NCBI RefSeq assembly: GCF_900110605.1
Contig: NZ_FOFI01000003.1
Location: forward strand, 248,001-312,000
DNA from: Epilithonimonas lactis
Lineage (GTDB): Bacteria > Bacteroidota > Bacteroidia > Flavobacteriales > Weeksellaceae
Reading direction: 5' to 3'
Length of the DNA stretch: 64,000 nt
Below the pieces are notes generated by a model. That model saw only the letters and a program-made list of their open reading frames with translations, was not told where the DNA came from and searched no databases. Both the position numbers and the translations under genes were made by a program. Shown here one piece after another: positions 1 through 64,000 of the stretch; within the stretch, counting starts at the first letter, position 1, and every line of letters starts with the position of its first letter.

Positions 1-1340
1 ACATCCGAGTTTCCGTGGTCTGCCAAGATGAAAACCGCGTAACCATTGTCGTAAGCCGTAGTTGCTACTTTTTGGATGCACTCGTCCACAACTTCCGCTG
101 CTTTGACAGCCGCCGAGAAAACGCCTGTGTGACCTACCATATCTGTGTTTGCAAAATTAAGAACCACAAAATCTGCTGTTCCATTTTCCAATTCTGGAAC
201 AATTGAGTTTGTGATGTCGTAAGCGGACATTTCTGGTTTCAAATCGTAGGTTGCCACGTCTTTCGGACTTGGGCAAAGCAATCTTCGTTCTTGAACAAAT
301 TCTGCCTCGCGACCGCCTGAGAAGAAAAACGTCACGTGTGGATATTTTTCTGTTTCAGCAATTCTGATCTGGGATTTGCCTGCAGATTCCAAAACTTCGC
401 CCATTGTTTTTTGAAGGACATTCTCATCGAAAACAACTTTTACATTTTGGAAGGATTTATCGTAGTTTGTCAAAGTCACATAATACAGATCCAGTTTTTT
501 CATTCCATATTCTGGGAAATCGTGTTGTGTCAAAACTTCTGTGATTTCGCGACCTCTGTCTGTACGGAAATTGAAGGAAATCACAACGTCGTGGTCCTCA
601 ATCTTACCAATCGGAAAATGGTTTTGAATCGCTACTATCGGTTGGATAAACTCATCCGTCACATCTTCGTTATAAGAATCCTGAATCGATTGTACAAAAT
701 CTTTGGATTCTTTCCCAACGCCGTTTACCATCAGGTCATATGCCAACTTCACGCGCTCCCAACGTCTGTCTCTATCCATCGCGTAGTAGCGACCAATCAA
801 AGATGCCAGTTTTCCCGTGGTTGCATTCATATGCGCCAAAAGTTCCTCGATGAAGCCTTTTCCAGATTTTGGGTCGCAATCTCTGCCGTCTGTGAAAGCG
901 TGAACGAAGACATTTTTGTCCAAGCCAAACTCGTGCGCGGCGGTCAATAAACCTTTCAAGTGATTGATATGAGAATGCACACCACCGTTGGAAACCAAAC
1001 CGATGAAATGTACTTTTTTATTGTTTGCTCTTGCGTATTCGAAAGCGTTTTGGATGACGTGCTCTCTGCCTAGACTTCCCGTTTCCACCGCCATATTAAG
1101 TCTTACCAGATTTTGGTAAACGACTCTACCGGCGCCAAGATTCATATGTCCAACTTCGGAATTTCCCATTTGTCCGGCGGGAAGACCAACGGCCAAACCA
1201 CTTGCTTCGAGGGTTGTGCTTGGAAAAGTTTGAAGGGCGTAATCTATAAAAGGCGTTTTGGCTTGTTTGAGAGCGGAAACTTCGTCATTGAGACCGATTC
1301 CCCAGCCGTCTAATATTGCAAGGATTGCTTTTTTTGACAT
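1..1340 (-). CDS. gpmI: 2,3-bisphosphoglycerate-independent phosphoglycerate mutase (3' end missing)
   Basis: Interconverts 3- and 2-phosphoglycerate in glycolysis and gluconeogenesis, in the cytosol, with Mn(II). The translated minus strand starts MSKKAILAILDGWGIG, which carries the first metal-binding Asp, and continues to the phosphoserine motif GNSEVGH, with the long alternating alkaline-phosphatase-like core after it. About 446 codons are present. The family is about 510 residues long, so the C-terminal part, including the last metal ligands, lies beyond the left edge. The ATG at 1338-1340 is chosen because it gives the family's normal N-terminus and a TAAATTTG promoter element lies 24 bases upstream. 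No partner gene is visible. Several long plus-strand frames over it are shadows. Confidence 0.95.
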   Translation of the reverse strand, partial: MSKKAILAILDGWGIGLNDEVSALKQAKTPFIDYALQTFPSTTLEASGLAVGLPAGQMGNSEVGHMNLGAGRVVYQNLVRLNMAVETGSLGREHVIQNAFEYARANNKKVHFIGLVSNGGVHSHINHLKGLLTAAHEFGLDKNVFVHAFTDGRDCDPKSGKGFIEELLAHMNATTGKLASLIGRYYAMDRDRRWERVKLAYDLMVNGVGKESKDFVQSIQDSYNEDVTDEFIQPIVAIQNHFPIGKIEDHDVVISFNFRTDRGREITEVLTQHDFPEYGMKKLDLYYVTLTNYDKSFQNVKVVFDENVLQKTMGEVLESAGKSQIRIAETEKYPHVTFFFSGGREAEFVQERRLLCPSPKDVATYDLKPEMSAYDITNSIVPELENGTADFVVLNFANTDMVGHTGVFSAAVKAAEVVDECIQKVATTAYDNGYAVFILADHGNSD

Positions 1341-1363
1341 TTTGATTTCTTATTTTGTTTATA

Positions 1364-1371
1364 CAAATTTA
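1364..1371 (-). promoter_or_regulatory. Bacteroidota -7 element of gpmI
   Basis: The minus strand reads TAAATTTG, an exact match to the Bacteroidota TAnnTTTG -7 consensus, 24 bases before the gpmI ATG. No clear TTG -33 element was found at the usual distance, so this is a partial promoter match. Confidence 0.4.
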
Positions 1372-1458
1372 CGAAATGAAAATGCGTTCTAATAAATTTT
1401 TGAGGATTTTTTTGGATTGATTAATTTAAAATTCAAATATAACTAAGACCAGCAAAGT

Positions 1459-1890
1459 CTATTTTTTATATTTAGTAAAAATCAAAATTCCTTCAAAATT
1501 CCCTCTTTTTGTTCCTTGTAAAATAATAGAATCTTTATTCATAAAAAGGATTTTTCTATTAAACTTTTGATAATAACCAGTCTTAGTATTTAAGACAGAT
1601 TCAATAGAAACAGTAGAATCGCTTGTCACAAACCATCTTTCTGTATTCCACATATTATCTTTTGGTAGTAACTCTAATTTACCGGTCGAACTTACATTAA
1701 TATAATCTTTCATTTTTCCATCACTGTAAAATTCACGAACACGATATGGATAAAATTGATGAGAACTATCAATTGAATAACAATACCATTTTTTTCCTTT
1801 AATATCAGAAAATGTTGTGATTATTTTATCTTCTTGTGATTCACACGAAGAAATAATTAGCAATAAGATTAAAAGAGTAAATATTCTCAT
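1459..1890 (-). CDS. small lipoprotein of unknown function
   Basis: 143 residues. The N-terminus is a short hydrophobic stretch ending in a lipobox (IISSC, Cys at about residue 15), so the mature protein should be lipid-anchored in the envelope. The rest is rich in aromatic, Lys and Ser/Thr residues and looks like a small beta-rich domain (ends GILIFTKYKK), possibly lipocalin-like in shape. I see no motif that identifies a family. It stands alone between gpmI and the divergent SUI1 gene, and is slightly more AT-rich than either. Reading-frame quality and lipobox support a real gene; the function is unknown. Confidence 0.7.
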   Translation of the reverse strand: MRIFTLLILLLIISSCESQEDKIITTFSDIKGKKWYCYSIDSSHQFYPYRVREFYSDGKMKDYINVSSTGKLELLPKDNMWNTERWFVTSDSTVSIESVLNTKTGYYQKFNRKILFMNKDSIILQGTKRGNFEGILIFTKYKK

Positions 1891-2006
1891 CTTTTTTGTC
1901 TCGTTAAATATGATTTGATTTCAAATTTACATAATCAAACTAATATATTTAATTTCCCAGAATAATAATTATCACTACCTTTAAAACCCTTATTTAAATT
2001 GACATA

Positions 2007-2339
2007 ATGGACCTAAGAGACCAACTGAAAAACCTTTTTCCTGGGCACGACGAGCAGGATTTTGAAATGCCAGATGAAGAAAAAGAAAACTTCAAACAGA
2101 AAGAACCGCTCGTTTGCAAATTCGAGAAGAAAGGCAGAAACGGAAAACCCGTCACCATCATCGAAGGCTGGGAAGGCGACGACGAAGGCCTGAAAGAAAT
2201 CTCCAAAAAAATCAAAACAAAACTCGGCATCGGTGGCTCGGAAAAAGACGGCGTCATCATCATCCAAGGCGACAATCGCGACAAAATAATGACCATCCTA
2301 AAAGAAATGGGCTACAAAACAAAACGTGTCGGAGGTTAA
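2007..2339 (+). CDS. SUI1/eIF1-domain translation factor (YciH-like)
   Basis: 110 residues with an N-terminal acidic and Lys-rich arm (1-35) and a C-terminal SUI1/eIF1-like domain (about 40-108). The domain carries the expected sequence pattern: a basic KKGRNGKPVT stretch, then GLKEISKKIKTKLGIGGS, VIIIQGD and a final Met-Gly-Tyr-Lys block. Bacterial SUI1 proteins are thought to bind the small ribosomal subunit and affect start-codon selection, though their role is poorly defined. The ATG at 2007 is the only good start. It is transcribed alone, divergent from the lipoprotein gene. Confidence 0.85.
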   Translation: MDLRDQLKNLFPGHDEQDFEMPDEEKENFKQKEPLVCKFEKKGRNGKPVTIIEGWEGDDEGLKEISKKIKTKLGIGGSEKDGVIIIQGDNRDKIMTILKEMGYKTKRVGG

Positions 2340-2388
2340 TTTATAAACGATAAATGATAGGTGATAAATGATTTTTGCTATGTGGGTT

Positions 2389-2530
2389 AAACACAGAGGC
2401 ACAAAGATTTTTTTCACAATCAATCACTTTTTAAGGCACAAGGAAAATCTTTGATTTTTATTTTTAGCGAAGCTAAACTTTGTGCCTTAAAACACAAGAC
2501 ATTCCTTAAAAAAAACTTGTGCCTTCGTGT
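2389..2530. repeat. intergenic 'cacaaag' hairpin repeat, copy 1
   Basis: The stretch opens with AAACACAGAGGCACAAAG, contains CTTTGTGCCTTAAAACACAAG in inverted orientation, and closes with CTTGTGCCTTCGTGT. The arms are short imperfect inverted copies of a GGCACAAAG core. Related copies lie at 3753-3844 and about 52163-52255, always between genes. It overlaps the upstream GTG that could extend the next gene, which is a reason to reject that start. Confidence 0.6.
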
Positions 2531-2569
2531 AATTTTCAAACCCCTAATCTCCTTAGAAAAAACTGTCTT

Positions 2570-3742
2570 TTGAAACAAATTCCTGATAATCATATCATCA
2601 TTATTGGCGCTGGTCCAGCGGGATTGATGGCATCACAAATCCTTGCTGAGAAAGGCTTCAAAGTTCAAATTTTCGAGCAAAACAAAGCTTCGGGAAGGAA
2701 ATTTCTGGTGGCTGGAAATGGCGGTTTCAATCTGACACATAGTGAGGAATTAGAATTTTTTATCGAAAAATATGATGCGCCGGAAATTCGGGAGATTGTA
2801 AAAGGTTTTGATAATAAAAAGGTGGTGGATTGGCTTTCCGATTTGGGAATTACGACTTATGTTGGAAGTTCTGGGAAGATTTTTCCTACTAAGAATTTCA
2901 AGCCGATTCAGGTTTTGAAAGCTTGGCTTGACAGGTTGGAGCAACTTGGCGTTGTCATTCATTACGAACATACTTTTATTGATTTTGACGAGAATTTTGT
3001 GACGCTTAAACATAAAGAGAACGAACTTAAAGTTGACTATTCAAAATTGATTTTGGCGATGGGTGGCGGTTCCTGGAAAAAGACAGGTTCTGATGCGAAA
3101 TGGATTGAGATTTTAAAATCCAAAAATATTGAAATCACGCCTTTAGAATCCGCAAATTCTGGTTACAACACAGACTCTAAATTTCATCAACTGCAAGGTC
3201 AATATCTTAAAAACATAAAAGTTTCTTTTGAAGGAAATGATAAAATCGGAGAAGTGGTTTTTACAAAATATGGCATCGAAGGCAGTCCGATTTATTATCT
3301 GAATCGCTTCACGAGAAAACACGATTTCCCATTAATCATCAATATCGATTTAAAACCAAATCTCTTAGAAGCAGAAATCCTCGAACAATTGAACGGAACT
3401 GAAAAGATAAGTCAGGTTTTGAAACGGAAACTAAAACTTTCAACAACCGCGCTCAACCTTCTGAAAACTTTAGACAAAGAAACTTACACAAACATAGAAA
3501 TTCTATCAAAATTAATAAAGAAATTCCCGATTGAGATTCTAAGCTACAGACCAATCGATGAAGTGATTTCGACTTCTGGCGGTGTTTCATTTTCAGAATT
3601 GAATGACAAACTTGAACTAAACAAATTCCCAAACGTTTTCTGTGCCGGCGAAATGATAGATTGGGAAGCACCGACTGGCGGTTATCTTTTGCAGGCTTGC
3701 TTCAGTACAGGATTTTGGGTGGCAAATGAGATTTCTAAATAG
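2570..3742 (+). CDS. BaiN/HI0933-family FAD-dependent oxidoreductase
   Basis: About 390 residues. The N-terminus holds the dinucleotide-binding loop IIIIGAGPAGLMASQ with an acidic residue ending the second strand (IFEQN). The family signature GRKFLVAGNGGFNLTH follows at about residue 45, and a C-terminal FAD-contact block (STSGGVSFSELN, then CAGEMIDWEAPTGGYLLQ) completes the fold. These are marks of the HI0933/BaiN flavoprotein family; substrates are mostly unknown. No ATG precedes the Rossmann strand. The TTG at 2570 gives a compact N-terminus (MKQIPDN...), while a GTG at 2519 would lie in the intergenic repeat, so I prefer 2570. Monocistronic. Confidence 0.85.
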   Translation: MKQIPDNHIIIIGAGPAGLMASQILAEKGFKVQIFEQNKASGRKFLVAGNGGFNLTHSEELEFFIEKYDAPEIREIVKGFDNKKVVDWLSDLGITTYVGSSGKIFPTKNFKPIQVLKAWLDRLEQLGVVIHYEHTFIDFDENFVTLKHKENELKVDYSKLILAMGGGSWKKTGSDAKWIEILKSKNIEITPLESANSGYNTDSKFHQLQGQYLKNIKVSFEGNDKIGEVVFTKYGIEGSPIYYLNRFTRKHDFPLIINIDLKPNLLEAEILEQLNGTEKISQVLKRKLKLSTTALNLLKTLDKETYTNIEILSKLIKKFPIEILSYRPIDEVISTSGGVSFSELNDKLELNKFPNVFCAGEMIDWEAPTGGYLLQACFSTGFWVANEISK

Positions 3743-3752
3743 TTATAATTAA

Positions 3753-3844
3753 ACCACATAGACACATAGTAAACTACATACAAAAAGAGAAAATAGAAAT
3801 TTCTTAAGACTATTTTTCCTTTCAAAACTATGTGCCTATGTGGT
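3753..3844. repeat. intergenic 'cacatag' inverted repeat, copy 2
   Basis: ACCACATAGACACATAG at 3753-3769 is matched by its inverted copy CTATGTGCCTATGTGGT at 3828-3844, 16 of 17 positions pairing. The intervening bases are AT-rich. It sits just after the flavoprotein gene, so it could also fold as a long hairpin in that transcript. Same family as 2389-2530. Confidence 0.7.
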
Positions 3845-4009
3845 AAAAATATCTTTGAAAAGAAATATAATTTGTTTTTTGCAAAATTAAAAAGCGTCAA
3901 TCCTTTTGCGGATGGAGAATTTTGTTAACTTTAAAACCTTTTTAATTTCAAAAATTAATGCCTCTTACAATCATTAATTTTTTAATCTTTTAAATTATAA
4001 ATCAACAAT

Positions 4010-4864
4010 ATGATCAACAAATTAGCAGATTCCGAACTGGTCCTAAACGACGACGGAAGTGTTTATCACCTCAATCTTCTTCCCGAAGACCTTGCCGAAA
4101 AAGTAATCTTGGTGGGCGATCCGGACAGAGTTCCAAAAGTTTCAAAGTATTTCGACACGATTGAAATCAAAAAGAATAAAAGAGAATTCTACACGCACAC
4201 CGGAACTTTGCGTGGCGAAAGAATTACCGTGATGTCAACCGGAATCGGGACTGAGAATATCGATATCGTGATGAACGAGCTAGATGCTTTGGTGAATATC
4301 GATTTGAAGGCGAAGGAATTCAAGACAGAACATAAGGCTTTGGAACTTTTCCGTTTGGGAACTTGCGGAAGTGTGAACCCGGATATCGAGGTCAATAATA
4401 TGTTGGTGACAGAAAATGTGGTCGGTCTTGACGGACTTTTGCATTTCTATCAGGATTACGCCTTTGAAAATGAATTCAGCAAAAACTTCTTGGCAAAATT
4501 CCCTTACGAGAAAATCAAACCAATGTTGTATTTCTCAGATTGGGCAGAGGATATTTCTGATTATTACGCCGATGCAAAATACAGAGGAAACACCGCGACT
4601 TTCCCAGGTTTCTACGCACCACAAGGTCGCCAGTTGAGACTGAAAGCTTTGGACGACCAATTCCTTGAAACATTGAATGACCTTGGCGTTTCCAACTTCG
4701 AAATGGAAACTTCCGCGATCTATGGTCTTTCAAAATTGCTAGGCCACAAAGCTTTGACCGTCAACTGTGTCATCGCCAACAGAAGACGTGGAGAATTTGC
4801 CAGCGACCACCACGCGTCAGAGAAAATGATGATCGAATGGGTTCTTGAGAGAATCATTAAATAG
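4010..4864 (+). CDS. nucleoside phosphorylase (uridine phosphorylase-like)
   Basis: 284 residues of the PNP/UDP phosphorylase family, which cleaves nucleosides with phosphate to base and ribose-1-phosphate in salvage. Visible family blocks are VILVGDPDRVPKVS at about 33-46 (phosphate-binding Gly and Arg), the MSTGIGTENIDIVMNEL block at about 77, FRLGTCGSVNPDI at about 112, and NFEMETSAIYGLSKLLGH near residue 230, where the Glu-Met-Glu segment contacts the ribose. The overall pattern fits uridine phosphorylase better than trimeric PNP, but substrate choice cannot be decided from sequence alone. Single gene with a hairpin terminator about 100 bases downstream. Confidence 0.88.
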   Translation: MINKLADSELVLNDDGSVYHLNLLPEDLAEKVILVGDPDRVPKVSKYFDTIEIKKNKREFYTHTGTLRGERITVMSTGIGTENIDIVMNELDALVNIDLKAKEFKTEHKALELFRLGTCGSVNPDIEVNNMLVTENVVGLDGLLHFYQDYAFENEFSKNFLAKFPYEKIKPMLYFSDWAEDISDYYADAKYRGNTATFPGFYAPQGRQLRLKALDDQFLETLNDLGVSNFEMETSAIYGLSKLLGHKALTVNCVIANRRRGEFASDHHASEKMMIEWVLERIIK

Positions 4865-4882
4865 AAAATGAAATTCGTTTTA

Positions 4883-4943
4883 CCCCAGCCCTAAAGGGAG
4901 CCGAATTCCATTAGCGCAAATTTTTACCCTTTAGAGATGGGGG
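4883..4943. repeat. REP-like CCCTAAAGGG palindromic repeat, copy 1
   Basis: CCCCAGCCCTAAAGGG at the left is followed by an inverted, slightly degenerate CCCTTTAGAGATGGGG at the right. Each arm contains an internal palindrome (CCCTAAAGGG). A cleaner copy of the same element is at 35714-35779. The two-copy nested architecture is that of a REP/BIME-type extragenic repeat. Confidence 0.7.
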
Positions 4944-4960
4944 AAAAAAATTTCTTATTA

Positions 4961-4996
4961 CAAAGCAACATTCAGAAATGAGTGTTGCTTTTTTCG
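4961..4996 (+). terminator. rho-independent terminator of the nucleoside phosphorylase gene
   Basis: AAAGCAACA and TGTTGCTTT form a 9-bp stem around a 12-base loop, followed by a run of T. Confidence 0.7.
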
Positions 4997-5112
4997 TATT
5001 TGGTTTTATTTATAATTACTTTAACGTTCGTTAAGATTTTGCGGCATTCAAATTGAATAATTGATAGCATCAAATCAAATTTTTCAATTTTTAACTCACA
5101 AAATAAATTATT

Positions 5113-5451
5113 ATGAGCACTCAAGATCAAAATTATAACGACGCAGAAAGAGCAGTAAACAAAACAGAAAACTCATTAGAGAACGCTGCAGACAAAACAA
5201 AAAACACAGTCAATGAATATGCTGACAAAGCAAGAAATTACATTGATGAACAAAAAAGGAAAAATGAAGAGCCAACAAGAGACGGCTTCTTCGAAAATCT
5301 AAAAGCAAGTGCATCTGAAGCTTGGGAAGACACAAAAGACTTCGCAGAAAAAGCTTGGGACAGCACAAAAGATACAGCCTCTGACGCTTGGGAAAAAACC
5401 AAGGATGCTAGCGAAGACGTAAAAGCAGAAGTTAGAAAAGCAACGAATTAG
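5113..5451 (+). CDS. LEA-like amphipathic repeat stress protein
   Basis: 112 residues, extremely hydrophilic, with no Cys and no hydrophobic core. The C-terminal half repeats an 11-residue pattern, visible as EAWEDTKDFAE, KAWDSTKDTAS and DAWEKTKDASE, and the N-terminal half has related Ala/Lys/Glu/Asn heptad-like stretches. This pattern is typical of group 3 LEA-like and YtxH/CsbD-associated stress proteins that form amphipathic helices on drying or at membranes. No signal peptide is seen, so it should be cytosolic. It has its own strong terminator. Role in desiccation or osmotic stress is inferred from composition only. Confidence 0.75.
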   Translation: MSTQDQNYNDAERAVNKTENSLENAADKTKNTVNEYADKARNYIDEQKRKNEEPTRDGFFENLKASASEAWEDTKDFAEKAWDSTKDTASDAWEKTKDASEDVKAEVRKATN

Positions 5452-5480
5452 TTTTAAGTTAGTAATAGTTTTTCAAAACG

Positions 5481-5516
5481 AAAGGAGAAGACATTTATCA
5501 CGTCTTCTCCTTTTTA
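5481..5516 (+). terminator. strong terminator after the LEA-like gene
   Basis: AAGGAGAAGAC pairs with GTCTTCTCCTT around a 9-base loop, followed by TTTTTATTTT. Confidence 0.85.
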
Positions 5517-5519
5517 TTT

Positions 5520-5527
5520 TATATTTG
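5520..5527 (+). promoter_or_regulatory. -7 element of the M28 peptidase gene
   Basis: TATATTTG matches the Bacteroidota TAnnTTTG consensus 19 bases before the ATG at 5547. It directly abuts the preceding terminator, so the peptidase is probably transcribed separately. The -33 TTG is not clear. Confidence 0.45.
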
Positions 5528-5546
5528 CACTTTATTAAGATGTAAA

Positions 5547-6707
5547 ATGAAAAACTTACTTTTCTCCATATTATTCGCAGGAATATTTGCAAATTCTCAA
5601 ACATTCAATCAGAATTACGCCGATGTCAGCAATTTGGTCTCACAAACCAACGTCAACACGTACTTGCAAGAGTTTGAAGGCTTGGGCGTGAAAACCACAG
5701 GCTCTACCGCCAACAACAATGCCTACAATTGGCTGAAGAATAAGTATCTCTCTTTCGGATATTCAGAAACGGAAATCACGAGAGACAATTTTACTTACAA
5801 CGGTAATTCTACCTCCAACCTGATTGTCACAAAAACAGGAACAAAATATCCGAACACCTACATCATCGTTTGTGGCCACTACGACACAATCACCGGAACA
5901 GGAACCAATGACAATGGAAGCGGCGTTTCGGTCATTCTCGAAGTTGCCCGTCTTTTGAAAAACGTCAATACCGAGTATTCCATCAAGTTCATCAATTTTT
6001 CTGGCGAAGAGCAAGGTCTTCTTGGTTCCGCACATTATGTTTCAAATGTTGTGAACGCCACCAATCCGAAAATGAACATCCGCCTCGTCCTCAACATCGA
6101 TGAAGTCGGGGGCATCAAAGGACAGACCAACGATACAATCACTTGCGAAAGAGACGAGTCTAGCAATCCTAGCGCCAACAACGCGGCTTCCAATACTTTC
6201 ACGCAACAATTGATGAATTGCGTCACGCTTTATTCAACTTTGAAGACCAATCTCAGTTACGCTTACGCCTCAGATTATATGCCGTTCCAAGCCAACGGCG
6301 AGATCATCACAGGCTTGTTTGAGTACAACGAAACACCTTACGCACACACGGCAAACGATACTTACGCAAATCTAGATCCGGTCTACATCTACAAAATCGC
6401 AAAAGCCACAGTCGGCGCGGTCCAACATTTCGCGGTTGCTGGCCAAACTTTGGACACTTGCACGCCAAAAGAGATTGCGATGAGTTTCAGATTTTACCCA
6501 AATCCAGCAAAGGATTATCTCCAACTCGAATTCCTGAACAGCAAAACCCAACGTTTCACCTTTACCATCACAGATTTTGAAGGCAAGACCTTGAGCAAGA
6601 CAGAAAATCAAACCAGAATCGACATTTCATCACTTCCAAAAGGAATCTACTTGGGAACTTTCAAAGTCGAGGATCAGGTGATCACCAAGAAGATCATTGT
6701 AGAATAA
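5547..6707 (+). CDS. secreted M28-family zinc aminopeptidase with T9SS sorting domain
   Basis: 386 residues. Signal peptide at 1-18 (MKNLLFSILFAGIFANSQ). The M28 catalytic domain shows the two-zinc ligand series: His-Tyr-Asp (CGHYDTITG, about 112), the bridging Asp in NDNGSG, the Glu-Glu pair in INFSGEEQGLLGS (general base and ligand), Asp in NIDEVGG and a late His in ETPYAHTANDTY. The last 70 residues are a type A T9SS C-terminal domain (FYPNPAKDYL to a basic ITKKIIVE end), which directs export through the type IX system and surface attachment or release. It should trim amino-terminal residues from extracellular peptides. Monocistronic; downstream lies an intergenic hairpin repeat. Confidence 0.9.
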   Translation: MKNLLFSILFAGIFANSQTFNQNYADVSNLVSQTNVNTYLQEFEGLGVKTTGSTANNNAYNWLKNKYLSFGYSETEITRDNFTYNGNSTSNLIVTKTGTKYPNTYIIVCGHYDTITGTGTNDNGSGVSVILEVARLLKNVNTEYSIKFINFSGEEQGLLGSAHYVSNVVNATNPKMNIRLVLNIDEVGGIKGQTNDTITCERDESSNPSANNAASNTFTQQLMNCVTLYSTLKTNLSYAYASDYMPFQANGEIITGLFEYNETPYAHTANDTYANLDPVYIYKIAKATVGAVQHFAVAGQTLDTCTPKEIAMSFRFYPNPAKDYLQLEFLNSKTQRFTFTITDFEGKTLSKTENQTRIDISSLPKGIYLGTFKVEDQVITKKIIVE

Positions 6708-6734
6708 AATTACCACCTTTTCAGTTCGAAATGA

Positions 6735-6873
6735 TTTGGGCAATTCCCTCGCCTATCCTTTGCCACAGCTCGGGTCGCGCTATCCGCTATTATCTTTTTC
6801 TGCCCTCACATTCCCCGGGCCATAGAAAAAGGATAACCGCTACTATCGCTATTGCAAGGCCGTTTTGTTGGAA
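6735..6873. repeat. flavobacterial long intergenic hairpin repeat, copy 1
   Basis: The region from 6735 holds GCGCTATCCGCTATTATC with CTTTTTCTG after it, and then the inverse GAAAAAGGATAACCGCTACT before ATCGCTATTGC. The arms pair as a long imperfect hairpin with a GGGCCATAG tip. It is clearly more GC-rich than nearby intergenic DNA. Related structures, recognisable by an ATCCTTTTT/AAAAAGGAT core and CCGCT or CCGTT flanks, lie at 9779-9893 and 31682-31836. I recognise this type from flavobacterial genomes in general but know of no established function. Confidence 0.65.
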
Positions 6874-6963
6874 ATTTACACGTTCTCTTTTTTAGAACAT
6901 TTCTACATTGCAATTTTCAGAATAAACAATCATAATAATTTCGTATTACGAAATCAAAAATTT

Positions 6964-6971
6964 GTATCTTT
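6964..6971 (+). promoter_or_regulatory. -7 element of the sigma-54 response regulator gene
   Basis: TATCTTTG followed by CAAC is a perfect TAnnTTTG -7 element, only 6 bases before the ATG at 6978. Transcription from it would give an almost leaderless mRNA. Confidence 0.5.
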
Positions 6972-6977
6972 GCAACT

Positions 6978-8162
6978 ATGCAAAAAATCTTAATCGTAGA
7001 GGACGAAAAAGCAATATCCGGCGTTCTACACAGTATTTTATCGGACGAACTTCCTGAATACCAATTCGAAATAGCCGAAGATGGTCTTGAGGGTTTCAAA
7101 TTTATAGAGAAAGAAGATTTTGCTTTGGTAATTTCTGATATCAAAATGCCAAAAATCTCCGGAACAGAACTTCTGAAACAAACTCTTGCCATCAAGCCAG
7201 AGACGACGTTCATTATGATATCCGGACACGCAGATATTGATACTGCAGTTGGCTGCTTGAGAGAAGGCGCTTATGACTTCATCTCAAAACCAATCGATAT
7301 CAACAGATTGATCACCAGTGTAAAAAACGCTTTGGACAAAGGCAATCTTCAAAAAGCAAACACAAATCTGAAGCAGGAAAATTCCCAGCTGAAGAAAAAA
7401 GTCAATAAAAAATACCAGATGATCGGGCAATCGCCTGCACTTAAGAAGATCCAGGAGATCATCGACAAAGTGGCGGTTTCCGACGCAAGAGTTCTTGTGA
7501 CCGGACCAAACGGTGCTGGTAAAGAATTGGTAGCTCACGCGATCCACTCCCAAAGTGAAAGATCAAGAGGACCAATGATCGAAGTGAACTGTGCGGCAAT
7601 CCCATCAGAATTGATCGAAAGTGAATTGTTCGGCCACGTGAAAGGTTCTTTTACTGGCGCGATCAAAGATAAATCCGGAAAATTCGAGCAGGCAACTGGC
7701 GGAACTATTTTCTTGGATGAGATCGGTGATATGAGTCTGGTTGCTCAGGCAAAAGTACTTAGAGCTTTGCAGGAAAGCAAAGTTTCTCCTGTAGGAAGCG
7801 ACAAAGAGATCAAAGTAGATGTCCGTGTTATCGCTGCGACCAACAAAAATCTGGCTAAAGAAATCGAGCAAGGAAAATTCCGTGAGGATCTATACCACAG
7901 GCTTTCTGTGATCGAGATCAGTGTTCCTTCCCTTAACGACAGAGCGGAAGATATTCCATTGTTGGTAGAGCATTTCACCAATTCAATTGCTTCAGAAAAC
8001 GGTTCTGCAGCTAAGAAATTCGATGACAAAGCAATCAAATCATTACAGCAATATGACTGGACCGGAAACATCCGTGAGCTTAGAAACGTTGTAGAAAGGT
8101 TGATCATCTTAGGTGCTGATCCTGTGACTGCTGACGACGTTGCTAGTTTTGTAAAGAAATAA
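6978..8162 (+). CDS. sigma-54 activator response regulator lacking the Fis-type DNA-binding domain
   Basis: 394 residues. A receiver domain occupies about 1-120 (acidic pair at VEDE, phospho-acceptor Asp in LVISDIKMP, Lys in FISKPID). A linker helix leads to an AAA+ sigma-54 interaction domain (about 145-380) with Walker A GPNGAGKE, the loop GSFTGA in place of the usual GAFTGA, Walker B GTIFLDEIGDM and the arginine region FREDLYHRLSV. The chain stops right after the C-terminal AAA+ lid (GNIRELRNVVERL...VASFVKK), so the usual 50-60 residue Fis helix-turn-helix is absent. It should be phosphorylated by a sensor kinase not encoded nearby. It may act without specific DNA binding, as described for a few such proteins. 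Confidence 0.88.
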   Translation: MQKILIVEDEKAISGVLHSILSDELPEYQFEIAEDGLEGFKFIEKEDFALVISDIKMPKISGTELLKQTLAIKPETTFIMISGHADIDTAVGCLREGAYDFISKPIDINRLITSVKNALDKGNLQKANTNLKQENSQLKKKVNKKYQMIGQSPALKKIQEIIDKVAVSDARVLVTGPNGAGKELVAHAIHSQSERSRGPMIEVNCAAIPSELIESELFGHVKGSFTGAIKDKSGKFEQATGGTIFLDEIGDMSLVAQAKVLRALQESKVSPVGSDKEIKVDVRVIAATNKNLAKEIEQGKFREDLYHRLSVIEISVPSLNDRAEDIPLLVEHFTNSIASENGSAAKKFDDKAIKSLQQYDWTGNIRELRNVVERLIILGADPVTADDVASFVKK

Positions 8163-8183
8163 ACTTAATTAAATATTATATTT

Positions 8184-8212
8184 AACCGCAGTTTATTCTG
8201 CGGTTTTTTTTT
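8184..8212 (+). terminator. terminator of the sigma-54 regulator gene
   Basis: AACCGCAG pairs with CTGCGGTT around TTTATT, followed by nine T in all. Confidence 0.85.
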
Positions 8213-8274
8213 GGAAAAAAAATGAGATTCTATGCGGTAGAATCCTTCATTTAAAAATAAAATAAGATAAACAA

Positions 8275-9639
8275 ATGAAATTTTTAGATAAACAATACAC
8301 ACAGCAAGGGCTGAAACTGGCGCTTCCTGTGATGTTGACACAAGTCGGGCAAGTGTCCGTGAATCTCTTCGATAACATCATCGTAGGGAAACTTTTGGGC
8401 GCGCAGGCTTTGGCTTCTGTGTCTTTGGGAAATGCTTTGTTCTTTTCCATTTTCGTTTTGGCGTTGGGATTTTCTTTTGCGATTCCGCCGCTGGTTTCTG
8501 AGGCCAATTCTCAGGGAAAGCACGACACGATTAATTCGGTTTTCAGACACGGATTTGTCATCAACCTTGGGATTGGGATTTTGCTGATGATCTTATTATT
8601 GGCTGGACTTCCATTGATCAAACATATGGATCAACCGACGGAAATCATTCCAGATACGATCAGCTTTTTGAGCATCATGGCATTTACGATGATCCCATTT
8701 ATGATGTTCCAGACTTTGAGAGAAGTTTCGGAAGGTTTGTCTTTCACGATTGGTGTAACGAAAGCCACAATTATTGCGAACGTCATTAACATCGCTTTGA
8801 ATTATGTCTTCATCAAAGGCCTTTTTGGATTCCCGGAAATGGGCGTTCAAGGTTCGGCTTTGGCAACGTTGATCGCAAGAATCTTTATGGTGGTTTTCTT
8901 ATATTTTGTTTTGGTAAAAGAACCGAAAACAAGAAGATACATCAAAGAATTCTCTTTAAAGATTGCAGAATTCAGCAAAGAAATGTTCAACAAAATGTTC
9001 AAACTTGGATTGCCAACCGCCTTGCAAATGTTCTTTGAAGTGACCGCTTTTGCAGCTGCCGCTTTCATCTGTGGATTGGTAAGTTCACAGGATATTGCGT
9101 CGCATCAGATCGCTTTGTCGATGGCCTCATTCACGTTTAATCTTTGTATTGGTTTCAGTGTCGCATCAACGGTGATGATCGGGAACAAAATGGGCGTAAG
9201 AGATTTTGAAGGTTTAAGAAAAATCGGGATCAATAATTTTAAATTGACATTGATCTATATGGGATTTTGTGGCATTATGTTCATCGTTTTCCGAAACGTT
9301 CTGCCTCATTTCTTCACCAAAGAAAGTGATGTTCTCGTCATTGAATTAGCTTCAAAATTAATGATCATCGCAGCGCTTTTCCAATTGTCTGACGGAATCC
9401 AAGTGACTGCTTTGGGTTGTCTGAGAGGAATCCAGGATGTGAAGATCCCGAGTGTGATCACGTTTTTGGCATATTGGGTTTTCACGATCCCGGTTGGTTA
9501 TTTCCTTTGTGTGACGATGAAAATGGGTGCATTCGGGATGTGGATCGCTTTGGGAATTGGACTGACAATCTCTGCGATTCTTTTGGTCATCAGATTTTTG
9601 AGGTTGAGCAAGAGGAAAGCTTTGGCTGTAATCAACTAA
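8275..9639 (+). CDS. MATE-family efflux transporter
   Basis: 454 residues with about 12 membrane segments in two similar halves. The first helix carries LALPVMLTQVGQVSVNLFDNIIVGKLLG, a typical MATE helix 1 with an Asn-rich cavity side (long motif at 8308-8400), and the second half repeats the pattern (LGLPTALQMFFEVTAFAAAAF). MATE proteins expel cationic drugs and metabolites against Na+ or H+ across the inner membrane. The length is normal for the NorM/DinF class. No regulator or partner lies next to it; substrate unknown. Confidence 0.9.
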   Translation: MKFLDKQYTQQGLKLALPVMLTQVGQVSVNLFDNIIVGKLLGAQALASVSLGNALFFSIFVLALGFSFAIPPLVSEANSQGKHDTINSVFRHGFVINLGIGILLMILLLAGLPLIKHMDQPTEIIPDTISFLSIMAFTMIPFMMFQTLREVSEGLSFTIGVTKATIIANVINIALNYVFIKGLFGFPEMGVQGSALATLIARIFMVVFLYFVLVKEPKTRRYIKEFSLKIAEFSKEMFNKMFKLGLPTALQMFFEVTAFAAAAFICGLVSSQDIASHQIALSMASFTFNLCIGFSVASTVMIGNKMGVRDFEGLRKIGINNFKLTLIYMGFCGIMFIVFRNVLPHFFTKESDVLVIELASKLMIIAALFQLSDGIQVTALGCLRGIQDVKIPSVITFLAYWVFTIPVGYFLCVTMKMGAFGMWIALGIGLTISAILLVIRFLRLSKRKALAVIN

Positions 9640-9965
9640 TATTTTATCGCAAAGGCGCATTTTTTTATATTGATAACGTTAAAAGTCGCTAAGCTGCAAT
9701 CTGTGAAAATCTTCGACTCCGATTAGATTGACATTGGAACAAACTTTTGGCGACAAAGTGATATAAGGAAACCAAATCTGCAGCCCGACTTGAACGGAAA
9801 TCCTTTTTTGCGTGGACTAAAGTTCTATTTAAACTGAGATCGTCTGCAAAAAAGATTGGGAGTGGAAGGCGGAAATAGCTGCCCAAATTTTACCAATTAT
9901 ATAATTTGTGACTTTGTTCCGAAAACATATTTTAAATTTTTAAATTTGCAACACAAAATTCTGAA
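9640..9965. other. 326-base gene-free gap between the MATE gene and argS
   Basis: Holds the hairpin repeat at 9779-9893 and, just before argS, a TAAATTTGCAAC stretch near 9941-9952 that fits a Bacteroidota -7 element (14-24 bases before the argS ATG). I see no small coding frame with good start and composition. Confidence 0.6.
9779..9893. repeat. flavobacterial long intergenic hairpin repeat, copy 2
   Basis: GCAGCCCGACTTGAACGGAA then ATCCTTTTTTGC at 9800-9811 pairs with GCAAAAAAGATT at 9846-9857, followed by GGAGTGGAAGGCGGAAATAGCTGC. Inner arms match at 11 of 12 positions and the outer GCAGC/GCTGC ends also pair. It is the same family as 6735-6873 in the opposite orientation. Confidence 0.65.
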
Positions 9966-11729
9966 ATGAATATCATACAACATATACAATCAAAAATATC
10001 CGAGATCATCCCGAAACTTTATGACGTGGAAGGCGTGAATCTGGATGTTCAAAAAAATAAAACCGAGTTCGAAGGTGATTTTACCATCGTCATTTTTCCA
10101 TTGGTAAAACTGGCTAAGAAAAGTCCTGATGCCATTGGAAACGAACTTGGAGAAGCCATCAAAAACGAGATCGATTTTATTGAAAGCTTCAACATCGTGA
10201 AAGGTTTTCTGAATCTTAAATTGAAAGACGTAGTTTTTGCGGATCAATTGTCTGAACTTCAGGATGATTTTGAAAATGTAACGCCGAAAAATGCAACGGT
10301 AATGGTGGAATATTCTTCGCCAAATACGAACAAACCTTTGCACCTCGGACACGTTAGAAATAACTTGTTAGGTTTCTCGGTTGCCGAGATCTTGAAAGCT
10401 GACGGTTACAATGTCATCAAATCTCAAATCATCAACGATCGTGGAATTCACATCTGCAAATCGATGTTGGCTTGGGAGAAATTTGGAAACGGCGAAACAC
10501 CTGAATCTACCGGTTTGAAAGGCGATAAACTGGTCGGAAATTACTATGTTGAATTCGATAAATTATACAAATCCGAGATCAAAGCGATGGTTGCCGATGG
10601 CGTAGATGAGGATACGGCGAAAAAGCAAGCTCCAAGCATTATCCAAGCTCAAGAAATGCTCTTGAAATGGGAAAACAATGATCCGGAAGTTCGAAAACTT
10701 TGGGCGATGATGAATGAGTGGGTTTATGCTGGTTTCAATGAAACTTATTCCCGATTGGGCGTTAATTTTGACCAAGTTCAGTATGAAAGCAATACCTACA
10801 TTCTTGGGAAAGATCTCATTCAAAAAGGGCTTGACAGTAGGATTCTTTACAAGAAAGAAGACGGTTCTGTTTGGTGTGACTTGACGGATGAAGGTTTGGA
10901 CCAGAAACTACTTTTGCGTTCGGATGGAACTTCAGTTTATATGACTCAGGATCTTGGAACTGCGGTTGAGCGTTTCAAAGAAAATGACATTCAGAAATTG
11001 ATCTATACGGTTGGAAATGAGCAGGATTATCACTTCCAGGTTCTCTTCAAGATCCTGAAAAAATTGGGTTATGAATGGGCAGATCAGCTTTACCACTTGT
11101 CTTACGGCATGGTGGAATTGCCGGAAGGAAAAATGAAATCCCGAGAAGGAACCGTGGTAGACGCGGACGAATTGGTCGAAGAAATGATTTCCACTGCAAA
11201 AGAAAAATCTGAGGAACTTGGCAAGTTGGAAACGCTTTCTAACGAAGACAAAGTCAAATCTTACGAAACGGTTGGATTGGGTGCTTTGAAATATTTCATT
11301 TTGAAAGTAGATCCGAGAAAGAAAATGCTCTTCAATCCTGCGGAAAGTATTGATTTTAATGGAAATACCGGACCATTCATTCAATATACTTATGCGAGAA
11401 TCCAGTCACTTTTGGCTAAGGCCGAATATGCTGGAAAAGGAAATTTTAGCACTTACGTTCCAAATGAAAGCGAGAAAGAAGTGATCATACTTTTGGCTGA
11501 ATTCAAAGAAGTTATTGCACGATCTGCTGAATCTCTAAGTCCAGCTTTGGTGGCGAATTACGCCTATGAATTGGTAAAATCTTACAATTCTTTCTACCAA
11601 AATAACCCGATTGTAAAACAGGAAGATCTGGATGCGAAACAATTCCGCCTCCAAGTTTCTGACCTGGTTGCGAAGACAATCAAGAGAGCTTTATCAATGC
11701 TTGGAATCAATGTGGTGAATAGAATGTAA
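9966..11729 (+). CDS. argS: arginyl-tRNA synthetase
   Basis: 587 residues, a normal length for class I ArgRS. The N-terminal Add-1 domain that contacts the tRNA D-loop covers about 1-105. The catalytic Rossmann fold follows with the HIGH-type motif in PNTNKPLHLGHVRNN at about 120 and the KMSKS-equivalent KMKSREG near residue 393, where the Lys-Met-Ser-Lys-Ser pattern is replaced by the KMKSR form seen in many ArgRS. The C-terminal all-helical DALR anticodon-binding domain ends RALSMLGINVVNRM. It charges tRNA-Arg with arginine in the cytosol. The ATG at 9966 follows a good -7 element. Single gene with a downstream hairpin. Confidence 0.96.
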   Translation: MNIIQHIQSKISEIIPKLYDVEGVNLDVQKNKTEFEGDFTIVIFPLVKLAKKSPDAIGNELGEAIKNEIDFIESFNIVKGFLNLKLKDVVFADQLSELQDDFENVTPKNATVMVEYSSPNTNKPLHLGHVRNNLLGFSVAEILKADGYNVIKSQIINDRGIHICKSMLAWEKFGNGETPESTGLKGDKLVGNYYVEFDKLYKSEIKAMVADGVDEDTAKKQAPSIIQAQEMLLKWENNDPEVRKLWAMMNEWVYAGFNETYSRLGVNFDQVQYESNTYILGKDLIQKGLDSRILYKKEDGSVWCDLTDEGLDQKLLLRSDGTSVYMTQDLGTAVERFKENDIQKLIYTVGNEQDYHFQVLFKILKKLGYEWADQLYHLSYGMVELPEGKMKSREGTVVDADELVEEMISTAKEKSEELGKLETLSNEDKVKSYETVGLGALKYFILKVDPRKKMLFNPAESIDFNGNTGPFIQYTYARIQSLLAKAEYAGKGNFSTYVPNESEKEVIILLAEFKEVIARSAESLSPALVANYAYELVKSYNSFYQNNPIVKQEDLDAKQFRLQVSDLVAKTIKRALSMLGINVVNRM

Positions 11730-11776
11730 ATGGCTGATGGCGATTGGTTTTTGGCTTTCAATTCGAAAATAAAATT

Positions 11777-11806
11777 AAAACTCTGCTTCGGTGGAGTTTT
11801 TTTTTG
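11777..11806 (+). terminator. terminator of argS
   Basis: AAAACTC pairs with GAGTTTT around a TTCG-containing loop, followed by a run of T; it may also serve the convergent gene on the minus strand. Confidence 0.6.
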
Positions 11807-11815
11807 TTTCTATAT

Positions 11816-12709
11816 TTATTCTCTTTTTATATACTTATCAAGCATATGTGCTGATAATTCGTGTAGCTCCTTTCCATTCTCAGGATTAACACCATCCGCA
11901 GTGAAAAATTCTACCACATTTTGATGTTTCGAATACCAGACACTTTTAATTGAGGTAATTGTGTCTGGCGTTGTGATTTTTTTGAAATTATCTACTAACT
12001 TCCTATCGAGTGCAATCAGACCGTTTTTCGTATCGCTGCAATGTGCTTGGATATATTCTTTCCCATCCCAAAACATACATTGCAACTCTTCTTCTTTAGG
12101 AGATTCTTCTTTGACATCCTGATCCTTGGGAGTAATTTCACTTTCTTTCCAAGTTACAATTTCTTTTGAAGGAACTCTTGCTGTTTGGTCATCGTTTTTA
12201 ACCTCTGCGAATTTCACAGCCGGAGTTTCTTCTTTCTTAAAAAAATTATTAGTTAAAAACCCGCCTAAAATTATTAATCCTATCAATCCAAATCCACTTT
12301 GTTTTGCTAAAAATTCCTGAAACTTCAGAATTGGATTTGTTGTGATGTTAACGGTAATATTTGGATGTTTTCTTTCAGGATCATTTTCATCATCAATTCT
12401 TACACTCACGCTGGTACGAGACGAATCTTGATTGAATTTTGTAAACTGCTCAGTTTTGCAAAAATCTTTATAATCTCTGAATTCTAAGTATTGACTTAAT
12501 TTATCAAGCGTTTGATTATCAATATTCTTATCCTCATTATCTATCAGAAATGAATCGTAATATCTTACAAAAGTTCTTTCTGATATTTCGAATTTCCACT
12601 CATCATAAAAATAGAGACTAAGATACATTGCAATTCCGCTCTTGCTATCTTTCCCCGACTCTCTTTTTCCTTTCTCAAAAATTTCACGAATTAGTAGTTT
12701 TTTGGACAT
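11816..12709 (-). CDS. single-pass membrane protein with N-terminal helical domain, unknown function
   Basis: 297 residues. The first 110 residues are helical and charged (begins MSKKLLIREIFEKGKRES, includes LSLYFYDEWKFEISERTFVRYYD) and look like a helix-turn-helix or other small cytosolic domain. One membrane segment follows at about 139-157 (GLIGLIILGGFLTNNFF), then an acidic linker and a C-terminal domain with a Cys (QCMFWDGKEYIQAHC). The order suggests an inside sensor or regulator with an outside domain, similar in layout to anti-sigma-like or RodZ-like proteins, but no motif proves a family. Convergent with argS. Confidence 0.65.
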   Translation of the reverse strand: MSKKLLIREIFEKGKRESGKDSKSGIAMYLSLYFYDEWKFEISERTFVRYYDSFLIDNEDKNIDNQTLDKLSQYLEFRDYKDFCKTEQFTKFNQDSSRTSVSVRIDDENDPERKHPNITVNITTNPILKFQEFLAKQSGFGLIGLIILGGFLTNNFFKKEETPAVKFAEVKNDDQTARVPSKEIVTWKESEITPKDQDVKEESPKEEELQCMFWDGKEYIQAHCSDTKNGLIALDRKLVDNFKKITTPDTITSIKSVWYSKHQNVVEFFTADGVNPENGKELHELSAHMLDKYIKRE

Positions 12710-13085
12710 AGTTGGCTTTTAGTTCTTACAAAATAGATGATTTTTTGGCACTTTCATTTACGGAAAACCGTATTTCATAATTTCTATCTGTCCATTCGTG
12801 TCCAAGAATTGTCTAACATCTGCTTTCATTTCCTCCGCATCTTTGCCTCAGAAATCAGTGATACACAAAACATTACAAAAACAAAGTTACAAAACTGATT
12901 TCCAAAAAACAACCAAATAAAACGGAGAGAGATCTCTGGCTTGGGAAGCAGATGTTTCTCTTCCGTTTTTGAAGGTTGGACTTCCCAAAAATTTAAGAAG
13001 CGCTTCTTTTTCATCACTGTGTCAACTACTTGCAATCTGTTTTGTGGGCAAGAACACGAATGTAAATTTTTAAATTTTTACGAAA
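12710..13085. other. 376-base gap upstream of two divergent genes
   Basis: Presumably holds the promoters of the membrane-protein gene (minus) and of the small peptide gene (plus). A TGGGAAG/CTTCCCA inverted pair spans about 12952-12996. No convincing coding frame, RNA gene or complete promoter match was found. Confidence 0.4.
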
Positions 13086-13241
13086 ATGCTAAACTTAATT
13101 TTAATACTATTGGGATTGGCCTCAAATCCTGCAAGCTCAAATACATCTAACAATGCAGACGGAACCACGACTACCACTTCAGCTCCACAATCCAATCCTG
13201 GAGACACTGGAGGAGAAAATGGACAAACACCTAAAAAATAA
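13086..13241 (+). CDS. 51-residue secreted Thr/Asn/Gly-rich peptide
   Basis: Not recognised as a known family. The ATG at 13086 opens a frame of 51 codons ending TAA at 13239-13241. Residues 1-12 are hydrophobic (MLNLILILLGLA), followed by a low-complexity Ser/Thr/Asn/Gly/Pro-rich tail with a run of five Thr and a dibasic end (GQTPKK). This is a plausible export signal plus a short secreted peptide. It has its own terminator at 13258-13289 and lies 73 bases before the start of a TPR-domain sensor kinase, so it could be that sensor's ligand. A chance frame cannot be ruled out, but the terminator placed 17 bases after the stop supports a gene. Confidence 0.5.
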   Translation: MLNLILILLGLASNPASSNTSNNADGTTTTTSAPQSNPGDTGGENGQTPKK

Positions 13242-13257
13242 GACTCATTATTTAATC

Positions 13258-13289
13258 AAGCGGAAGGTACACCTTTCGCTTATTTTTTA
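13258..13289 (+). terminator. terminator after the small peptide gene
   Basis: AAGCGGAAGGT pairs with ACCTTTCGCTT (10 of 11) around a minimal loop, followed by ATTTTTTAT. Confidence 0.75.
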
Positions 13290-13314
13290 TAATTTCGATG
13301 GAAACTAAAAAACG

Positions 13315-14970
13315 TTGAAAAAATTTTCCTTTTTAATACTCATATTGATTTATTCTTGTTCAGAAAAAAAAGTTCCGGAGGCCATATCGACAAATGATCA
13401 TTACGAAAAAGCTTGGAAATCTCTCGACGAAAAACAGAACACTCAGGCTTTTATCGAGTTTGATAAAGCAAAAAATCTCTTTCTCAAAAACAAAGACAGT
13501 CTTGGTGTAGGCAAATGTCTCATGAATATGGCCATCATCCAGGAACAGATGGGAGATAATTTCGGAAGTCAGGAAACTGGTTTGAACGCTCTAAATTTTT
13601 TAAAAAAAGAAGATAAAGAAAACGCCGACTACTTGTCTGCAAACTACAACAGCCTTGGCATTAGTTCCATCAATCTCAAGGAGTTTCAAAATGCTATTAG
13701 CTTCTACAGTAACGCTATAAATTTCAGCACAAACGAGCTGGATAGGAAAATATATTCCAACAACTTAGCAAACGTCTATAAGAAGTTTAGAAACTACAAT
13801 GAGGCGATAAAGATCTACAACAACATCCTGGAAGAAACGCCAAAAGATAACATCGAATATGCGAGAATATCATCAAATCTCGCTTTTACAAAATGGCTGC
13901 AAAATCCAGATTACAACCCAGTTCCTGAATTTCAAAAAGCTTTAAATATCAGATCTAAAGAAAAAGACGATTGGGGGCTGAATTCCAGCTTTTCGCACCT
14001 CGCAGATTATTACACGCACAAACAAAAAGACTCGGCACTGCTGTACGCCGCAAAGATGTATGAAGCCTCAAAAAAAATAAAAAGTCCAGATGACCAAATT
14101 GAAGCTTTACAGAAATTGATCCCTCTGGAGAATCAAGAAAACGCCAAACAATATTTCAAGGTTTTCCAGAATCTGAATGACAGCCTGCAGACTGCAAGAA
14201 ACAAGGCCAAAAATCAATTCGCTTTCATTCGCTACGAAACAGAAAAAAACAAGGCGGATTTTCTAAGGTCCAAGGCGGAAAGTACGCAGAGACAAAACCA
14301 CATCATCAAACAATATTTTGGACTGGGAATCCTAGTGGTCGCCCTGCTATTAAGCTATCTATGGTTTAGAAAAAGACAAAAGGCACTTCGCCAGGAAAAA
14401 CTACTAGAGGTCAAAAACACAGAACTGAAATATTCCAAAAAAGTTCACGACCGTGTTGCAAACAAAGTCTACCAAGTGATGTCGGAAGTGGAGAACATCA
14501 AGGATCTTGGCAGAGAAACATTATTGGACAAACTGGAGGAAATCTACGAGATCTCACGAGACATTTCCTATGAACAAGAGGAATTTGAAGCAAAAAATTT
14601 CCGCGATCAACTTTCCAAAATGCTGGTCTCGTACTCTTCTGATCTAGTGAAAATATTCATCATTGGAAACGAAGATGACATATGGAAAGAAACCTCCCAC
14701 ACGCAAAGGAATGAAGTTTTCTGCATCCTTCAGGAGCTGATGACGAATATGAAAAAACACAGCCAGGCAGACAAAGTTTCAGTGAGATTTACCAAAGAGA
14801 ACAACGATGTCAAGATCGCGTACACAGACAATGGTATCGGAATCAAACATATTCCTCCAAAAAATGGTTTGCGAAATACGGAAAACCGTACAAAAGCTAT
14901 CAACGGAACTATTACTTTTGACACAGAAATAGATAGGAACTTGAAAATCAACATTTCATTTCCATTATAA
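13315..14970 (+). CDS. lipid-anchored TPR sensor histidine kinase
   Basis: 551 residues starting at a TTG; the only nearby ATG (13298) hits a stop after six codons, while the TTG gives a textbook lipoprotein signal (KKFSFLILILIYSCSEKK, Cys about 15). Residues 25-330 form TPR-like helical pairs, predicted outside the inner membrane. One membrane helix follows at about 338-356 (FGLGILVVALLLSYLWF). The kinase part has the phospho-His in KKVHDRVANKVYQVM (about 378) and an ATPase domain with the N-box in CILQELMTNMKKHS and G-box TDNGIGIK and KNGLRNTENR, as in NarL-type kinases. Twelve bases separate it from its response regulator gene. TPR kinases of this kind in Bacteroidota presumably sense proteins or peptides. 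Confidence 0.88.
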   Translation: MKKFSFLILILIYSCSEKKVPEAISTNDHYEKAWKSLDEKQNTQAFIEFDKAKNLFLKNKDSLGVGKCLMNMAIIQEQMGDNFGSQETGLNALNFLKKEDKENADYLSANYNSLGISSINLKEFQNAISFYSNAINFSTNELDRKIYSNNLANVYKKFRNYNEAIKIYNNILEETPKDNIEYARISSNLAFTKWLQNPDYNPVPEFQKALNIRSKEKDDWGLNSSFSHLADYYTHKQKDSALLYAAKMYEASKKIKSPDDQIEALQKLIPLENQENAKQYFKVFQNLNDSLQTARNKAKNQFAFIRYETEKNKADFLRSKAESTQRQNHIIKQYFGLGILVVALLLSYLWFRKRQKALRQEKLLEVKNTELKYSKKVHDRVANKVYQVMSEVENIKDLGRETLLDKLEEIYEISRDISYEQEEFEAKNFRDQLSKMLVSYSSDLVKIFIIGNEDDIWKETSHTQRNEVFCILQELMTNMKKHSQADKVSVRFTKENNDVKIAYTDNGIGIKHIPPKNGLRNTENRTKAINGTITFDTEIDRNLKINISFPL

Positions 14971-14982
14971 AAAATTACACAA

Positions 14983-15648
14983 ATGTTCAAAAAAATTTTA
15001 ATTGCAGAAGATTATGAAAGTTTTAATATCTCTGTCCAAAAAGTGGTGGAAGATTTGAAAATATCTCAACCAAAATTTGATAGTTATTGTGACACAGCAT
15101 TTGACCGAATCAAAATGGCACTCCAGGAAAACGCGCCTTTCGAACTACTGATCACAGACCTCTCCTTTGATGCAGATCACAAAAAACAAAAGCTGGAGAC
15201 CGGACAACAGCTCGTGGAAGCCGTGAGAAAGATCCAGCCCGATTTGAAGGTCATTGTATTCTCCGTGGAAAAAAGACAAGAGATCATCGATAAACTCTTC
15301 AATGATCAAAAAATAAATGCCTACGTCAAGAAAGGACGGGAAGATGTCACCGATCTAAAGCGCGCTATAAAATCCGTTTACAACAATGAGAGGTTTATTT
15401 CCTATGACCTAAAAAAACCATCGAAAGACAAAAATGCTTTTGAGTTCTCTACATTCGACACGCAATTGGTTTCCTTACTTGCTAATGGAATGCTGGTAAA
15501 AGAAATCCCTTTGTATCTAAAAGAAAAACAGATCAAACCATCCAGCATGAGCTACATCGAAAAGAAATTAAGCAACATCCGGGAATCACTGGATGTCAAA
15601 AGCAATGAGCAACTGATATCGGTATGTAAGGATTTTGGAATCATATAG
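14983..15648 (+). CDS. NarL/LuxR-like response regulator
   Basis: 221 residues. The receiver domain (1-125) has the acidic pair in LIAEDYE, the phospho-acceptor Asp in LLITDLSF, the Ser switch in VIVFSVEK and the conserved Lys in AYVKKG. The C-terminal output domain (about 150-215) resembles a LuxR/GerE helix-turn-helix (LVSLLANGMLVKEIPLYL, then SYIEKKLSNIRESLDVKSNEQL) but with an extended turn, so DNA contacts are less certain. It follows the TPR kinase by 12 bases in one operon and should be its phosphorylation target. A strong hairpin terminator ends the operon right before the integrated element. Confidence 0.88.
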   Translation: MFKKILIAEDYESFNISVQKVVEDLKISQPKFDSYCDTAFDRIKMALQENAPFELLITDLSFDADHKKQKLETGQQLVEAVRKIQPDLKVIVFSVEKRQEIIDKLFNDQKINAYVKKGREDVTDLKRAIKSVYNNERFISYDLKKPSKDKNAFEFSTFDTQLVSLLANGMLVKEIPLYLKEKQIKPSSMSYIEKKLSNIRESLDVKSNEQLISVCKDFGII

Positions 15649-15680
15649 AAAAACAATTAGCTTATATCAAAACAAAAAAA

Positions 15681-15714
15681 ACAACCAGTTGAATTTCAAC
15701 TGGTTGTAATTTTA
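15681..15714 (+). terminator. terminator of the two-component operon
   Basis: ACAACCAGTTGA pairs perfectly with TCAACTGGTTGT, then AATTTTAC. It ends three bases before the left att repeat of the mobile element. Confidence 0.8.
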
Positions 15715-15716
15715 CA

Positions 15717-15736
15717 ATTGTAGACCCACAGGGATT
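15717..15736. repeat. left attachment repeat (tRNA-Gln 3'-end copy)
   Basis: Identical over 20 bases to 29007-29026. The copy contains only the last part of the tRNA (T-arm 3' side and acceptor) and diverges right after, where the intact gene continues CGAACC. Confidence 0.85.
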
Positions 15737-15810
15737 TTCACCTACCATTGCTTAAAGCCTCAATAAATATATAAATTGTACATTTTCAATGAATTACTAT
15801 TTTTATTAAT

Positions 15811-15847
15811 TTTATGATATTCAATAAATCTATTTGGATATCATAAA
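15811..15847. promoter_or_regulatory. palindrome upstream of the integrase
   Basis: TTTATGATAT at 15811-15820 and its exact inverted copy ATATCATAAA at 15838-15847 surround 17 bases. Placed between att and integrase, it is a candidate operator or recombination-accessory site. Confidence 0.5.
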
Positions 15848-15851
15848 AAAT

Positions 15852-15871
15852 GGCTGTAATTTTGGCTGTAA
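15852..15871. repeat. left arm-type direct repeats GGCTGTAA
   Basis: Two GGCTGTAA octamers with a 12-base period (15852 and 15864). The same pair, same orientation and period, is at 28958 and 28970 near the right att. Their placement suggests integrase arm-binding sites. They fall in the first codons of an upstream ATG at 15850, a reason to place the integrase start at 15889. Confidence 0.6.
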
Positions 15872-15888
15872 TTTATTTTAATATTGAG

Positions 15889-17193
15889 ATGATAAATATA
15901 AAAAGAAAAATCAACATTGTTTTGGAGAAAAGAAAAAAAGACGGTGTAATAGTTAATCATAATGTTCCGATTTTCTTCCGTGTAACTTTCAATTCAAATA
16001 GAGTGAATCTTTTTACAGGTTTTCGTGTTGATAGAAATAATTGGGACGAGAAATTATCTCAAATTAAGAAAGGTATTTCTAATATTAATGGGGAAACTAT
16101 TGAAGAGATTAACACTAAACTGAGTAATCTTGAGAATGATTTACAGGCTTTTTTCATTAAATGTCAGGTTGAAGATAGAATTCCTGATCTAGATGAATTG
16201 AAAATTAGTTTTGGACAGGTTAAAAATAAAGGCAATACAAAAGAGAAAAAAGCTATCAAAACTGATGAAAAGGAAATGGAAATTGAAACTTTTTTCGATA
16301 CCTTTGATAAATTCACAGATTATTCTGGAAAAGTAAATAATTGGACGATTGATACGTATAAAAAATTTGACGCACTAAAAAATCATTTACTTTCATTCAA
16401 CCCAAATCTTACTTTTGACAATCTCAATTCCGAAGGTCTTCCAAAATTACTTTCTTATTTTTCTAATACGTTGAAGTTAAACAATGTTACAACGAAAAAG
16501 TATTTGAAAAATCTAAAATGGTTTTTGAGATTCGCTGTGAAAAATAATTATTGTGATAATCAATATTTTCAACAGTTTGCACCAAAAATAAAAACGGCGG
16601 ACAAAGTTGTGGTTTTCTTGTCTGAAGAAGAAATTCTTAAAATTAAAAATTTAGAAATCTCTCAAACCAAAAAATATCTCGAAAGAGTACGTGACGTCCT
16701 TCTCTTTACGTGTTTTACAGGATTGAGATATTCCGATGTTCAAAAACTAAAAAAGACAGACATCAAAAATGATAAACTTTATATTGTTACCAAGAAAACG
16801 TCTGATTCCATCACAATTGAGTTAAATGATATTTCCAAAGAAATATTAGAAAAATATTTAGAAATCGAAACAGAAATGGCGTTGCCAGTAATTTCAAATC
16901 AAAAAATTAATGAATATTTAAAAGAGTTGGGACGTTTAGCCGAAATAGATGAACCGATAAATCACACTTACTTTATCGGAAATAGTAGAAAAGATGACAC
17001 CAAACCAAAATTTGAATATTTTTCTTCACATATTGGCAGACGTACATTTATTTGCCTTTGTATTTCAAAAGGAATTCCAATTCACGTCGTTATGAAATGG
17101 ACAGGACATTCGGACTATCAATCGATGAAACCTTATATTGATGTAGTAGATTCCACAAGAGAAGTTCAAATGCAAAAACTTAACATCATATGA
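15889..17193 (+). CDS. tyrosine recombinase / integrase of the element
   Basis: 434 residues from the ATG at 15889; the in-frame ATG at 15850 would add 13 residues over the arm repeats. An N-terminal arm-binding domain (1-75, Arm-DNA-bind type, NVPIFFRVTFNSNRVNLFTGFRVD pattern within 15961-16032) is followed by a core-binding SAM-like domain (about 135-225) and the catalytic domain. Catalytic residues are visible: Arg in CFTGLRYSDV, His and Arg in SSHIGRRTF, His in KWTGHSDY and the nucleophile Tyr in MKPYIDVVD. It should catalyse integration and excision at the tRNA-Gln end. Its stop overlaps the next ATG (ATGA). Confidence 0.92.
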   Translation: MINIKRKINIVLEKRKKDGVIVNHNVPIFFRVTFNSNRVNLFTGFRVDRNNWDEKLSQIKKGISNINGETIEEINTKLSNLENDLQAFFIKCQVEDRIPDLDELKISFGQVKNKGNTKEKKAIKTDEKEMEIETFFDTFDKFTDYSGKVNNWTIDTYKKFDALKNHLLSFNPNLTFDNLNSEGLPKLLSYFSNTLKLNNVTTKKYLKNLKWFLRFAVKNNYCDNQYFQQFAPKIKTADKVVVFLSEEEILKIKNLEISQTKKYLERVRDVLLFTCFTGLRYSDVQKLKKTDIKNDKLYIVTKKTSDSITIELNDISKEILEKYLEIETEMALPVISNQKINEYLKELGRLAEIDEPINHTYFIGNSRKDDTKPKFEYFSSHIGRRTFICLCISKGIPIHVVMKWTGHSDYQSMKPYIDVVDSTREVQMQKLNII

Positions 17194-18143
17194 AAATATC
17201 TGAACACCTTGATACAACACTAAAATTAGAAAAATCACTAAATAATTTAAACAGAGATAATCTATCAAAATCTTTGATTGATAATCTATTTGAATATTCA
17301 AAATCTTTGAACGAAATTGAATTTAGTGAATTATTTGAACACAAAAGACCTGGTTTAATTTACAAAGAATACAAAAATTCCATACAGAGATTGAAATTTC
17401 TTATTCATTATAAAAAGGATGTTTTAGGATTTAATAAAATTTCAAATCTAATAGATAAAGAATCTGCGAAAGAAAAAAGCGAATATGATTTTCACTATAA
17501 GCAATTACGTGAAATTAGTTCAGAAGAAAGAGAACTGAATTCCAAATTAGAAAGTTGGGCTTACAAATATGCCAATGATTCAATTGAAATTAAGCAATTA
17601 AATGATGAATACGAAATAGTTAAGAAAAAATACAACAATGAACAAAATATTAGTTCTTCTTTGTATCAAAAATGGGAATCTAAAAAACGTGGTTTGTCTT
17701 ATCTTTTAAACATTAATCCTATTGAAATTACCAATCAAATTAATGAGATTGAAAATCAACTTTTAAGACTTGATCATTTCGAGAAATATTCCGAAAAATT
17801 GTTGAAAGAAGAAAGATTGGTTTATTTTATCCATAAAATTTTTGTCGAATTAAAATTAATCAAGCATATCGGCTATGTGGAATTTTCTAATCAACTATTA
17901 GAAAGTAAAATAATGACATTGGAAAAAGAGCAAAAAAAAGACAGAAATATCGCTTATGCAATCAATTGCATTGCAAATGAATTTATTTTACCTGAATCAG
18001 CCACTAATTGGAAAAAAGATATGGTAGATTATTTTGAAATAAAAGATTTTGAAAAGAAAATCAATCCTTCTGAAGAAAATAAAAACGAAATTGACAAGGA
18101 AATTGACGACATTATTTCTCTCGCAAAAATGAACTCCTTTTAA
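17190..18143 (+). CDS. hypothetical coiled-coil protein of the element
   Basis: 317 residues, start ATG overlapping the integrase stop by 4 bases, so translationally coupled. It is Lys/Glu/Asn/Ile-rich with long helical stretches at about 95-190 (SEERELNSKLESWAYKY, IEIKQLNDEYEIVKKKY) that look like coiled coil. No signal peptide, membrane segment or catalytic motif is seen. Proteins of unknown function following the integrase are common in such Bacteroidota elements; a role in excision or DNA binding is possible but unsupported. The AT-rich composition matches the integrase. Confidence 0.7.
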   Translation: MKISEHLDTTLKLEKSLNNLNRDNLSKSLIDNLFEYSKSLNEIEFSELFEHKRPGLIYKEYKNSIQRLKFLIHYKKDVLGFNKISNLIDKESAKEKSEYDFHYKQLREISSEERELNSKLESWAYKYANDSIEIKQLNDEYEIVKKKYNNEQNISSSLYQKWESKKRGLSYLLNINPIEITNQINEIENQLLRLDHFEKYSEKLLKEERLVYFIHKIFVELKLIKHIGYVEFSNQLLESKIMTLEKEQKKDRNIAYAINCIANEFILPESATNWKKDMVDYFEIKDFEKKINPSEENKNEIDKEIDDIISLAKMNSF

Positions 18144-18248
18144 TCTCATAAAATTGATTAAAATCAATAAACATTTCAAAAAATCACATTTTGACACACT
18201 TAGAATTTTATAGAATCTCAAAATAGTTTAAAATATTATAATTTATTG

Positions 18249-18282
18249 AAAATCAGCACAAATAATTGTGCTGATTTTTATT
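18249..18282 (+). terminator. terminator of the integrase operon
   Basis: AAAATCAGCACAA pairs perfectly with TTGTGCTGATTTT around a 4-base loop, then TATTTTG. Confidence 0.85.
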
Positions 18283-18339
18283 TTGAATTTTTCTGAATTT
18301 CAAAAACTTCCAAATTTTGTATCAGAAAATTTTAAAACA

Positions 18340-18645
18340 ATGGATACACAAAATTTATTATCAAAGCCTATTTGGCAAATGACGGGGGAGGAATTTTTGA
18401 CACTAACAAAAACAGAAAACCAGAACAAAACAGAAAAGATTCAGTCTGAATCATCAGCGAAAGCAAATCCAAAATTGGTTTATGGTATTCGTGGAATTGC
18501 AAATCTTTTTGATTGTTCTATTGCAACTGCAAATCGAATTAAAAAAAGTGGTGTAATTGATGGGGCAATTTTCCAACGAAACAGAACCATAGTCGTAAAT
18601 GCAGACGAAGCCCTCAAATTATTTAATGACAGTGAGAAAAAATAA
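18340..18645 (+). CDS. DUF3853-type DNA-binding (excisionase-like) protein
   Basis: 101 residues from the ATG at 18340; a longer frame from 18268 begins inside the terminator hairpin and is rejected. The N-terminus (LLSKPIWQMTGEEFLTLT) and the C-terminal winged-helix-like half (YGIRGIANLFDCSIATANRIKKSG, then GAIFQRNRTIVVNADEAL) match the DUF3853 family of Bacteroidota mobile elements. The helix-turn-helix resembles MerR/excisionase folds, so a directionality factor or regulator is plausible. It precedes the VapE-like gene by 47 bases. Confidence 0.8.
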   Translation: MDTQNLLSKPIWQMTGEEFLTLTKTENQNKTEKIQSESSAKANPKLVYGIRGIANLFDCSIATANRIKKSGVIDGAIFQRNRTIVVNADEALKLFNDSEKK

Positions 18646-18692
18646 AACTCAGGTTATTCATTAAAAAAAATCAGGCTGTTAAACTGAAGTAG

Positions 18693-19862
18693 ATGGGAAA
18701 AGCTCAAAAACGGTATCAAACAGAAGCAGGTTCAGTCACGGTCTTTGATAAGGTCATCAAATATCTGAACCAAAAATACAAAGTCCGGTACAATGAAGTT
18801 GCTTTAGAATTTGAAATCCGTACCGAAAATGAAGATTGGGACGAACTCAATATCAATTCCTTGTTTATTGAGTTGATTCAATTTGGGATTAATATCACTT
18901 TGAATAAGTTGGAGATTTTGCTGAAAAGTCATTGGATAGAGAAATACAATCCGATTGAAAATTACTTTAAAAATCTACCAAAATGGAACGGTGAGAATCA
19001 TATTCAAAAGTTAGCAAATTACATCACGACAACCGATAATGCATCGTTTCAAAATCATTTTGAAAAATGGTTAACGAGAGCGGTTTTGTGTTCACTAAAG
19101 AAAGGGTACGTCAACAAACAATGTTTCGTTTTGTTCAATACCAAACAAAATTCTGGAAAGACAAGTTTTTTGAGATTCCTGATTCCAACCGAATTAGAAA
19201 AATATTATACCGAAGATATTGGAATTGATAAAGATGGATTGATTTCTCTTTGTAAATCTTTGATTATCAACATTGATGAACTTTCGGTGATGTCTAAAAT
19301 TGATGTGAATACGCTGAAATCCTTTATTTCCAAAAATACTATTAATGCAAGATTACCTTACGACAGAAAATCGTCATTAATGCACAGAACGGCTTCTTTT
19401 TGTGGTTCCACTAATCGTTCTGATTTTTTAACCGATGAAACAGGAAGTGTGCGTTGGCAAATTTTTGAAGTGTTGGAAATTGATTTCAATTATTCTAAGG
19501 AAATCAATATTAATCAAGTTTGGGCTCAAGCATATTTCAATGCTTTTGAAAGAAAAAACTACAATCCGGAACTCACTGCTGAAGACATTCTGGAAAACGA
19601 GAAACGGAATGAAAAATACAAACAAATCAGTTTGGAGCAGGAAATTATTATCACTCATTTTGAAAAATCTGAAAATAAAAATGAATTCCTCACTGCAACT
19701 GATATTATGTTGGCGATGAATAATGCTTTGGGAGTTCGGTTAAACATTATAAAAATCGGAAAAGCATTAACGGTTTTAAATTATGAACGGATAAAACATT
19801 CCAAAAGACAAGTCTATGGTTATGTAATCAAACGAAAAATCGAAGAATCAAAAAACGAATAG
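18693..19862 (+). CDS. VapE-like P-loop helicase/primase-associated protein
   Basis: 389 residues. A Walker A motif lies in NTKQNSGKTSFLRFL (about residue 150), Walker B-like Ile-Asn-Ile-Asp-Glu (SLIINIDELSVM) and a sensor region CGSTNRSDFLTD follow, as in virulence-associated protein E and phage D5-type superfamily 3 helicases. The C-terminal 90 residues look like a winged helix. In mobile elements such proteins act with a primase to replicate the excised circle. It lies directly left of an iteron-like array and then a primase gene, consistent with a replication module. Confidence 0.85.
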   Translation: MGKAQKRYQTEAGSVTVFDKVIKYLNQKYKVRYNEVALEFEIRTENEDWDELNINSLFIELIQFGINITLNKLEILLKSHWIEKYNPIENYFKNLPKWNGENHIQKLANYITTTDNASFQNHFEKWLTRAVLCSLKKGYVNKQCFVLFNTKQNSGKTSFLRFLIPTELEKYYTEDIGIDKDGLISLCKSLIINIDELSVMSKIDVNTLKSFISKNTINARLPYDRKSSLMHRTASFCGSTNRSDFLTDETGSVRWQIFEVLEIDFNYSKEININQVWAQAYFNAFERKNYNPELTAEDILENEKRNEKYKQISLEQEIIITHFEKSENKNEFLTATDIMLAMNNALGVRLNIIKIGKALTVLNYERIKHSKRQVYGYVIKRKIEESKNE

Positions 19863-19874
19863 TAGCAAATCGAC

Positions 19875-20068
19875 TTACCTCAATTACCAACTTACCTAAA
19901 ATCTTTTAAAACTATTATTAATAAAGGTTTTTCTAATAAGGTAACATTAAAATTTCTTCTTACCTAAGTTACCAATTTATAAACTTTGAAAAGGTAAATA
20001 GGTAGAAAAAGGTAACTGACAAAAATTAACCAAAACTCTTTCTAACAAAGACTTTGGTAGAAAGGTAA
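19875..20068. repeat. iteron-like TTACC/GGTAA array, candidate replication origin
   Basis: Nine copies of TTACC or its complement GGTAA fall in 194 bases: TTACC at 19875, 19884, 19892, 19960 and 19969; GGTAA at 19940, 19993, 20011 and 20064. Two near matches (GGTAG at 20001 and 20056) add to the pattern. Flanks are often CTTACCT/AAGGTAA, giving a longer AAAGGTAA-like unit. Forward copies dominate the left and reverse copies the right. The array lies between helicase and primase genes. Confidence 0.6.
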
Positions 20069-20111
20069 GAAGATTCTGAAAAAACTTACAAAACTTTAAA
20101 ATATTAAAAAA

Positions 20112-20999
20112 ATGAACTGTAAAACCGCAAACGAAAATATTAATATTAGAGAGATTTTGGATAGTTTTTCTCTTTTTCCAAGCAAAGAAAATTTGAAATC
20201 AGCATTTTATTTTGCTTTTGACCGAAAAGAACGGACACCAAGTGTAATCGTCAATTTTGGAAAAAATACAGCTTTCGATTTTGGAACTGGCAAACAATAC
20301 GATAATGTTTCTTTGGTTCAAGCCATTAAAAAGTGTTCGGTTTCTGAAGCATTGGAATATCTGAGACAATTTGAATTTTCAAGTTTTGATAGAAATGACA
20401 ATTCGAAAAATAAACAAAATTCTGATAAAAAGTCAAAAACCAATTATGAGATTTTGGAAATTAAAAATGTAGAACGTTCTTCACTTTTGAGTTATTTAAA
20501 ATCCCGAAATCTGGAAAGTCAAAAATCGGATTTAAAGGAAATTTATTATTTGCTTCATGACAAAAATTACTTCGGACTTGGTTTCAAAAACAATTCAAGC
20601 GGTTACGAAATCCGCAATAAATATTCAAAAATCTGTCTCGGAAAAAAGGATATTTCTACGATTAAAAACGGAAGTGAAACGTTGAGAATTTTTGAAGGAT
20701 TTACGGATTATTTATCATTCAAAATTTTGGAAAAATCACTCGAAAAAGAACCTTCGGATTACCTGATTTTAAATTCGGTTTCTATACTTTTCAAAGCTAA
20801 AACTGAACTTGAAAACCATCAAAAAGTTGAACTCTATTTTGATAATGATGAAGCTGGAAATTTGGCAACCGAACAATTAATCAATCTACATAAAAATATC
20901 ACAGACGAACGTTTGCTCTACAAAAATCACAAAGATTTGAATGCGTTTTTGATGAATAATGAAATTAAAGAAGAACGTCGTCCAAAATATGGCAGATAG
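20112..20999 (+). CDS. toprim-domain primase of the element
   Basis: 295 residues. The N-terminal half (1-95) resembles a CHC2/DnaG-type zinc-binding domain in layout (FDRKERTPSVIVNFGKNTAFDFGTG at 20217-20291) but lacks the full Cys/His set, apart from Cys-3 and a Cys near 77. The C-terminal half is a toprim domain with the Glu in LRIFEGFTDYLSF (about 200) and the acidic motif YFDNDEAGNLATEQL (about 245). Toprim primases of this form accompany VapE-like helicases and relaxases in Bacteroidota mobilizable elements and prime replication of the transferred strand. Start at the ATG after the iteron array. Confidence 0.82.
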   Translation: MNCKTANENINIREILDSFSLFPSKENLKSAFYFAFDRKERTPSVIVNFGKNTAFDFGTGKQYDNVSLVQAIKKCSVSEALEYLRQFEFSSFDRNDNSKNKQNSDKKSKTNYEILEIKNVERSSLLSYLKSRNLESQKSDLKEIYYLLHDKNYFGLGFKNNSSGYEIRNKYSKICLGKKDISTIKNGSETLRIFEGFTDYLSFKILEKSLEKEPSDYLILNSVSILFKAKTELENHQKVELYFDNDEAGNLATEQLINLHKNITDERLLYKNHKDLNAFLMNNEIKEERRPKYGR

Positions 21000-21005
21000 T
21001 GAGTG

Positions 21006-21066
21006 CAAAAAGTACCCAATGTTTACAAAAAGCGTGGACGCTAATTGTAAAATTGGAACTTTTTGG
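21006..21066. other. candidate oriT: nested inverted repeats upstream of mobilization genes
   Basis: An outer imperfect inverted repeat (CAAAAAGTACCCAAT at 21006-21020, ATTGGAACTTTTTGG at 21052-21066) encloses a perfect small palindrome AGCGTGGACGCT at 21031-21042. It lies between the primase and the two mobilization genes, where oriT is normally found in such elements. Confidence 0.45.
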
Positions 21067-21135
21067 TTTTTTCCTATCGTCAAAAACGTCTTGAAAAACA
21101 AACTGAATGTTGATAAATAATAAATACACAAAAAT

Positions 21136-21606
21136 ATGGAGAATGATTTTTTGAAAAGTTTTGTCCTGAAAGTCTCCCGTGAGCAGGAACAAAAAAAAGA
21201 GACGGAAAAAAGGAAACAATACTTCCGTGAACTCGGAAAAAAAGGAGGGCTGAAAAAGAAAAGTGCGAACCATCTTTTACGAGTTGTTTCCGTGCGATTT
21301 ACCGAAAAGGAATTTAAGTTTCTGGAGGACGAAGCTAATAAATACAGTTTGAAAATTTCGACCCTTCTTCGAATGGTAGCAACAAAAGAGGAGTTGAAAG
21401 CTAAGGAATTTGAAACTGATAAAATCCTTTTGGAATATGGCAATAACTTTATCCGAATCACCAACCTTTTGCGAAATTCCGAATGGTCTGCTTTTGAAAA
21501 TAAAAAAAATATCCTGCTGGAAATCGAAACCGTTTTGACATTGATAAAACAATACCTCTATCAAAAGATTCACGAACGGGAGAATCTGATGAATGAAGAA
21601 TTATGA
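21136..21606 (+). CDS. ribbon-helix-helix mobilization protein (MobA/MobC-like)
   Basis: 156 residues. A charged N-terminal helix (VSREQEQKKETEKRKQYFRELGKKGG) leads into an RHH-like DNA-binding core at about 45-90 (LLRVVSVRFTEKEFKFLEDEA, then LLRMVATKEE). The C-terminal third is helical (long Leu/Ile-rich stretch before IHERENLMNEEL). This is the usual small relaxosome accessory protein of Bacteroidota mobilizable elements: it binds oriT and helps the relaxase. Its stop overlaps the relaxase start by 4 bases (ATGA), so both are translated together. It follows the oriT candidate by 69 bases. Confidence 0.8.
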   Translation: MENDFLKSFVLKVSREQEQKKETEKRKQYFRELGKKGGLKKKSANHLLRVVSVRFTEKEFKFLEDEANKYSLKISTLLRMVATKEELKAKEFETDKILLEYGNNFIRITNLLRNSEWSAFENKKNILLEIETVLTLIKQYLYQKIHERENLMNEEL

Positions 21607-22457
21607 ATAATTCGGCAACAACAAGACTGATTTCCAAAATCGCTTTGGAATACAACGGAACTGACAAAGGAACGGCGAAGATGCTTGGAACAAACAATCT
21701 TCTCGGAAGCAGTCCTGAAGAACAATTTTTGGAAATGAAAGCAATAGCAAAAAGAAATTCCAATGTCAAAAAATGGGCTTTGACAGGTTATATCTCACCA
21801 CCAAAAGAAACAGGCGACCAACTTTCTGATGCAGAACTGGCGAAAATCACGATACAGGCTCTTGCAAAAGTCGGAGTTTCGGAAAACAACCAATATCGCT
21901 TGGATGTCCACAATTCTACGAAACAAAAGCATATTCATTTCGTGGTAAACCGGATTGACACTTTTGGAAAATGTACGGTCAAATCCCACAATATCGGGGA
22001 GAATTTCGGTAAGGCTGTAAGGGAAATCTGTAGAGATTTGGGTATAAAGACAGACATCGAAACAGGCATTGATAAAAGAAATGAGATGTATGAGAATCTG
22101 GTTGCCAGTATCGGAAATTCTAAAAATTTTGAAGAGCTGGTTTTGGAAATGTCGAATCGGGGTTATTTGGTTTCATTGTCGAGCAATGTCAAGGTCGGGA
22201 TTTCGGGAATGAGAATCGTTCTTAAAACAGATATCAACGATGAAACCTCACGTCAGTATAAAGCAGGATACAAGCTTTCGGAAATTACTAGCAAGCTGAA
22301 AATATCGGAAATAAAGAAAATCTTTGAAGATAAAACAAAACGCTCGGAACAATTGAAAACATCAAATGATTCGGAATTTCTTAGACAAAATAAACGGAAT
22401 GAGGATTTGAGAAATAATGAAATGAAAATAGAGAACAATAAAAAATTTAAACGTTAA
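21603..22457 (+). CDS. relaxase / mobilization nuclease (MobB-like)
   Basis: 284 residues. The metal-binding three-His motif is visible as His-103 (RLDVHNSTKQ) and the pair in KHIHFVVNRID (about 110 and 112), followed by the family block SHNIGENFGKAVREICRDLG. Motif I normally has a catalytic Tyr near the N-terminus; the candidates are Tyr-17 and Tyr-63, the latter in WALTGYISP. The C-terminal 60 residues are charged helix (KRNEDLRNNEMKIEN). It nicks oriT and pilots the single strand into a recipient cell through a helper conjugation machine. It is short for a MOBP relaxase but typical in such small elements. Confidence 0.82.
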   Translation: MNNSATTRLISKIALEYNGTDKGTAKMLGTNNLLGSSPEEQFLEMKAIAKRNSNVKKWALTGYISPPKETGDQLSDAELAKITIQALAKVGVSENNQYRLDVHNSTKQKHIHFVVNRIDTFGKCTVKSHNIGENFGKAVREICRDLGIKTDIETGIDKRNEMYENLVASIGNSKNFEELVLEMSNRGYLVSLSSNVKVGISGMRIVLKTDINDETSRQYKAGYKLSEITSKLKISEIKKIFEDKTKRSEQLKTSNDSEFLRQNKRNEDLRNNEMKIENNKKFKR

Positions 22458-22462
22458 AAATT

Positions 22463-23026
22463 ATGGACAATACACAAAAAGACGGAATGGAGATTTTGAA
22501 TCAAGTTATAGAATCCTGTAAAGCAAATATTGAATCTAACACAGAAACTAAAGCTTCAGTTGAAGATTATATGAATGTATCTTCAGAACTTGAACAATCT
22601 GTATCGGCTTTGATAAATATAATCGATGAAACATCAAGAACTTATCAAAAAGAAAATGAAATATTTAAGAAAACCGTAAGTCAAATCCCGAAAATAATTA
22701 TTGCGGAATTATCTCAGCAAAGTATTGAAGCTTTACGAAAATCGAATCTTGTTTGGGGTATTTTTGGTGCAATTTTACTGTCATTTTCGACAATTCTAAT
22801 AAGTGGAAATCTTGCATTCAAATGGTATTCCGAAAGTATCCGTTCCAAAAGCGAGCTTAGAGAGGAAATCCTTTCCGAATTTGAAAAGGATGGAAAACTG
22901 CTATATCCTAAAGACGACATTCAAAAATTAGAAAACAACACCGAACTTGTACAAAAATGGATTAATAAAAACCCGAAAGATGCGGAGAAATTCCTGAGAT
23001 TCAAAGATGGTTACGAAGCTAAATAG
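22463..23026 (+). CDS. single-pass membrane protein of the mobilization operon, unknown
   Basis: 187 residues starting 5 bases after the relaxase stop, so in one operon. An N-terminal helical domain (1-90, Glu/Ser/Lys-rich, coiled-coil-like) is followed by one membrane segment at about 96-118 (LVWGIFGAILLSFSTILISGNLAFKWY) and a charged C-terminal domain with KSELREEILSEFEKDGK. Similar small membrane proteins follow relaxase genes in Bacteroidota elements and may link the relaxosome to the membrane. No family could be named. End of the mobile backbone; cargo begins after it. Confidence 0.7.
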   Translation: MDNTQKDGMEILNQVIESCKANIESNTETKASVEDYMNVSSELEQSVSALINIIDETSRTYQKENEIFKKTVSQIPKIIIAELSQQSIEALRKSNLVWGIFGAILLSFSTILISGNLAFKWYSESIRSKSELREEILSEFEKDGKLLYPKDDIQKLENNTELVQKWINKNPKDAEKFLRFKDGYEAK

Positions 23027-23243
23027 GTCTATTGTCTTTATTTTTTTTAAAGTTTGGAAAACAAAATAGTAAGTGGGTTGGAAAATATTAAAAATAAACA
23101 GAACCAAAAGAGTAGATTAAAACGGTAAATATTTGAAAATTTATTCTTAATAGTCTTAAATCATACATAATAATTTATATAAAAATTGCACAATTAAAAA
23201 TTTATTTTAAATTTGCTATAGTCAAATTTTATAAAAAAATATT
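23027..23243. other. AT-rich gap between mobilization operon and cargo
   Basis: 217 bases, extremely AT-rich, holding the promoter of the precursor peptide gene. No other feature seen. Confidence 0.5.
23186..23215 (+). promoter_or_regulatory. complete Bacteroidota promoter of the precursor gene
   Basis: TTG at 23186-23188, a 19-base spacer and TAAATTTG at 23208-23215 match both elements of the Bacteroidota consensus TTG-N19-TAnnTTTG. The ATG follows 28 bases later. It is the clearest promoter in the window. Confidence 0.75.
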
Positions 23244-23447
23244 ATGAATGCAGAAAATTTTACTCAACTAGATCAAGAAGTTGAAAAAAATGAATTATTA
23301 GAAAATTTCCAAATGGAAGAATTGGAACAAAGATTTGAAATGAAGGCTTGGGACGTAAGTGTATCTGCACCTACAATGTTTGATGCTGGTGAAACAATTG
23401 AAACCAATACTACTGCCGTTGGAGGTAGTGCCACTTGGACATTTTAA
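23244..23447 (+). CDS. RiPP-like precursor peptide
   Basis: 67 residues. The first 33 are acidic and helical (NELLENFQMEELEQRFEMKAW around 19-36) without a signal peptide, as in leader peptides that are bound by a modifying or export protein. The last 30 are of different composition, rich in Ser, Thr, Ala, Gly, Val with few charges (SVSAPTMFD, NTTAVGGSATWTF). There is no Cys, so it is not a lanthipeptide, sactipeptide or thiazole-type core; Thr, Ser, Trp, Asp and Glu are the candidate modified residues. It has its own promoter and a perfect stem terminator before the four downstream biosynthesis-type genes, typical of precursor genes that need high expression. No GG leader cleavage motif directly fits; VGGSA near the C-terminus is the only Gly-Gly. 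Confidence 0.7.
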   Translation: MNAENFTQLDQEVEKNELLENFQMEELEQRFEMKAWDVSVSAPTMFDAGETIETNTTAVGGSATWTF

Positions 23448-23452
23448 AAAGT

Positions 23453-23486
23453 AACAGCTAATACAATCTATGTATTAGCTGTTTTT
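23453..23486 (+). terminator. perfect 13-bp stem terminator/attenuator after the precursor
   Basis: AACAGCTAATACA at 23453-23465 pairs fully with TGTATTAGCTGTT at 23471-23483 around ATCTA, then T-rich. Partial read-through would make the downstream enzymes at lower level than the precursor. Confidence 0.85.
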
Positions 23487-23500
23487 ATATTTCAATTTTT

Positions 23501-23794
23501 ATGAGAGTAGTTTTTTTTACAACAATTTTGTTGATATCCTCACAAATTAACGCACAGTTACTTCCAAAGTATACTGATTCTCTTAAATATAAAAAAGATA
23601 CTGCAATATTAGGATTAAGCAACAAAAAAGAAATAGTAATAGATTTTAAAAAACCACAAAAAAAGAGTGGTTTTAATTTTTCTCTTGGAAAAGAAAAAGA
23701 AGTTATTTACAGAGATAATTTTACAAATCGGATTTATTTTCAAAATGGATTTGATAGAACATTAATATATCAAAGAGATAATACAACTAAATGA
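23501..23794 (+). CDS. small secreted protein of the cargo operon
   Basis: 97 residues. Signal peptide 1-18 (VVFFTTILLISSQINAQ). The mature part is Lys/Asp/Phe-rich with no Cys and no recognised domain (LGLSNKKEIVIDFKKPQKK, then GKEKEVIYRDNFTNRIY). Its stop overlaps the next start by 4 bases. An immunity factor, chaperone or partner of the next exported protein are all possible; nothing in the sequence decides between them. Confidence 0.7.
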   Translation: MRVVFFTTILLISSQINAQLLPKYTDSLKYKKDTAILGLSNKKEIVIDFKKPQKKSGFNFSLGKEKEVIYRDNFTNRIYFQNGFDRTLIYQRDNTTK

Positions 23795-24939
23795 AGTCCA
23801 TATTATTTTTAATAGCCTATTTGGGGTTATCATTACAATTTTATTTTCCTCAAAATATCAAAGTAAGAATTATTGATTCTGAAGAAAACAAACCTCTTCA
23901 AAATGTTAGAATTATGTCTGATAATGTGGTGCTGTATAGTAACGATGATGGGGAAGTAGAACTAAAAAATGATAAGAAACCACTGAATATTTTTGCTCAA
24001 GGATATGAAGAGTTAACATTGGAGTCTTTAACTCCTATTATAAAATTAAAGCCATTATATAAAGATATTGAAGAGGTGAAAATATCCAAAATAGATATAA
24101 GGCAAATGTTTCAAAATGCTTTAAAAGATTATCTAAGCATATATTACAGTAAGCCCTCTCTATATCAATCTACAATAAAGCAAAAAGGTTATATTGATGG
24201 GAAAATGATTAACCTTTTAATAGCCAATATTGACATATGGGCTTTAGCAAATGCCTATAATTTTAAGGCACAAGATAATGTCGACTCTTTTGTCCAAATC
24301 GGCTTTAACAACATTAAATATTTTAAAACTAAAGTATCTTCTAATGATTATCCCTTTAATACAGATATTCAAATAACTCCCAAAAACTTTATTCAGAAGT
24401 TATTTTTTAATAGTGAAATTATTGGTTTTTTAAATGATACAAAAAATAGTGTATTTGTTTCAAAAATACTTTCAGAAAACCAGAACATTCAAATTATTTA
24501 TTTTGAAACAAAAGATGAAATAAATACATATAAAGGAAAATTTACATATAGCAAAACAGACAAAGTCATTAGTAGTTTTGATCTTTATATAACAAATATG
24601 TCTCAGTCGTTCAAGAACAAGAACAAACGAGGAGAAGCTTACGAAGGTGTAGCCACTTCAAATAATATCAAATATGATTTTTATAAAAAAGACGGAAAAT
24701 ATCTACCAGCTTTAGTTTATACCGAAATTAAAGGTTATGCGCTATACAAAGAAAAAAAGTATCCCGTTTCATTTATTCAAGAAATAAATTTTCAAAAATT
24801 TTTAGAATCAGATAAAAAAGGATTGAAAAATAAAATTGATTTAAATAAAAATCTAACCGAAAATATTGCTAATAAAGAGATTAAAGAAAATAATACTTTA
24901 CTTTCCAAAGAAGAACAGAAATTTATTGATGAGCCATAA
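23791..24939 (+). CDS. secreted protein with carboxypeptidase-regulatory-like domain
   Basis: 382 residues. Signal peptide about 1-20 (SILFLIAYLGLSLQFYFPQ). Residues 22-95 look like the small beta-sandwich of the carboxypeptidase D regulatory-like/CarbopepD_reg-2 family (VRIIDSEENKPLQNVRI, YSNDDGEVELKN, LNIFAQGYEELTL), commonly found at the N-terminus of TonB-linked outer-membrane proteins. The remaining 290 residues look beta-rich and end in a charged helix. It may sit in the periplasm or outer membrane. Overlaps the terpene-type gene by 11 bases. Related to DUF5686-like proteins in architecture, but this is only a resemblance. Confidence 0.72.
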   Translation: MKSILFLIAYLGLSLQFYFPQNIKVRIIDSEENKPLQNVRIMSDNVVLYSNDDGEVELKNDKKPLNIFAQGYEELTLESLTPIIKLKPLYKDIEEVKISKIDIRQMFQNALKDYLSIYYSKPSLYQSTIKQKGYIDGKMINLLIANIDIWALANAYNFKAQDNVDSFVQIGFNNIKYFKTKVSSNDYPFNTDIQITPKNFIQKLFFNSEIIGFLNDTKNSVFVSKILSENQNIQIIYFETKDEINTYKGKFTYSKTDKVISSFDLYITNMSQSFKNKNKRGEAYEGVATSNNIKYDFYKKDGKYLPALVYTEIKGYALYKEKKYPVSFIQEINFQKFLESDKKGLKNKIDLNKNLTENIANKEIKENNTLLSKEEQKFIDEP

Positions 24940-26788
24940 AAAGAAATCTCCAGAATTTTACGAATATTATCCTAAACTATTTCACGATTATTTTCCAGAT
25001 ATAGATAAGGTGACAATAGACCTGCTTTCAAAAGCAGGCTTTTATTTTTATCAATCTATTTTGCAATTAGATGCTGTTATTGATAATCAAGAAAATCATA
25101 GAATATTTAATGTTTTAGATTTACAAGAGAATGCAATAAAAATTTTATCCACAATATATGAAGATGGTAACAATTTTTGGAATCTTTGGGAAACAAGAAA
25201 AAGAGAGTTTCGCAAGGCAATATCATTAGAAAAAAACCTTTGGAATAATCCAAGTGAAGAGAATTATAATAAAGTTGCAGATATGAAATCTGCCTTTGGA
25301 AAAGTAGCTATTGATAGTTTATTTATTTTTTCAGAAAATAGTAACAATAGCGAAATTTATAATTTACTGCTCGAATCTCATAAATATTTTTCGATAGGGT
25401 TTCAATTATATGATGATATTATAGATTTCACAGAGGACTTTAACAAAAAACAATTTAATTGGGCGGTATATGAATTATCCAAAACATTAGACTTTTCCAA
25501 ATATAAATATGATGTAAATATTTTAAATAAGTTGTTTTATATAGATGGAACAAGTGTTATTCTTTTTGAAAAATCAATTTATTATTTGGAGAAGGCTAAA
25601 AAAGTAATTGAAAAATTGCCACCGGATAGTTTGTGGCTGGATACAATCTGCGACTTTGAAAAAACAATTCTTCAAACCAAGGATTCAGTTAATGGTTATG
25701 TCAAAACAATAGAAGAAAAAGCAAATACAAAAAGAAAATTAATTCAAGAAGATTACTTTTTTGATTTTAATAAAGTCACAATAGACTTTTTTTTTAAAGG
25801 CTTGCAATTCATTAAGAGTGATTTTCTTCAAAATTATGTTGATTTAAAGCATTTTATGTATTTAGGAGGTATGGAAGGATTCGAGAATGAAATTGATATC
25901 CATTCTTCAGATACTTTTCAAAGAGCATTATTGAATGATTGTTTGTTGGAAATTGCACATTCTTTTAATCTTAATCTTCAAGTTTTTATTGAAAAAGAAA
26001 ATCAATATATAGAAGGAAGACAAAATAAGGACAATATTGGAGCTTGGTCTTATTTTCCAACTGTTCAGGAAATAGCAGCAGATATTGACGATCTAGGGCA
26101 AATTATGCAACAGTTTATCAAAACAGGAAATGGGAAATTGGTAGATAAATATTGTATAAAAGCAATTAGTATTGCCGTATCTGAAAGAACACAGCCTAGT
26201 GGTGGAATAGAAACTTGGATTCTTCCTAAAGTAAATCTTACTGAAAAACAGAAAAAACAGGATTTATTCAATTCTACCAAATGGGGAAAAGGGGCAGATG
26301 TGGAAGTTGTAGCCAACTTTGTATATGCTTTAACCTTATTAGATTCAGAAAAATACAAGTCCACCATAGAAAAAGCAATCAAGTATATTATTTCAGAGCA
26401 AAAAGAGCAAGGGTATTGGGAGAGCAGATGGTACTATGGTAAACTTTATGGTACATATGTTTGTCTGAGGTTGCTTAATGAGTTTCCTACACAATATGGA
26501 GCTGTCAAGCAGAAAATAAAAGACTTTTTGATTGGTTTCCAAAATGCTGATGGAAGTTTTGATGAGAATCAATATAAAAATTTGTCAACTTCTTTTGCTA
26601 TTTTTTGCATGAATTTATTAGAGTTTCCTGAACTTGAGAAAATGAAAAATAGCGCACAACAATTTTTAATAGAACATCAGCATGAAAATGGTAGTTGGAA
26701 GGCGGAAAATTTTATTAAACCTAAAGCCCATGAGCCTTACAAAAGTAAGACGCTTACTACTGCTTACGCATTAAAGGCTTTACTATAA
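24929..26788 (+). CDS. two-domain terpene synthase-like enzyme (class I fold plus DxDD/QW class II fold)
   Basis: 619 residues from the ATG at 24929; an ATG at 24866 would overlap the previous gene by 74 bases. Residues 1-270 resemble an all-helical class I isoprenoid synthase: LQLDAVIDNQENHR (Asp-48, Asp-52; the usual second Asp is Ala) and a classic second aspartate motif QLYDDIIDFTED (Asp-162, 163, 166). Residues 280-619 resemble a class II cyclase/prenyltransferase alpha-barrel: the DxDD acid motif in EIAADIDDLGQ (Asp-385, 387, 388), preceded by GAWSYFPTV, and three QW-type repeats (QKEQGYW 491, QNADGSF 538, QHENGSW 584). The order class I then class II in one chain is unusual for bacteria. 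No signal peptide, so cytosolic. Substrate could be a prenyl diphosphate or a prenylated peptide; not proven. Confidence 0.7.
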   Translation: MSHKKKSPEFYEYYPKLFHDYFPDIDKVTIDLLSKAGFYFYQSILQLDAVIDNQENHRIFNVLDLQENAIKILSTIYEDGNNFWNLWETRKREFRKAISLEKNLWNNPSEENYNKVADMKSAFGKVAIDSLFIFSENSNNSEIYNLLLESHKYFSIGFQLYDDIIDFTEDFNKKQFNWAVYELSKTLDFSKYKYDVNILNKLFYIDGTSVILFEKSIYYLEKAKKVIEKLPPDSLWLDTICDFEKTILQTKDSVNGYVKTIEEKANTKRKLIQEDYFFDFNKVTIDFFFKGLQFIKSDFLQNYVDLKHFMYLGGMEGFENEIDIHSSDTFQRALLNDCLLEIAHSFNLNLQVFIEKENQYIEGRQNKDNIGAWSYFPTVQEIAADIDDLGQIMQQFIKTGNGKLVDKYCIKAISIAVSERTQPSGGIETWILPKVNLTEKQKKQDLFNSTKWGKGADVEVVANFVYALTLLDSEKYKSTIEKAIKYIISEQKEQGYWESRWYYGKLYGTYVCLRLLNEFPTQYGAVKQKIKDFLIGFQNADGSFDENQYKNLSTSFAIFCMNLLEFPELEKMKNSAQQFLIEHQHENGSWKAENFIKPKAHEPYKSKTLTTAYALKALL

Positions 26789-27963
26789 TGGAGGAAAGCC
26801 CTGTATATAAACTATCATCAGATATTGAATTTTCAAAATTCAATGAAAGTGAATATTTACTGCATAATGTAAAACTTAATAAATATACTAAACTGAATCA
26901 GAAATACTATGATTTATTAAGTTTAGCAGATGGGAGCAGAACAGTATCACAAATTAATATGGATTTTCAAAAAAGCCATAAAGTACCTATTTCAGATTCA
27001 CAAATTATATTGCTTTTTGGTCAGCTAAAACAGTATGGAACTTTTGGTCACGATGATTCAATAAAAGAACAATCAAAAATTCCGGACTATATAAAATATG
27101 GTTTCATTTTTCTTAAACCAGAAGTAATTTCAACAATAGTTCCCTTCTTGAAACTATTGTTTGTCAGGAAAGTTTTTTATTCGGTTATTTTTTTTTCAAT
27201 CATTATTTTTGGATATAGTATTTATACAAATTATTATAATAATCCGACTCTCAACTCTAATACTTTTGTGCCATATTTTATATTGCTACTTTTTATAAGT
27301 ACTATTTTTCATGAGCTGGGACATGCAAGTGCATCCCATTTTTTCAAGGCAAGACATGGAGGAATTGGCTTTGGTTTTTACTTGTATTTCATACCAGCAT
27401 TTTTTGCAGACGTGACGGATATATGGAGATTAAGTAAGTGGAAAAGAATTATAGTAAATAGTGCAGGTATTTATTTTGAAATTATTTTTTGCTTATTACT
27501 ATTAATTATTGGTTTTTTTATAAAATATCATATACTGGAAATTTTGGCATTGGCTATTTCAGTAAAAGCATTATACAATCTAATCCCATTTTTGCGAGCT
27601 GATGGATATTGGATATTGTCAGACTTGTTGAACAAGCCTAATCTTAATTTCCATGCCATGAACAACTTAAAATTGATTCTATTATCTACTTTTAAAAATG
27701 AAAAGTCTATACTAACGAAAAAGGATTATCTTATTGCTTTATATGGGGGCTTTAACATTGTAATGATAGCTCTGTTTTTCTATTATCAAATATTTTTAAA
27801 TTGGTATTCAATTATAAATTTTCCCATAACAATTTATAAAATAGTTATCTCAATCTTTCAATGGAAGTTTAATTTAAGCTTTAATGAATTATTCAAACTA
27901 TTATCAGTCTTAATTTTTTACATTATAAGTGTCAAGATAATTTTAGGAATAATGAAGAGATAA
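26788..27963 (+). CDS. PqqD-like domain fused to M50 membrane metalloprotease
   Basis: 391 residues; its ATG overlaps the terpene-type stop by one base (TAATG). Residues 15-85 have the pattern of a PqqD-like RiPP recognition element (LHNVKLNKYTKLNQKYYDLL, then DGSRTVSQI and ILLFGQLKQYG). A membrane part of about six helices follows, with the zinc motif HELGH at 175-179 and the third-ligand block NLIPFLRADGYW with Asp-272, as in peptide zinc metalloproteases. The protein should bind a leader peptide on the cytosolic side and cleave it in or at the inner membrane. It is the last gene of the operon. Codon use is very AT-rich like its neighbours. Confidence 0.82.
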   Translation: MEESPVYKLSSDIEFSKFNESEYLLHNVKLNKYTKLNQKYYDLLSLADGSRTVSQINMDFQKSHKVPISDSQIILLFGQLKQYGTFGHDDSIKEQSKIPDYIKYGFIFLKPEVISTIVPFLKLLFVRKVFYSVIFFSIIIFGYSIYTNYYNNPTLNSNTFVPYFILLLFISTIFHELGHASASHFFKARHGGIGFGFYLYFIPAFFADVTDIWRLSKWKRIIVNSAGIYFEIIFCLLLLIIGFFIKYHILEILALAISVKALYNLIPFLRADGYWILSDLLNKPNLNFHAMNNLKLILLSTFKNEKSILTKKDYLIALYGGFNIVMIALFFYYQIFLNWYSIINFPITIYKIVISIFQWKFNLSFNELFKLLSVLIFYIISVKIILGIMKR

Positions 27964-28046
27964 TTATTGTTTTTCAAACACACTAAATAATTGCACAATT
28001 TAAAGTTATAGAATTGACTTTTAAAATGAAATTTCATATAGAAAAA

Positions 28047-28066
28047 TTAGCACCTAAATTAGCACC
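28047..28066. repeat. TTAGCACC direct repeats, relic of another element end
   Basis: Two TTAGCACC octamers with a 12-base period (28047 and 28059), the same period as the GGCTGTAA pairs of the tRNA-Gln element. They lie beside a tRNA-Ser end relic, as arm sites would. Confidence 0.45.
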
Positions 28067-28074
28067 CGAAAATT

Positions 28075-28111
28075 AAAAAGCCTATAAACACGTTGTTTAT
28101 AGGCTTTTTTT
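28075..28111 (-). terminator. terminator (tRNA-Ser relic and cargo operon)
   Basis: AAAAAGCCTATAAACA and its inverse TGTTTATAGGCTTTTTTT form a perfect bidirectional stem. On the minus strand it directly follows the tRNA-Ser end relic; on the plus strand it may end the cargo operon. Confidence 0.75.
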
Positions 28112-28126
28112 GCGGAGAGTGAGGGA
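28112..28126 (-). pseudogene. 15-base relic of a tRNA-Ser 3' end
   Basis: The minus strand reads TCCCTCACTCTCCGC, which fits the T-stem end, acceptor and discriminator of a tRNA-Ser (5' side GGAGAGT). The rest of the tRNA is absent; the sequence switches at once into a broken ABC transporter gene. This is what an abandoned attachment site leaves. Short length makes it tentative. Confidence 0.4.
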
Positions 28127-28769
28127 AAGTAACTGCCTTAGTAGGAGCTTCCGGAAGTTGTAAACCACCATAATGAAATTGCTTCTTAAATTTTACAAAC
28201 CTGTTAAGGGAAGTATCTTTTACAACTATGATGATTTAGAGATCATCTCACCGAAAAGTTTGAGAGAGAATTGTGGCGTAGTGATGCAGGACGGGTATAT
28301 TTTTTCGGATACTATCGAAAGAAATATTGCAACAGGAGATGAAGAAATTAATAGGGAAAGATTACAAAATGCTACAAAAATAGCCAATATAGAAGGATTC
28401 ATCGACAGTATTCCTTTAGGATATAACACCAAAATCGGAGCATCAGGAAATGGAATTTCAGGAGGACAAAAACAACGTATTCTGATTGCACGTGCCGTTT
28501 ATAAAAATCCACATTACATCTTTTTTGATGAAGCAACTTCGGCATTGGATGCGGAAAACGAAAAGACAATTCATGACAACTTACAATCGTTCTTTAAAGG
28601 AAAAACAGTCCTGATTATAGCACATCGCCTTTCAACTGTAAAAAAAGCCGACCAAATCATTGTTCTAAAAAATGGACAAATTGTAGAACAGGGAAATCAT
28701 CAACAATTGACAGCAAATAAAGGTGAATATTATAATCTTGTAAAAAATCAATTGGAATTAGGAAGCTGA
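28123..28769 (+). pseudogene. broken C-terminal half of a peptide-export ABC transporter
   Basis: Only the nucleotide-binding domain remains. It opens inside the strand before Walker A (GKVTALVGASGS at 28123-28158), but the P-loop Gly codon is TGT (Cys) and one A is missing in the AAACC that follows, shifting the frame before TTIMKLLLKF. The rest is intact: Q-loop VVMQDGYIFS, signature ISGGQKQRILIARA, Walker B YIFFDEATSALD and switch IIAHRLS. The pattern fits exporters of the peptidase-C39/bacteriocin type; the protease and membrane parts are lost. The frame from the ATG at 28173 could make 198 residues, but it lacks Walker A and cannot hydrolyse ATP. Confidence 0.85.
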
Positions 28770-28857
28770 ATAAACTGTCTTGATTTTATAATTATGGCGT
28801 CTTGATTCATAAATCAATACAAAATAAGGGCTAAATCATTTTAGAAGAAGAAATAAA

Positions 28858-28892
28858 TCAAAACCCTGTAAGTTAAAACTCACGGGGTTTTT
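28858..28892. terminator. hairpin after the ABC remnant
   Basis: AAAACCCTGT and ACGGGGTTTTT flank an AGTTAAAACTC centre; imperfect stem with T run on the plus strand and A-rich left arm. Confidence 0.5.
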
Positions 28893-28937
28893 AATTATGT
28901 TTCCTAAAATATCTTGAAATATCAAAAAAATAAAAAA

Positions 28938-28977
28938 GCCAATTTTACATTGCTTTTGGCTGTAAAATTGGCTGTAA
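28938..28977. repeat. right arm-type repeats of the element
   Basis: GGCTGTAA at 28958 and 28970 (12-base period) matches the left-end pair at 15852/15864. In addition GCCAATTTTACA at 28938-28949 is an exact inverted copy of TGTAAAATTGGC at 28961-28972. Distance to the att repeat is about 30 bases. Confidence 0.6.
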
Positions 28978-29006
28978 TTAATTTAAATCACTGATTATCA
29001 AGTGAT

Positions 29007-29026
29007 ATTGTAGACCCACAGGGATT
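29007..29026. repeat. right attachment repeat (in tRNA-Gln)
   Basis: ATTGTAGACCCACAGGGATT, identical to 15717-15736; 16 of the 20 bases are the tRNA-Gln 3' end. Confidence 0.85.
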
Positions 29027-29081
29027 CGAACCCCAGATGACTGCACCAAAAACAGTAGTGTTACCGCTACACCATAGGTCT
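29011..29081 (-). tRNA. tRNA-Gln (anticodon UUG)
   Basis: 71 bases on the minus strand. The acceptor AGACCTA pairs with TGGGTCT plus discriminator A; D stem GTGT/ACAC; anticodon stem ACTGT/GCAGT with loop TTTTGGT, so anticodon TTG; T arm TGGGG-TTCGAAT-CCCTG. The CCA is not encoded. The 3' end is the integration site of the mobile element and stays functional after insertion. Confidence 0.92.
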
Positions 29082-29181
29082 GTCCTTTATTGTGGTGCAA
29101 ATTTACAGCTTTTTTCTAAACTTCCAAACTTTTTGTAAAAAAAATTGCATAATTTTATAAAATAAATTTTCGCTCAGCCTA

Positions 29182-30210
29182 ATGTTAATCGACCTTTCCA
29201 AACCTTCACCCAATCAAGGAACAACATCTAACGAATTTGAAACCAAAGTTTTAGACTTCATAAAAGAGTGGTTTTCGGACTCAAAAACAGTCAAAATTCA
29301 GAGTTCTGGCTCTACCGGAATTCCGAAAATTTTTGAAGTAGAAAAATCAAAAATGTTGAATTCGGCTGAGATGACTTGCAACTTTTTGGATTTAAAAGAA
29401 GGAAATGTCGCATTAATTTGTCTTCCGATAGAATATATCTCGGGGAAAATGATGGTCGTAAGAAGCATTCTTAGAAAATTAAAACTGAAAATCGCTGAAC
29501 CTTCCACAAATCCACTTCAAAACATCAATCAAGAAATAGATTTTTGTGCAATGACGCCTTTGCAGGTCGAAAATTCATTAGACAAACTTCATCTCATCAA
29601 AAATCTCATCATCGGTGGTGCTTCAGTTTCGGAAACTTTAAAAAATAAAATCGCTCAATCGCTCAAACCCTCAAACTCCCCCACTCGAATCTTCGAGACT
29701 TATGGAATGAGCGAAACGCTTTCTCACATTGCACTCAGACAGCTTTTCCCACATCAGGAAGATTGGTTCGCCATTTTTGAAGGCGTGGAAATATCTTTGG
29801 ACGAGAAAGATTGTCTGAAAATATTTGCGCCTAAATTAAATTCTGAAGTTTTACAAACCAATGATTTGGTTGAAATCAATAATCAAAACCAATTTAGATT
29901 TCTAGGAAGATTGGATAATGTCATCAATTCCGCAGGCGCAAAGATTTTCCCAGAAGAATTGGAAAAATTAGTCAAACAAAACATTCCAAATGAAGTTATT
30001 TTCCTAGGAATTGAAGATGAAACATTAGGACAAAAATTAATTCTAATAATCGAAGGAAGCGAATCCGAATCCATCAAGCAAAAACTTTCAACCATCAACT
30101 ACGAAAAATCATTTCATAAACCAAAAGACATTATTTTTGTAGAACAAATCCCAAGAACGCCAAACGGAAAAGTCAACCGGCTGGCGTTGAAAAAATCAAT
30201 CGAGAAATGA
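29182..30210 (+). CDS. menE: o-succinylbenzoate-CoA ligase, short form
   Basis: 342 residues of the acyl-adenylating family. The AMP/ATP-binding P-loop reads SSGSTGIPKIFEV (about 40), the central motif ETYGMSETLSHIA (about 175), then the hinge LGRLDNVINSAGAKIFPEELE and the catalytic Lys in PNGKVNRLALKK at the end. The chain is short compared with typical 450-500 residue enzymes, as in flavobacterial MenE, which lack part of the N-terminal domain. It would activate o-succinylbenzoate for menaquinone synthesis. Other men genes are not adjacent, so the call rests on length and motifs. It overlaps arfB by 4 bases. Confidence 0.75.
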   Translation: MLIDLSKPSPNQGTTSNEFETKVLDFIKEWFSDSKTVKIQSSGSTGIPKIFEVEKSKMLNSAEMTCNFLDLKEGNVALICLPIEYISGKMMVVRSILRKLKLKIAEPSTNPLQNINQEIDFCAMTPLQVENSLDKLHLIKNLIIGGASVSETLKNKIAQSLKPSNSPTRIFETYGMSETLSHIALRQLFPHQEDWFAIFEGVEISLDEKDCLKIFAPKLNSEVLQTNDLVEINNQNQFRFLGRLDNVINSAGAKIFPEELEKLVKQNIPNEVIFLGIEDETLGQKLILIIEGSESESIKQKLSTINYEKSFHKPKDIIFVEQIPRTPNGKVNRLALKKSIEK

Positions 30211-30599
30211 AAAACTTCACGTCCGAAATCACCTACAAAACTTCCCGCTCTTCCGGCGCTGGCGGACAAAACGTGAACAAAGTGGAAACCGCTGTCACGG
30301 CGATTTGGAACGTCTCAGAAAGTTTTTATTTCTCAGATGAAGAGAAAGTTAGAATATCCGACAAACTCAAAAACCGCATCAATTCCGAAGGCCTACTCCA
30401 AATGACCTCATCAGAAAGCCGAACGCAACTCGCGAACAAAAAAATCGTGACTGAAAAGATGCTGGAAATGGTAGAAAAGTCGCTTTTCATTCCAAAGTAC
30501 AGAGTCAAAACCAAACCTTCAAAACGCCAAGTTCAAAAGCGAATCGATAACAAAAAGAAACTCTCGGAGAAAAAAGACAACCGGAAATTTAAATTTTAA
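30207..30599 (+). CDS. arfB: ribosome rescue factor ArfB (peptidyl-tRNA hydrolase)
   Basis: 130 residues. The GGQ catalytic motif lies in RSSGAGGQNVNKVETAV (about 16-30), and the long basic tail (KTKPSKRQVQKRIDNKKKLSEKK) that enters the empty mRNA channel of stalled ribosomes is complete. This small form without a stop-codon recognition domain is ArfB/YaeJ, which frees stalled ribosomes in the absence of tmRNA. It starts inside the end of menE (ATGA overlap) and its end overlaps the convergent DUF922 gene by 11 bases. Confidence 0.9.
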   Translation: MKNFTSEITYKTSRSSGAGGQNVNKVETAVTAIWNVSESFYFSDEEKVRISDKLKNRINSEGLLQMTSSESRTQLANKKIVTEKMLEMVEKSLFIPKYRVKTKPSKRQVQKRIDNKKKLSEKKDNRKFKF

Positions 30600-31116
30600 A
30601 GTCCGACAATTCTTCTATTTCTTTATCAATTTTCCGAGAATATTCGTACTGTTTATCACGAATTCTACCGTGATTCGTCACCGTTTCATAATCCTGCTGA
30701 TAAGCTTTGTAATCATCATAAATCCGCTCGTAATACTTCTGCAAAGCTTTAGCATCTAGATTTTTATCGCTAATCAACTTCCTGAATCTTCGCGCAAACA
30801 ACTCCGCAATATCAAAATGACTTTGCTCGTGCATCAAAATAACATCGGTTTTGTGCTCCAGGTGCGCCCAAGATTTGGATGGAACAAAAAACGACTGTAT
30901 TTTCACCTGCTTCGAAGTGAATTTCTTCGTCGAACTATTCAGCAAGTAAGAAATCCCGCAAAAAGTAGTCGCCGCCGTCTTGGAACCATTTGGTTTCACA
31001 CCAGATTGAAAATCCGTCCATTCCAACTTCCGATTTTTATCCCAAAAAATTTTGTCCTGAGCATTTGCAAATCCTAAAATCAACACAAAACTCAAAACCA
31101 AAAATCGCTTTATCAT
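30589..31116 (-). CDS. secreted DUF922 putative zinc peptidase
   Basis: 175 residues. Signal peptide 1-19 (RFLVLSFVLILGFANAQ). The mature part has the DUF922 pattern LEWTDFQSGV near the N-terminus and a metal-site-like HEQSHFDIAE (HExxH) at about 104-113, followed by a long charged helix region. DUF922 proteins are predicted secreted zinc peptidases; catalysis is not shown. Convergent with arfB, monocistronic. Confidence 0.82.
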   Translation of the reverse strand: MIKRFLVLSFVLILGFANAQDKIFWDKNRKLEWTDFQSGVKPNGSKTAATTFCGISYLLNSSTKKFTSKQVKIQSFFVPSKSWAHLEHKTDVILMHEQSHFDIAELFARRFRKLISDKNLDAKALQKYYERIYDDYKAYQQDYETVTNHGRIRDKQYEYSRKIDKEIEELSDFKI

Positions 31117-31195
31117 AAGGATTAGATGTTTTTTTTCGCCAAATGTTAATTTGTTTCCATAAAACTTGTATTTTTACCTCCCCTCATTCTAAAAA

Positions 31196-31675
31196 ATGGA
31201 AAAAGAAATAAAGATAAATTTTCAGACCTACCCAAGTTACAACGACTTGCCAGAACTAGAAAAAACACTATTCGACAAAGCCAAATCCGTCCGCGAAAAT
31301 GCCTACGCGCCCTACTCCAACTTCTTCGTCGGTTGCGCGCTTCTTCTGGAAAATGGCGAAATCATCACCGGAAGCAACCAAGAAAACGCCGCGTATCCAT
31401 CCGGATTGTGCGCCGAGAGAACCGCAATTTTCTGGACTTCCGCCAATTATCCCGACGTCAAAATCAAAAAAATATTCGTGGTTGGAGGCCCAAAAGACGT
31501 CCTCAGCTCCACACCCATTCCACCTTGTGGCGGTTGCCGACAATCGATTCTGGAGTACGAAGCCAAGCAAAAAGACGAAATCGAAATCTATTTTGCCTCA
31601 CCAGACGGAGAAATCATCAAGACAAAATCCATCCGAGACCTGCTCCCATTCTCATTCGACGGAAGTTTTTTATAA
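31196..31675 (+). CDS. cdd: cytidine deaminase
   Basis: 159 residues. The zinc and catalytic site is complete: CAERTAIF (Cys and catalytic Glu) at about 69 and PPCGGCRQ (two Cys) at about 105; the Asn/Glu block YSNFFVGCALLLENG near 40 binds the ribose. It hydrolyses cytidine and deoxycytidine to uridines in pyrimidine salvage. Homotetrameric short form. No operon partner. Confidence 0.93.
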   Translation: MEKEIKINFQTYPSYNDLPELEKTLFDKAKSVRENAYAPYSNFFVGCALLLENGEIITGSNQENAAYPSGLCAERTAIFWTSANYPDVKIKKIFVVGGPKDVLSSTPIPPCGGCRQSILEYEAKQKDEIEIYFASPDGEIIKTKSIRDLLPFSFDGSFL

Positions 31676-31681
31676 ATAATT

Positions 31682-31836
31682 AGGAGCACGACGATTGGTC
31701 TATCGGCAGACGATTCCAACCTGCTGTCCACTATATCTTTTTTGTCATTGCGAACGACGGGAAGCCATTTCAATTGACGTTTTCATCGCAATGCCAAAAA
31801 AGGATGCCGTTCCCATCAGGGCTATGTTGACGTTTT
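31682..31836. repeat. flavobacterial long intergenic hairpin repeat, copy 3 (with inner REP)
   Basis: Outer arms CTGCTGTCCACTATATC then TTTTTT, and AAAAAAGGATGCCGTTCCCATCAGGG in inverted orientation, resemble copies at 6735 and 9779. Between them lies a second small element with ends CATTGCGA (31746-31753) and TCGCAATG (31786-31793). Confidence 0.6.
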
Positions 31837-31970
31837 GTATTTCTTTTCACTTTTTAAGCTTGACTAAAATCCATCGTTGAATGTCAAAATAGTAGAAAAA
31901 ATCTGTTTACTCTGCAAAATCTGCGAGATAAATATTTCAATAAAATTTAAAGATAACATCAATAAAATCG

Positions 31971-32003
31971 AAAATCCCATTCAGCAAGTGAATGGGATTT
32001 TCT
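31971..32003. terminator. bidirectional terminator after the FG-GAP gene
   Basis: AAAATCCCATTCA pairs fully with TGAATGGGATTTT around GCAAG. Confidence 0.85.
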
Positions 32004-32038
32004 TGTAAAATGTAGATATGGATATGAAAATTTGGTTA

Positions 32039-33769
32039 TTAGTTTTTTATTATTTTCTGAGTCAGTTTTTTCCCATTTTCCAACTGAATTTCCAACACAT
32101 AAATTCCTTTTTCAAGACGAGAGAAATCTATGGTTTTGTCCGAAATCAGTTTCGAACTCACAACTTGTCCTGAAAGATTGTAAACTTTATGCGTTTTGAT
32201 TTTGCTGGCTGTTTTTACATTCAGAACATCTTTCACAGGATTTGGATAGATAGAAACCGCCTCATTTTTGGAATCCGAAACCTCCAAAACAGAGAACTCT
32301 TTCTCCTGAGATTTATCCGAATATTTCTTCGAAGCATCGATGGCTTTCACACTCCAAAAAATCTTCGAAGGCAAATTGGCTTTATCCAAATACCAGCTTT
32401 TCGTCGTAACGATATATTTTGCGATGTCCGACTTTCCAGCTTCCGAACCAACCGTCAATTCATATTGAAGCGAATTCTCCAAAGTCTTGTCATCACTCGC
32501 ACCAGACCAACTGAAATTGATTTTGTTATTATTTTCAGTCGCGGTCAAGATTGTTGGCGCATTTGGTTTTTGATTGGAAACCGTTGTCGTATTTCTAAAC
32601 AACTTGGTGTAAGGCATCAAATCCGCGTCAGCCCAATCAAAACCATTGGCGAGAATATCCAGATTTCCGTCGTTATCGTAATCAAACAAAGCCAAAGTTC
32701 CGCCACTTCCAAGATTGTATAACCCAGAATCTTCCGACTTTTCAAACTTCTGAAGCTGTGGATTGTAAAGATAAATATTCGTGTAACCATCGTAGTTGTC
32801 ATCATCGCCCATCACTACGAAATCGTAATAACCATCATTGTTCAAATCGCCCACTTCTACATTTCCAGCCGAAAGTCCTTCGCCTTCAAACTTGCTTTCT
32901 GTAAAATTACCTTGTCCATCATTGGTGAAAACCGCCAAATAAGAATCGAAATTCTCATCCTGACCAGTCACCACAAAATCCAGAAAACCATCACCATTGA
33001 AATCAGCAAAAGCCATTTTGCTATCGCTCACCGGCGGAAGCTGAGATTTCTGAACCAGCGTTCCATTCTCATTAATATAAATATTGAAAGTTCCTTCGTA
33101 ATCAGAATTGAAACCATTGACAACAGCATCCAGCTCATTATCATTATTCAAATCCACAATCTTGAAACTACCGTTCTGCGTTCCCGGCAACCAAGCTTCC
33201 GTCTTTTGAAAACCGTTGGAATTGTTCGTGTACAAATCCAAATCTTGAGAAAATCCAACGTTTGCAATGTACTGCGTTCCGTTGATGGCATAATCCTGTT
33301 TACCATCGTGACTGAAATCGAAAACGTCCAATCCACCGTAGATTTTTCCAGGCGCATTATCTATCAACGTGAAAGCTGAACCTGTATTTTTCCATCTGTA
33401 TTGCTGATAATTCACAATATCGTTATAACTAAGTCCAGTCGTTACAACATCCAAAAGTCCGTCATTATCAAAATCGATAAACTTGACCGCACTCAAATGA
33501 ACCGAATTGTCTCCAAAATTTTGAATGGATGAGAAATTTCCATTTGTGTTTTTATAGAAATCGTTGGACGTGACATCTACGTTTGTATCACCGTCAGAAT
33601 CGATGGCGCCAGTGAAAAATATATCTTGAAATCCGTCATTATCAAAATCTGCCACCGCGCTCGCTGAGTAAAAGTAATTTTGAAGCGCAGGTTGAGAAAC
33701 CTCTTCAAAACTTTGAGCTTTGGTAATCATAGCCGACAAAGCCAAAATTGAAATATAAAACTTCTTCAT
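32039..33769 (-). CDS. secreted FG-GAP/VCBS repeat protein with T9SS sorting domain
   Basis: 576 residues. Signal peptide 1-18 (KFYISILALSAMITKAQ). At least six repeats of the calcium-binding FG-GAP/VCBS type follow (DFDNDGFQDIFF, DFDNDGLLDVV, DLNNDNELDAVV, DFNGDGFLDFVV, DLNNDGYYDFVV, DYDNDGNLDIL), predicted to close as a beta-propeller over about 25-390. A fibronectin-like domain (400-490) leads to a type A T9SS C-terminal domain (SIYPNPVKDVLNV to KKLTQKIIKN). It should be a surface adhesin or lectin-like protein, ligand unknown. Single gene. Confidence 0.9.
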   Translation of the reverse strand: MKKFYISILALSAMITKAQSFEEVSQPALQNYFYSASAVADFDNDGFQDIFFTGAIDSDGDTNVDVTSNDFYKNTNGNFSSIQNFGDNSVHLSAVKFIDFDNDGLLDVVTTGLSYNDIVNYQQYRWKNTGSAFTLIDNAPGKIYGGLDVFDFSHDGKQDYAINGTQYIANVGFSQDLDLYTNNSNGFQKTEAWLPGTQNGSFKIVDLNNDNELDAVVNGFNSDYEGTFNIYINENGTLVQKSQLPPVSDSKMAFADFNGDGFLDFVVTGQDENFDSYLAVFTNDGQGNFTESKFEGEGLSAGNVEVGDLNNDGYYDFVVMGDDDNYDGYTNIYLYNPQLQKFEKSEDSGLYNLGSGGTLALFDYDNDGNLDILANGFDWADADLMPYTKLFRNTTTVSNQKPNAPTILTATENNNKINFSWSGASDDKTLENSLQYELTVGSEAGKSDIAKYIVTTKSWYLDKANLPSKIFWSVKAIDASKKYSDKSQEKEFSVLEVSDSKNEAVSIYPNPVKDVLNVKTASKIKTHKVYNLSGQVVSSKLISDKTIDFSRLEKGIYVLEIQLENGKKLTQKIIKN

Positions 33770-33923
33770 ATTATTTTTATTTAGAATGATTAAAAATTAC
33801 TTCGCAAAAGTAAATAGTTATCCATTCCAAAAGTGAATCTGGAATATGACATTTGTCTTGTTTCGGAAAAATCTAGTTTTAGATTATAATCAAGTTATTG
33901 ATTTGCAAAAGAATATGATGCTT

Positions 33924-35006
33924 TTATGAAATTTCAAAAATCTTACTTTCTTCGTGTATTCTCTTTACAACATTTTCTGTACGCTCTTTGTGCGTGTCTG
34001 TGATAAAAATCTGTCCGAAGTTTTCTTTGTTGACTAACTCAATCAATTGTGAAACTCTGGTGTCATCCAACTTATCAAAAATATCATCAAGCAAAAGAAT
34101 CGGAGATTTTCCAGTCAGTTCTTTGATTCGGTTGATTTGAGCGAGTTTTAAAGAAACCAAAAACGATTTCTGCTGACCTTGTGAGCCGATTTTTTTAATG
34201 GAATTTCCATTCATTTCGAAAATCAAATCGTCCTTGTGAATTCCTTTGGAAGTGTAGGTCAAAACTCGGTCTTTATCAATGGAGCTCGACAAAAGTTCTT
34301 GAAACGTGTTGTCAGAAAGATGAGATTCATAAACCACGGAAACCTTTTCTTTTCCGCCAGAAATGATGTCATAATAATGCTGAACAATTGGATTTAGATT
34401 CTCAACAAATTCCTTTCTTTTCTCGAAAATCCGCGTTCCAAAGTTTGAAATCGGGTCATCGTAGATTTCCAAAGAATCCTTATCAAAATATCGATTTTTG
34501 GCAAAATTCTTCAACAACGCATTTCTCTGCTGAATGGTTTTTTGGTACTGAATCAAATCAAAAAGATAAACCGAATCCGTCTGAGAAATCATCACATCTA
34601 AAAACTTCCTGCGACTTTCCCCTGAATCTGAAATCAAATTGGAATCGTACGGCGAAATCATCACACTCGGCAGATAACCAATGTGGTCGGCTAATCTGTC
34701 GTAAGCTTTATCATTTTTCTTGATGACTTTTTTGGATTCTCTCGGATGTAGGATTTTGATAACATCTCCCTTCTCATCATTTTGGATTTCGGATTCAATC
34801 GTAAAGAAATCTTCTTCGGATTTGATATTATTGAGGTCAGAATTTCCTAAAAAACTTTTGCCAACAGACAGGTAATGAAGCGCATCCAAAATATTGGTCT
34901 TCCCTACGCCATTGTTCCCAACGAAACAATTGATTTGTGGCGAAAAGTCAAACGAAACTTCGGAGTGGCTTTTGAAATTGATAAGTGATAGTTTGTTGAT
35001 AATCAT
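33924..35006 (-). CDS. recF: DNA replication and repair protein RecF
   Basis: 360 residues, SMC-like ABC ATPase. Walker A is GNNGVGKTNILDALHYLS (about 30); the signature region lies at KKIGSQGQQKSFLVSLKLAQ (about 265) and Walker B in PILLLDDIFDKLD (about 300). It loads RecA on gapped DNA. The normal context in many bacteria is dnaA-dnaN-recF; here it follows a toxin-antitoxin pair whose toxin stop overlaps the recF ATG by 4 bases, so it is translated from the toxin transcript at least partly. Confidence 0.94.
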   Translation of the reverse strand: MIINKLSLINFKSHSEVSFDFSPQINCFVGNNGVGKTNILDALHYLSVGKSFLGNSDLNNIKSEEDFFTIESEIQNDEKGDVIKILHPRESKKVIKKNDKAYDRLADHIGYLPSVMISPYDSNLISDSGESRRKFLDVMISQTDSVYLFDLIQYQKTIQQRNALLKNFAKNRYFDKDSLEIYDDPISNFGTRIFEKRKEFVENLNPIVQHYYDIISGGKEKVSVVYESHLSDNTFQELLSSSIDKDRVLTYTSKGIHKDDLIFEMNGNSIKKIGSQGQQKSFLVSLKLAQINRIKELTGKSPILLLDDIFDKLDDTRVSQLIELVNKENFGQIFITDTHKERTENVVKRIHEESKIFEIS

Positions 35007-35311
35007 AATCCTAAAATATTTTCGAGCGCTTCAGGATTCTGATGGTTTTCCCAAAATGAAATGATTGAAATGGTTTCCTGTTCTATATTATAAATCAAAC
35101 TATAATTTTTGAAGACTAACATTCTCTTGGTTTCATTGATAGTTTTCTTTCCAGAAAATAGTTGAAATTTTAATTGACTGGTTTTCTCTTTGATGACCAG
35201 ATTTAATTTTTTAGAATAAGAATTACTTTTGTTTCTATTGTTCCAATATTCGAAAATCTCATCTCTTTGTTTCTTTGCAAAATGGGTCCATTCGACTTTT
35301 ATTTCAGCCAT
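35003..35311 (-). CDS. ParE/RelE-family toxin
   Basis: 102 residues with the ParE fold pattern: N-terminal strand and helix (VEWTHFAKKQRDEIFEYWNNRN), central strands (KFQLFSGKKTINETKRMLVFKNYSLIYNI at 35079-35165) and a C-terminal strand (ISIISFWENHQNPE). ParE-type toxins poison gyrase; RelE-type ones cut mRNA on the ribosome; the sequence is closer to ParE. It overlaps the antitoxin by 13 bases upstream and recF by 4 bases downstream. Confidence 0.82.
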   Translation of the reverse strand: MAEIKVEWTHFAKKQRDEIFEYWNNRNKSNSYSKKLNLVIKEKTSQLKFQLFSGKKTINETKRMLVFKNYSLIYNIEQETISIISFWENHQNPEALENILGL

Positions 35312-35613
35312 TCTTCATCCATTTTATCCATTTCTTCCTCTGTATAAACCCTTCCATTTTTTACATCATCCATTCCTTGTTCTATCATCTTCAGGACATA
35401 ATCTGGAAGAACGACTTTTTCTTCTTTAAAATATGCATCAACTTCCTCTTCCGTCATTGGTCTTTCGGATTCGTAGACGGATTCTGGTTCTGCGACGATG
35501 TTTGTGGACTTACTTTCAAAATTTTTGAGAAGTGAAGACAACAAATAATAATTCTGGGATTCGCAGATTTTCTGAATCAGTTTTATTTTAATGTCGTTTA
35601 TATTTTCCATCAC
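35299..35613 (-). CDS. antitoxin of the ParE-type pair
   Basis: 104 residues. An N-terminal helical part (MENINDIKIKLIQKICES) is followed by an acidic C-terminal region with short motifs PMTEEEVDAYFKEEK and YTEEEMDKMDEEWL, typical of antitoxins that wrap the toxin. No clear RHH or HTH DNA-binding domain is visible, so autoregulation is uncertain. First gene of the antitoxin-toxin-recF operon. Confidence 0.72.
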   Translation of the reverse strand: MMENINDIKIKLIQKICESQNYYLLSSLLKNFESKSTNIVAEPESVYESERPMTEEEVDAYFKEEKVVLPDYVLKMIEQGMDDVKNGRVYTEEEMDKMDEEWLK

Positions 35614-35713
35614 TCAAAATTTATGTAAAGATAAAAAAACGGTTTTAGAATTAATTTTAAATCAAAAAAGAATTGAAAAATTTAGAATAGATTATTTTAA
35701 ATCAATTTCTTTT

Positions 35714-35779
35714 CCCCAACCCTAAAGGGCGGAAAATTGATTTAAAATTTCATCAAAATTACTCCCTTTAGGGCTGGGG
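35714..35779. repeat. REP-like CCCTAAAGGG palindromic repeat, copy 2
   Basis: CCCCAACCCTAAAGGG at 35714-35729 and inverted CCCTTTAGGGCTGGGG at 35764-35779. Better conserved than the copy at 4883-4943. Confidence 0.75.
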
Positions 35780-35798
35780 AAATAATTTTGTTGAAATT

Positions 35799-37604
35799 TT
35801 AGTTTCCAAAATTCACAAAATGCGGAATATCTGCGCCGAAACTGTTCAGCGGTAAAACATTGTTTCGATTGCTGTTAAAATCAAAAACAGAGTTGTTATC
35901 AAATGGAACTCGTGGATAATACGTAAACGAAATCTGAATCCTATTGAACACCAAATATGGATTATTAATCAAAACGCCAATCCCGATTTTCGTGTTTGCA
36001 TTCGTTTTCATCAAGCTGTCATTCGGCATCGCCAACCAGCCAACAGCAGTCGTCAAATATGGACTGAAATGGAAATTTTTCCAAGTCTTGTTCACAAAAA
36101 GTTGAAGCTGATATCTCAAAACCAACTTCTTCGTTCCAATGTAATCTGCGTTGTAAACCGGAAACTCGTCGCGGGCAGAAAGATTGATTCGGTCTCGGTA
36201 AGAATAATTGTGCTGTGGATTGCCAAGCGCTAAAGTTGGTGCAAAAAAATGTCTGACTTTAGCAAATTTCCAATCCATCAGATTTGTAAAATAAGTTCCG
36301 TCCAATCGGAAAGATTCTCTGTTTTGGCTGTCTTCATTGAAAAATCTTCCAAACTGCGCTTTCAAAGTGAAATAACCGATTTTTGTAAACTCCCCATATC
36401 CAGCAGAGATTCCAGCGTAAGGCATCACTTCTTTGCTTCTGGAAAGTACGCCGGCGGTAACGCTTAATGAATTTCCGTAAGAGATATCTTCGGGCAATTC
36501 GTATTGAAAAATATTTTTTTCGACCGCAAATTTCCTTTGGATAAAACCAACGGAACCCAACAAACTGCTGTAAGTTTTGAAGTAATCAAATTGGTCAATC
36601 CCAGGACTATCTTTGTACTGATAATTCTGGAAACGCCCGATGAAAGCGATGTTACTGGAAACCCTTTCCTCTGGATTCGCTGAAACCGGAATCTGATAAC
36701 CGCCCCACAAATCCTGGCTATAAACCTTGATTTGAACTTCTGGCAAAGCACTTCTGTCCACCATTGGCAAAGCGACATTTCGCATAAAATATTCAAATGA
36801 AAAACCACCAGCCCACTTCGTCAAAGGAGAGAAAAAATCTCGTCTCGCATTCACATTGATTCGCTCATTCCGCCAAAAATCGCGTTCGCCCAAAACCTGC
36901 GCATTGATGTAGGAACCGAACAGATTGTAAGCCGTGTAACTTCCCATCAAATAATCCTGATTCTGCTTGGAATCGTTTCTGTAAAGGAAGTTGGCTTCGT
37001 GACCTAAACCAAGGAAATTCTTTTCCGTAACGCCCATTCCGATTTTGCTTCCCGAAAAACTTCCGCGCGGTTTCAAACTCCAGGAATCGAGAACTTGTAC
37101 GACGACATCTATCGAATCTTTGGTAGAAGTGCTGTCTGCAATACTGATTTTCACTCGGTTGACGAACGGCATTTCCCGGAGAAGACGTTCGGATTCGTAG
37201 AGTTTTTGGGCGTTATATTCTTCGCCTTTTTTGAAAAGAAGATAATTATTGACCGTCGAAATTCTGGTGTTGGAATGAAGATGATTTGTGAACCAATCGT
37301 ACCATTTGGCCTTTTCCTTTTTTTCTTTTGTGTTGTATCCAAAAGGGTCAATCGTTTCGATTTTTATATTTCGGATGTGCTTTCCGTCGTAAGAGGCTTG
37401 CGTTTCCTTCTCAGTACGGGTTTTCACAGAAACAGAATCTGCTTCCCGACGAAAGATGAAACGGTGAATAAATTTGGTGAATTTTCTTTTGTCAGAGTAT
37501 TTTTCAATCTTGTAATAGATAGAATCCTTTTTCTCTTTCTCCTGCGCAGACACAAAAGAAACGCTACATAAAAACAGAATTAACGCAAAAATATTTTTAT
37601 GCAT
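35799..37604 (-). CDS. BamA/Omp85-family outer-membrane barrel protein
   Basis: 601 residues. Signal peptide 1-20 (HKNIFALILFLCSVSFVSAQ). One POTRA-like region at about 110-175 (LLFKKGEEYNAQKLYESERLLREM, then VDVVVQVLDSWSL) is followed by a C-terminal 16-strand-type barrel with aromatic strand ends, finishing ISFTYYPRVPF and PHFVNFGN. The family inserts or secretes proteins and lipids at the outer membrane; this short one-POTRA form resembles TamA/PlpD-type or ShlB-like barrels rather than BamA itself. Minus strand, not clearly in an operon. Confidence 0.8.
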   Translation of the reverse strand: MHKNIFALILFLCSVSFVSAQEKEKKDSIYYKIEKYSDKRKFTKFIHRFIFRREADSVSVKTRTEKETQASYDGKHIRNIKIETIDPFGYNTKEKKEKAKWYDWFTNHLHSNTRISTVNNYLLFKKGEEYNAQKLYESERLLREMPFVNRVKISIADSTSTKDSIDVVVQVLDSWSLKPRGSFSGSKIGMGVTEKNFLGLGHEANFLYRNDSKQNQDYLMGSYTAYNLFGSYINAQVLGERDFWRNERINVNARRDFFSPLTKWAGGFSFEYFMRNVALPMVDRSALPEVQIKVYSQDLWGGYQIPVSANPEERVSSNIAFIGRFQNYQYKDSPGIDQFDYFKTYSSLLGSVGFIQRKFAVEKNIFQYELPEDISYGNSLSVTAGVLSRSKEVMPYAGISAGYGEFTKIGYFTLKAQFGRFFNEDSQNRESFRLDGTYFTNLMDWKFAKVRHFFAPTLALGNPQHNYSYRDRINLSARDEFPVYNADYIGTKKLVLRYQLQLFVNKTWKNFHFSPYLTTAVGWLAMPNDSLMKTNANTKIGIGVLINNPYLVFNRIQISFTYYPRVPFDNNSVFDFNSNRNNVLPLNSFGADIPHFVNFGN

Positions 37605-37644
37605 CAGATTACAAATACTTCAAAAATTAATTAGTAAAATCCTT

Positions 37645-38409
37645 CTAACAATTTACAAGCCAATAAAGCAGAATCACCAACAAAGGCAATCCGCTACAAG
37701 ATTCTACCCAAAAGGAAAAGTAAGTTCCTTTATTATCATTTTCAGAAAAATAAATTAGAAAAAATGTGAAAACCGTTGTTAATAAAAAACTTAAGGCAAA
37801 TTCTCTATCAAGAAATATCACACTTAATAAACAAGCAACGAAAACTAAAAGATAAGCCAGATATTTCGTCTTCTGAACACCGATTAATATGGGGAAAGTC
37901 ACCACATCATCACTTTTCATATCACGAATATCGAAAGGTAAAACCAAAGCCGAAATAAACAACCACGAAATCCAGAAAATCTCCCAATTGAATTCTGGTA
38001 GAATTAGCCACGCATTAATCAAAGCCCAAGTCAGGCCAACGTAAAAGACTTTTAATAAAGGGATTTTACGAATGAATTTCTCCAGGAAAAAAGAATTGTA
38101 AAGCAAACCAATGATGACAATCACAGCCCATTTCAACAATCTAATTTCGTTATGATTAAAGACAATCAAACAAAAACTTAAAATGCCACAAATGAAATTA
38201 AAAACCAAAATCTTGATAAAAATCTTTCTACGACTCTGATATTTGGTGTATAGATAACCGCTGAAATACGTGATAAAAATCAACAGCAAACTCGGCCAAC
38301 GGAATATGTTTTGCTCTAGCATAAAAAATCCAGCCATCAACGTTCCCATCAGCGAGACAAAAATCTGGCTGTCAATCACATATTTTTTTGCTAAATTTAA
38401 AATCGACAT
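37645..38409 (-). CDS. UbiA-like prenyltransferase family membrane protein
   Basis: 254 residues with about nine membrane helices. The second Asp motif of UbiA enzymes is recognisable (LPFDIRDMKSDD, about 160), while the first NDxxD motif is replaced by YTKYQSRRK, so the chain may not bind a prenyl diphosphate in the normal way. Proteins of this kind are widespread in flavobacteria with unknown substrate. It lies 41 bases upstream (in transcription order) of the BamA-like gene, so they could share a transcript. Confidence 0.65.
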   Translation of the reverse strand: MSILNLAKKYVIDSQIFVSLMGTLMAGFFMLEQNIFRWPSLLLIFITYFSGYLYTKYQSRRKIFIKILVFNFICGILSFCLIVFNHNEIRLLKWAVIVIIGLLYNSFFLEKFIRKIPLLKVFYVGLTWALINAWLILPEFNWEIFWISWLFISALVLPFDIRDMKSDDVVTFPILIGVQKTKYLAYLLVFVACLLSVIFLDREFALSFLLTTVFTFFLIYFSENDNKGTYFSFWVESCSGLPLLVILLYWLVNC

Positions 38410-38562
38410 TTTACTTTTAACAAATGTCCGAAAAATTGTTCTAAATCAATAAGATTTCGAAAGTGTTAATTTTTTAAAAAAGATTTTAATCTTTCCAACC
38501 TTTGCTAAAATAATGCATCTTTATACAGTGAATCATTCACTCAAAAAAAATAAAAGTCAAAT

Positions 38563-41500
38563 ATGAAAATCATTAAATCAGTCTCAGTTTTCTTGCTGAT
38601 GCTTTTCTTCATCAATGTTTCGGCGCAGAATTACTACGATTCTCAATGGAAAAAAGTGGAGGAAAACAACAAGAAAGGAACTTACAAAAGTAATCTTCCG
38701 ATAATTCTGGACATTCAAAACCAAGCGATGAAAGACAACAACGCCATCCAAATCATCAAATCTCTGAAAGCGGAATTCAGCATCCTGAAGCAAACGCACG
38801 ATGATACGCAGAATGATGAAAGCTCCAAATTCTTTTCGAAACTTCAAAGCACGGAAACCAAACTGAAAGGCGATGAGAAGCAATTGTTTCATCTTCTGAC
38901 GTTGGAATTCATCAATGATTATTACGATAATAATTCTTGGAGAATCAATCAGAAAACGAATATCGATAATCAAAATCTGTCACAAATCGAGACCTGGAGC
39001 AAACTGGATTTCAAGAATTTCTTGACTAAGAATTATTCAGATTTGGAGAAAGAAAATTCGGTTTTGAAGAAAATTCAGACTCAGAAATACAAGGAAATTT
39101 TTGATGCGACAGAAAATTTGGATTACTTCCCTACGCTTTCGGATTGGTCAAACTTCAATTACATCGAGTTTTTGAGAAATCAAAATCTGTTCACGCCAAA
39201 CGAACTGAAAATTAATTCGAAGAAAATCAATGACATTTATGATTCGGAAATTCTGGCTAATTCTGGGAATTCAAAACTGTATTTCCAACATCAAAAAATC
39301 AACTATAATTGTCAACTTAACAATTGCAAAGACAAATTTGCTCAACTTGAAAAATTGGTTGGCGATGAATCTTCGAAAGGTGATTACAAAGTTCTCATCA
39401 TCGATGAAATGATTGAACTTCTTCAACAAAAAGAAGATAATAAAACTGCTTTGGTTTGGGTCAATAAAGCGAAAGAATTATATCCAAAATCAAAGTTCAT
39501 CAATAATATTCTTAATAAAGAAAACGCGATAAAAAATCCGCAACTTAATTTATTCTACGAGAAAGAAACACAACCGAACAAACCGATTCACATCGTTGCG
39601 GAAGGTAGAAATGTGAAGCAATTTTCTTTGAATATCTATGAAGTAAAGGATGATTCGCAAGGTTTTCTGAATCACGTTTTCGATTCTTACAAAACGCCTT
39701 TTTCTAAGGTCAAAAAATCTTTGGTGAGAAAAGATGAATTCAGTTTACCAGCGTCTTCGGATTTCAAATCTCACAAAACATCTTTAGAGCTGAAAGCACT
39801 TCCAGCAGGGATTTATTTGGCGGAATATGTGGTTGAAAATTCGGTTCAGGGGAATTATTATTTCATCGTTTCGGATTCGAAAATCATCTTCTCCAAAAAA
39901 GATGACAACAATCCAAAAGCGAATATTCTGAAACTCGTCAACAACGAAAATGGAAAAGCTTTCATCAATGAAAACCTTGATGTTACCGAATATGTTCGTG
40001 GAAAAGCGGTTACAAAATATACTGTGAAAACGGATAAATCGGGTAATTTCCAGTTTCCAAATTCTGCGAATCAGGAATATTACAGAAATTTCCTCGTGAA
40101 GAATGGAAACAACTTTTCGATGATAAATGTTTATGGCTACGATTACGGCAACCGAAACAAATCTGAAAATCAGGAAAGTGCACAGATTTTCCTCGACAGA
40201 AAAATCTACAGACCTGGACAAATTGTTTATTTCAAAGTGATTGCAACGGGAATCAATGGCGAAACTCAGAAAATGAAAACGCTGGAAAAAGTAAAGTTGA
40301 ATATTACTTTGAACGACACCAACGGCGAAGAATTACAGACTTTGAAACTGACAACCAATGAATTTGGTTCTGTTAATGGCAGTTTTACTTTGCCAAAAAA
40401 CAAGTTGAACGGAAATTTCAATATCGAAGTTGATGACGATAATAATTCCGCTTACAACATCAGTGGATACGCAGATTTTCAGGTTGAGGAATACAAACGC
40501 CCAAAATTTGAAGTGACTTTTGAACCGATAAAAGACGAGTACAAATACGGCCAAACCATAGAGCTGAAAGGAAAAGCGATGATGTTCTCTGGCGTTGCAT
40601 TGAGCAATTCGACTGTGAATTATGAAATCAAAAAACAGAATATCCGTTGGCGTTATTTCTGGTGGTATCCGCGTGGAAACGATAATGAAAATTCAATTCT
40701 CGGAACTGTGAAAACCAATGAGAAAGGCGAATTTACCATCAAAGTAGAACTTAAAAAAGATGAAACTTTAGAAGGAATTCAGATTGATAATTACGCTATC
40801 AACGCTTCTGTGACGGACATCAACGGCGAAACGCAATCTGCGGATACGAACGTAAAAGTGGCTTCGGTTTCTCACTATATTTCGGCAGACAATGTTGACA
40901 ATATTTTCTCTGATGAAGCTGTAAAACTGACTGTTTCGACGAAAAATTACAACGACCTAGTTCTTGCGAAATCTTACAATGCAAAACTGGAAAAGCTGGA
41001 AGAACCGAAGCAGATTTTTAGAAGTCAATTTGAAAATACAATTCAGGATTTGCCGAAACTTTCTAAAGAAGAATTTGTGCAAAAGTTCCCGCACGATAGA
41101 TTTGATAAGCTTGATGATGTGAAGAACTGGAAGGTGGAAAAAGTTGTTATTAATAGAATCGAGAATCAAGAGTCAGGAAGCAAGAATGCAAATCCTGAAT
41201 CTCGAATCTTGAATCTTGGCTCTTTAAATGCGGGAACTTACAAGCTTCAACTTTATAATATCGAAGGAAAAGACACGATAAAAACGGAGCAATTTTTCAA
41301 AGTTTGGGATAAGAAATCGCTTGGACAGAATCAAAAACCTTTCTTGGAAGTCATTAAGCAAAAACAGGATTTCAAACGTGGTGAGAAGGCAAAAGTGTTT
41401 GTTTACTCCGCCGTTCCGGATGCTTTGGTGAATGTTTTTGTTCAAAACGGAAAAGGCGAAACGGTGACGGAAACGCATTCTTTCAAAAATGGAATTTTGG

Positions 41501-44469
41501 AATATGAGACTTTGATTCCAAAAGATGAAACTGTGTCGAGAGTTAATTTACAATTTCAGTTGGTTGCATTTAATGATGTGAAAACGGAGAATGTGGATTT
41601 GAAAATTGCTGATAGTAAAGATGATTTGAAAATTGAAACGGTGACTTTCCGCGACAAACTTCAGCCGGGACAAAAAGAAAAATGGACGGTGAAAGTTTCT
41701 GGCGCTGGGAATGAAAAAATCAATGCGGAAGTTTTGGCTAGTATGTATGACAAATCGCTTGACCAATTTGCTTCTAATAGTTGGAACTGGCAGGGATTTT
41801 ATTCTCAGTTTTTTCAGAGTTCTTATGATTTGAGAAATGGTTTAAATCAAGAAAGTTTCGACAAAAATTTTAAGTATTTAAAAAATTATAATATTGATAA
41901 TCCTCAATTTAATTGGTTTGATGGTGATATTGAATTAGAAGGCGTTGTCATCAGCGCAATGAAACTTGAAAGACAGGCAAAATCATTAGGTTATGCTTCT
42001 TCACCAGCTCCTATGGCAACAAAAGAAATGATGTCGGACAAGGTTGAAGTAATACAAAATGTAATTCCAGAACCTAAAAAAGCTCCTAAAATTGACCCTA
42101 ATTCAACGGATAAAAATGATTTAAACAAAATCCCAGTTCGTCAAAACCTCAACGAAACAGCATTTTTCTATCCGAATCTTTTGACGGATAAAGATGGAAA
42201 TGTGAGTTTTGAATTCACTTCTCCGGAAGCTTTGACACAGTGGAAATTGTTATTTTTGGCTCATACAAAAGATGCGCGTTCTGCGACTTTGGAAAAATCC
42301 GTGGTGACGCAGAAAGAGTTTTCTATTACGCCAAATTATCCGAGATTTTTGCGTGAAGGTGATGAACTGAATCTTCAATCTAAACTATCGAGTTTGGTGA
42401 ATCAAAAACTCAGTGGTGTTGCACAATTGCAGATTTTGGATGCGTTTACAAATGAAGATATTTCTGAGAAATTCGGGATTAATCAATTGACTGCGGTTTC
42501 TGGCTATAATAAAGAACAAACTTTTTCATTGTCGGAAAACGGAAATTCTGTCGTGAACTGGAAAGTGAAAGTTCCGAATGATGTTTCATCAATTATTATT
42601 AAAATCGTTGCCAAAGCTGAAAACTTCTCTGACGGCGAACAAAAAGCAATCGCAGTTTTGCCGAACAGAATGTTGGTGACGGATGCGCTTCCGATTTTTG
42701 TGAAAGAAGGACAGACGAAAACTTTCACTTTGGAAAATCTGAAAAACTCGAATTCCAAAACTTTGACCAATGTTTCCAATACTTTGGAATTGACGACAAA
42801 TCCGATTTGGGAAATTATGTTTGCGCTTCCAAGTTTGAAAAATGATATGAACAATTCTGCGGATGTCATCTTCAACAAATGGTTTGCGGATGTTTTGGCT
42901 TCGGAAATTTTCAAAGCCAATCTGAAACTGAAAACTGTTTTTGATGAATACCAATCGAAAGGTTTATTGACTTCGAATTTGGAGAAAAATCAAGAGTTAA
43001 AACAATTGTTGCTGGAAGAAACGCCGTGGGTTTTGGAATCGAAAAATGAGACAGAACAAATGGAAAAATTGGCGAGATTGTTTGATGCGAATACGATGCG
43101 AAATTCCATTCAAAACGATTGGAGTGAATTGCAGAAATTGCAAAATCCTGATGGCGGTTTTTCTTGGTATCAAGGCTATCCGAGTTCGTATTACAATTCA
43201 CTTTACATCTTGAAAAATCTTGCAAGAATCAATGATTGGCTGAAAGAAAATGTCGCGGATTATCAAAGTTCTGAGCAGAAAGAAATGGTTGCAAAACTGG
43301 TTTCTTATGTTGATAATGAAGTGAATAAATATTGGAAAACAGACAAAGACAATGTTTGGAACAATTTCGTGATTGATTATCTCGACACCCGAAATTATTG
43401 GGAAAAAGAATATCCTTTGAAAAATAAAGGCGCGACATTGAAATCTTTGGTCACAACCAAAGCAAAAACTGCAAAAATTACCGATTTCACTTTCTTCGGA
43501 TTGTATCGTTCGGCTTTGTTATTTAATAATTATGGATTGAAAGACGTTTCGAAAAAATTAATGACTTATCTGAAAGAAACTTCGACGGACACGGAAACTC
43601 AAGGTGTTTATTGGAAACAAAACCTTAACGATTGGGGTTGGTATTCTTCCAAAACAGTGAATCACGCAGGAGCTTTGGAAGCGTTTAACAAATTGACGCC
43701 GACGGATGAAACCTTCATTGAAGAAATGAAAATCTGGCTCGTAACTCAAAAAGAAGTGAATTCCTGGGGAAGTTCGCGCGGAACTGCGGAAGTGATTTTC
43801 ACGATTTTGAATTCAGGGAAATCTTGGACTTCAGCGGAATCTGATAAAGCGGAAATTACATGGGGCGGAAAAGCTTTGAAGCCTCAAACACAAGCGACAG
43901 GTTATGTGAAACAAGCGATTACTTCTGATAATTTGGATAAAAATCTGGCAACGGTTTCCATTAAAAAAGACAGTCCGGGAATTGTGCAAGGTGGTTTGTT
44001 CTGGCAATATTATGAGGATTTGGATAAGATAAAATCTTCGGAAAGCTATATTTCCATTACGAAAGAATTGTACAAAAAAATGAAAACTGAAAACGGTGAA
44101 CAATTAATTAAAATCAATGAAAATTCGCCATTGAAAGTGGGTGATAAAGTGACGGTGAGAATGATTCTGAACACGGACAGAAATATGGAATTCATTCACT
44201 TGAAAGATATGAGAGCGGCCGGTTTTGAACCTTTGGATGTGATTTCTGGATACGAATGGAAAAACAATCTGGGCTATTATCAATCGACAAAAGATGCTTC
44301 CACGAACTTCTACATCGAATATATGCCGAAAGGAAAATATGTTTTCGAGTATGATTATGTAGCGAATGCAACCGGGAAATTCAGCAATGGAATTACCACT
44401 TTGCAGAATTATTACGCACCACAGATGAATGCTCATACTCAGGGAACTAAAGTGATTATTTCGGAATAA
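38563..44469 (+). CDS. bacterial alpha-2-macroglobulin-like protein without thioester motif
   Basis: 1968 residues, the longest gene here. Signal peptide 1-21 (SVSVFLLMLFFINVSAQ). MG2/MG3-type domains follow (long matched block SAQIFLDRKIYRPGQIVYF at about 540), then a bait-like central region, an A2M core (NETAFFYPNLLTDKDGNVSFEF, about 1195) and a helical TED-like domain (about 1400-1750, with the GGFSWYQGYPSSYY block). The thioester motif CxEQ expected near 1420 is absent; that segment reads ALPSLKNDMNNS. Such proteins may trap proteases in the envelope. An insertion at about 1122-1150 resembles a TonB plug start (see findings). Monocistronic with a hairpin terminator. Confidence 0.9.
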   Translation: MKIIKSVSVFLLMLFFINVSAQNYYDSQWKKVEENNKKGTYKSNLPIILDIQNQAMKDNNAIQIIKSLKAEFSILKQTHDDTQNDESSKFFSKLQSTETKLKGDEKQLFHLLTLEFINDYYDNNSWRINQKTNIDNQNLSQIETWSKLDFKNFLTKNYSDLEKENSVLKKIQTQKYKEIFDATENLDYFPTLSDWSNFNYIEFLRNQNLFTPNELKINSKKINDIYDSEILANSGNSKLYFQHQKINYNCQLNNCKDKFAQLEKLVGDESSKGDYKVLIIDEMIELLQQKEDNKTALVWVNKAKELYPKSKFINNILNKENAIKNPQLNLFYEKETQPNKPIHIVAEGRNVKQFSLNIYEVKDDSQGFLNHVFDSYKTPFSKVKKSLVRKDEFSLPASSDFKSHKTSLELKALPAGIYLAEYVVENSVQGNYYFIVSDSKIIFSKKDDNNPKANILKLVNNENGKAFINENLDVTEYVRGKAVTKYTVKTDKSGNFQFPNSANQEYYRNFLVKNGNNFSMINVYGYDYGNRNKSENQESAQIFLDRKIYRPGQIVYFKVIATGINGETQKMKTLEKVKLNITLNDTNGEELQTLKLTTNEFGSVNGSFTLPKNKLNGNFNIEVDDDNNSAYNISGYADFQVEEYKRPKFEVTFEPIKDEYKYGQTIELKGKAMMFSGVALSNSTVNYEIKKQNIRWRYFWWYPRGNDNENSILGTVKTNEKGEFTIKVELKKDETLEGIQIDNYAINASVTDINGETQSADTNVKVASVSHYISADNVDNIFSDEAVKLTVSTKNYNDLVLAKSYNAKLEKLEEPKQIFRSQFENTIQDLPKLSKEEFVQKFPHDRFDKLDDVKNWKVEKVVINRIENQESGSKNANPESRILNLGSLNAGTYKLQLYNIEGKDTIKTEQFFKVWDKKSLGQNQKPFLEVIKQKQDFKRGEKAKVFVYSAVPDALVNVFVQNGKGETVTETHSFKNGILEYETLIPKDETVSRVNLQFQLVAFNDVKTENVDLKIADSKDDLKIETVTFRDKLQPGQKEKWTVKVSGAGNEKINAEVLASMYDKSLDQFASNSWNWQGFYSQFFQSSYDLRNGLNQESFDKNFKYLKNYNIDNPQFNWFDGDIELEGVVISAMKLERQAKSLGYASSPAPMATKEMMSDKVEVIQNVIPEPKKAPKIDPNSTDKNDLNKIPVRQNLNETAFFYPNLLTDKDGNVSFEFTSPEALTQWKLLFLAHTKDARSATLEKSVVTQKEFSITPNYPRFLREGDELNLQSKLSSLVNQKLSGVAQLQILDAFTNEDISEKFGINQLTAVSGYNKEQTFSLSENGNSVVNWKVKVPNDVSSIIIKIVAKAENFSDGEQKAIAVLPNRMLVTDALPIFVKEGQTKTFTLENLKNSNSKTLTNVSNTLELTTNPIWEIMFALPSLKNDMNNSADVIFNKWFADVLASEIFKANLKLKTVFDEYQSKGLLTSNLEKNQELKQLLLEETPWVLESKNETEQMEKLARLFDANTMRNSIQNDWSELQKLQNPDGGFSWYQGYPSSYYNSLYILKNLARINDWLKENVADYQSSEQKEMVAKLVSYVDNEVNKYWKTDKDNVWNNFVIDYLDTRNYWEKEYPLKNKGATLKSLVTTKAKTAKITDFTFFGLYRSALLFNNYGLKDVSKKLMTYLKETSTDTETQGVYWKQNLNDWGWYSSKTVNHAGALEAFNKLTPTDETFIEEMKIWLVTQKEVNSWGSSRGTAEVIFTILNSGKSWTSAESDKAEITWGGKALKPQTQATGYVKQAITSDNLDKNLATVSIKKDSPGIVQGGLFWQYYEDLDKIKSSESYISITKELYKKMKTENGEQLIKINENSPLKVGDKVTVRMILNTDRNMEFIHLKDMRAAGFEPLDVISGYEWKNNLGYYQSTKDASTNFYIEYMPKGKYVFEYDYVANATGKFSNGITTLQNYYAPQMNAHTQGTKVIISE

Positions 44470-44494
44470 ATACAAGCATTAAAATGTTAAAATG

Positions 44495-44526
44495 ACAACC
44501 AAATAGAAATATTTGGTTGTTTTTTT
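44495..44526 (+). terminator. terminator of the alpha-2-macroglobulin gene
   Basis: ACAACCAAAT pairs with ATTTGGTTGT around AGAAAT, then TTTTTT. Confidence 0.85.
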
Positions 44527-44674
44527 ATATTTTTACTCCTTATTAAATAGCTCATAATTTTTAATTAGTTTTAATTAATAAACAAAAAAAATTAAGCTAT
44601 ATAAAAAATTTAGTATCAATTAATAAAATTTTTAAATAATATCTCAAAAAAAATCATCATCTAATTTTATAATA

Positions 44675-46927
44675 ATGGTAAAACAATTATTCACTGTCAC
44701 TGGCATAATGGCTTCTATGATGCTAAGTGCACAAAAAAACTTTTGGAATCCGGTTCAAAACAAATCTTCCTTAGCAACTGCTAAATTGATGGAAAGAACC
44801 ACAACACCAAATGATTACAAGATCTACAGCTTGAACTTGCAAGGCATAAAATCTGAATTGGCGAAAGCTCCAAACAGAGAATCTGGCAATGAGAGTTTTG
44901 TCCTGAAATTCCCAACAGCATCTGGAAAGCTGGTTGATTATGTCGTGAAAGAGGCAGCTGTGATGGCGAAAGAACTATCTGACAAATATCCAGGAATCAA
45001 TTCCTATGTTGGATACCAGAAAGAAAGTCCGGAAAACAGCATCAGATTCAGTATCTCGCCGTACGACGGACTCAATGTGATGTATTTTGACAATACTAAA
45101 ATCAGTTACCTGGATACTTATACAAGTGACCTTAATAATTACATTGTGTATGAAAGAAGCAGCTTGCCTGTAAATCCAGAAAAATTCAACTGTGATTATG
45201 GCAAATATAATTTTGAGAATCCGCCAGTTGAACAGCCGGTTTCTCTAAAAGCGCCTTTCGTACAAGATGGCAAACTGAGAACTTACCGTCTGGCTTTGGC
45301 TGGAAACTTTGAATATTCCAGATACCATTACAACAGAGCTGGTCTTGCAACCGGAACAGTTGAACAGAAAAAAGCTGCTGTATTAGCTGCTATGAACGCA
45401 ACAATGACAAGAGTAAATGGTGTTTATGAAAAAACAGTTTCTCTTACAATGGTTATGGTTCCAAATAATGATCAAATCCTATTCGTCGAAAATACCAATG
45501 ATGGATACACCAACGGTAGTGGTGGTACCATGTTGGGAGAAAATCAAACCGTTTGCGACTCAAAAATCGGAACTGCAAATTACGACATCGGACACGTTTT
45601 CAGTACTGGTGGTGGTGGTGTTGCATATTTGCAATCTCCTTGTAGCTCGATCAAAGCTGGTGGTGTGACAGGATCTTCTGCTCCTATCAATGATGCTTTC
45701 AACATTGACTACGTAGCGCACGAAATGGGACATCAGTTCGGTGGAAACCATACATTCCGTGCCAATACAACAGATGCAGGATCCTGTAGTGGTAATTCCA
45801 ATACAGTTACTGCTGTAGAACCAGGAAGTGGATCAACCATTATGGCCTATGCAGGAATCTGTACTTCAGTATACAATTTACAAAACAACAGTGATCCATA
45901 TTTCCATTCTGTAAGTGTGAATGAAATGTATAACTTCATTACACGTGGTACGGACTGTTCTGTAAAGACTGCAAACAACAACTCTACACCAATTGCTGAC
46001 GCAGGTTTAGATTACACTATTCCTTACGGAACTGCATTTGTTTTGACAGGCGCAGGAAGTGACCCAGATGGTGATGCTGTTACTTACCTATGGGAACAGA
46101 CCAATGCTGCTGCACTATTCTACAATCCACAACCACCAACAGCTACTACGGTTCAAGGAACGGTTTTCAGATCATACAATCCTAAAACGACTCCTGAGAG
46201 ATATTTCCCTCAGATGAGTTCTATCGCAGCAAATAACTTGACGCCAACTTGGGAAGTGATTCCAAGTGTTGCAAGAACATTGAACTTCTCATTGTTAGTT
46301 AATGACAACAAGGCTACAGGAAACCAATCTGCGAGAGATCTAATGGTTGTAACCGTAGCTAATACAGGACCTTTCAAAGTGACCTCTCAGACAGCAGCAG
46401 CTAATTATGTAGGAGGAAGCCCGCTTGCGGTTACTTGGGATGTTGCAGGAACCAATGCAGCACCGATCAATACTCAAAATGTACAGATCTACATCTCTTC
46501 CGACAACGGACTTACGTACCCTACGCTACTTGCAGAAGTACCAAACAACGGATCTGCTTCTGTAACACTTCCGAATGAGGAAAATGGAAATGCGAGAATT
46601 ATGGTAAAAGCGGCCAACAATATTTATTTTGCAGTCAATTCTGCTAGATTTAACATTACTAAAAACCTTGCAGTAAATGAATCTGCTTTCAACAAAGGTT
46701 TTGCATTGTATCCAAATCCAGCAAAAGGAGAAGTTAATATTTCACTTACCAACGCTGCGAAAGGCGCAACTTACCAGATCGTAGATCTTTCTGGAAAATT
46801 GATCTCTAATGGCTCTTTGGAAAATGATAAAACCAAAGTGAATATCTCTACTTTGAAAACTGGAACTTACAGAATTGTAATTTCTAACAACGGAGAAACA
46901 ACCAGTAAAAACCTTATCGTTAAATAA
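44675..46927 (+). CDS. secreted metzincin zinc protease with T9SS sorting domain
   Basis: 750 residues. Signal peptide about 1-19 (FTVTGIMASMMLSAQ). The catalytic domain (about 200-430) has the metzincin zinc motif HEMGHQFGGNH at about 349-359 and a Met-turn GSTIMAYAGIC near 388, with several Cys nearby, as in reprolysin-type (M12B-like) proteases. Ig-like or PKD-like domains follow (450-660) and the C-terminus is a type A T9SS sorting domain (FALYPNPAKGEVNI to TSKNLIVK). It should digest host or environmental proteins outside the cell. Single gene with terminator at 46948-46983. Confidence 0.92.
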   Translation: MVKQLFTVTGIMASMMLSAQKNFWNPVQNKSSLATAKLMERTTTPNDYKIYSLNLQGIKSELAKAPNRESGNESFVLKFPTASGKLVDYVVKEAAVMAKELSDKYPGINSYVGYQKESPENSIRFSISPYDGLNVMYFDNTKISYLDTYTSDLNNYIVYERSSLPVNPEKFNCDYGKYNFENPPVEQPVSLKAPFVQDGKLRTYRLALAGNFEYSRYHYNRAGLATGTVEQKKAAVLAAMNATMTRVNGVYEKTVSLTMVMVPNNDQILFVENTNDGYTNGSGGTMLGENQTVCDSKIGTANYDIGHVFSTGGGGVAYLQSPCSSIKAGGVTGSSAPINDAFNIDYVAHEMGHQFGGNHTFRANTTDAGSCSGNSNTVTAVEPGSGSTIMAYAGICTSVYNLQNNSDPYFHSVSVNEMYNFITRGTDCSVKTANNNSTPIADAGLDYTIPYGTAFVLTGAGSDPDGDAVTYLWEQTNAAALFYNPQPPTATTVQGTVFRSYNPKTTPERYFPQMSSIAANNLTPTWEVIPSVARTLNFSLLVNDNKATGNQSARDLMVVTVANTGPFKVTSQTAAANYVGGSPLAVTWDVAGTNAAPINTQNVQIYISSDNGLTYPTLLAEVPNNGSASVTLPNEENGNARIMVKAANNIYFAVNSARFNITKNLAVNESAFNKGFALYPNPAKGEVNISLTNAAKGATYQIVDLSGKLISNGSLENDKTKVNISTLKTGTYRIVISNNGETTSKNLIVK

Positions 46928-46947
46928 TTTAGTTTAATGATATTCCA

Positions 46948-46983
46948 TAAAAAAGGCCAACGTAATAGTTGGTCTTTTTTTTA
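46948..46983 (+). terminator. terminator of the metzincin gene
   Basis: AAAAGGCCAAC pairs with GTTGGTCTTTT around GTAATA, then a T run. Confidence 0.85.
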
Positions 46984-47244
46984 TATAATTCTAAAATCCT
47001 TATTGCAATACTATTTGCAACGCATGTTTAGAAGTTATCTGTCAACTGGATTCTGATTTTTTATAGCTGTAATGTTTGCAACATAACTTGCATCAACCGT
47101 GGTATTATTTACGTACAAACCTACTCCAACCTCAACAGCCATGTAAGAATTATTGTAATTGGACCAAATTCTACATTTTTTAATATCAATGAATTTCCTT
47201 TCTCTTTTAGTTTAGAATCTTATCTATAACTATCGTATATGAAC
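46984..47244. other. gap with possible minus-strand gene fragment
   Basis: On the minus strand a frame from 47142 to 47035 reads 35 residues (MAVEVGVGLYVNN...KNQNPVDR) and stays open further upstream without a start (DIKKCRIWSNYNNSY). It has protein-like composition but no family match, so it may be the tail of a decayed gene. No other feature seen. Confidence 0.25.
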
Positions 47245-47273
47245 ATAAAAAAAGACCGAATGATCGGCCTTTT
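47245..47273 (-). terminator. terminator of the porin-like gene
   Basis: On the minus strand AAGGCCGA and TCGGTCTT form a stem around TCAT, then TTTTTTT. Confidence 0.8.
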
Positions 47274-47296
47274 GTAATATTTAAGATTTTGTAATA

Positions 47297-47986
47297 TTAG
47301 AATTTGTAAGACAAACCAACTTGGAAAGTATTATTTCTGTTTTTGTTGTCATTGTTCTCCAATGATGTATTACCATTCTCATCATTGTTCTTTTTGTTGA
47401 TATCAGTAAATCCTGCAACATATCTTGCATTGATCCCTAAGTTCGGTGTAAAGTTAAATCCTAAACCTAGAGCTGCTCCCATATTGAAACCACTGAAGTT
47501 GTCTTTCATCTCTCTAGAAGAATAAGATTCGCTAGATGTAGATGTTGATCCACCAATAGTTGTAGATGTGTCAGTGTCACCTTTAGCTTTAGCTCCCACT
47601 AGGAATCCGAATTCTGGACCTGCTTCCAAGTAAAATGCTGGAGTTGCGTGGAATTGGAACATTACCGGTACAGTAATATAATCCAAATTAAGACTTGCAG
47701 AGTTTCTTACTGTAGAACTAGCATTTCCGATTGTGGTTGTGTAAGTATCTACTGTTTTCGCTCCCATTTGGCTATACAAAACCTCTGGCTGGATGCTGAA
47801 CATTTCTGATACTGGTGCATTCATGAAGATACCACCATAGAAACCTGCTTTAGATTTTGAATCTTCATAACCATCATCTGAGATTGAAGAAATATTAAGA
47901 CCTGCTTTTAAACCGAATGTTGGACTTGTTTGAGCGAATGCAAAAGTTCCTGCTACCAAACCTAATCCTAAAAATAACTTTTTCAT
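47297..47986 (-). CDS. porin-family outer-membrane beta-barrel protein
   Basis: 229 residues. Signal peptide 1-19 (KKLFLGLGLVAGTFAFAQ). The mature part is an 8- to 10-strand barrel of the outer-membrane beta-barrel family (PF13568-like): FGLKAGLNISSI, YGGIFMNAPVS, IQPEVLYSQMG, LDYITVPVMFQF, FYLEAGPEFGFLVG, ALGLGFNFTPN and a C-terminal QVGLSYKF that ends in Phe as barrel proteins do. Two low-complexity Ser/Thr and Asn-rich loops look surface exposed. Role unknown; possible surface structural or binding protein. Single gene. Confidence 0.88.
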   Translation of the reverse strand: MKKLFLGLGLVAGTFAFAQTSPTFGLKAGLNISSISDDGYEDSKSKAGFYGGIFMNAPVSEMFSIQPEVLYSQMGAKTVDTYTTTIGNASSTVRNSASLNLDYITVPVMFQFHATPAFYLEAGPEFGFLVGAKAKGDTDTSTTIGGSTSTSSESYSSREMKDNFSGFNMGAALGLGFNFTPNLGINARYVAGFTDINKKNNDENGNTSLENNDNKNRNNTFQVGLSYKF

Positions 47987-48131
47987 AATATCAAATTTTA
48001 ATTTTGTTTTACGGGAAGCATACTTCCAAATACTTTGCCAAAAAATTAAATATTATTGATAGCTACTCATTAAAATTATTCAAACTATTAATTGTCAACA
48101 AATTAAAAAACCTATTCATAGAATAGCATCA

Positions 48132-49178
48132 TTAATTTGTGCCGATATTTTTGTAGAAATCCAGGGTTAAATTGATCTGGTCTGCGTGCAATTTCTGGTC
48201 AAATGCGCAAGTTCCAACACCATTGATCAAAGAAAAGTTGATATCGCCGTCCTGATTCTTCTTGTCGTTGAACATCAGGTTCACAATATCCTCGTTACTA
48301 AATTCGGAAATATCGATGTAAGGAAAAAAACGCTGGATCTTGGTAATGATCGTTGATGAATCATCTACATCTATCAAACCTGCCAAGAAAGCCAAATGCG
48401 TTTCACAGATCATTCCCAGTGCCACAGCTTCTCCGTGCGGGATCAGGTTTCCTTTTTTCAGAAAAAGACTTTCCACAGCGTGACCAATGGTGTGACCAAA
48501 GTTGAGGATCTTTCGAACATTTTCTTCTTTAAAGTCCTTTGTCACCACATCATTCTTGATCTCCATACTTCGGTTAATGAATGGCGCCACGTCGGCAGGT
48601 GTAATTTTAAATAATGAACTCAATTCATTCCAATGGTTTGCATCGGCAATCAAACCGTGCTTCAGCATTTCTGCAAATCCACTTCTGAGTTCTTCAAACT
48701 TCAAAGTTTCAAGGAATTTTGGATAGAAGAAAATCCCTTCGGGCAATGCAAAAGTCCCGATGATGTTTTTTAGAAATTGATGATCGATCCCGGTTTTCCC
48801 ACCAATCGAAGCGTCACACATTGCAAGCAAAGTCGTAGGAACATTGATGAATTTGAAACCTCTTTTATAAGTTGAAGCCACAAAACCGCCCATATCCGTC
48901 ACTACTCCACCGCCAAGATTGATCAATAATGATTTTCTATCCGCTTCCATTTCTGAGAATATTTCCCAAAGCTGAGTTGCGGTTCCAATGTTTTTATTTT
49001 CCTCACCCGCTTCGATCTCGATGATTTCGAATGGCGCGTCCGTTTCCAAGTTGGGCAACAAAATTGGCAAGCAATGGTCGTGTGTATTTTCATCTACCAA
49101 AATGAAGATCTTGCTCGGCGTAAGTTGACCGATATATTCATTAAGACTACTGAAATCTTGATCAAGTTCCTTTATCAT
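48132..49178 (-). CDS. aroB: 3-dehydroquinate synthase
   Basis: 348 residues. NAD-binding and active-site blocks are all present: GGGVVTDMGGFVASTYKRG (about 87-105), VPTTLLAMCDASIGGKTGID with the conserved Asp and Lys (about 112-130), the zinc ligands in KILNFGHTIGHAVE (His-His, about 235) and a Glu in PHGEAVALGM. It makes dehydroquinate from DAHP, step 2 of the shikimate pathway. Single gene on the minus strand, with a toxin-antitoxin pair upstream. Confidence 0.95.
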   Translation of the reverse strand: MIKELDQDFSSLNEYIGQLTPSKIFILVDENTHDHCLPILLPNLETDAPFEIIEIEAGEENKNIGTATQLWEIFSEMEADRKSLLINLGGGVVTDMGGFVASTYKRGFKFINVPTTLLAMCDASIGGKTGIDHQFLKNIIGTFALPEGIFFYPKFLETLKFEELRSGFAEMLKHGLIADANHWNELSSLFKITPADVAPFINRSMEIKNDVVTKDFKEENVRKILNFGHTIGHAVESLFLKKGNLIPHGEAVALGMICETHLAFLAGLIDVDDSSTIITKIQRFFPYIDISEFSNEDIVNLMFNDKKNQDGDINFSLINGVGTCAFDQKLHADQINLTLDFYKNIGTN

Positions 49179-49193
49179 AATAACTTTTCTATT

Positions 49194-49527
49194 TTAAATA
49201 AGTCCAACATTTTTCAGCATCTGAAGAATGACGTTTTTGGGAATATTTTCAAAATCACCTTTATCGAAGATGTGGATCAGATAAATCTCACTGTCTTCTG
49301 ACACAAAAAAATAAATTACTCTTGCACCACCAGATTTGCCTTTATTTTTGCTCTCGATCGCCAGTCTGATTTTGAATAAATTATGACCTAAAGAAATTCC
49401 CGCTTCAAAATCATTTTCGAGAATCTCAATCATCTTAATCAAATCATCCTTGAGTGAAGTAAATTTCTTGTAAAGCTTTTTAAAATTTTTTTTTAAAATC
49501 TGGTGTTAAGACAACATTATATTTCAT
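49194..49527 (-). pseudogene. frameshifted RelE-type toxin
   Basis: From the ATG at 49527 (inside the antitoxin end) the frame reads MKYNVVLTPDFKKKF and then a stop. The frame is broken at a run of 9 A (plus strand T at 49486-49494); with 8 A it continues KNFKKLYKKFTSLKDDLIKMIEILENDFEAG and on through the RelE/HigB-like pattern (HNLFKIRLAIESKNKGKSGGARVIYFF) to the natural end GLI. Without the shift only an 82-residue piece starting at Met-49442 would be made, lacking the first strand and helix. The toxin is inactive, phase variable by slippage, or a sequencing error. Confidence 0.85.
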
Positions 49528-49738
49528 CAAGAAATTCTCTTGCAGATTGCTTTTTCAGCTTGCCTTCTTTTATTTTTCTCACTTGAGAAAGGCTTTTCGT
49601 GATCTCATCCAAATGCAATAAAGTCTCATCTGATTTTTTCATTTCAAATTTTATTTTGAATGATTTCATTACTGATTTTAATGCTTCTACTTGTTCAGCA
49701 TTTTTAGGATGTGCAATAAAAATATTTTCAGGCGACAT
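49517..49738 (-). CDS. antitoxin of the RelE-type pair
   Basis: 73 residues, DUF2683-like antitoxin. It has a short N-terminal strand (IFIAHPKNAEQVEALKSVMKSF) and an amphipathic C-terminal helix (KIKEGKLKKQSAREFLDEI) that would contact the toxin. The toxin start overlaps the last codons by 11 bases, the classic coupled arrangement. It remains intact though its toxin is broken. Confidence 0.75.
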   Translation of the reverse strand: MSPENIFIAHPKNAEQVEALKSVMKSFKIKFEMKKSDETLLHLDEITKSLSQVRKIKEGKLKKQSAREFLDEI

Positions 49739-49784
49739 TTTTGTGATTTTGATTTAAAACAAAAATACAAAATTTTTAAACAAA

Positions 49785-49812
49785 AAAAGAGAAGCAAAAT
49801 TGCTCCTCTTTA
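49785..49812 (-). terminator. terminator of lpdA
   Basis: AAGAG-A-AGCA pairs with TGCT-C-CTCTT (one mismatch); on the minus strand a T run follows. Confidence 0.6.
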
Positions 49813-49839
49813 TATATTTTAATCTTTTGAACTCTAAGA

Positions 49840-51243
49840 TTACATATGGATTGCTCGCTTTCCAGTTGCGTCCAAAGCAGCTTCTTTTACAGCTTCTGCA
49901 TAAGTTGGATGCGCGTGAGAACTTCTTGCGATGTCTTCCGCACTTGCACGGAATTCCATAGCGATCACGCCTTCTGCAATCAGATCTGCTGCTCTTGCGC
50001 CGATCATATGGAAACCTAAAACTTCATCAGTTTTCTCGTCAGCAATGATTTTCACAAAACCGTCTGTGTCGCCACTTGCACGGCTTCTTCCTAACGCTCT
50101 GATTGGGAAACTTCCCACTTTGTAAGCCACGCCTTCTTCTTTCAATTGCTCCTCGGTCTTACCAACGCCAGCAACTTCCGGCCAAGTGTAAACTACGCCT
50201 GGAATCAAGTTGTAATTGATGTGAGGTTTTTGTCCAGCCAAAATCTCAGCAACCAAAGTTCCTTCCTCTTCCGCTTTGTGGGCTAACATTGCACCTTTGA
50301 TCACGTCACCAATGGCATAGATGTTAGAGACATTCGTCTGCAAATGGTCGTTGGTTTTCACTCTTCCTCTTTCGTCCAATTCTACACCGGCTTTTTCCAA
50401 TCCAAGTCCGTCTGTGTAAGGTCTTCTACCTACAGAAACCAGAACGTAATCACTTTCATAAGTTACCTCCTCACCTTTCTTGTTTTTAGCCGTTACTTTC
50501 ACAGAATCTCCGTTTCTCTCAACTGCCGAAACAGCTGTAGAAAGTTCGAATTTCATTCCTTGTTTTCTAAGAACTTTTTGCAATTCCTTAGACAAACTTC
50601 CGTCCATTCCTGGAATGATCTTATCCATAAACTCGACCACAGTCACCTGAGAACCTAATCTCAAATAAACAGAACCAAGCTCAAGACCGATAACACCTCC
50701 ACCAATTACAACCAAATGTTTTGGGATTTCTTTAAGATTCAAAGCTTCTGTGGAAGTGATGATTCTTTCTTTATCAAGATTGATGAAAGGCAAGCTGGAT
50801 GGTTTGGAACCAGTTGCGATGATTGTATATTTTGATTCGATCACTTCGGAAGAACCGTCGTTTTTGGAAACTTTGATCTGGGTTGCAGATTCGAAACTTC
50901 CAAGACCTTCAAAAACGGTGATCTTATTTTTATCCATCAAAAAGTTGATTCCCTTGGTGGTTTGATCCACCACTTCGTTTTTGCGGGCGATCATTCTTGC
51001 GATATCAGCAGTAGGCTCATTGATGATGATCCCGTGATTTGCAAAGTCGTGTTTTGCCTTTTCGAAATGCTCAGAACTATCAAGCAAAGCTTTTGAAGGA
51101 ATACATCCAACATTAAGACAAGTTCCGCCTAAGGTTGAATATTTTTCAATAATTGCTGTTTTGAAACCCAATTGGGCAGCACGGATTGCCGCAACATATC
51201 CACCAGGACCAGAACCGATAACGGTTACATCAAATTGACTCAT
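49840..51243 (-). CDS. lpdA: dihydrolipoyl dehydrogenase (E3)
   Basis: 467 residues. The FAD site is IGSGPGGYVAAIRAAQ, the redox-active disulfide GGTCLNVGCIPSKALL (Cys at about 41 and 46), the NAD site VIGGGVIGLELGSVYLRLGS, and the C-terminal His-Glu dyad in SSHAHPTYAEAVKEAAL. All E3 features are intact. It reoxidises lipoyl groups of pyruvate, oxoglutarate or branched-chain dehydrogenase complexes and the glycine system. No E1/E2 genes are next to it. A TAAATTTG -7 element lies upstream near 51278-51285. Confidence 0.96.
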   Translation of the reverse strand: MSQFDVTVIGSGPGGYVAAIRAAQLGFKTAIIEKYSTLGGTCLNVGCIPSKALLDSSEHFEKAKHDFANHGIIINEPTADIARMIARKNEVVDQTTKGINFLMDKNKITVFEGLGSFESATQIKVSKNDGSSEVIESKYTIIATGSKPSSLPFINLDKERIITSTEALNLKEIPKHLVVIGGGVIGLELGSVYLRLGSQVTVVEFMDKIIPGMDGSLSKELQKVLRKQGMKFELSTAVSAVERNGDSVKVTAKNKKGEEVTYESDYVLVSVGRRPYTDGLGLEKAGVELDERGRVKTNDHLQTNVSNIYAIGDVIKGAMLAHKAEEEGTLVAEILAGQKPHINYNLIPGVVYTWPEVAGVGKTEEQLKEEGVAYKVGSFPIRALGRSRASGDTDGFVKIIADEKTDEVLGFHMIGARAADLIAEGVIAMEFRASAEDIARSSHAHPTYAEAVKEAALDATGKRAIHM

Positions 51244-51493
51244 ATATTTTTGATTATTATTCGAATAAAAATTTCCTCAAATTTACGAAAATTCAGTCAA
51301 ATTAAAGATTGATTATGTATGAGATTTCTCAAAGAAGAAAAGTGTAGAAAAATGTAAAGTTAAGTTGGACAGATAAACCAGAATTTAAAACCCATTTCTT
51401 TTTTCTTAAAATAATAAAACATATGTTTCTATATGGTTTCAAATTTAAAGATCCTTACTTTTGTTAAAGTTTTAATTTAATAAACTGATCCCA

Positions 51494-52147
51494 ATGTCAC
51501 TACAATCAAATTATCAAAATATCCTTTCCCAACTTCCCGAAAATGTAAAACTGGTCACGGTTTCCAAAACCAATCCGGCTGAGAAGATCAAAGAAGTTTA
51601 TGATTTGGGACAACGCGCTTTCGGTGAGAATAAAGTTCAGGAATTGTTGGAAAAGCAACCTGTTCTTCCAAATGATATTGAGTGGCATCTGATTGGACAT
51701 CTTCAAACCAACAAAGTGAAATTTGTGGCCGGATTTATCTCAATGATAGAGAGCGTGGACAGCGAAAAACTTCTAAAAGAAATTGACAAAGAAGCTCTGA
51801 AGAACGAAAGAAAAATCAACGTTTTGCTTCAAGTAAAAATCGCAAAAGAGGAGACAAAATTCGGATTGACAGTGGAAGAAGCCAAAGATATTTTCAATAA
51901 ATTCTTAAACGGAAACTATCCTAATATTGACATCAAAGGCTTGATGGGAATGGCGAGTTTTGTGGATGATGAAACGCAGATCCGTGAGGAATTTGGTGTT
52001 TTGAAGCAACTTTTTGATGAACTTTCCAGCTTAAAACCTTTGGAAACTTTATCAATGGGAATGAGTGGTGATTTTCCTTTGGCGATTGAATGTGGCTCAA
52101 ATTCTGTGCGAGTTGGATCGGCAATTTTTGGCGAACGGAATTCTTGA
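51494..52147 (+). CDS. YggS-family pyridoxal-phosphate homeostasis protein
   Basis: 217 residues, a single-domain PLP barrel protein. The PLP Lys is in VTVSKTNPAEKI (about 25), GENKVQELLEKQP and EWHLIGHLQTNKVK follow as family blocks, and the phosphate-binding end is MGMSGDFPLAIECGSNSVRVGSAIFG. The protein has no known enzyme activity; it buffers free PLP. Single gene; 52163-52255 after it holds a hairpin repeat. Confidence 0.93.
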   Translation: MSLQSNYQNILSQLPENVKLVTVSKTNPAEKIKEVYDLGQRAFGENKVQELLEKQPVLPNDIEWHLIGHLQTNKVKFVAGFISMIESVDSEKLLKEIDKEALKNERKINVLLQVKIAKEETKFGLTVEEAKDIFNKFLNGNYPNIDIKGLMGMASFVDDETQIREEFGVLKQLFDELSSLKPLETLSMGMSGDFPLAIECGSNSVRVGSAIFGERNS

Positions 52148-52162
52148 TTGAGTGCGTTTTCA

Positions 52163-52255
52163 AATACTAAGAGCACTAAGTTTTTTCACAATGTGCACAA
52201 AGTTTCTTTTAATTAGTGTTCTTTGTGATAGCCTTTGAATCTTTGTGGTTCAACA
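52163..52255. repeat. intergenic 'cacaaag' repeat, copy 3
   Basis: CTAAGAGCACTAAGTTTTTT, GTGCACAAAGTTTCTTTTAA, then GTGTTCTTTGTGATAGCC and ATCTTTGTGGTTC. Degenerate inverted copies of the CACAAAG unit seen at 2389 and 3753. It overlaps the 3' end of the glycosyltransferase gene on the minus strand (last 15 codons). Confidence 0.5.
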
Positions 52256-53342
52256 AACTTTCATAAACCTTCATCACCTCTTTCGCAATCACCCCATCAT
52301 TGAATTTCTGGACAAACTCCAAACCTTTCTCAGCACGACGTTTTCGTTCGGGCTCATTGTTCCAAAGAAAATTAATTTTTGATCTGATGTCCGCCACATT
52401 TTGAGGATCAATATAAACAGAATCTGGTCCACCTGCTTCGGGAAGGCAGCTCGTATTGCTCGTGATGACAACCGTTCCAGAGTACAAAGCCTCGATCACG
52501 GGAATCCCGAAACCTTCGAAGAAACTTGGATAGATGAAGATTTCTGCAAGTTTGTAAATGGCCGACAATTCTTCCATCGAAACGCCTTGAAGAAATTGAA
52601 CTTCAACTTTGCCTTTCTTGATCTCTTTTTCTATTAATTTAAAATATTTTGGCTTTTTGGTTCCAACTACAACTAGCGGAATCTGAGTTTCCTTCAAAGC
52701 TTTGACGATGTTCAAAAGATTTTTTCTTGGTTCTATCGTTCCAACATTCAAAATAAATTTCTCTGGAAGTTGGAATTTTTCTTTGACCTGATCTAGAAAT
52801 TCAGCGGGTTGTTTTTCTTTAAAGCTTTGATGACAGCCTTGATAAACCACTTCAATTTTACTTTCAGGAACTTTAAGATAATCTATAACATCCCGTTTGG
52901 TCTGCTCAGAAATGGCAATGATCTTGTCCGCAGCCACCGCCGCTTTCTTGAATTTCCAAAAATGGATTCTGCGATCCAACCACGTGTAATATTCTGGATA
53001 TCTTTCAAAGATCAAATCGTGGATGGTCACTACTTTTTTGGTAGGTCTCTTGTTCCATTTCAATGGTAGTTCACCAGACAAACCGTGGAAGATATCAGCA
53101 CCCAAATTTTGCGCATCAATTCCCATTTTGAATTGTCGTGACAAAGTTCCTTTGGAAGTTTTGACGTGCGAAACGTTGGAAAGTTCTACTATTTGCTTTC
53201 CTTTGTCAGACGTCTTTTTGCTGATCAAAATATATTGATTCTCAGGAAAAACCTTGGAAAGAATCCTTACCAGATCTCTGGAATAATTTCCTAATCCTGA
53301 TACGCTGGAAAAAACACGTTTGGCATCGTAGGCAATCTTCAT
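52209..53342 (-). CDS. GT4 (GT-B fold) glycosyltransferase
   Basis: 377 residues. The N-terminal half has the donor-acceptor cleft pattern (YDAKRVFSSVSGLGNYSRDLVR, DIFHGLSGELPL), and the C-terminal half the GT4 block ILNVGTIEPRKNL, then PSFFEGFGIPVIEALYSGT with the Glu that binds the nucleotide sugar and SCLPEAGG. It adds one sugar from a nucleotide donor at the cytosolic membrane face. Last gene of a four-gene glycan operon; starts one base inside the deacetylase stop. The very C-terminal tail (NHKDSKAITKNTN) is encoded inside the intergenic repeat. Confidence 0.9.
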   Translation of the reverse strand: MKIAYDAKRVFSSVSGLGNYSRDLVRILSKVFPENQYILISKKTSDKGKQIVELSNVSHVKTSKGTLSRQFKMGIDAQNLGADIFHGLSGELPLKWNKRPTKKVVTIHDLIFERYPEYYTWLDRRIHFWKFKKAAVAADKIIAISEQTKRDVIDYLKVPESKIEVVYQGCHQSFKEKQPAEFLDQVKEKFQLPEKFILNVGTIEPRKNLLNIVKALKETQIPLVVVGTKKPKYFKLIEKEIKKGKVEVQFLQGVSMEELSAIYKLAEIFIYPSFFEGFGIPVIEALYSGTVVITSNTSCLPEAGGPDSVYIDPQNVADIRSKINFLWNNEPERKRRAEKGLEFVQKFNDGVIAKEVMKVYESLLNHKDSKAITKNTN

Positions 53343-54130
53343 TAATTCTTATTTTTTTGTGTCCAATCTTCCAAAAATTCTCTGGTCGTAGAAAACTGAT
53401 AATTATTTTTTTTTGCCCATTTTATAAAATCATCGAAGCGATTGACCATTTCTTCATTCGTATTTTTGAAGGTGAAAGAAGGCAATTTATATTTTGGATT
53501 CGAAATATCCGCAAATTCCCAAGGGTGAAAATAGATGTTCAAAAATCCTGTGGAATTGATTGATAATTTGGATAGCAATTTGTAAACCGAAAGTGGAAAG
53601 TTATGGAAACTTAACCAAAACAAAGGAATCCTGAAAATCGTAGAAACCGAAGCTGGAAACTGCAAGCTTCTCTTTTGCCAAAACGGTTGTCTGCTGACAT
53701 TGAAATTGTTATATCTTCCGGGCAAATAAGTCGGATTGATGGAAGAATTATAGAAATATCCTGCATCGGAGACGGCATCTTCTGAAACCGCCATCATTCT
53801 CGGCATTCTGAGTCCAACGACTTTCGTATCGAATAATCTTTCTAACTCTTGCTTCGACTCTGCTAGATGTTTTTCTTCAAATTCCGAGTGAAACCAAGTG
53901 TGTGATGCCAGTTCGTGACCTTCCTCCAATAGTTGCCGCACCAAATCCTGATTATTCTGAGCAAAAATTACCGTCGAAAAAAAAGTAGCTTTGACTTGAT
54001 TTTGATTCAAAATCCTGAGAATATTCTGCAGACCTTTTCTGGAAACCGCCAACTGCTCATCCAAAGGAATCTCGCCATTGTACTCCAAAGGCATATCAAA
54101 TTCTTCGATGTCAAAACTTAATAAAATCAT
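53342..54130 (-). CDS. polysaccharide deacetylase family protein
   Basis: 262 residues. The NodB-type metal motifs are visible: the first Asp in LSFDIEEFDMPLEYN, the His-x-x-x-His in HELASHTWFHSEFEEKHL (His-76 and His-80), the Arg in KVVGLRMPRMMAVS and a late His in NIYFHPWEF. It should remove N-acetyl groups from a sugar polymer or lipid-linked glycan in the same pathway as its neighbours. It has no signal peptide, so it would act in the cytosol, unlike most NodB proteins. One base separates it from the GT2 gene. Confidence 0.88.
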   Translation of the reverse strand: MILLSFDIEEFDMPLEYNGEIPLDEQLAVSRKGLQNILRILNQNQVKATFFSTVIFAQNNQDLVRQLLEEGHELASHTWFHSEFEEKHLAESKQELERLFDTKVVGLRMPRMMAVSEDAVSDAGYFYNSSINPTYLPGRYNNFNVSRQPFWQKRSLQFPASVSTIFRIPLFWLSFHNFPLSVYKLLSKLSINSTGFLNIYFHPWEFADISNPKYKLPSFTFKNTNEEMVNRFDDFIKWAKKNNYQFSTTREFLEDWTQKNKN

Positions 54131-54131
54131 T

Positions 54132-55064
54132 TTAGAAATTTTTATTTTTGATGATATAGTTCGGCCTTTGCTTCACTTCTTTGAAGATTTTCCCCAAGTA
54201 AATCCCGATAATTCCTAATATTATCAATTGTAATCCGCCAAAGAAAACGATGGTCATAATCAACGATGCCCAACCGGAAATTTCTGTTTTTTCAATGAAG
54301 GAATAAAGAACATAAAGACCATAGCCGATGACGGAAAGTCCTGAAAATAAGAACCCTAAATACGCCGCAATGGATAATGGTTTGACACTAAATGCCGTAA
54401 TTCCCGTGAACGCAAATGTTATCATTTTCTTCAAATTATAACTGCTTTCGCCCGCCTGTCTTTCGTTGGCAGTAAACTCGATTCCGGTTTGTTTGAAACC
54501 CATCCAACTTGTCAATCCTCGGAGAAACAAATCATCCTCGTTGAAATTTCGCATCACTTCTACCGCGCTAGCATCCATCAAGCGGAAATCCGAACCGCCA
54601 CCTTTTGTCAAATTGACATCGGAAAGGCTGGATAATAATTTGTAAAAAAAGTCAGACGTTTTTCTCTTAAAAAAAGAAATTTCTTTGGGATAAGTTCTGA
54701 TGGTAAACACAATATCGTTTCCTTCTTCCCATTTTTTAATTAATTCGGGAATCAACTCTGGCGGATGTTGCAAATCGCCATCCATCGAGATTACCGCGTT
54801 TCCATCTGCATTATCAATTCCAGCTTTTACAGCGGGTTGATGACCGAAGTTTCTGGAAAACTCTATGAATTTGACTTCACTATACTTTTGGGAAAGTTCT
54901 TCCAGCTTCTGCTGTGTGTTGTCTCGGCTTCCATCGTTGACAAAGATGATTTCGAAGTCATAATGATTCAATCCATCAAAAACTTGTTTTATTTTTCGAT
55001 GAATCAAGGCAACGTTTTCTTGCTCGTTGTGCGCGGGAATGACTATGGAAATTTTTTTCATCAA
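54132..55064 (-). CDS. GT2 glycosyltransferase, DPM1/GtrB-like
   Basis: 310 residues. GT-A fold with VIPAHNEQENV near the start, the DxD-like ISMDGDLQHPPEL (about 95) and a C-terminal pair of membrane helices (AYLGFLFSGLSVIGYGLYVLY and LIMTIVFFGGLQLIILGIIGIYLG). This layout is that of polyprenyl-phosphate mannosyl/glucosyl transferases (GtrB/DPM1/ArnC class), which charge the lipid carrier for use outside. It overlaps the GT87 gene by 4 bases. Confidence 0.9.
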   Translation of the reverse strand: MMKKISIVIPAHNEQENVALIHRKIKQVFDGLNHYDFEIIFVNDGSRDNTQQKLEELSQKYSEVKFIEFSRNFGHQPAVKAGIDNADGNAVISMDGDLQHPPELIPELIKKWEEGNDIVFTIRTYPKEISFFKRKTSDFFYKLLSSLSDVNLTKGGGSDFRLMDASAVEVMRNFNEDDLFLRGLTSWMGFKQTGIEFTANERQAGESSYNLKKMITFAFTGITAFSVKPLSIAAYLGFLFSGLSVIGYGLYVLYSFIEKTEISGWASLIMTIVFFGGLQLIILGIIGIYLGKIFKEVKQRPNYIIKNKNF

Positions 55065-56230
55065 TCTAACTTATAATCTTTCTCAAAATCTTTTGTCAAC
55101 AATTCGTACATCACTCTGAACCAAATGACTATACAAGGAATTGCTTTGGTTGAATATTTTATGAAAACACCTTCTTTGATAGATTTTGGAAACAAATCCG
55201 AGAATGCAAAACAAGTGAAAATCATGACGAAAACCAACAAGACAATGTCAATCTTTGAAATTTTCTTTTGCATCAAAAACCAGATCATCACACCCGCAAT
55301 TGCAATGATGTATGTAGGACTTTCTGAACCTGAACTAAATAGAACCAAAAACAGTAATGTGGAAGCCAAGACCATTAACTGAAACGGGAGAAATTTGTAC
55401 TGCTTCATTCTAAGATAAGGTGTCATAAACAAAACAAATCCTGGAACTACGAACAAAAGATTCGATAGATCTGCTCTTCCCAGAATCCTTCTCACAACGC
55501 CCATCAAAGAGTAATCCTGACGGCTTGTCAAAGATTGGTTAGACAAATTCTTCTCTGACAAAGAAACATACCAATCAATGTACGACTGGATTCCAAATTC
55601 CTTACTAGAAATGAGCATTGGCAATATGAAGAAAATGACGGCTATAACAGCGAAAGAGATGATGAACTTGATTTTATTTTTAATGAAAAAGAAAGCGGAC
55701 AGACCTACAATGCCATAAACTTTCACAAAAGTTCCAATGAGAATTGCAAAGGCTGATTGCGCTTCTTTTCTTTCATAAATAAAAACAGCAGATAAGATCA
55801 GCAAGCCTGTCAAGATGATATTAAACTGAAAATAAGTGGCCGCAGTGATAAATTCCTGAAGACAAAGCCAGGCAAAAAAAGATTTTTTAGCATCCGAAAA
55901 AGGAAGTTTGTAAATCGCAAAAAGGAAAACCAAAGTGCTGGCAACATTCCATAAAACAGAACCAAAACCATCCGGCATCATCGCAAAAGGTGCAATGATC
56001 AAACTAAAAAACACACCGTAATGGTTGCTGTCGAAGAAAAGGTCGGGATATTGTAAGAAAATGTTTTTCTCCTGCAATGTATTATAAAACACACCTTTGA
56101 AAATCAGATAATTGTTGTAGCCTCCAGTTCCTCTTTTATATTTGCTGTAAGCAGTGACCGCGGCCACAATAATATAGATCACAAAGATGATACGATAATC
56201 AGAAATAAATTTTAAGAACTTCTGTTTCAC
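55061..56230 (-). CDS. GT87-type integral membrane glycosyltransferase
   Basis: 389 residues with about 10-11 membrane helices and a charged loop YKRGTGGYNNYLIFKGVFYNTL near the N-terminus (33-58), where DUF2029/GT87 mannosyltransferases have their catalytic region with Asp residues. GT87 enzymes use a lipid-phosphate sugar outside the membrane, which matches the GT2 charging enzyme encoded next. First gene of the operon GT87 - GT2 - deacetylase - GT4. Confidence 0.82.
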   Translation of the reverse strand: MKQKFLKFISDYRIIFVIYIIVAAVTAYSKYKRGTGGYNNYLIFKGVFYNTLQEKNIFLQYPDLFFDSNHYGVFFSLIIAPFAMMPDGFGSVLWNVASTLVFLFAIYKLPFSDAKKSFFAWLCLQEFITAATYFQFNIILTGLLILSAVFIYERKEAQSAFAILIGTFVKVYGIVGLSAFFFIKNKIKFIISFAVIAVIFFILPMLISSKEFGIQSYIDWYVSLSEKNLSNQSLTSRQDYSLMGVVRRILGRADLSNLLFVVPGFVLFMTPYLRMKQYKFLPFQLMVLASTLLFLVLFSSGSESPTYIIAIAGVMIWFLMQKKISKIDIVLLVFVMIFTCFAFSDLFPKSIKEGVFIKYSTKAIPCIVIWFRVMYELLTKDFEKDYKLD

Positions 56231-56250
56231 TGTTTTCGTAGGTTTAGTTT

Positions 56251-56298
56251 AAAAAAAATGTCATTCTAACGAGAAGTTAAGTTCTCATTAGAATGACA
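56251..56298 (-). terminator. terminator of dapD
   Basis: On the minus strand TGTCATTCTAATGAGAA and TTCTCGTTAGAATGACA pair almost fully, then TTTTTTTT. It stands between dapD and the glycan operon, so the two are transcribed apart. Confidence 0.88.
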
Positions 56299-56323
56299 AA
56301 TATAAGTTTAAAATCTCTATCTA

Positions 56324-57136
56324 TTAAACCGCTACATTATTTTCTCTCAAAGCATCATTCAGAGAGGTTTTTTTGTCTGTAGATTCTTTTCTTTTCCCGA
56401 TGATCAAGGCACAAGGTACTTGGTACTCACCTGATGGAAATTTCTTGGTGTAACTTCCAGGAATTACTACGGAACGTTCTGGAACGTAACCTTTCGTTTC
56501 GATTGGTTCTGGGCCTGTAACATCAATGATTTTAGTTGACATTGTCAGACAAACATTAGCTCCAAGAACAGCTTCTTTACCTACGCGAACACCTTCTACT
56601 ACAATACAGCGTGAACCGATGAAGGCATCATCCTCGATAATGACCGGCGCTGCTTGCAATGGCTCCAAAACACCACCAATTCCTACACCACCACTCAGGT
56701 GAACATTCTTGCCAATCTGTGCGCAACTTCCAACCGTAGCCCAAGTATCAACCATAGTTCCAGAATCTACGTAAGCACCAATGTTAACGTAAGATGGCAT
56801 CAAGATCACACCGCTTGCTACGAAACTTCCGTGTCTTGCGATTGCGTGAGGCACTACTCTAACGCCTTTTTCTGCATAATTTTTCTTCAAAGGAATTTTA
56901 TCGTGGAATTCGAATGGACCAACTTCTATGGTTTCCATTGTCTGGATCGGGAAGTACATTACCACACCTTTCTTCACCCACTCGTTGATCTGCCAACCGT
57001 TTTCTGTAGGTTCTGCGGTACGCAATTCGCCTGCGTCCAGTTTTGCAACGACTTCTCTAACGGCATTCTGATATTCTTCTTCTTTCAAAAGTTCGCGGTT
57101 ATCCCAAGCTTTTTCGATTTTTTCCTGTAAAGACAT
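56324..57136 (-). CDS. dapD: tetrahydrodipicolinate N-succinyltransferase
   Basis: 270 residues. A left-handed beta-helix of hexapeptide repeats spans about 105-200 (VNIGAYVDSGTMVDTWATVGSCAQIG and on, region 56555-56830), preceded by the N-terminal helical domain and block VVPHAIARHGSFVASGVILMP. It succinylates tetrahydrodipicolinate in the lysine and meso-diaminopimelate pathway. The length and motif order are those of DapD rather than an acetyltransferase DapH. Single gene. Confidence 0.93.
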   Translation of the reverse strand: MSLQEKIEKAWDNRELLKEEEYQNAVREVVAKLDAGELRTAEPTENGWQINEWVKKGVVMYFPIQTMETIEVGPFEFHDKIPLKKNYAEKGVRVVPHAIARHGSFVASGVILMPSYVNIGAYVDSGTMVDTWATVGSCAQIGKNVHLSGGVGIGGVLEPLQAAPVIIEDDAFIGSRCIVVEGVRVGKEAVLGANVCLTMSTKIIDVTGPEPIETKGYVPERSVVIPGSYTKKFPSGEYQVPCALIIGKRKESTDKKTSLNDALRENNVAV

Positions 57137-57215
57137 ATTTTTATAAATGATAATTGATTAATGATAATTGATCTCCTTTTTGACATGGAAATCGTGTTCC
57201 GCAAAAATAATAAAT

Positions 57216-57752
57216 CTAAAGCACACTTCTTGCAAAAAGGAAAGCTTTGTTCCAATAGGTTTCGTTGAGAGAGGAGATGATAACACCTTTGGAAGTCGAG
57301 GCGTGGATGAAGGTCACTTCGCCACTGTTCATAACATCATGCACGATTCCTACATGCGTGACGGATGATCCGCCAGCTGTTGCAAAGAAAAGGAGATCGC
57401 CAGGTTTGGCTTGTGAAATATTGATTGAAACCCCAGACTTCCCCTGATCCTGAGAACGTCTTGGCATTTGAATCTTGTTCTCATCAAAAACCTTACACAC
57501 CAATCCTGAGCAGTCGAAACCGGCTTTTGTGTTTCCAGCGTATTTGTACGGCGTTCCCAGATAATTTTCAGCGTCGGTCAAGATGGAGGCTCTGGTCCCG
57601 GAAACATTGCCTGAATAGGTGGAACTTAGCTTTTTGAGATTGGTAGATTTGGTGGTCGTTGGTTTTTTGTAAGAATACTTTTTTGTGGGTTTCGAAGCGC
57701 CACAAGACACCAGAATTATTGAAAATAGAATTACCAGTACAGATCTTTTCAT
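57216..57752 (-). CDS. NlpC/P60 cell-wall hydrolase lipoprotein
   Basis: 178 residues. Lipoprotein signal (SVLVILFSIILVSCGAS, Cys about 17), then a basic linker, then the C40 peptidase domain with the catalytic Cys in KAGFDCSGLVCKVF (about 81), His in VTHVGIVHDV and the third His in EVTFIHASTSKG. It cuts peptide stems of peptidoglycan, D-Glu to meso-Dap or similar. Typical single-domain Spr/MepS-like form of flavobacteria. Monocistronic. Confidence 0.92.
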   Translation of the reverse strand: MKRSVLVILFSIILVSCGASKPTKKYSYKKPTTTKSTNLKKLSSTYSGNVSGTRASILTDAENYLGTPYKYAGNTKAGFDCSGLVCKVFDENKIQMPRRSQDQGKSGVSINISQAKPGDLLFFATAGGSSVTHVGIVHDVMNSGEVTFIHASTSKGVIISSLNETYWNKAFLFARSVL

Positions 57753-57911
57753 TGAGGAGATTTTAAACAGTAATTTTTTTTCGATAGGAATAGTTTGGTT
57801 TGTTTCACAAAAATAGGACAGTTATCCAAATTAAACAAGAGTTTGAATTAAATTAATCATAAATATCCTTATCTCGAAAATACTTGCAGCATAAATACAA
57901 TGTGCCTAAAA

Positions 57912-57943
57912 CAAAAGATCCTTACTAAAAATAGTAAGGATCA
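57912..57943 (-). terminator. terminator of tRNA-Ala
   Basis: GATCCTTAC pairs perfectly with GTAAGGATC around an 8-base loop; on the minus strand TTTTG follows. Confidence 0.8.
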
Positions 57944-57945
57944 AG

Positions 57946-58019
57946 TGGAGAATACGGGGATCGAACCCGTCACCTTTAGACTGCCAGTCTAACGCTCTAG
58001 CCAGATGAGCTAATTCCCC
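57946..58019 (-). tRNA. tRNA-Ala (anticodon GGC)
   Basis: 74 bases. Acceptor GGGGAAT/ATTCTCC with a G-U pair at position 3, the alanine identity element; anticodon stem TTAGA/TCTAA with loop CTGGCAG, so anticodon GGC; T arm with GGTTCGATCCC. CCA is not encoded. A terminator follows after two bases. Confidence 0.93.
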
Positions 58020-58085
58020 TTTTGTTGTGCAATGATACTGATTTTGTAGATTATCAACAAAATAAAATTCAAATAAATCATAAAA

Positions 58086-58116
58086 AATCGGGCTCAAATA
58101 AATTTGAACCCGATTT
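58086..58116. terminator. bidirectional terminator after the DUF2007 gene
   Basis: ATCGGGCTCAAAT pairs with ATTTGAACCCGAT with one mismatch, loop AA. Confidence 0.8.
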
Positions 58117-58146
58117 CTGTAAAACGTAAAATTTAAAAATATGAAA

Positions 58147-58374
58147 TCAATTTTGGTTTGATTTTAAATACTCGTCGATGATCTCAAACGCTTTTTTCTC
58201 GTCTTTCAGATCAACTTTAATAAAAGTGTTGGTTGCAGTGGGAGTCGAAAGAAAACTAAGATAAGAGTTCTCAACATCACATTTTATTCCTGCATCTTCC
58301 AGCTTAGACTTCATCAGCTGGATCTCCTGGGGGCTACTGCTTTCGTAAACAGAGACTCTGGTTGTTGCATCCAT
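58147..58374 (-). CDS. DUF2007 family small protein
   Basis: 75 residues, ferredoxin-like alpha/beta pattern of DUF2007 (VSVYESSSPQEIQLMKSKLEDAGIKCDVEN, region about 58265-58355; then FIKVDLKDEKKAFEIIDEYL). The family is a putative signal-transducing PII-like fold with no proven role; no zinc-binding extension is present in this short form. Probably in one transcript with the upstream lysine aminotransferase gene, 65 bases away. Confidence 0.8.
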   Translation of the reverse strand: MDATTRVSVYESSSPQEIQLMKSKLEDAGIKCDVENSYLSFLSTPTATNTFIKVDLKDEKKAFEIIDEYLKSNQN

Positions 58375-58439
58375 AATTCAGATTTTGATATTTATTAAGC
58401 ATAGCAATTTATAAAAAAAATATCAAAATCAAAAATTCT

Positions 58440-59762
58440 TTATATTAAATTCTCAAATATTGAATTAATCTTATCTAAAACAATCTGAATTTCTTCTTTT
58501 GTTACATTAAGATGTGGACGGAATCTAATAGACTGGTCACCGCAGGTCAACACGATGATTCCTTCGTCATAAAGCTTCTCTCTCAGCCAGTTTCTGGTGT
58601 CGTGGTCTTTCAGATCAAAAGCACACATCAAGCCTTTTCCTCTCGATGCAAAGATCTGTTCTGGGAATTTTTGTTCTAATTTTAATAATCCTTCTAATAG
58701 AAATTCTCCTACCACTTTGGAATTCTCTACCAAATTTTCATTCTCTATAATTTCTAAAACCAATTGAAAACGAAGCATATCGATAAAGTTTCCACCGAAA
58801 GTAGAGTTGATTCTGGAACTTTCTACAAAAACGTGATGTTCTACTTCGTCCAGCTTTTCTTTGTTGGCCAAGATTCCGCAAACCTGTGTTTTCTTACCGA
58901 AAGAAATGACGTCTGGAATTATTCCCAGATCTTCGTAAGCCCACATTTTTCCCGTCATTCCGATTCCGGTTTGAACTTCGTCGAGGATCAGAAGGATTTC
59001 GTTTTCGTCACAGATCCTTCTTAGTTCGGCGAAGAATTCGTTTCTGAAATGGTTGTCGCCACCTTCTGCCTGGATCGGCTCAATAATGATACAAGCCACC
59101 TCATCCGGATTTGCCAAAATCGCTTCCTGAATATTAAGCAAGGCCATTTGTTCGTGCTTGATGGTTTCCTCAAGATTCTCTTCCGTAATCGGGAAATTCA
59201 GTTTTGGATTGGTGATTCTTGGCCACTCAAATTTTGGGAAATATTGGTGTTTTCTTGGGTCCGAAGTATTTGTCAATGACAATGTGTAGCCACTTCTGCC
59301 GTGGAAAGATTGTTTGAAATGAATGACCAAACTTGCTTCCTTGTCAATATCTTTTTGCCAGTTCTTTCTGGTCTTCCAATCGAAAGCGGTTTTCAAAGCA
59401 TTTTCTACAGCCAATGCGCCACCTTCCACGAAAAAGCAATAAGGTAACTCTTTAGGAATCGCCACTCTCGAGAAAACGTCCATAAAATCTGCAAATTCCT
59501 GAAGATAAACATCGCTCAAAGTTGGTTTGTAGATTGCCATTTTTCCCAACCAATTGGCCTTTTCCAAAATGTAAGGGTGATTGTAACCGACCGAAGCCGA
59601 CGCAAACATCGAGAACATATCGAGATATTTTTTGCCTGTCAATCGGTCGATAATGTAGGAACCGTGGGACTTTTCGAAATCCATTACAAAATCGAAACCG
59701 TCTGCAAGGATATGTTTGCCTAGGGTTTCTTTTACTTTATTTTCGTGTACAATTGTGTTCAT
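58440..59762 (-). CDS. lat: L-lysine 6-aminotransferase
   Basis: 440 residues, class III PLP aminotransferase. The PLP Lys is in ISFGKKTQVCGIL (about 293) and the cofactor Asp in LLILDEVQTGIGMTG (about 262); SHGSYIIDRLTGKKYLDMFSMFAS near the start (39-62) is the LAT pattern, as is the phosphate site SFHGRSGYTLSLTN. It moves the epsilon-amino group of lysine to 2-oxoglutarate, giving aminoadipate semialdehyde. It lies 87 bases after the aldehyde dehydrogenase gene that would oxidise this product, so the pair makes a pathway unit. Confidence 0.88.
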   Translation of the reverse strand: MNTIVHENKVKETLGKHILADGFDFVMDFEKSHGSYIIDRLTGKKYLDMFSMFASASVGYNHPYILEKANWLGKMAIYKPTLSDVYLQEFADFMDVFSRVAIPKELPYCFFVEGGALAVENALKTAFDWKTRKNWQKDIDKEASLVIHFKQSFHGRSGYTLSLTNTSDPRKHQYFPKFEWPRITNPKLNFPITEENLEETIKHEQMALLNIQEAILANPDEVACIIIEPIQAEGGDNHFRNEFFAELRRICDENEILLILDEVQTGIGMTGKMWAYEDLGIIPDVISFGKKTQVCGILANKEKLDEVEHHVFVESSRINSTFGGNFIDMLRFQLVLEIIENENLVENSKVVGEFLLEGLLKLEQKFPEQIFASRGKGLMCAFDLKDHDTRNWLREKLYDEGIIVLTCGDQSIRFRPHLNVTKEEIQIVLDKINSIFENLI

Positions 59763-59849
59763 TTTTATAAGTGATAAATGGTGATTGATAAATGATAAAT
59801 GCAGAATTTTAAAAAACTTCCTACATCTGAATTCCAGCTTCCGGATTTA

Positions 59850-61391
59850 TTAATCTAAATCGAATTTGATTCCCTGAGCCAAAGGCAAACTGGTCGTATA
59901 ATTGATCGTGTTGGTTTGTCTTCTCATATAATATTTCCAGACATCGGAGCCTGATTCTCTTCCGCCTCCGGTTTCTTTTTCGCCTCCGAAAGCGCCACCG
60001 ATCTCCGCTCCAGAAGTTCCGATATTCACGTTTGCAATGCCACAATCCGAACCGCCGTTTGAAAGGAACAATTCTGCTTCTCTCAGGTTTTGAGTCATAA
60101 TTGCAGAACTCAAACCTTGTGGAACATCATTTTGGATTGCAATCGCCTCGTCCAAAGTTTTATATTTGATCAAATAAAGAATAGGTGCAAAAGTCTCGTG
60201 TTGAACGATCTCGTAACTGTTCTCAACCTCAGCAATGCAGGGTTTTACGTAACAGCCGGAAGTATAATTTTCACCTTCCAAAACGCCACCTTCAACGACG
60301 AATTTCCCGCCTTCTGCTTTACATTTTTCGATGGAATCCTGATATTGTTTCACGGCAGATTTGTCAATCAAAGGACCAACGTGATTGGATTCGTCAAGCG
60401 GATTTCCGATTTTCAATTGTCCGTACGCTTTTACCAAACGGTCTCTCACTTCGTCATAAACAGATTCGTGGATGATGAGACGTCTTGTGGAAGTACATCT
60501 TTGTCCAGCCGTTCCGACCGCGCCGAAAACCGCGCCGATGATACTCATATTGATATCGGCATTTTCTGTGATAATGATGGCATTATTTCCACCCAATTCC
60601 AAAATCGATTTTCCGAAACGTTTGGCCACATTTTGCCCAACGATTCTTCCAACTTTGGTAGAACCTGTGAAAGAAACTAAGGAAATTCTTTTGTCATTCA
60701 CCAATCTATCACCAATCTCGTGATCAGCGATCACCAAACTTGAAATTCCTTCCGGAAGTCCATTTTCTTTGGCTACTTCAGCAAAGATATTTTGACAAGC
60801 GATTGCACAAAGTGGTGTTTTTTCTGACGGTTTCCAAACGACAACATTTCCGCAGATCCAAGCTAATGAAGCGTTCCAAGCCCAAACCGCCACCGGAAAG
60901 TTGAATGCTGAGATCACGCCTACAATTCCAAGCGGATGATATTGCTCGTACATTCTGTGACCTGGTCTTTCGGAATGCATCGTGTAGCCGTGAAGCTGAC
61001 GTGATAATCCAACTGCAAAGTCACAGATATCGATCATTTCCTGAACTTCGCCAAGACCTTCCTGGAGGGATTTTCCCATTTCGTAAGAAACAAGTTTTCC
61101 TAAGTCATCTTTATATTCTCTCAATTTGTTTCCGAATTGGCGCACCAGATCGCCACGTTTTGGAGAAGGAATTTGTCTGAATTCTTTGTAAGCTTCCTGT
61201 GCTTTTGACAACACTTTTTCGTAGTCATTGGCGTCTGAAGTTTTGATGGAAGCAATCAATTTTCCATCAACGGGAGAATTGCTCTCTATATTTTTTCCAG
61301 AAGAGAAAAATTCCAATCCTGTGGAAGTTCCGTTGTTTTCGGTGGAGATTCCTAATTTTTTTAAGCTTTCTGATATTGAAATTGAGGACAT
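59850..61391 (-). CDS. aldehyde dehydrogenase, ALDH7/aminoadipate semialdehyde type
   Basis: 513 residues. The catalytic Cys lies in [13 protein letters not shown] (about 293) and the general base Glu in LELGGNNAI (about 258); the NAD-binding block is [11 protein letters not shown]. The N-terminal part ([14 protein letters not shown]) and the region [31 protein letters not shown] (59950-60045) fit ALDH7 (antiquitin), which oxidises 2-aminoadipate 6-semialdehyde to 2-aminoadipate. Together with the next gene it converts lysine to aminoadipate. First gene of the pair. Confidence 0.88.
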
Positions 61392-61597
61392 ATAATTTTT
61401 TATTTTTAGAAGTCTCTAAAGATAAAAATATATTTTGACGGACAAAATTTAAAACTAACAATCGTTAGTATTCGAGTTGAAAAATATCGAAGTTATAGCG
61501 TTTTGAGTGTGGGAGAATTGAATAGTTAGCCGAACATAAAATTATTTTGAACGAATCTAAATTGGATAATTTTCCTTAATTTTGAAAAAAATAAAAA

Positions 61598-61780
61598 ATG
61601 GAAGAGCATATTCAGACGGAGGAGAAAAAATTACCGAAGTGGAAGATCTTGCTGAAAAAGTTTGGCATCGGCGGAATCATTTTCTTTACTGTGAAAGGAA
61701 TCATCACTTCTACCCTTATCTATTTTCTTGGTAAAAACTTCTGGATCATCATCCGCGATTATTTTGCCAATCTGTTTTAA
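61598..61780 (+). CDS. small single-pass membrane protein, unknown
   Basis: 60 residues. Charged N-terminus (EEHIQTEEKKLPKWKILLKKF) and one membrane segment at about 23-44 (GIGGIIFFTVKGIITSTLIYFLG). No family recognised, but similar tiny proteins are common in flavobacteria. Its stop touches the DoxX stop from the other strand (end to end at 61780/61781). Confidence 0.7.
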   Translation: MEEHIQTEEKKLPKWKILLKKFGIGGIIFFTVKGIITSTLIYFLGKNFWIIIRDYFANLF

Positions 61781-62206
61781 TTAATAAAGTGCTTCTTTCT
61801 TAGAAAATAGCCAATCCAGGGAAAACTTGCCTGAGCCTAAGACAAAGATCGTCAGGTAAAAGAAAAAATACACCAAACTCAATTCATTGGTCGCGTACGG
61901 ATCTGAACTGTGAACCACGAAAAACGCAATGAGCATGGTGACCATCAAAGGAATGGTGGCAAATCTTGTGAGAAATCCAAGCATGATGAAAACGGAACAT
62001 AAAAACTCCGCAAAAACAACAAGCACCAGAGAAATCGCTGATCCCAGTCCAAGGAAATTCATAAATTCTATCTTGTCATTCGCAATCAACTTGTCCAATT
62101 TTGGCAAACCGTGCGTCAACATTGATATTCCCACGAATAATCTTATTACCAATATCAATCCGTTTAAAACCGTGTCATTAACTTTAGATGAATTAAAATT
62201 TCTCAT
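61781..62206 (-). CDS. DoxX-family membrane protein
   Basis: 141 residues with four membrane helices. DoxX pattern: LILVIRLFVGISMLTHGLPKLDKL near the N-terminus, then LVVFAEFLCSVFIMLGFLTRFATIPLM and a C-terminal YFFFYLTIFVLGSGKFSLDWL. The ATG at 62206 is chosen over a TTG four codons upstream. Roles proposed for DoxX include quinone-linked redox and stress response. Confidence 0.9.
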   Translation of the reverse strand: MRNFNSSKVNDTVLNGLILVIRLFVGISMLTHGLPKLDKLIANDKIEFMNFLGLGSAISLVLVVFAEFLCSVFIMLGFLTRFATIPLMVTMLIAFFVVHSSDPYATNELSLVYFFFYLTIFVLGSGKFSLDWLFSKKEALY

Positions 62207-62234
62207 TTCCAGAATCAATTTCTATCAAAGCTAA

Positions 62235-62262
62235 CAAAAAAATCCTTTATAGAAAAGGATTT
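62235..62262 (-). terminator. terminator of era
   Basis: AAATCCTTT and AAAGGATTT pair around CTATA on the minus strand, then TTTTTTG. Confidence 0.75.
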
Positions 62263-62271
62263 AGGAGGTTT

Positions 62272-63147
62272 TTAACGGTAACCGAAGTTTTTGAGATCTC
62301 TGTCATTTTTTCGCCAGTCTTTTTTGACTTTTACGAAAAGGCTGAGATGTATTTTTTTACCAAAGAATTTTTCCAGGTCGATACGCGCTTCTGTACCCAC
62401 TTTTTTGATCATCTCACCTTTGTGGCCAATGATGATCCCTTTCTGCGTATCACGTTCCACGTAGATGATAGAATCAATAACGATCGCACCCTCTTTTTCT
62501 TTGAACTGTTCCGTCACCACTTCTACAGCGTAAGGAATCTCTTTTTCGTAATTCAACAAGATCTTCTCGCGGATTGCTTCATTTACGAAGAAACGCTCTG
62601 GTCTGTCCGTGTACATTTCCTTGTCGTAGTAAGGTGGATTTTCCGGTAACATCTCTTTCAGTTTCGGAAGGATCACGTGTGTGTTGAAAGAGTTTAAAGC
62701 AGAAATTAGAAGAATCTCAGCTTTAGGGATTTTCTCGTGCCAATCGGTCGCTATTTTCTCCAGCGCTTCTTGATTGGTCTGGTCGATCTTGTTTAATAAC
62801 AATAAAACAGGAACAGGAATTTTGTTCAATTTATCAATCAAAAATTCTGATTGTTCCGCTTTGTCCGTCACATCGACAATGAAAAGGAAAACATCTGCAT
62901 CCTGTAAAGAATCTTTCACAACGTCCATCATTTTTTCCTGCAAACCGTATTTGGGGTCCAGAACGCCTGGCGTGTCAGAAAAAACGATTTGAAGGTCTTC
63001 TTCATTATAAATCCCGAAGATCCTGTGTCTTGTGGTTTGTGCTTTTTGGGTTACGATTGCCAGCTTCTCTCCCATCAATTGATTGAGAAGGGTTGATTTT
63101 CCGGCGTTTGGTTTCCCAACGATGTTTACGAATCCTGCTTTGTGCAT
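62272..63147 (-). CDS. era: GTPase Era
   Basis: 291 residues. G1 GKPNAGKSTLLNQL, switch I TTRHRIFGI, G3 SDTPGVLD, G4 LLLNKIDQ and G5 ISALN are complete; the C-terminal KH domain (IIIGHKGEMIKKVGTEAR) that binds the 3' end of 16S rRNA follows. Era helps assemble the 30S subunit. Single gene. Confidence 0.96.
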   Translation of the reverse strand: MHKAGFVNIVGKPNAGKSTLLNQLMGEKLAIVTQKAQTTRHRIFGIYNEEDLQIVFSDTPGVLDPKYGLQEKMMDVVKDSLQDADVFLFIVDVTDKAEQSEFLIDKLNKIPVPVLLLLNKIDQTNQEALEKIATDWHEKIPKAEILLISALNSFNTHVILPKLKEMLPENPPYYDKEMYTDRPERFFVNEAIREKILLNYEKEIPYAVEVVTEQFKEKEGAIVIDSIIYVERDTQKGIIIGHKGEMIKKVGTEARIDLEKFFGKKIHLSLFVKVKKDWRKNDRDLKNFGYR

Positions 63148-63334
63148 TAACTTGAATTAAAATTAAAAGGTTGAACGACCAAAAGATTTGAGCATTCAAC
63201 GATTAGAAATGATTTGCAAAGTTACGGAAATTTTTGCAGGAAGATTTTTAAAATCGTAATATTAAATCTATCAGTGAGTTATAAAAATTGTAAAAATAAT
63301 ATTAACTTTATGATCAAATAAAAAATTACTAACT

Positions 63335-64000
63335 ATGAAAAAACTTTACATTTTAATTTTCAACTTTCTATGGCTTTTGGGATTCTCACAAAACAGTTTG
63401 TTATTTGAAAGGAATTGGAAAGTGGAAAAAGTGAAAGTCAACGGTTCCACGATTGACATTTCTGCTGATCAGACTGCTTACTTTATGACATTCTATTCAG
63501 ATTCTCTTTTCAATTATGTGAGTAACATCTGCTCAGAAAATTTTGGGAAGGTCAACTTTAATAGTAATACAAACGATTTTGTCATTACACAAGCCAATGC
63601 GTCCGTAGGGAATTGCCAACCTACTGATCTCAACACCAACTACTCTTTGTTTTTTACAAAGAATTCTAATACTGTCAACAAGATCACGTACGATATTGTT
63701 CAGAAATCAAATGGTTATGATCTGATATTAAGCAATATTTCTGGTGACCAATTGACTTTTGCTTATTATACGCCACCTACAAACCTCAGCTCGCAAACTT
63801 GGGTTATAGAATCTCTTAACATCAATGGGATCAACTACCACAAACCGACCCAACATCAGGCAGGAAACACCACAATAAATGCGAATGGTGATATCCAGAG
63901 TAGTTATTTCAATAGTGGCCAAGGAAGTGTTGGCTTTTATTCTGACAATAGATTTCGTCTTTTGAGTTTGGCTGTAACCCTTGCAGTTTCTGATGACCCT
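63335..64000 (+). CDS. secreted lipocalin-like protein, 3' end missing
   Basis: 222 codons to the window edge, with no stop. Signal peptide about 1-19 (KKLYILIFNFLWLLGFSQ). The mature part repeats a pattern of two similar 100-residue beta domains, each starting with an aromatic strand: LFERNWKVEKVKVNGSTIDI and LSSQTWVIESLNINGINYH. This suggests tandem lipocalin-like domains; each pattern resembles the WxL... start of lipocalin-like proteins. A T9SS domain may follow beyond the edge. Role unknown. Confidence 0.72.
   Translation, partial: MKKLYILIFNFLWLLGFSQNSLLFERNWKVEKVKVNGSTIDISADQTAYFMTFYSDSLFNYVSNICSENFGKVNFNSNTNDFVITQANASVGNCQPTDLNTNYSLFFTKNSNTVNKITYDIVQKSNGYDLILSNISGDQLTFAYYTPPTNLSSQTWVIESLNINGINYHKPTQHQAGNTTINANGDIQSSYFNSGQGSVGFYSDNRFRLLSLAVTLAVSDDP

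Follow-up and report, generated by a model that had tools for sequence, protein, structure and literature searches.

Background

Polycyclic-terpene peptides are among the newest RiPP products, and their chemistry was first reported only recently. Two fused prenyltransferase-cyclases, ChrPC and NctPC, are described as enzymes whose target is a tryptophan in a peptide (Hubrich et al. 2024, Chem 10:3224, as cited in PMC13290415). According to the account in PMC13290415, the prenyltransferase (P) domain of ChrPC is trans-IDS-like, acts on an internal tryptophan and accepts C10-C20 donors, and its cyclase (C) domain forms rings in the prenyl group; for NctPC the P domain is of ABBA type, and a resemblance to MstE is stated for its C domain. 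In the ComQ/ComX and PalQ/PalX systems a peptide tryptophan is reported to be prenylated by an enzyme with the isoprenoid-synthase fold (PMC10853753, PMC13290415), while daptides are described as having an RRE-fused site-2 protease (MpaP/DapP; PMC10036551). Here we analyse an operon from a 64-kb window (the whole stretch of DNA studied, to which all positions refer) that probably attaches a ring-shaped terpene to one peptide tryptophan and then frees the finished peptide.

Organisation of the operon

Five genes lie on the forward strand, and both their positions and the overlaps of 4, 11 and 1 bases between the four downstream genes were confirmed. The first (23244..23447) encodes a precursor peptide of 67 aa, with a leader of approximately residues 1-33 and a core that would begin at about residue 34. 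It is followed by genes for a 97-aa protein whose N-terminus resembles a signal peptide by eye (23501..23794), a 382-aa protein, likewise judged by eye to be exported, of a carboxypeptidase-regulatory-like family (CarbopepD_reg_2) whose members recur next to the enzyme (23791..24939), a fused prenyltransferase-cyclase of 619 aa that is ChrPC-type by architecture (24929..26788), and a DapP/MpaP-like protein of 391 aa in which a PqqD-like RRE is fused to an M50 site-2 protease (26788..27963). Searches of Pfam and NCBIfam returned no family for the precursor, the 97-aa protein or the 382-aa protein, although a homologue of the last in another locus (L026) passes the Pfam cut-off.

A promoter-like site (TTG N19 TAnnTTTG; 23186..23215, forward strand) lies 5' of the precursor gene and matches the Bacteroidota-type consensus. 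Because a loose form of this pattern (spacer 19-23) occurs 17 times on the two strands of the window, the call is only suggestive. The attenuator or terminator between the precursor and the downstream genes is confirmed: folding places there a hairpin followed by a U run (23453..23483, forward strand), with an energy of -16.3 kcal/mol, a z of -5.9 and none of 200 shuffles as stable.

The prenyltransferase-cyclase and the protease

A TTG start 21 codons upstream of the ATG at 24929 would lengthen the enzyme to 640 aa, yet its close homologues begin at the residue matching that ATG. The P domain (residues 2-248; 24932..25672) has a trans-isoprenyl-diphosphate-synthase fold in which the first Asp motif is reduced to D48xxxD52 and the second (Q159..D162D163..D166) is retained, and the IPP-site motifs of the host's real synthases are absent from it. 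The C domain (residues 282-619; 25772..26785) belongs to the MstE-like class II terpene cyclases and has its DIDD at residues 385-388. All 36 aligned enzymes carry the second Asp motif with its upstream Gln together with the class II DxD(D/S), the latter in the form DxDS instead of DxDD in 15 of them. No NCBIfam model scores above its cut-off for either the enzyme or the M50 protease.

The TED domain of alpha-macroglobulin is an alpha-alpha toroid, and its Pfam model gives a weak match to the enzyme (17.9 bits against a cut-off of 22). This offers some encouragement to the idea that the peptide itself, and not an isoprenoid, is the substrate of the class II toroid domain, which might for example form a ring in it; we consider this extremely improbable.

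In the protease, residues 5-89 form the RRE, for which structure prediction gives a PqqD-like winged-helix fold, and the site-2 protease motifs HELGH (175-179) and DG (272-273) lie within a transmembrane fold. The earlier proposal of a PqqD-like domain fused to an M50 protease is thereby upheld, and the objection that the N-terminal domain might not be PqqD-like fails because its predicted structure is PqqD/RRE-like. The identical protease sequence is recorded on 104 contigs.

An integrative mobilisable element

The operon is carried by an integrative mobilisable element of 13.3 kb (15717..29026), bounded by 20-bp direct repeats (15717-15736 and 29007-29026), the right one of which falls within the 3' end of a tRNA-Gln gene (29010-29081, minus strand). 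The element encodes on its forward strand a tyrosine integrase (15850..17193; PF00589, PF13102, PF17293), mobilisation proteins identified by family matches as NikA-like and a MobA/VirD2 relaxase (21136..22457) and, behind the operon, a truncated ABC-transporter ATPase fragment (28173..28769), the only transporter gene seen within it; VapE-like and primase-like proteins are also present. Segments of Chryseobacterium ureilyticum and Epilithonimonas tenax are 99.87% and 99.84% identical to positions 15718-29117 and 15674-28608, respectively, and parts of the element occur in records of E. bovis and C. mucoviscidosis. Among 98 genomes searched, long near-identical stretches were found in G003, G005 and G007 besides G000; given that the coordinates agree, G005 and G007 are probably the assemblies that also underlie the records of E. 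bovis and E. tenax. Among 72,556 plasmid records nothing close to the operon DNA (23186-28100) was found, and the enzyme has no match among 50,697 phage records; a tblastn search with the protease matched seven plasmid records, two of which are Hymenobacter clusters aligned over at least 95% of the protease length.

Co-occurrence and conservation of the precursor

A scan of genome contigs yielded 39 loci (L007-L045), which become 36 distinct loci when the four copies of the window's element (L007-L010) are counted once. An M50 gene is present in 32 of these 36 by BLAST clustering; of the others, two lie on contigs of 4.0 and 3.0 kb (L028 and L033), one has only an M50 fragment (L022) and one has a broken enzyme (L030). 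In at least 22 of the 36 the cluster contains or adjoins a gene for a carboxypeptidase-regulatory-like exported protein, and the 97-aa protein was matched, among the 39 loci, only in the four element copies. One locus (L012) encodes an ABC exporter with a C39 peptidase and an HlyD-type adaptor. Under a stricter profile search the protease was found in 40 of 46 enzyme-bearing loci, a set that includes the element copies and further genomes; those falling short are L029 and L109 in addition to L022, L028, L030 and L033.

In 395 genomes sampled from the phylum, the enzyme profile is matched by 27 at E <= 1e-3 and by 10 at E <= 1e-24, the remaining 17 comprising 16 whose match is confined to the cyclase region and one (G265) with a match to the prenyltransferase region alone. 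Every one of the 10 strong-enzyme genomes has the protease at E <= 1e-45, and it adjoins the enzyme in nine; in the tenth (G109) the two lie on different contigs. At this same threshold the protease occurs at 13 places in 12 of the 395 genomes, nine beside the enzyme and four without it (G475:C102, G109:C9, G113 and G154); at G109:C9 (L108) no precursor was recognised. Ten weaker places (E 1e-24 to 1e-31) hold M50 proteins of greater length, in open frames of 519-831 aa, and a leader scan of one of them (L119) gave no match. A class-level genome sample contains the protease at E <= 1e-20 in only 4 of 395 genomes.

The window precursor carries the conserved leader motif FQMEELEQRFE (residues 22-32; 23307..23339), its sole strict match in the window, followed by the codon of Trp36 (23349..23351), a core tryptophan that is conserved across precursors and is the predicted site of prenylation. 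A regular expression describing only the leader, which contains no tryptophan but was composed after the peptides had been seen, recovered 56 distinct peptides in 119 loci, several of which overlap or come from one and the same genome; no match arose in five codon-shuffled copies of all loci. Tryptophan follows the leader after 2-9 intervening residues in 55 of the 56 peptides (after 2 or 3 in 49), the exception (in G149) having 19 residues in between. With an HMM of the leader alone, 63 distinct precursors were recovered from enzyme-bearing loci, that of the window among them, and tryptophan lies within 12 residues of the leader end in 62 and somewhere in all 63, against a baseline of 845 in 6063 random 12-mers. 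Both sets, 56 and 63, are counts of distinct sequences, not of independent events.

A leader-HMM match is present in 41 of the 46 enzyme-bearing loci, and in 37 of these it includes a match that had not been counted before. Five loci lack one: two whose contigs start just before or inside the enzyme (L014, L042), L022, L030 with its broken enzyme, and L111, which counts against the reading and has a 316-aa P-like enzyme and a Cys-rich, tryptophan-less precursor detected only by the full-length profile. The largest array in a locus (L020) comprises six precursors with variable cores; such arrays, together with transfer on an integrative element, suggest roles in competition or signalling.

The prediction of a conserved RiPP-like module therefore holds: homologues of the enzyme and the protease co-occur with a conserved neighbouring peptide gene, contrary to the possibility that they would be found mostly apart and without one. 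Peptide genes do recur, but the feature that their cores share is a leader-adjacent tryptophan and not richness in Thr and Ser. An isoprenoid-derived group is very probably attached to the peptide, and the conserved tryptophan speaks against the alternative of a free small molecule that acts together with it.

Loci without the cyclase or without the P domain

On two Hymenobacter plasmids the enzymes are 303 and 309 aa long and align with the P part of the profile alone (positions 10-242; E 9.6e-28 and 8.9e-31), and nothing within 8 kb matches the cyclase at E <= 0.01. Their clusters also hold the protease and a short tryptophan-containing peptide with a leader-like sequence, which in one case (L142) was recognised by eye only. 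Three further loci have the protease without a P domain, in the company of radical SAM/SPASM (L106, L107) or YcaO (L110) proteins. Among their six precursor-like peptides, found through a weak precursor-profile match (L106, L107) or by eye (L110), none has tryptophan within 12 residues of the leader, and a single one has any: the third L107 peptide, at a distant position where its siblings have Phe. Pooled, some tryptophan is present in 65 of 66 peptides with a P domain versus 1 of 6 without (Fisher 2.5e-6, relatedness ignored). This natural series (P and C, P only, neither) points to the domain with which tryptophan is associated, and makes leader removal in this RiPP class directly testable.

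The series also bears on two other explanations. The enzyme might make a free terpenoid, by class I and then class II chemistry on a diphosphate, with the peptide a separate product or a regulator; catalytic aspartates are indeed kept in both terpene domains, and free substrates are used by class II cyclases that have this fold (PDB titles). However, the P domain lacks the IPP-site motifs of the host's real synthases, the leader-adjacent tryptophan is near-invariant beside the enzyme and absent from that position in P-less protease loci, and the tryptophan peptide is retained in cyclase-less relatives. On the missing motifs and the tryptophan pattern we rejected this pathway, which we regard as quite unlikely. 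Alternatively, tryptophan could be prenylated while the C domain is inactive or structural, giving a linear prenyl-tryptophan peptide like ComX. Since P-only clusters exist, prenylation alone can suffice, and the DxDS variants would also agree with this explanation; yet the 619-aa enzyme has an intact DIDD and a complete MstE-like domain, and ChrPC is reported to cyclise (PMC13290415), so that a linear product appears very unlikely here.

Proposed mechanism and wider context

We consider it highly likely that the operon follows a full ChrPC-type scheme, in which Trp36 is prenylated, the chain is cyclised on the peptide, the leader is cut by the M50 protease and the core is released. The host's two own trans-prenyl synthases would supply the diphosphate, from which the P domain would transfer a prenyl chain to Trp36, and the C domain would then protonate and cyclise the peptide-bound chain. 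The RRE of the M50 protein may bind the leader motif FxVEELExRxE, allowing the intramembrane site-2 protease domain to remove the leader at the membrane and the terpene-bearing core to be released to the periplasm. The two exported proteins might act once the core is free, perhaps in export or self-protection, which is the weakest step. The gene set, predicted folds, motifs, co-occurrence, leader, near-invariant tryptophan and mobile-element context are computed, and we infer the reaction on tryptophan, its order, the chain length, the cut site and the biological role.

A broader reading, to which we give even chances, is that Bacteroidota possess a modular RiPP platform in which the FxVEELExRxE leader and the RRE-site-2-protease family are combined with interchangeable tailoring enzymes and carried from species to species by integrative elements. 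Its tailoring set would include prenyltransferase-cyclases (placing a cyclic terpene on tryptophan), cyclase-less prenyltransferases (a linear prenyl on tryptophan), radical SAM/SPASM and YcaO enzymes, and combinations such as a prenyltransferase-cyclase with radical SAM and P450. Loci L113 and L019 are examples in which radical SAM occurs together with a prenyltransferase-cyclase. If the reading is right, the products of combined clusters would be terpene RiPPs bearing two modifications, of which none was found in the open-access literature. Together, the conserved leader, the RRE-protease and the tryptophan-keyed precursors provide a search handle for more such peptides.

Comparison with known systems

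An RRE-fused site-2 protease is shared with daptides, as these are described; the leader here is EELExRxEM. Daptide membership is nevertheless rejected, given that the protease scores 116.7 bits against the NCBIfam NF041824 cut-off of 300 and that the tailoring genes attributed to daptides (aminotransferase, oxidative decarboxylase, methyltransferase) are missing from the operon, whose core, moreover, ends in Phe and not in Thr. With ComQ and PalQ, as described, the operon shares an isoprenoid-synthase-fold enzyme and a peptide tryptophan, here the predicted target. Those prenyltransferases, however, stand alone without a cyclase, ComQ is described as lacking the second Asp motif present here, and PalQ is reported to prefer a C-terminal tryptophan (PMC10853753, PMC13290415). 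No kinase or regulator family corresponding to comP/comA was found by Pfam or NCBIfam among the five operon genes, and this, the fused cyclase and the second Asp motif rule out ComQXPA membership, as far as ComQ is known by description. The C domain shares its fold with MstE (PDB 6sbb and others), a monodomain class II terpene cyclase that differs in being unfused and in not acting on a peptide, having been solved with free geranylgeranyl dihydroxybenzoate (PDB titles).

It had been claimed that no described family has this set of genes. This cannot be maintained, as ChrPC/NctPC enzymes and the daptide RRE-fused site-2 protease are already described (PMC13290415, PMC10036551), and the conclusion that the operon belongs to a known kind and not to an unknown class is well supported. 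In the open-access literature we found no paper on an RRE-M50 protease with a prenyltransferase-cyclase, which is not evidence that the combination is unpublished. The P domain is trans-IDS-like, unlike the ABBA-type domain given for NctPC. The resemblance to ChrPC, likened by description, lies in the fusion of a trans-IDS-like P domain with a C domain of the terpene-cyclase type and in a peptide substrate with an internal tryptophan, predicted here to be prenylated and then cyclised. We presume, as a guess, that the 'Chr' of ChrPC stands for Chryseobacterium. The operon combines a P-C fusion bearing an MstE-like domain, an adjacent precursor with a conserved internal tryptophan, and a second Asp motif with upstream Gln alongside a class II DxD(D/S). 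Because the domains reported for ChrPC match this architecture, the operon is best filed, by architecture and with ChrPC known from its description only, as a ChrPC-type member with a DapP-type protease.

The surroundings of the operon and its broken copies

Directly to the left of the mobile element, the stretch 13315-15648 holds two genes. One encodes a TPR protein that also carries a histidine-kinase-type ATPase domain, the other a protein of 221 aa for which a Pfam search gave no match, and we find no evidence that either gene belongs to the operon. Within the element, behind the operon, 28173-28769 encodes only a piece of an ABC exporter ATPase, 198 aa long and lacking the membrane part, and DNA of approximately 65-74% similarity to this fragment is present in many of the relatives searched.

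Broken copies of the operon also exist. In the copy of the element from C. mucoviscidosis (L010, 1-11098), the enzyme gene is interrupted by an IS481-like transposase gene, and a further insertion lies upstream of the precursor, while in genome G003 (loci L004/L006) the enzyme of a broken copy is divided between two reading frames.

Variation in the enzyme, protease and precursors

The class II acid motif of the enzyme (residues 385-388) reads DxDD in 21 aligned enzymes and DxDS in 15, which makes two enzyme subtypes. At L018, L034 and L038, the RRE-M50 protease is approximately 690 aa long, and a MauE-like membrane domain follows the protease part.

A YcaO (SagD-type) cluster adjoining a protease of the same RRE-M50 family (L110 in genome G154, 6994-11785) encodes two almost identical Cys-rich peptides that resemble precursors, and of three sibling precursor-like peptides at L107 (G113, 5224-5819), the third carries CCSWTD whereas the other two carry CCSFTD. 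The sole exception to the tryptophan rule is the Cys-rich precursor at L111 (G320, 627-6439), which contains no tryptophan and adjoins a protease and a 316-aa P-like enzyme that may act on another residue, or may be misassigned.

Finally, a radical SAM protein and a prenyltransferase-cyclase occur together at L019, L023, L024, L025, L045, L112, L113 and L114, with a P450 in addition at L112. A possible outcome of such hybrid clusters is doubly modified terpene RiPPs.
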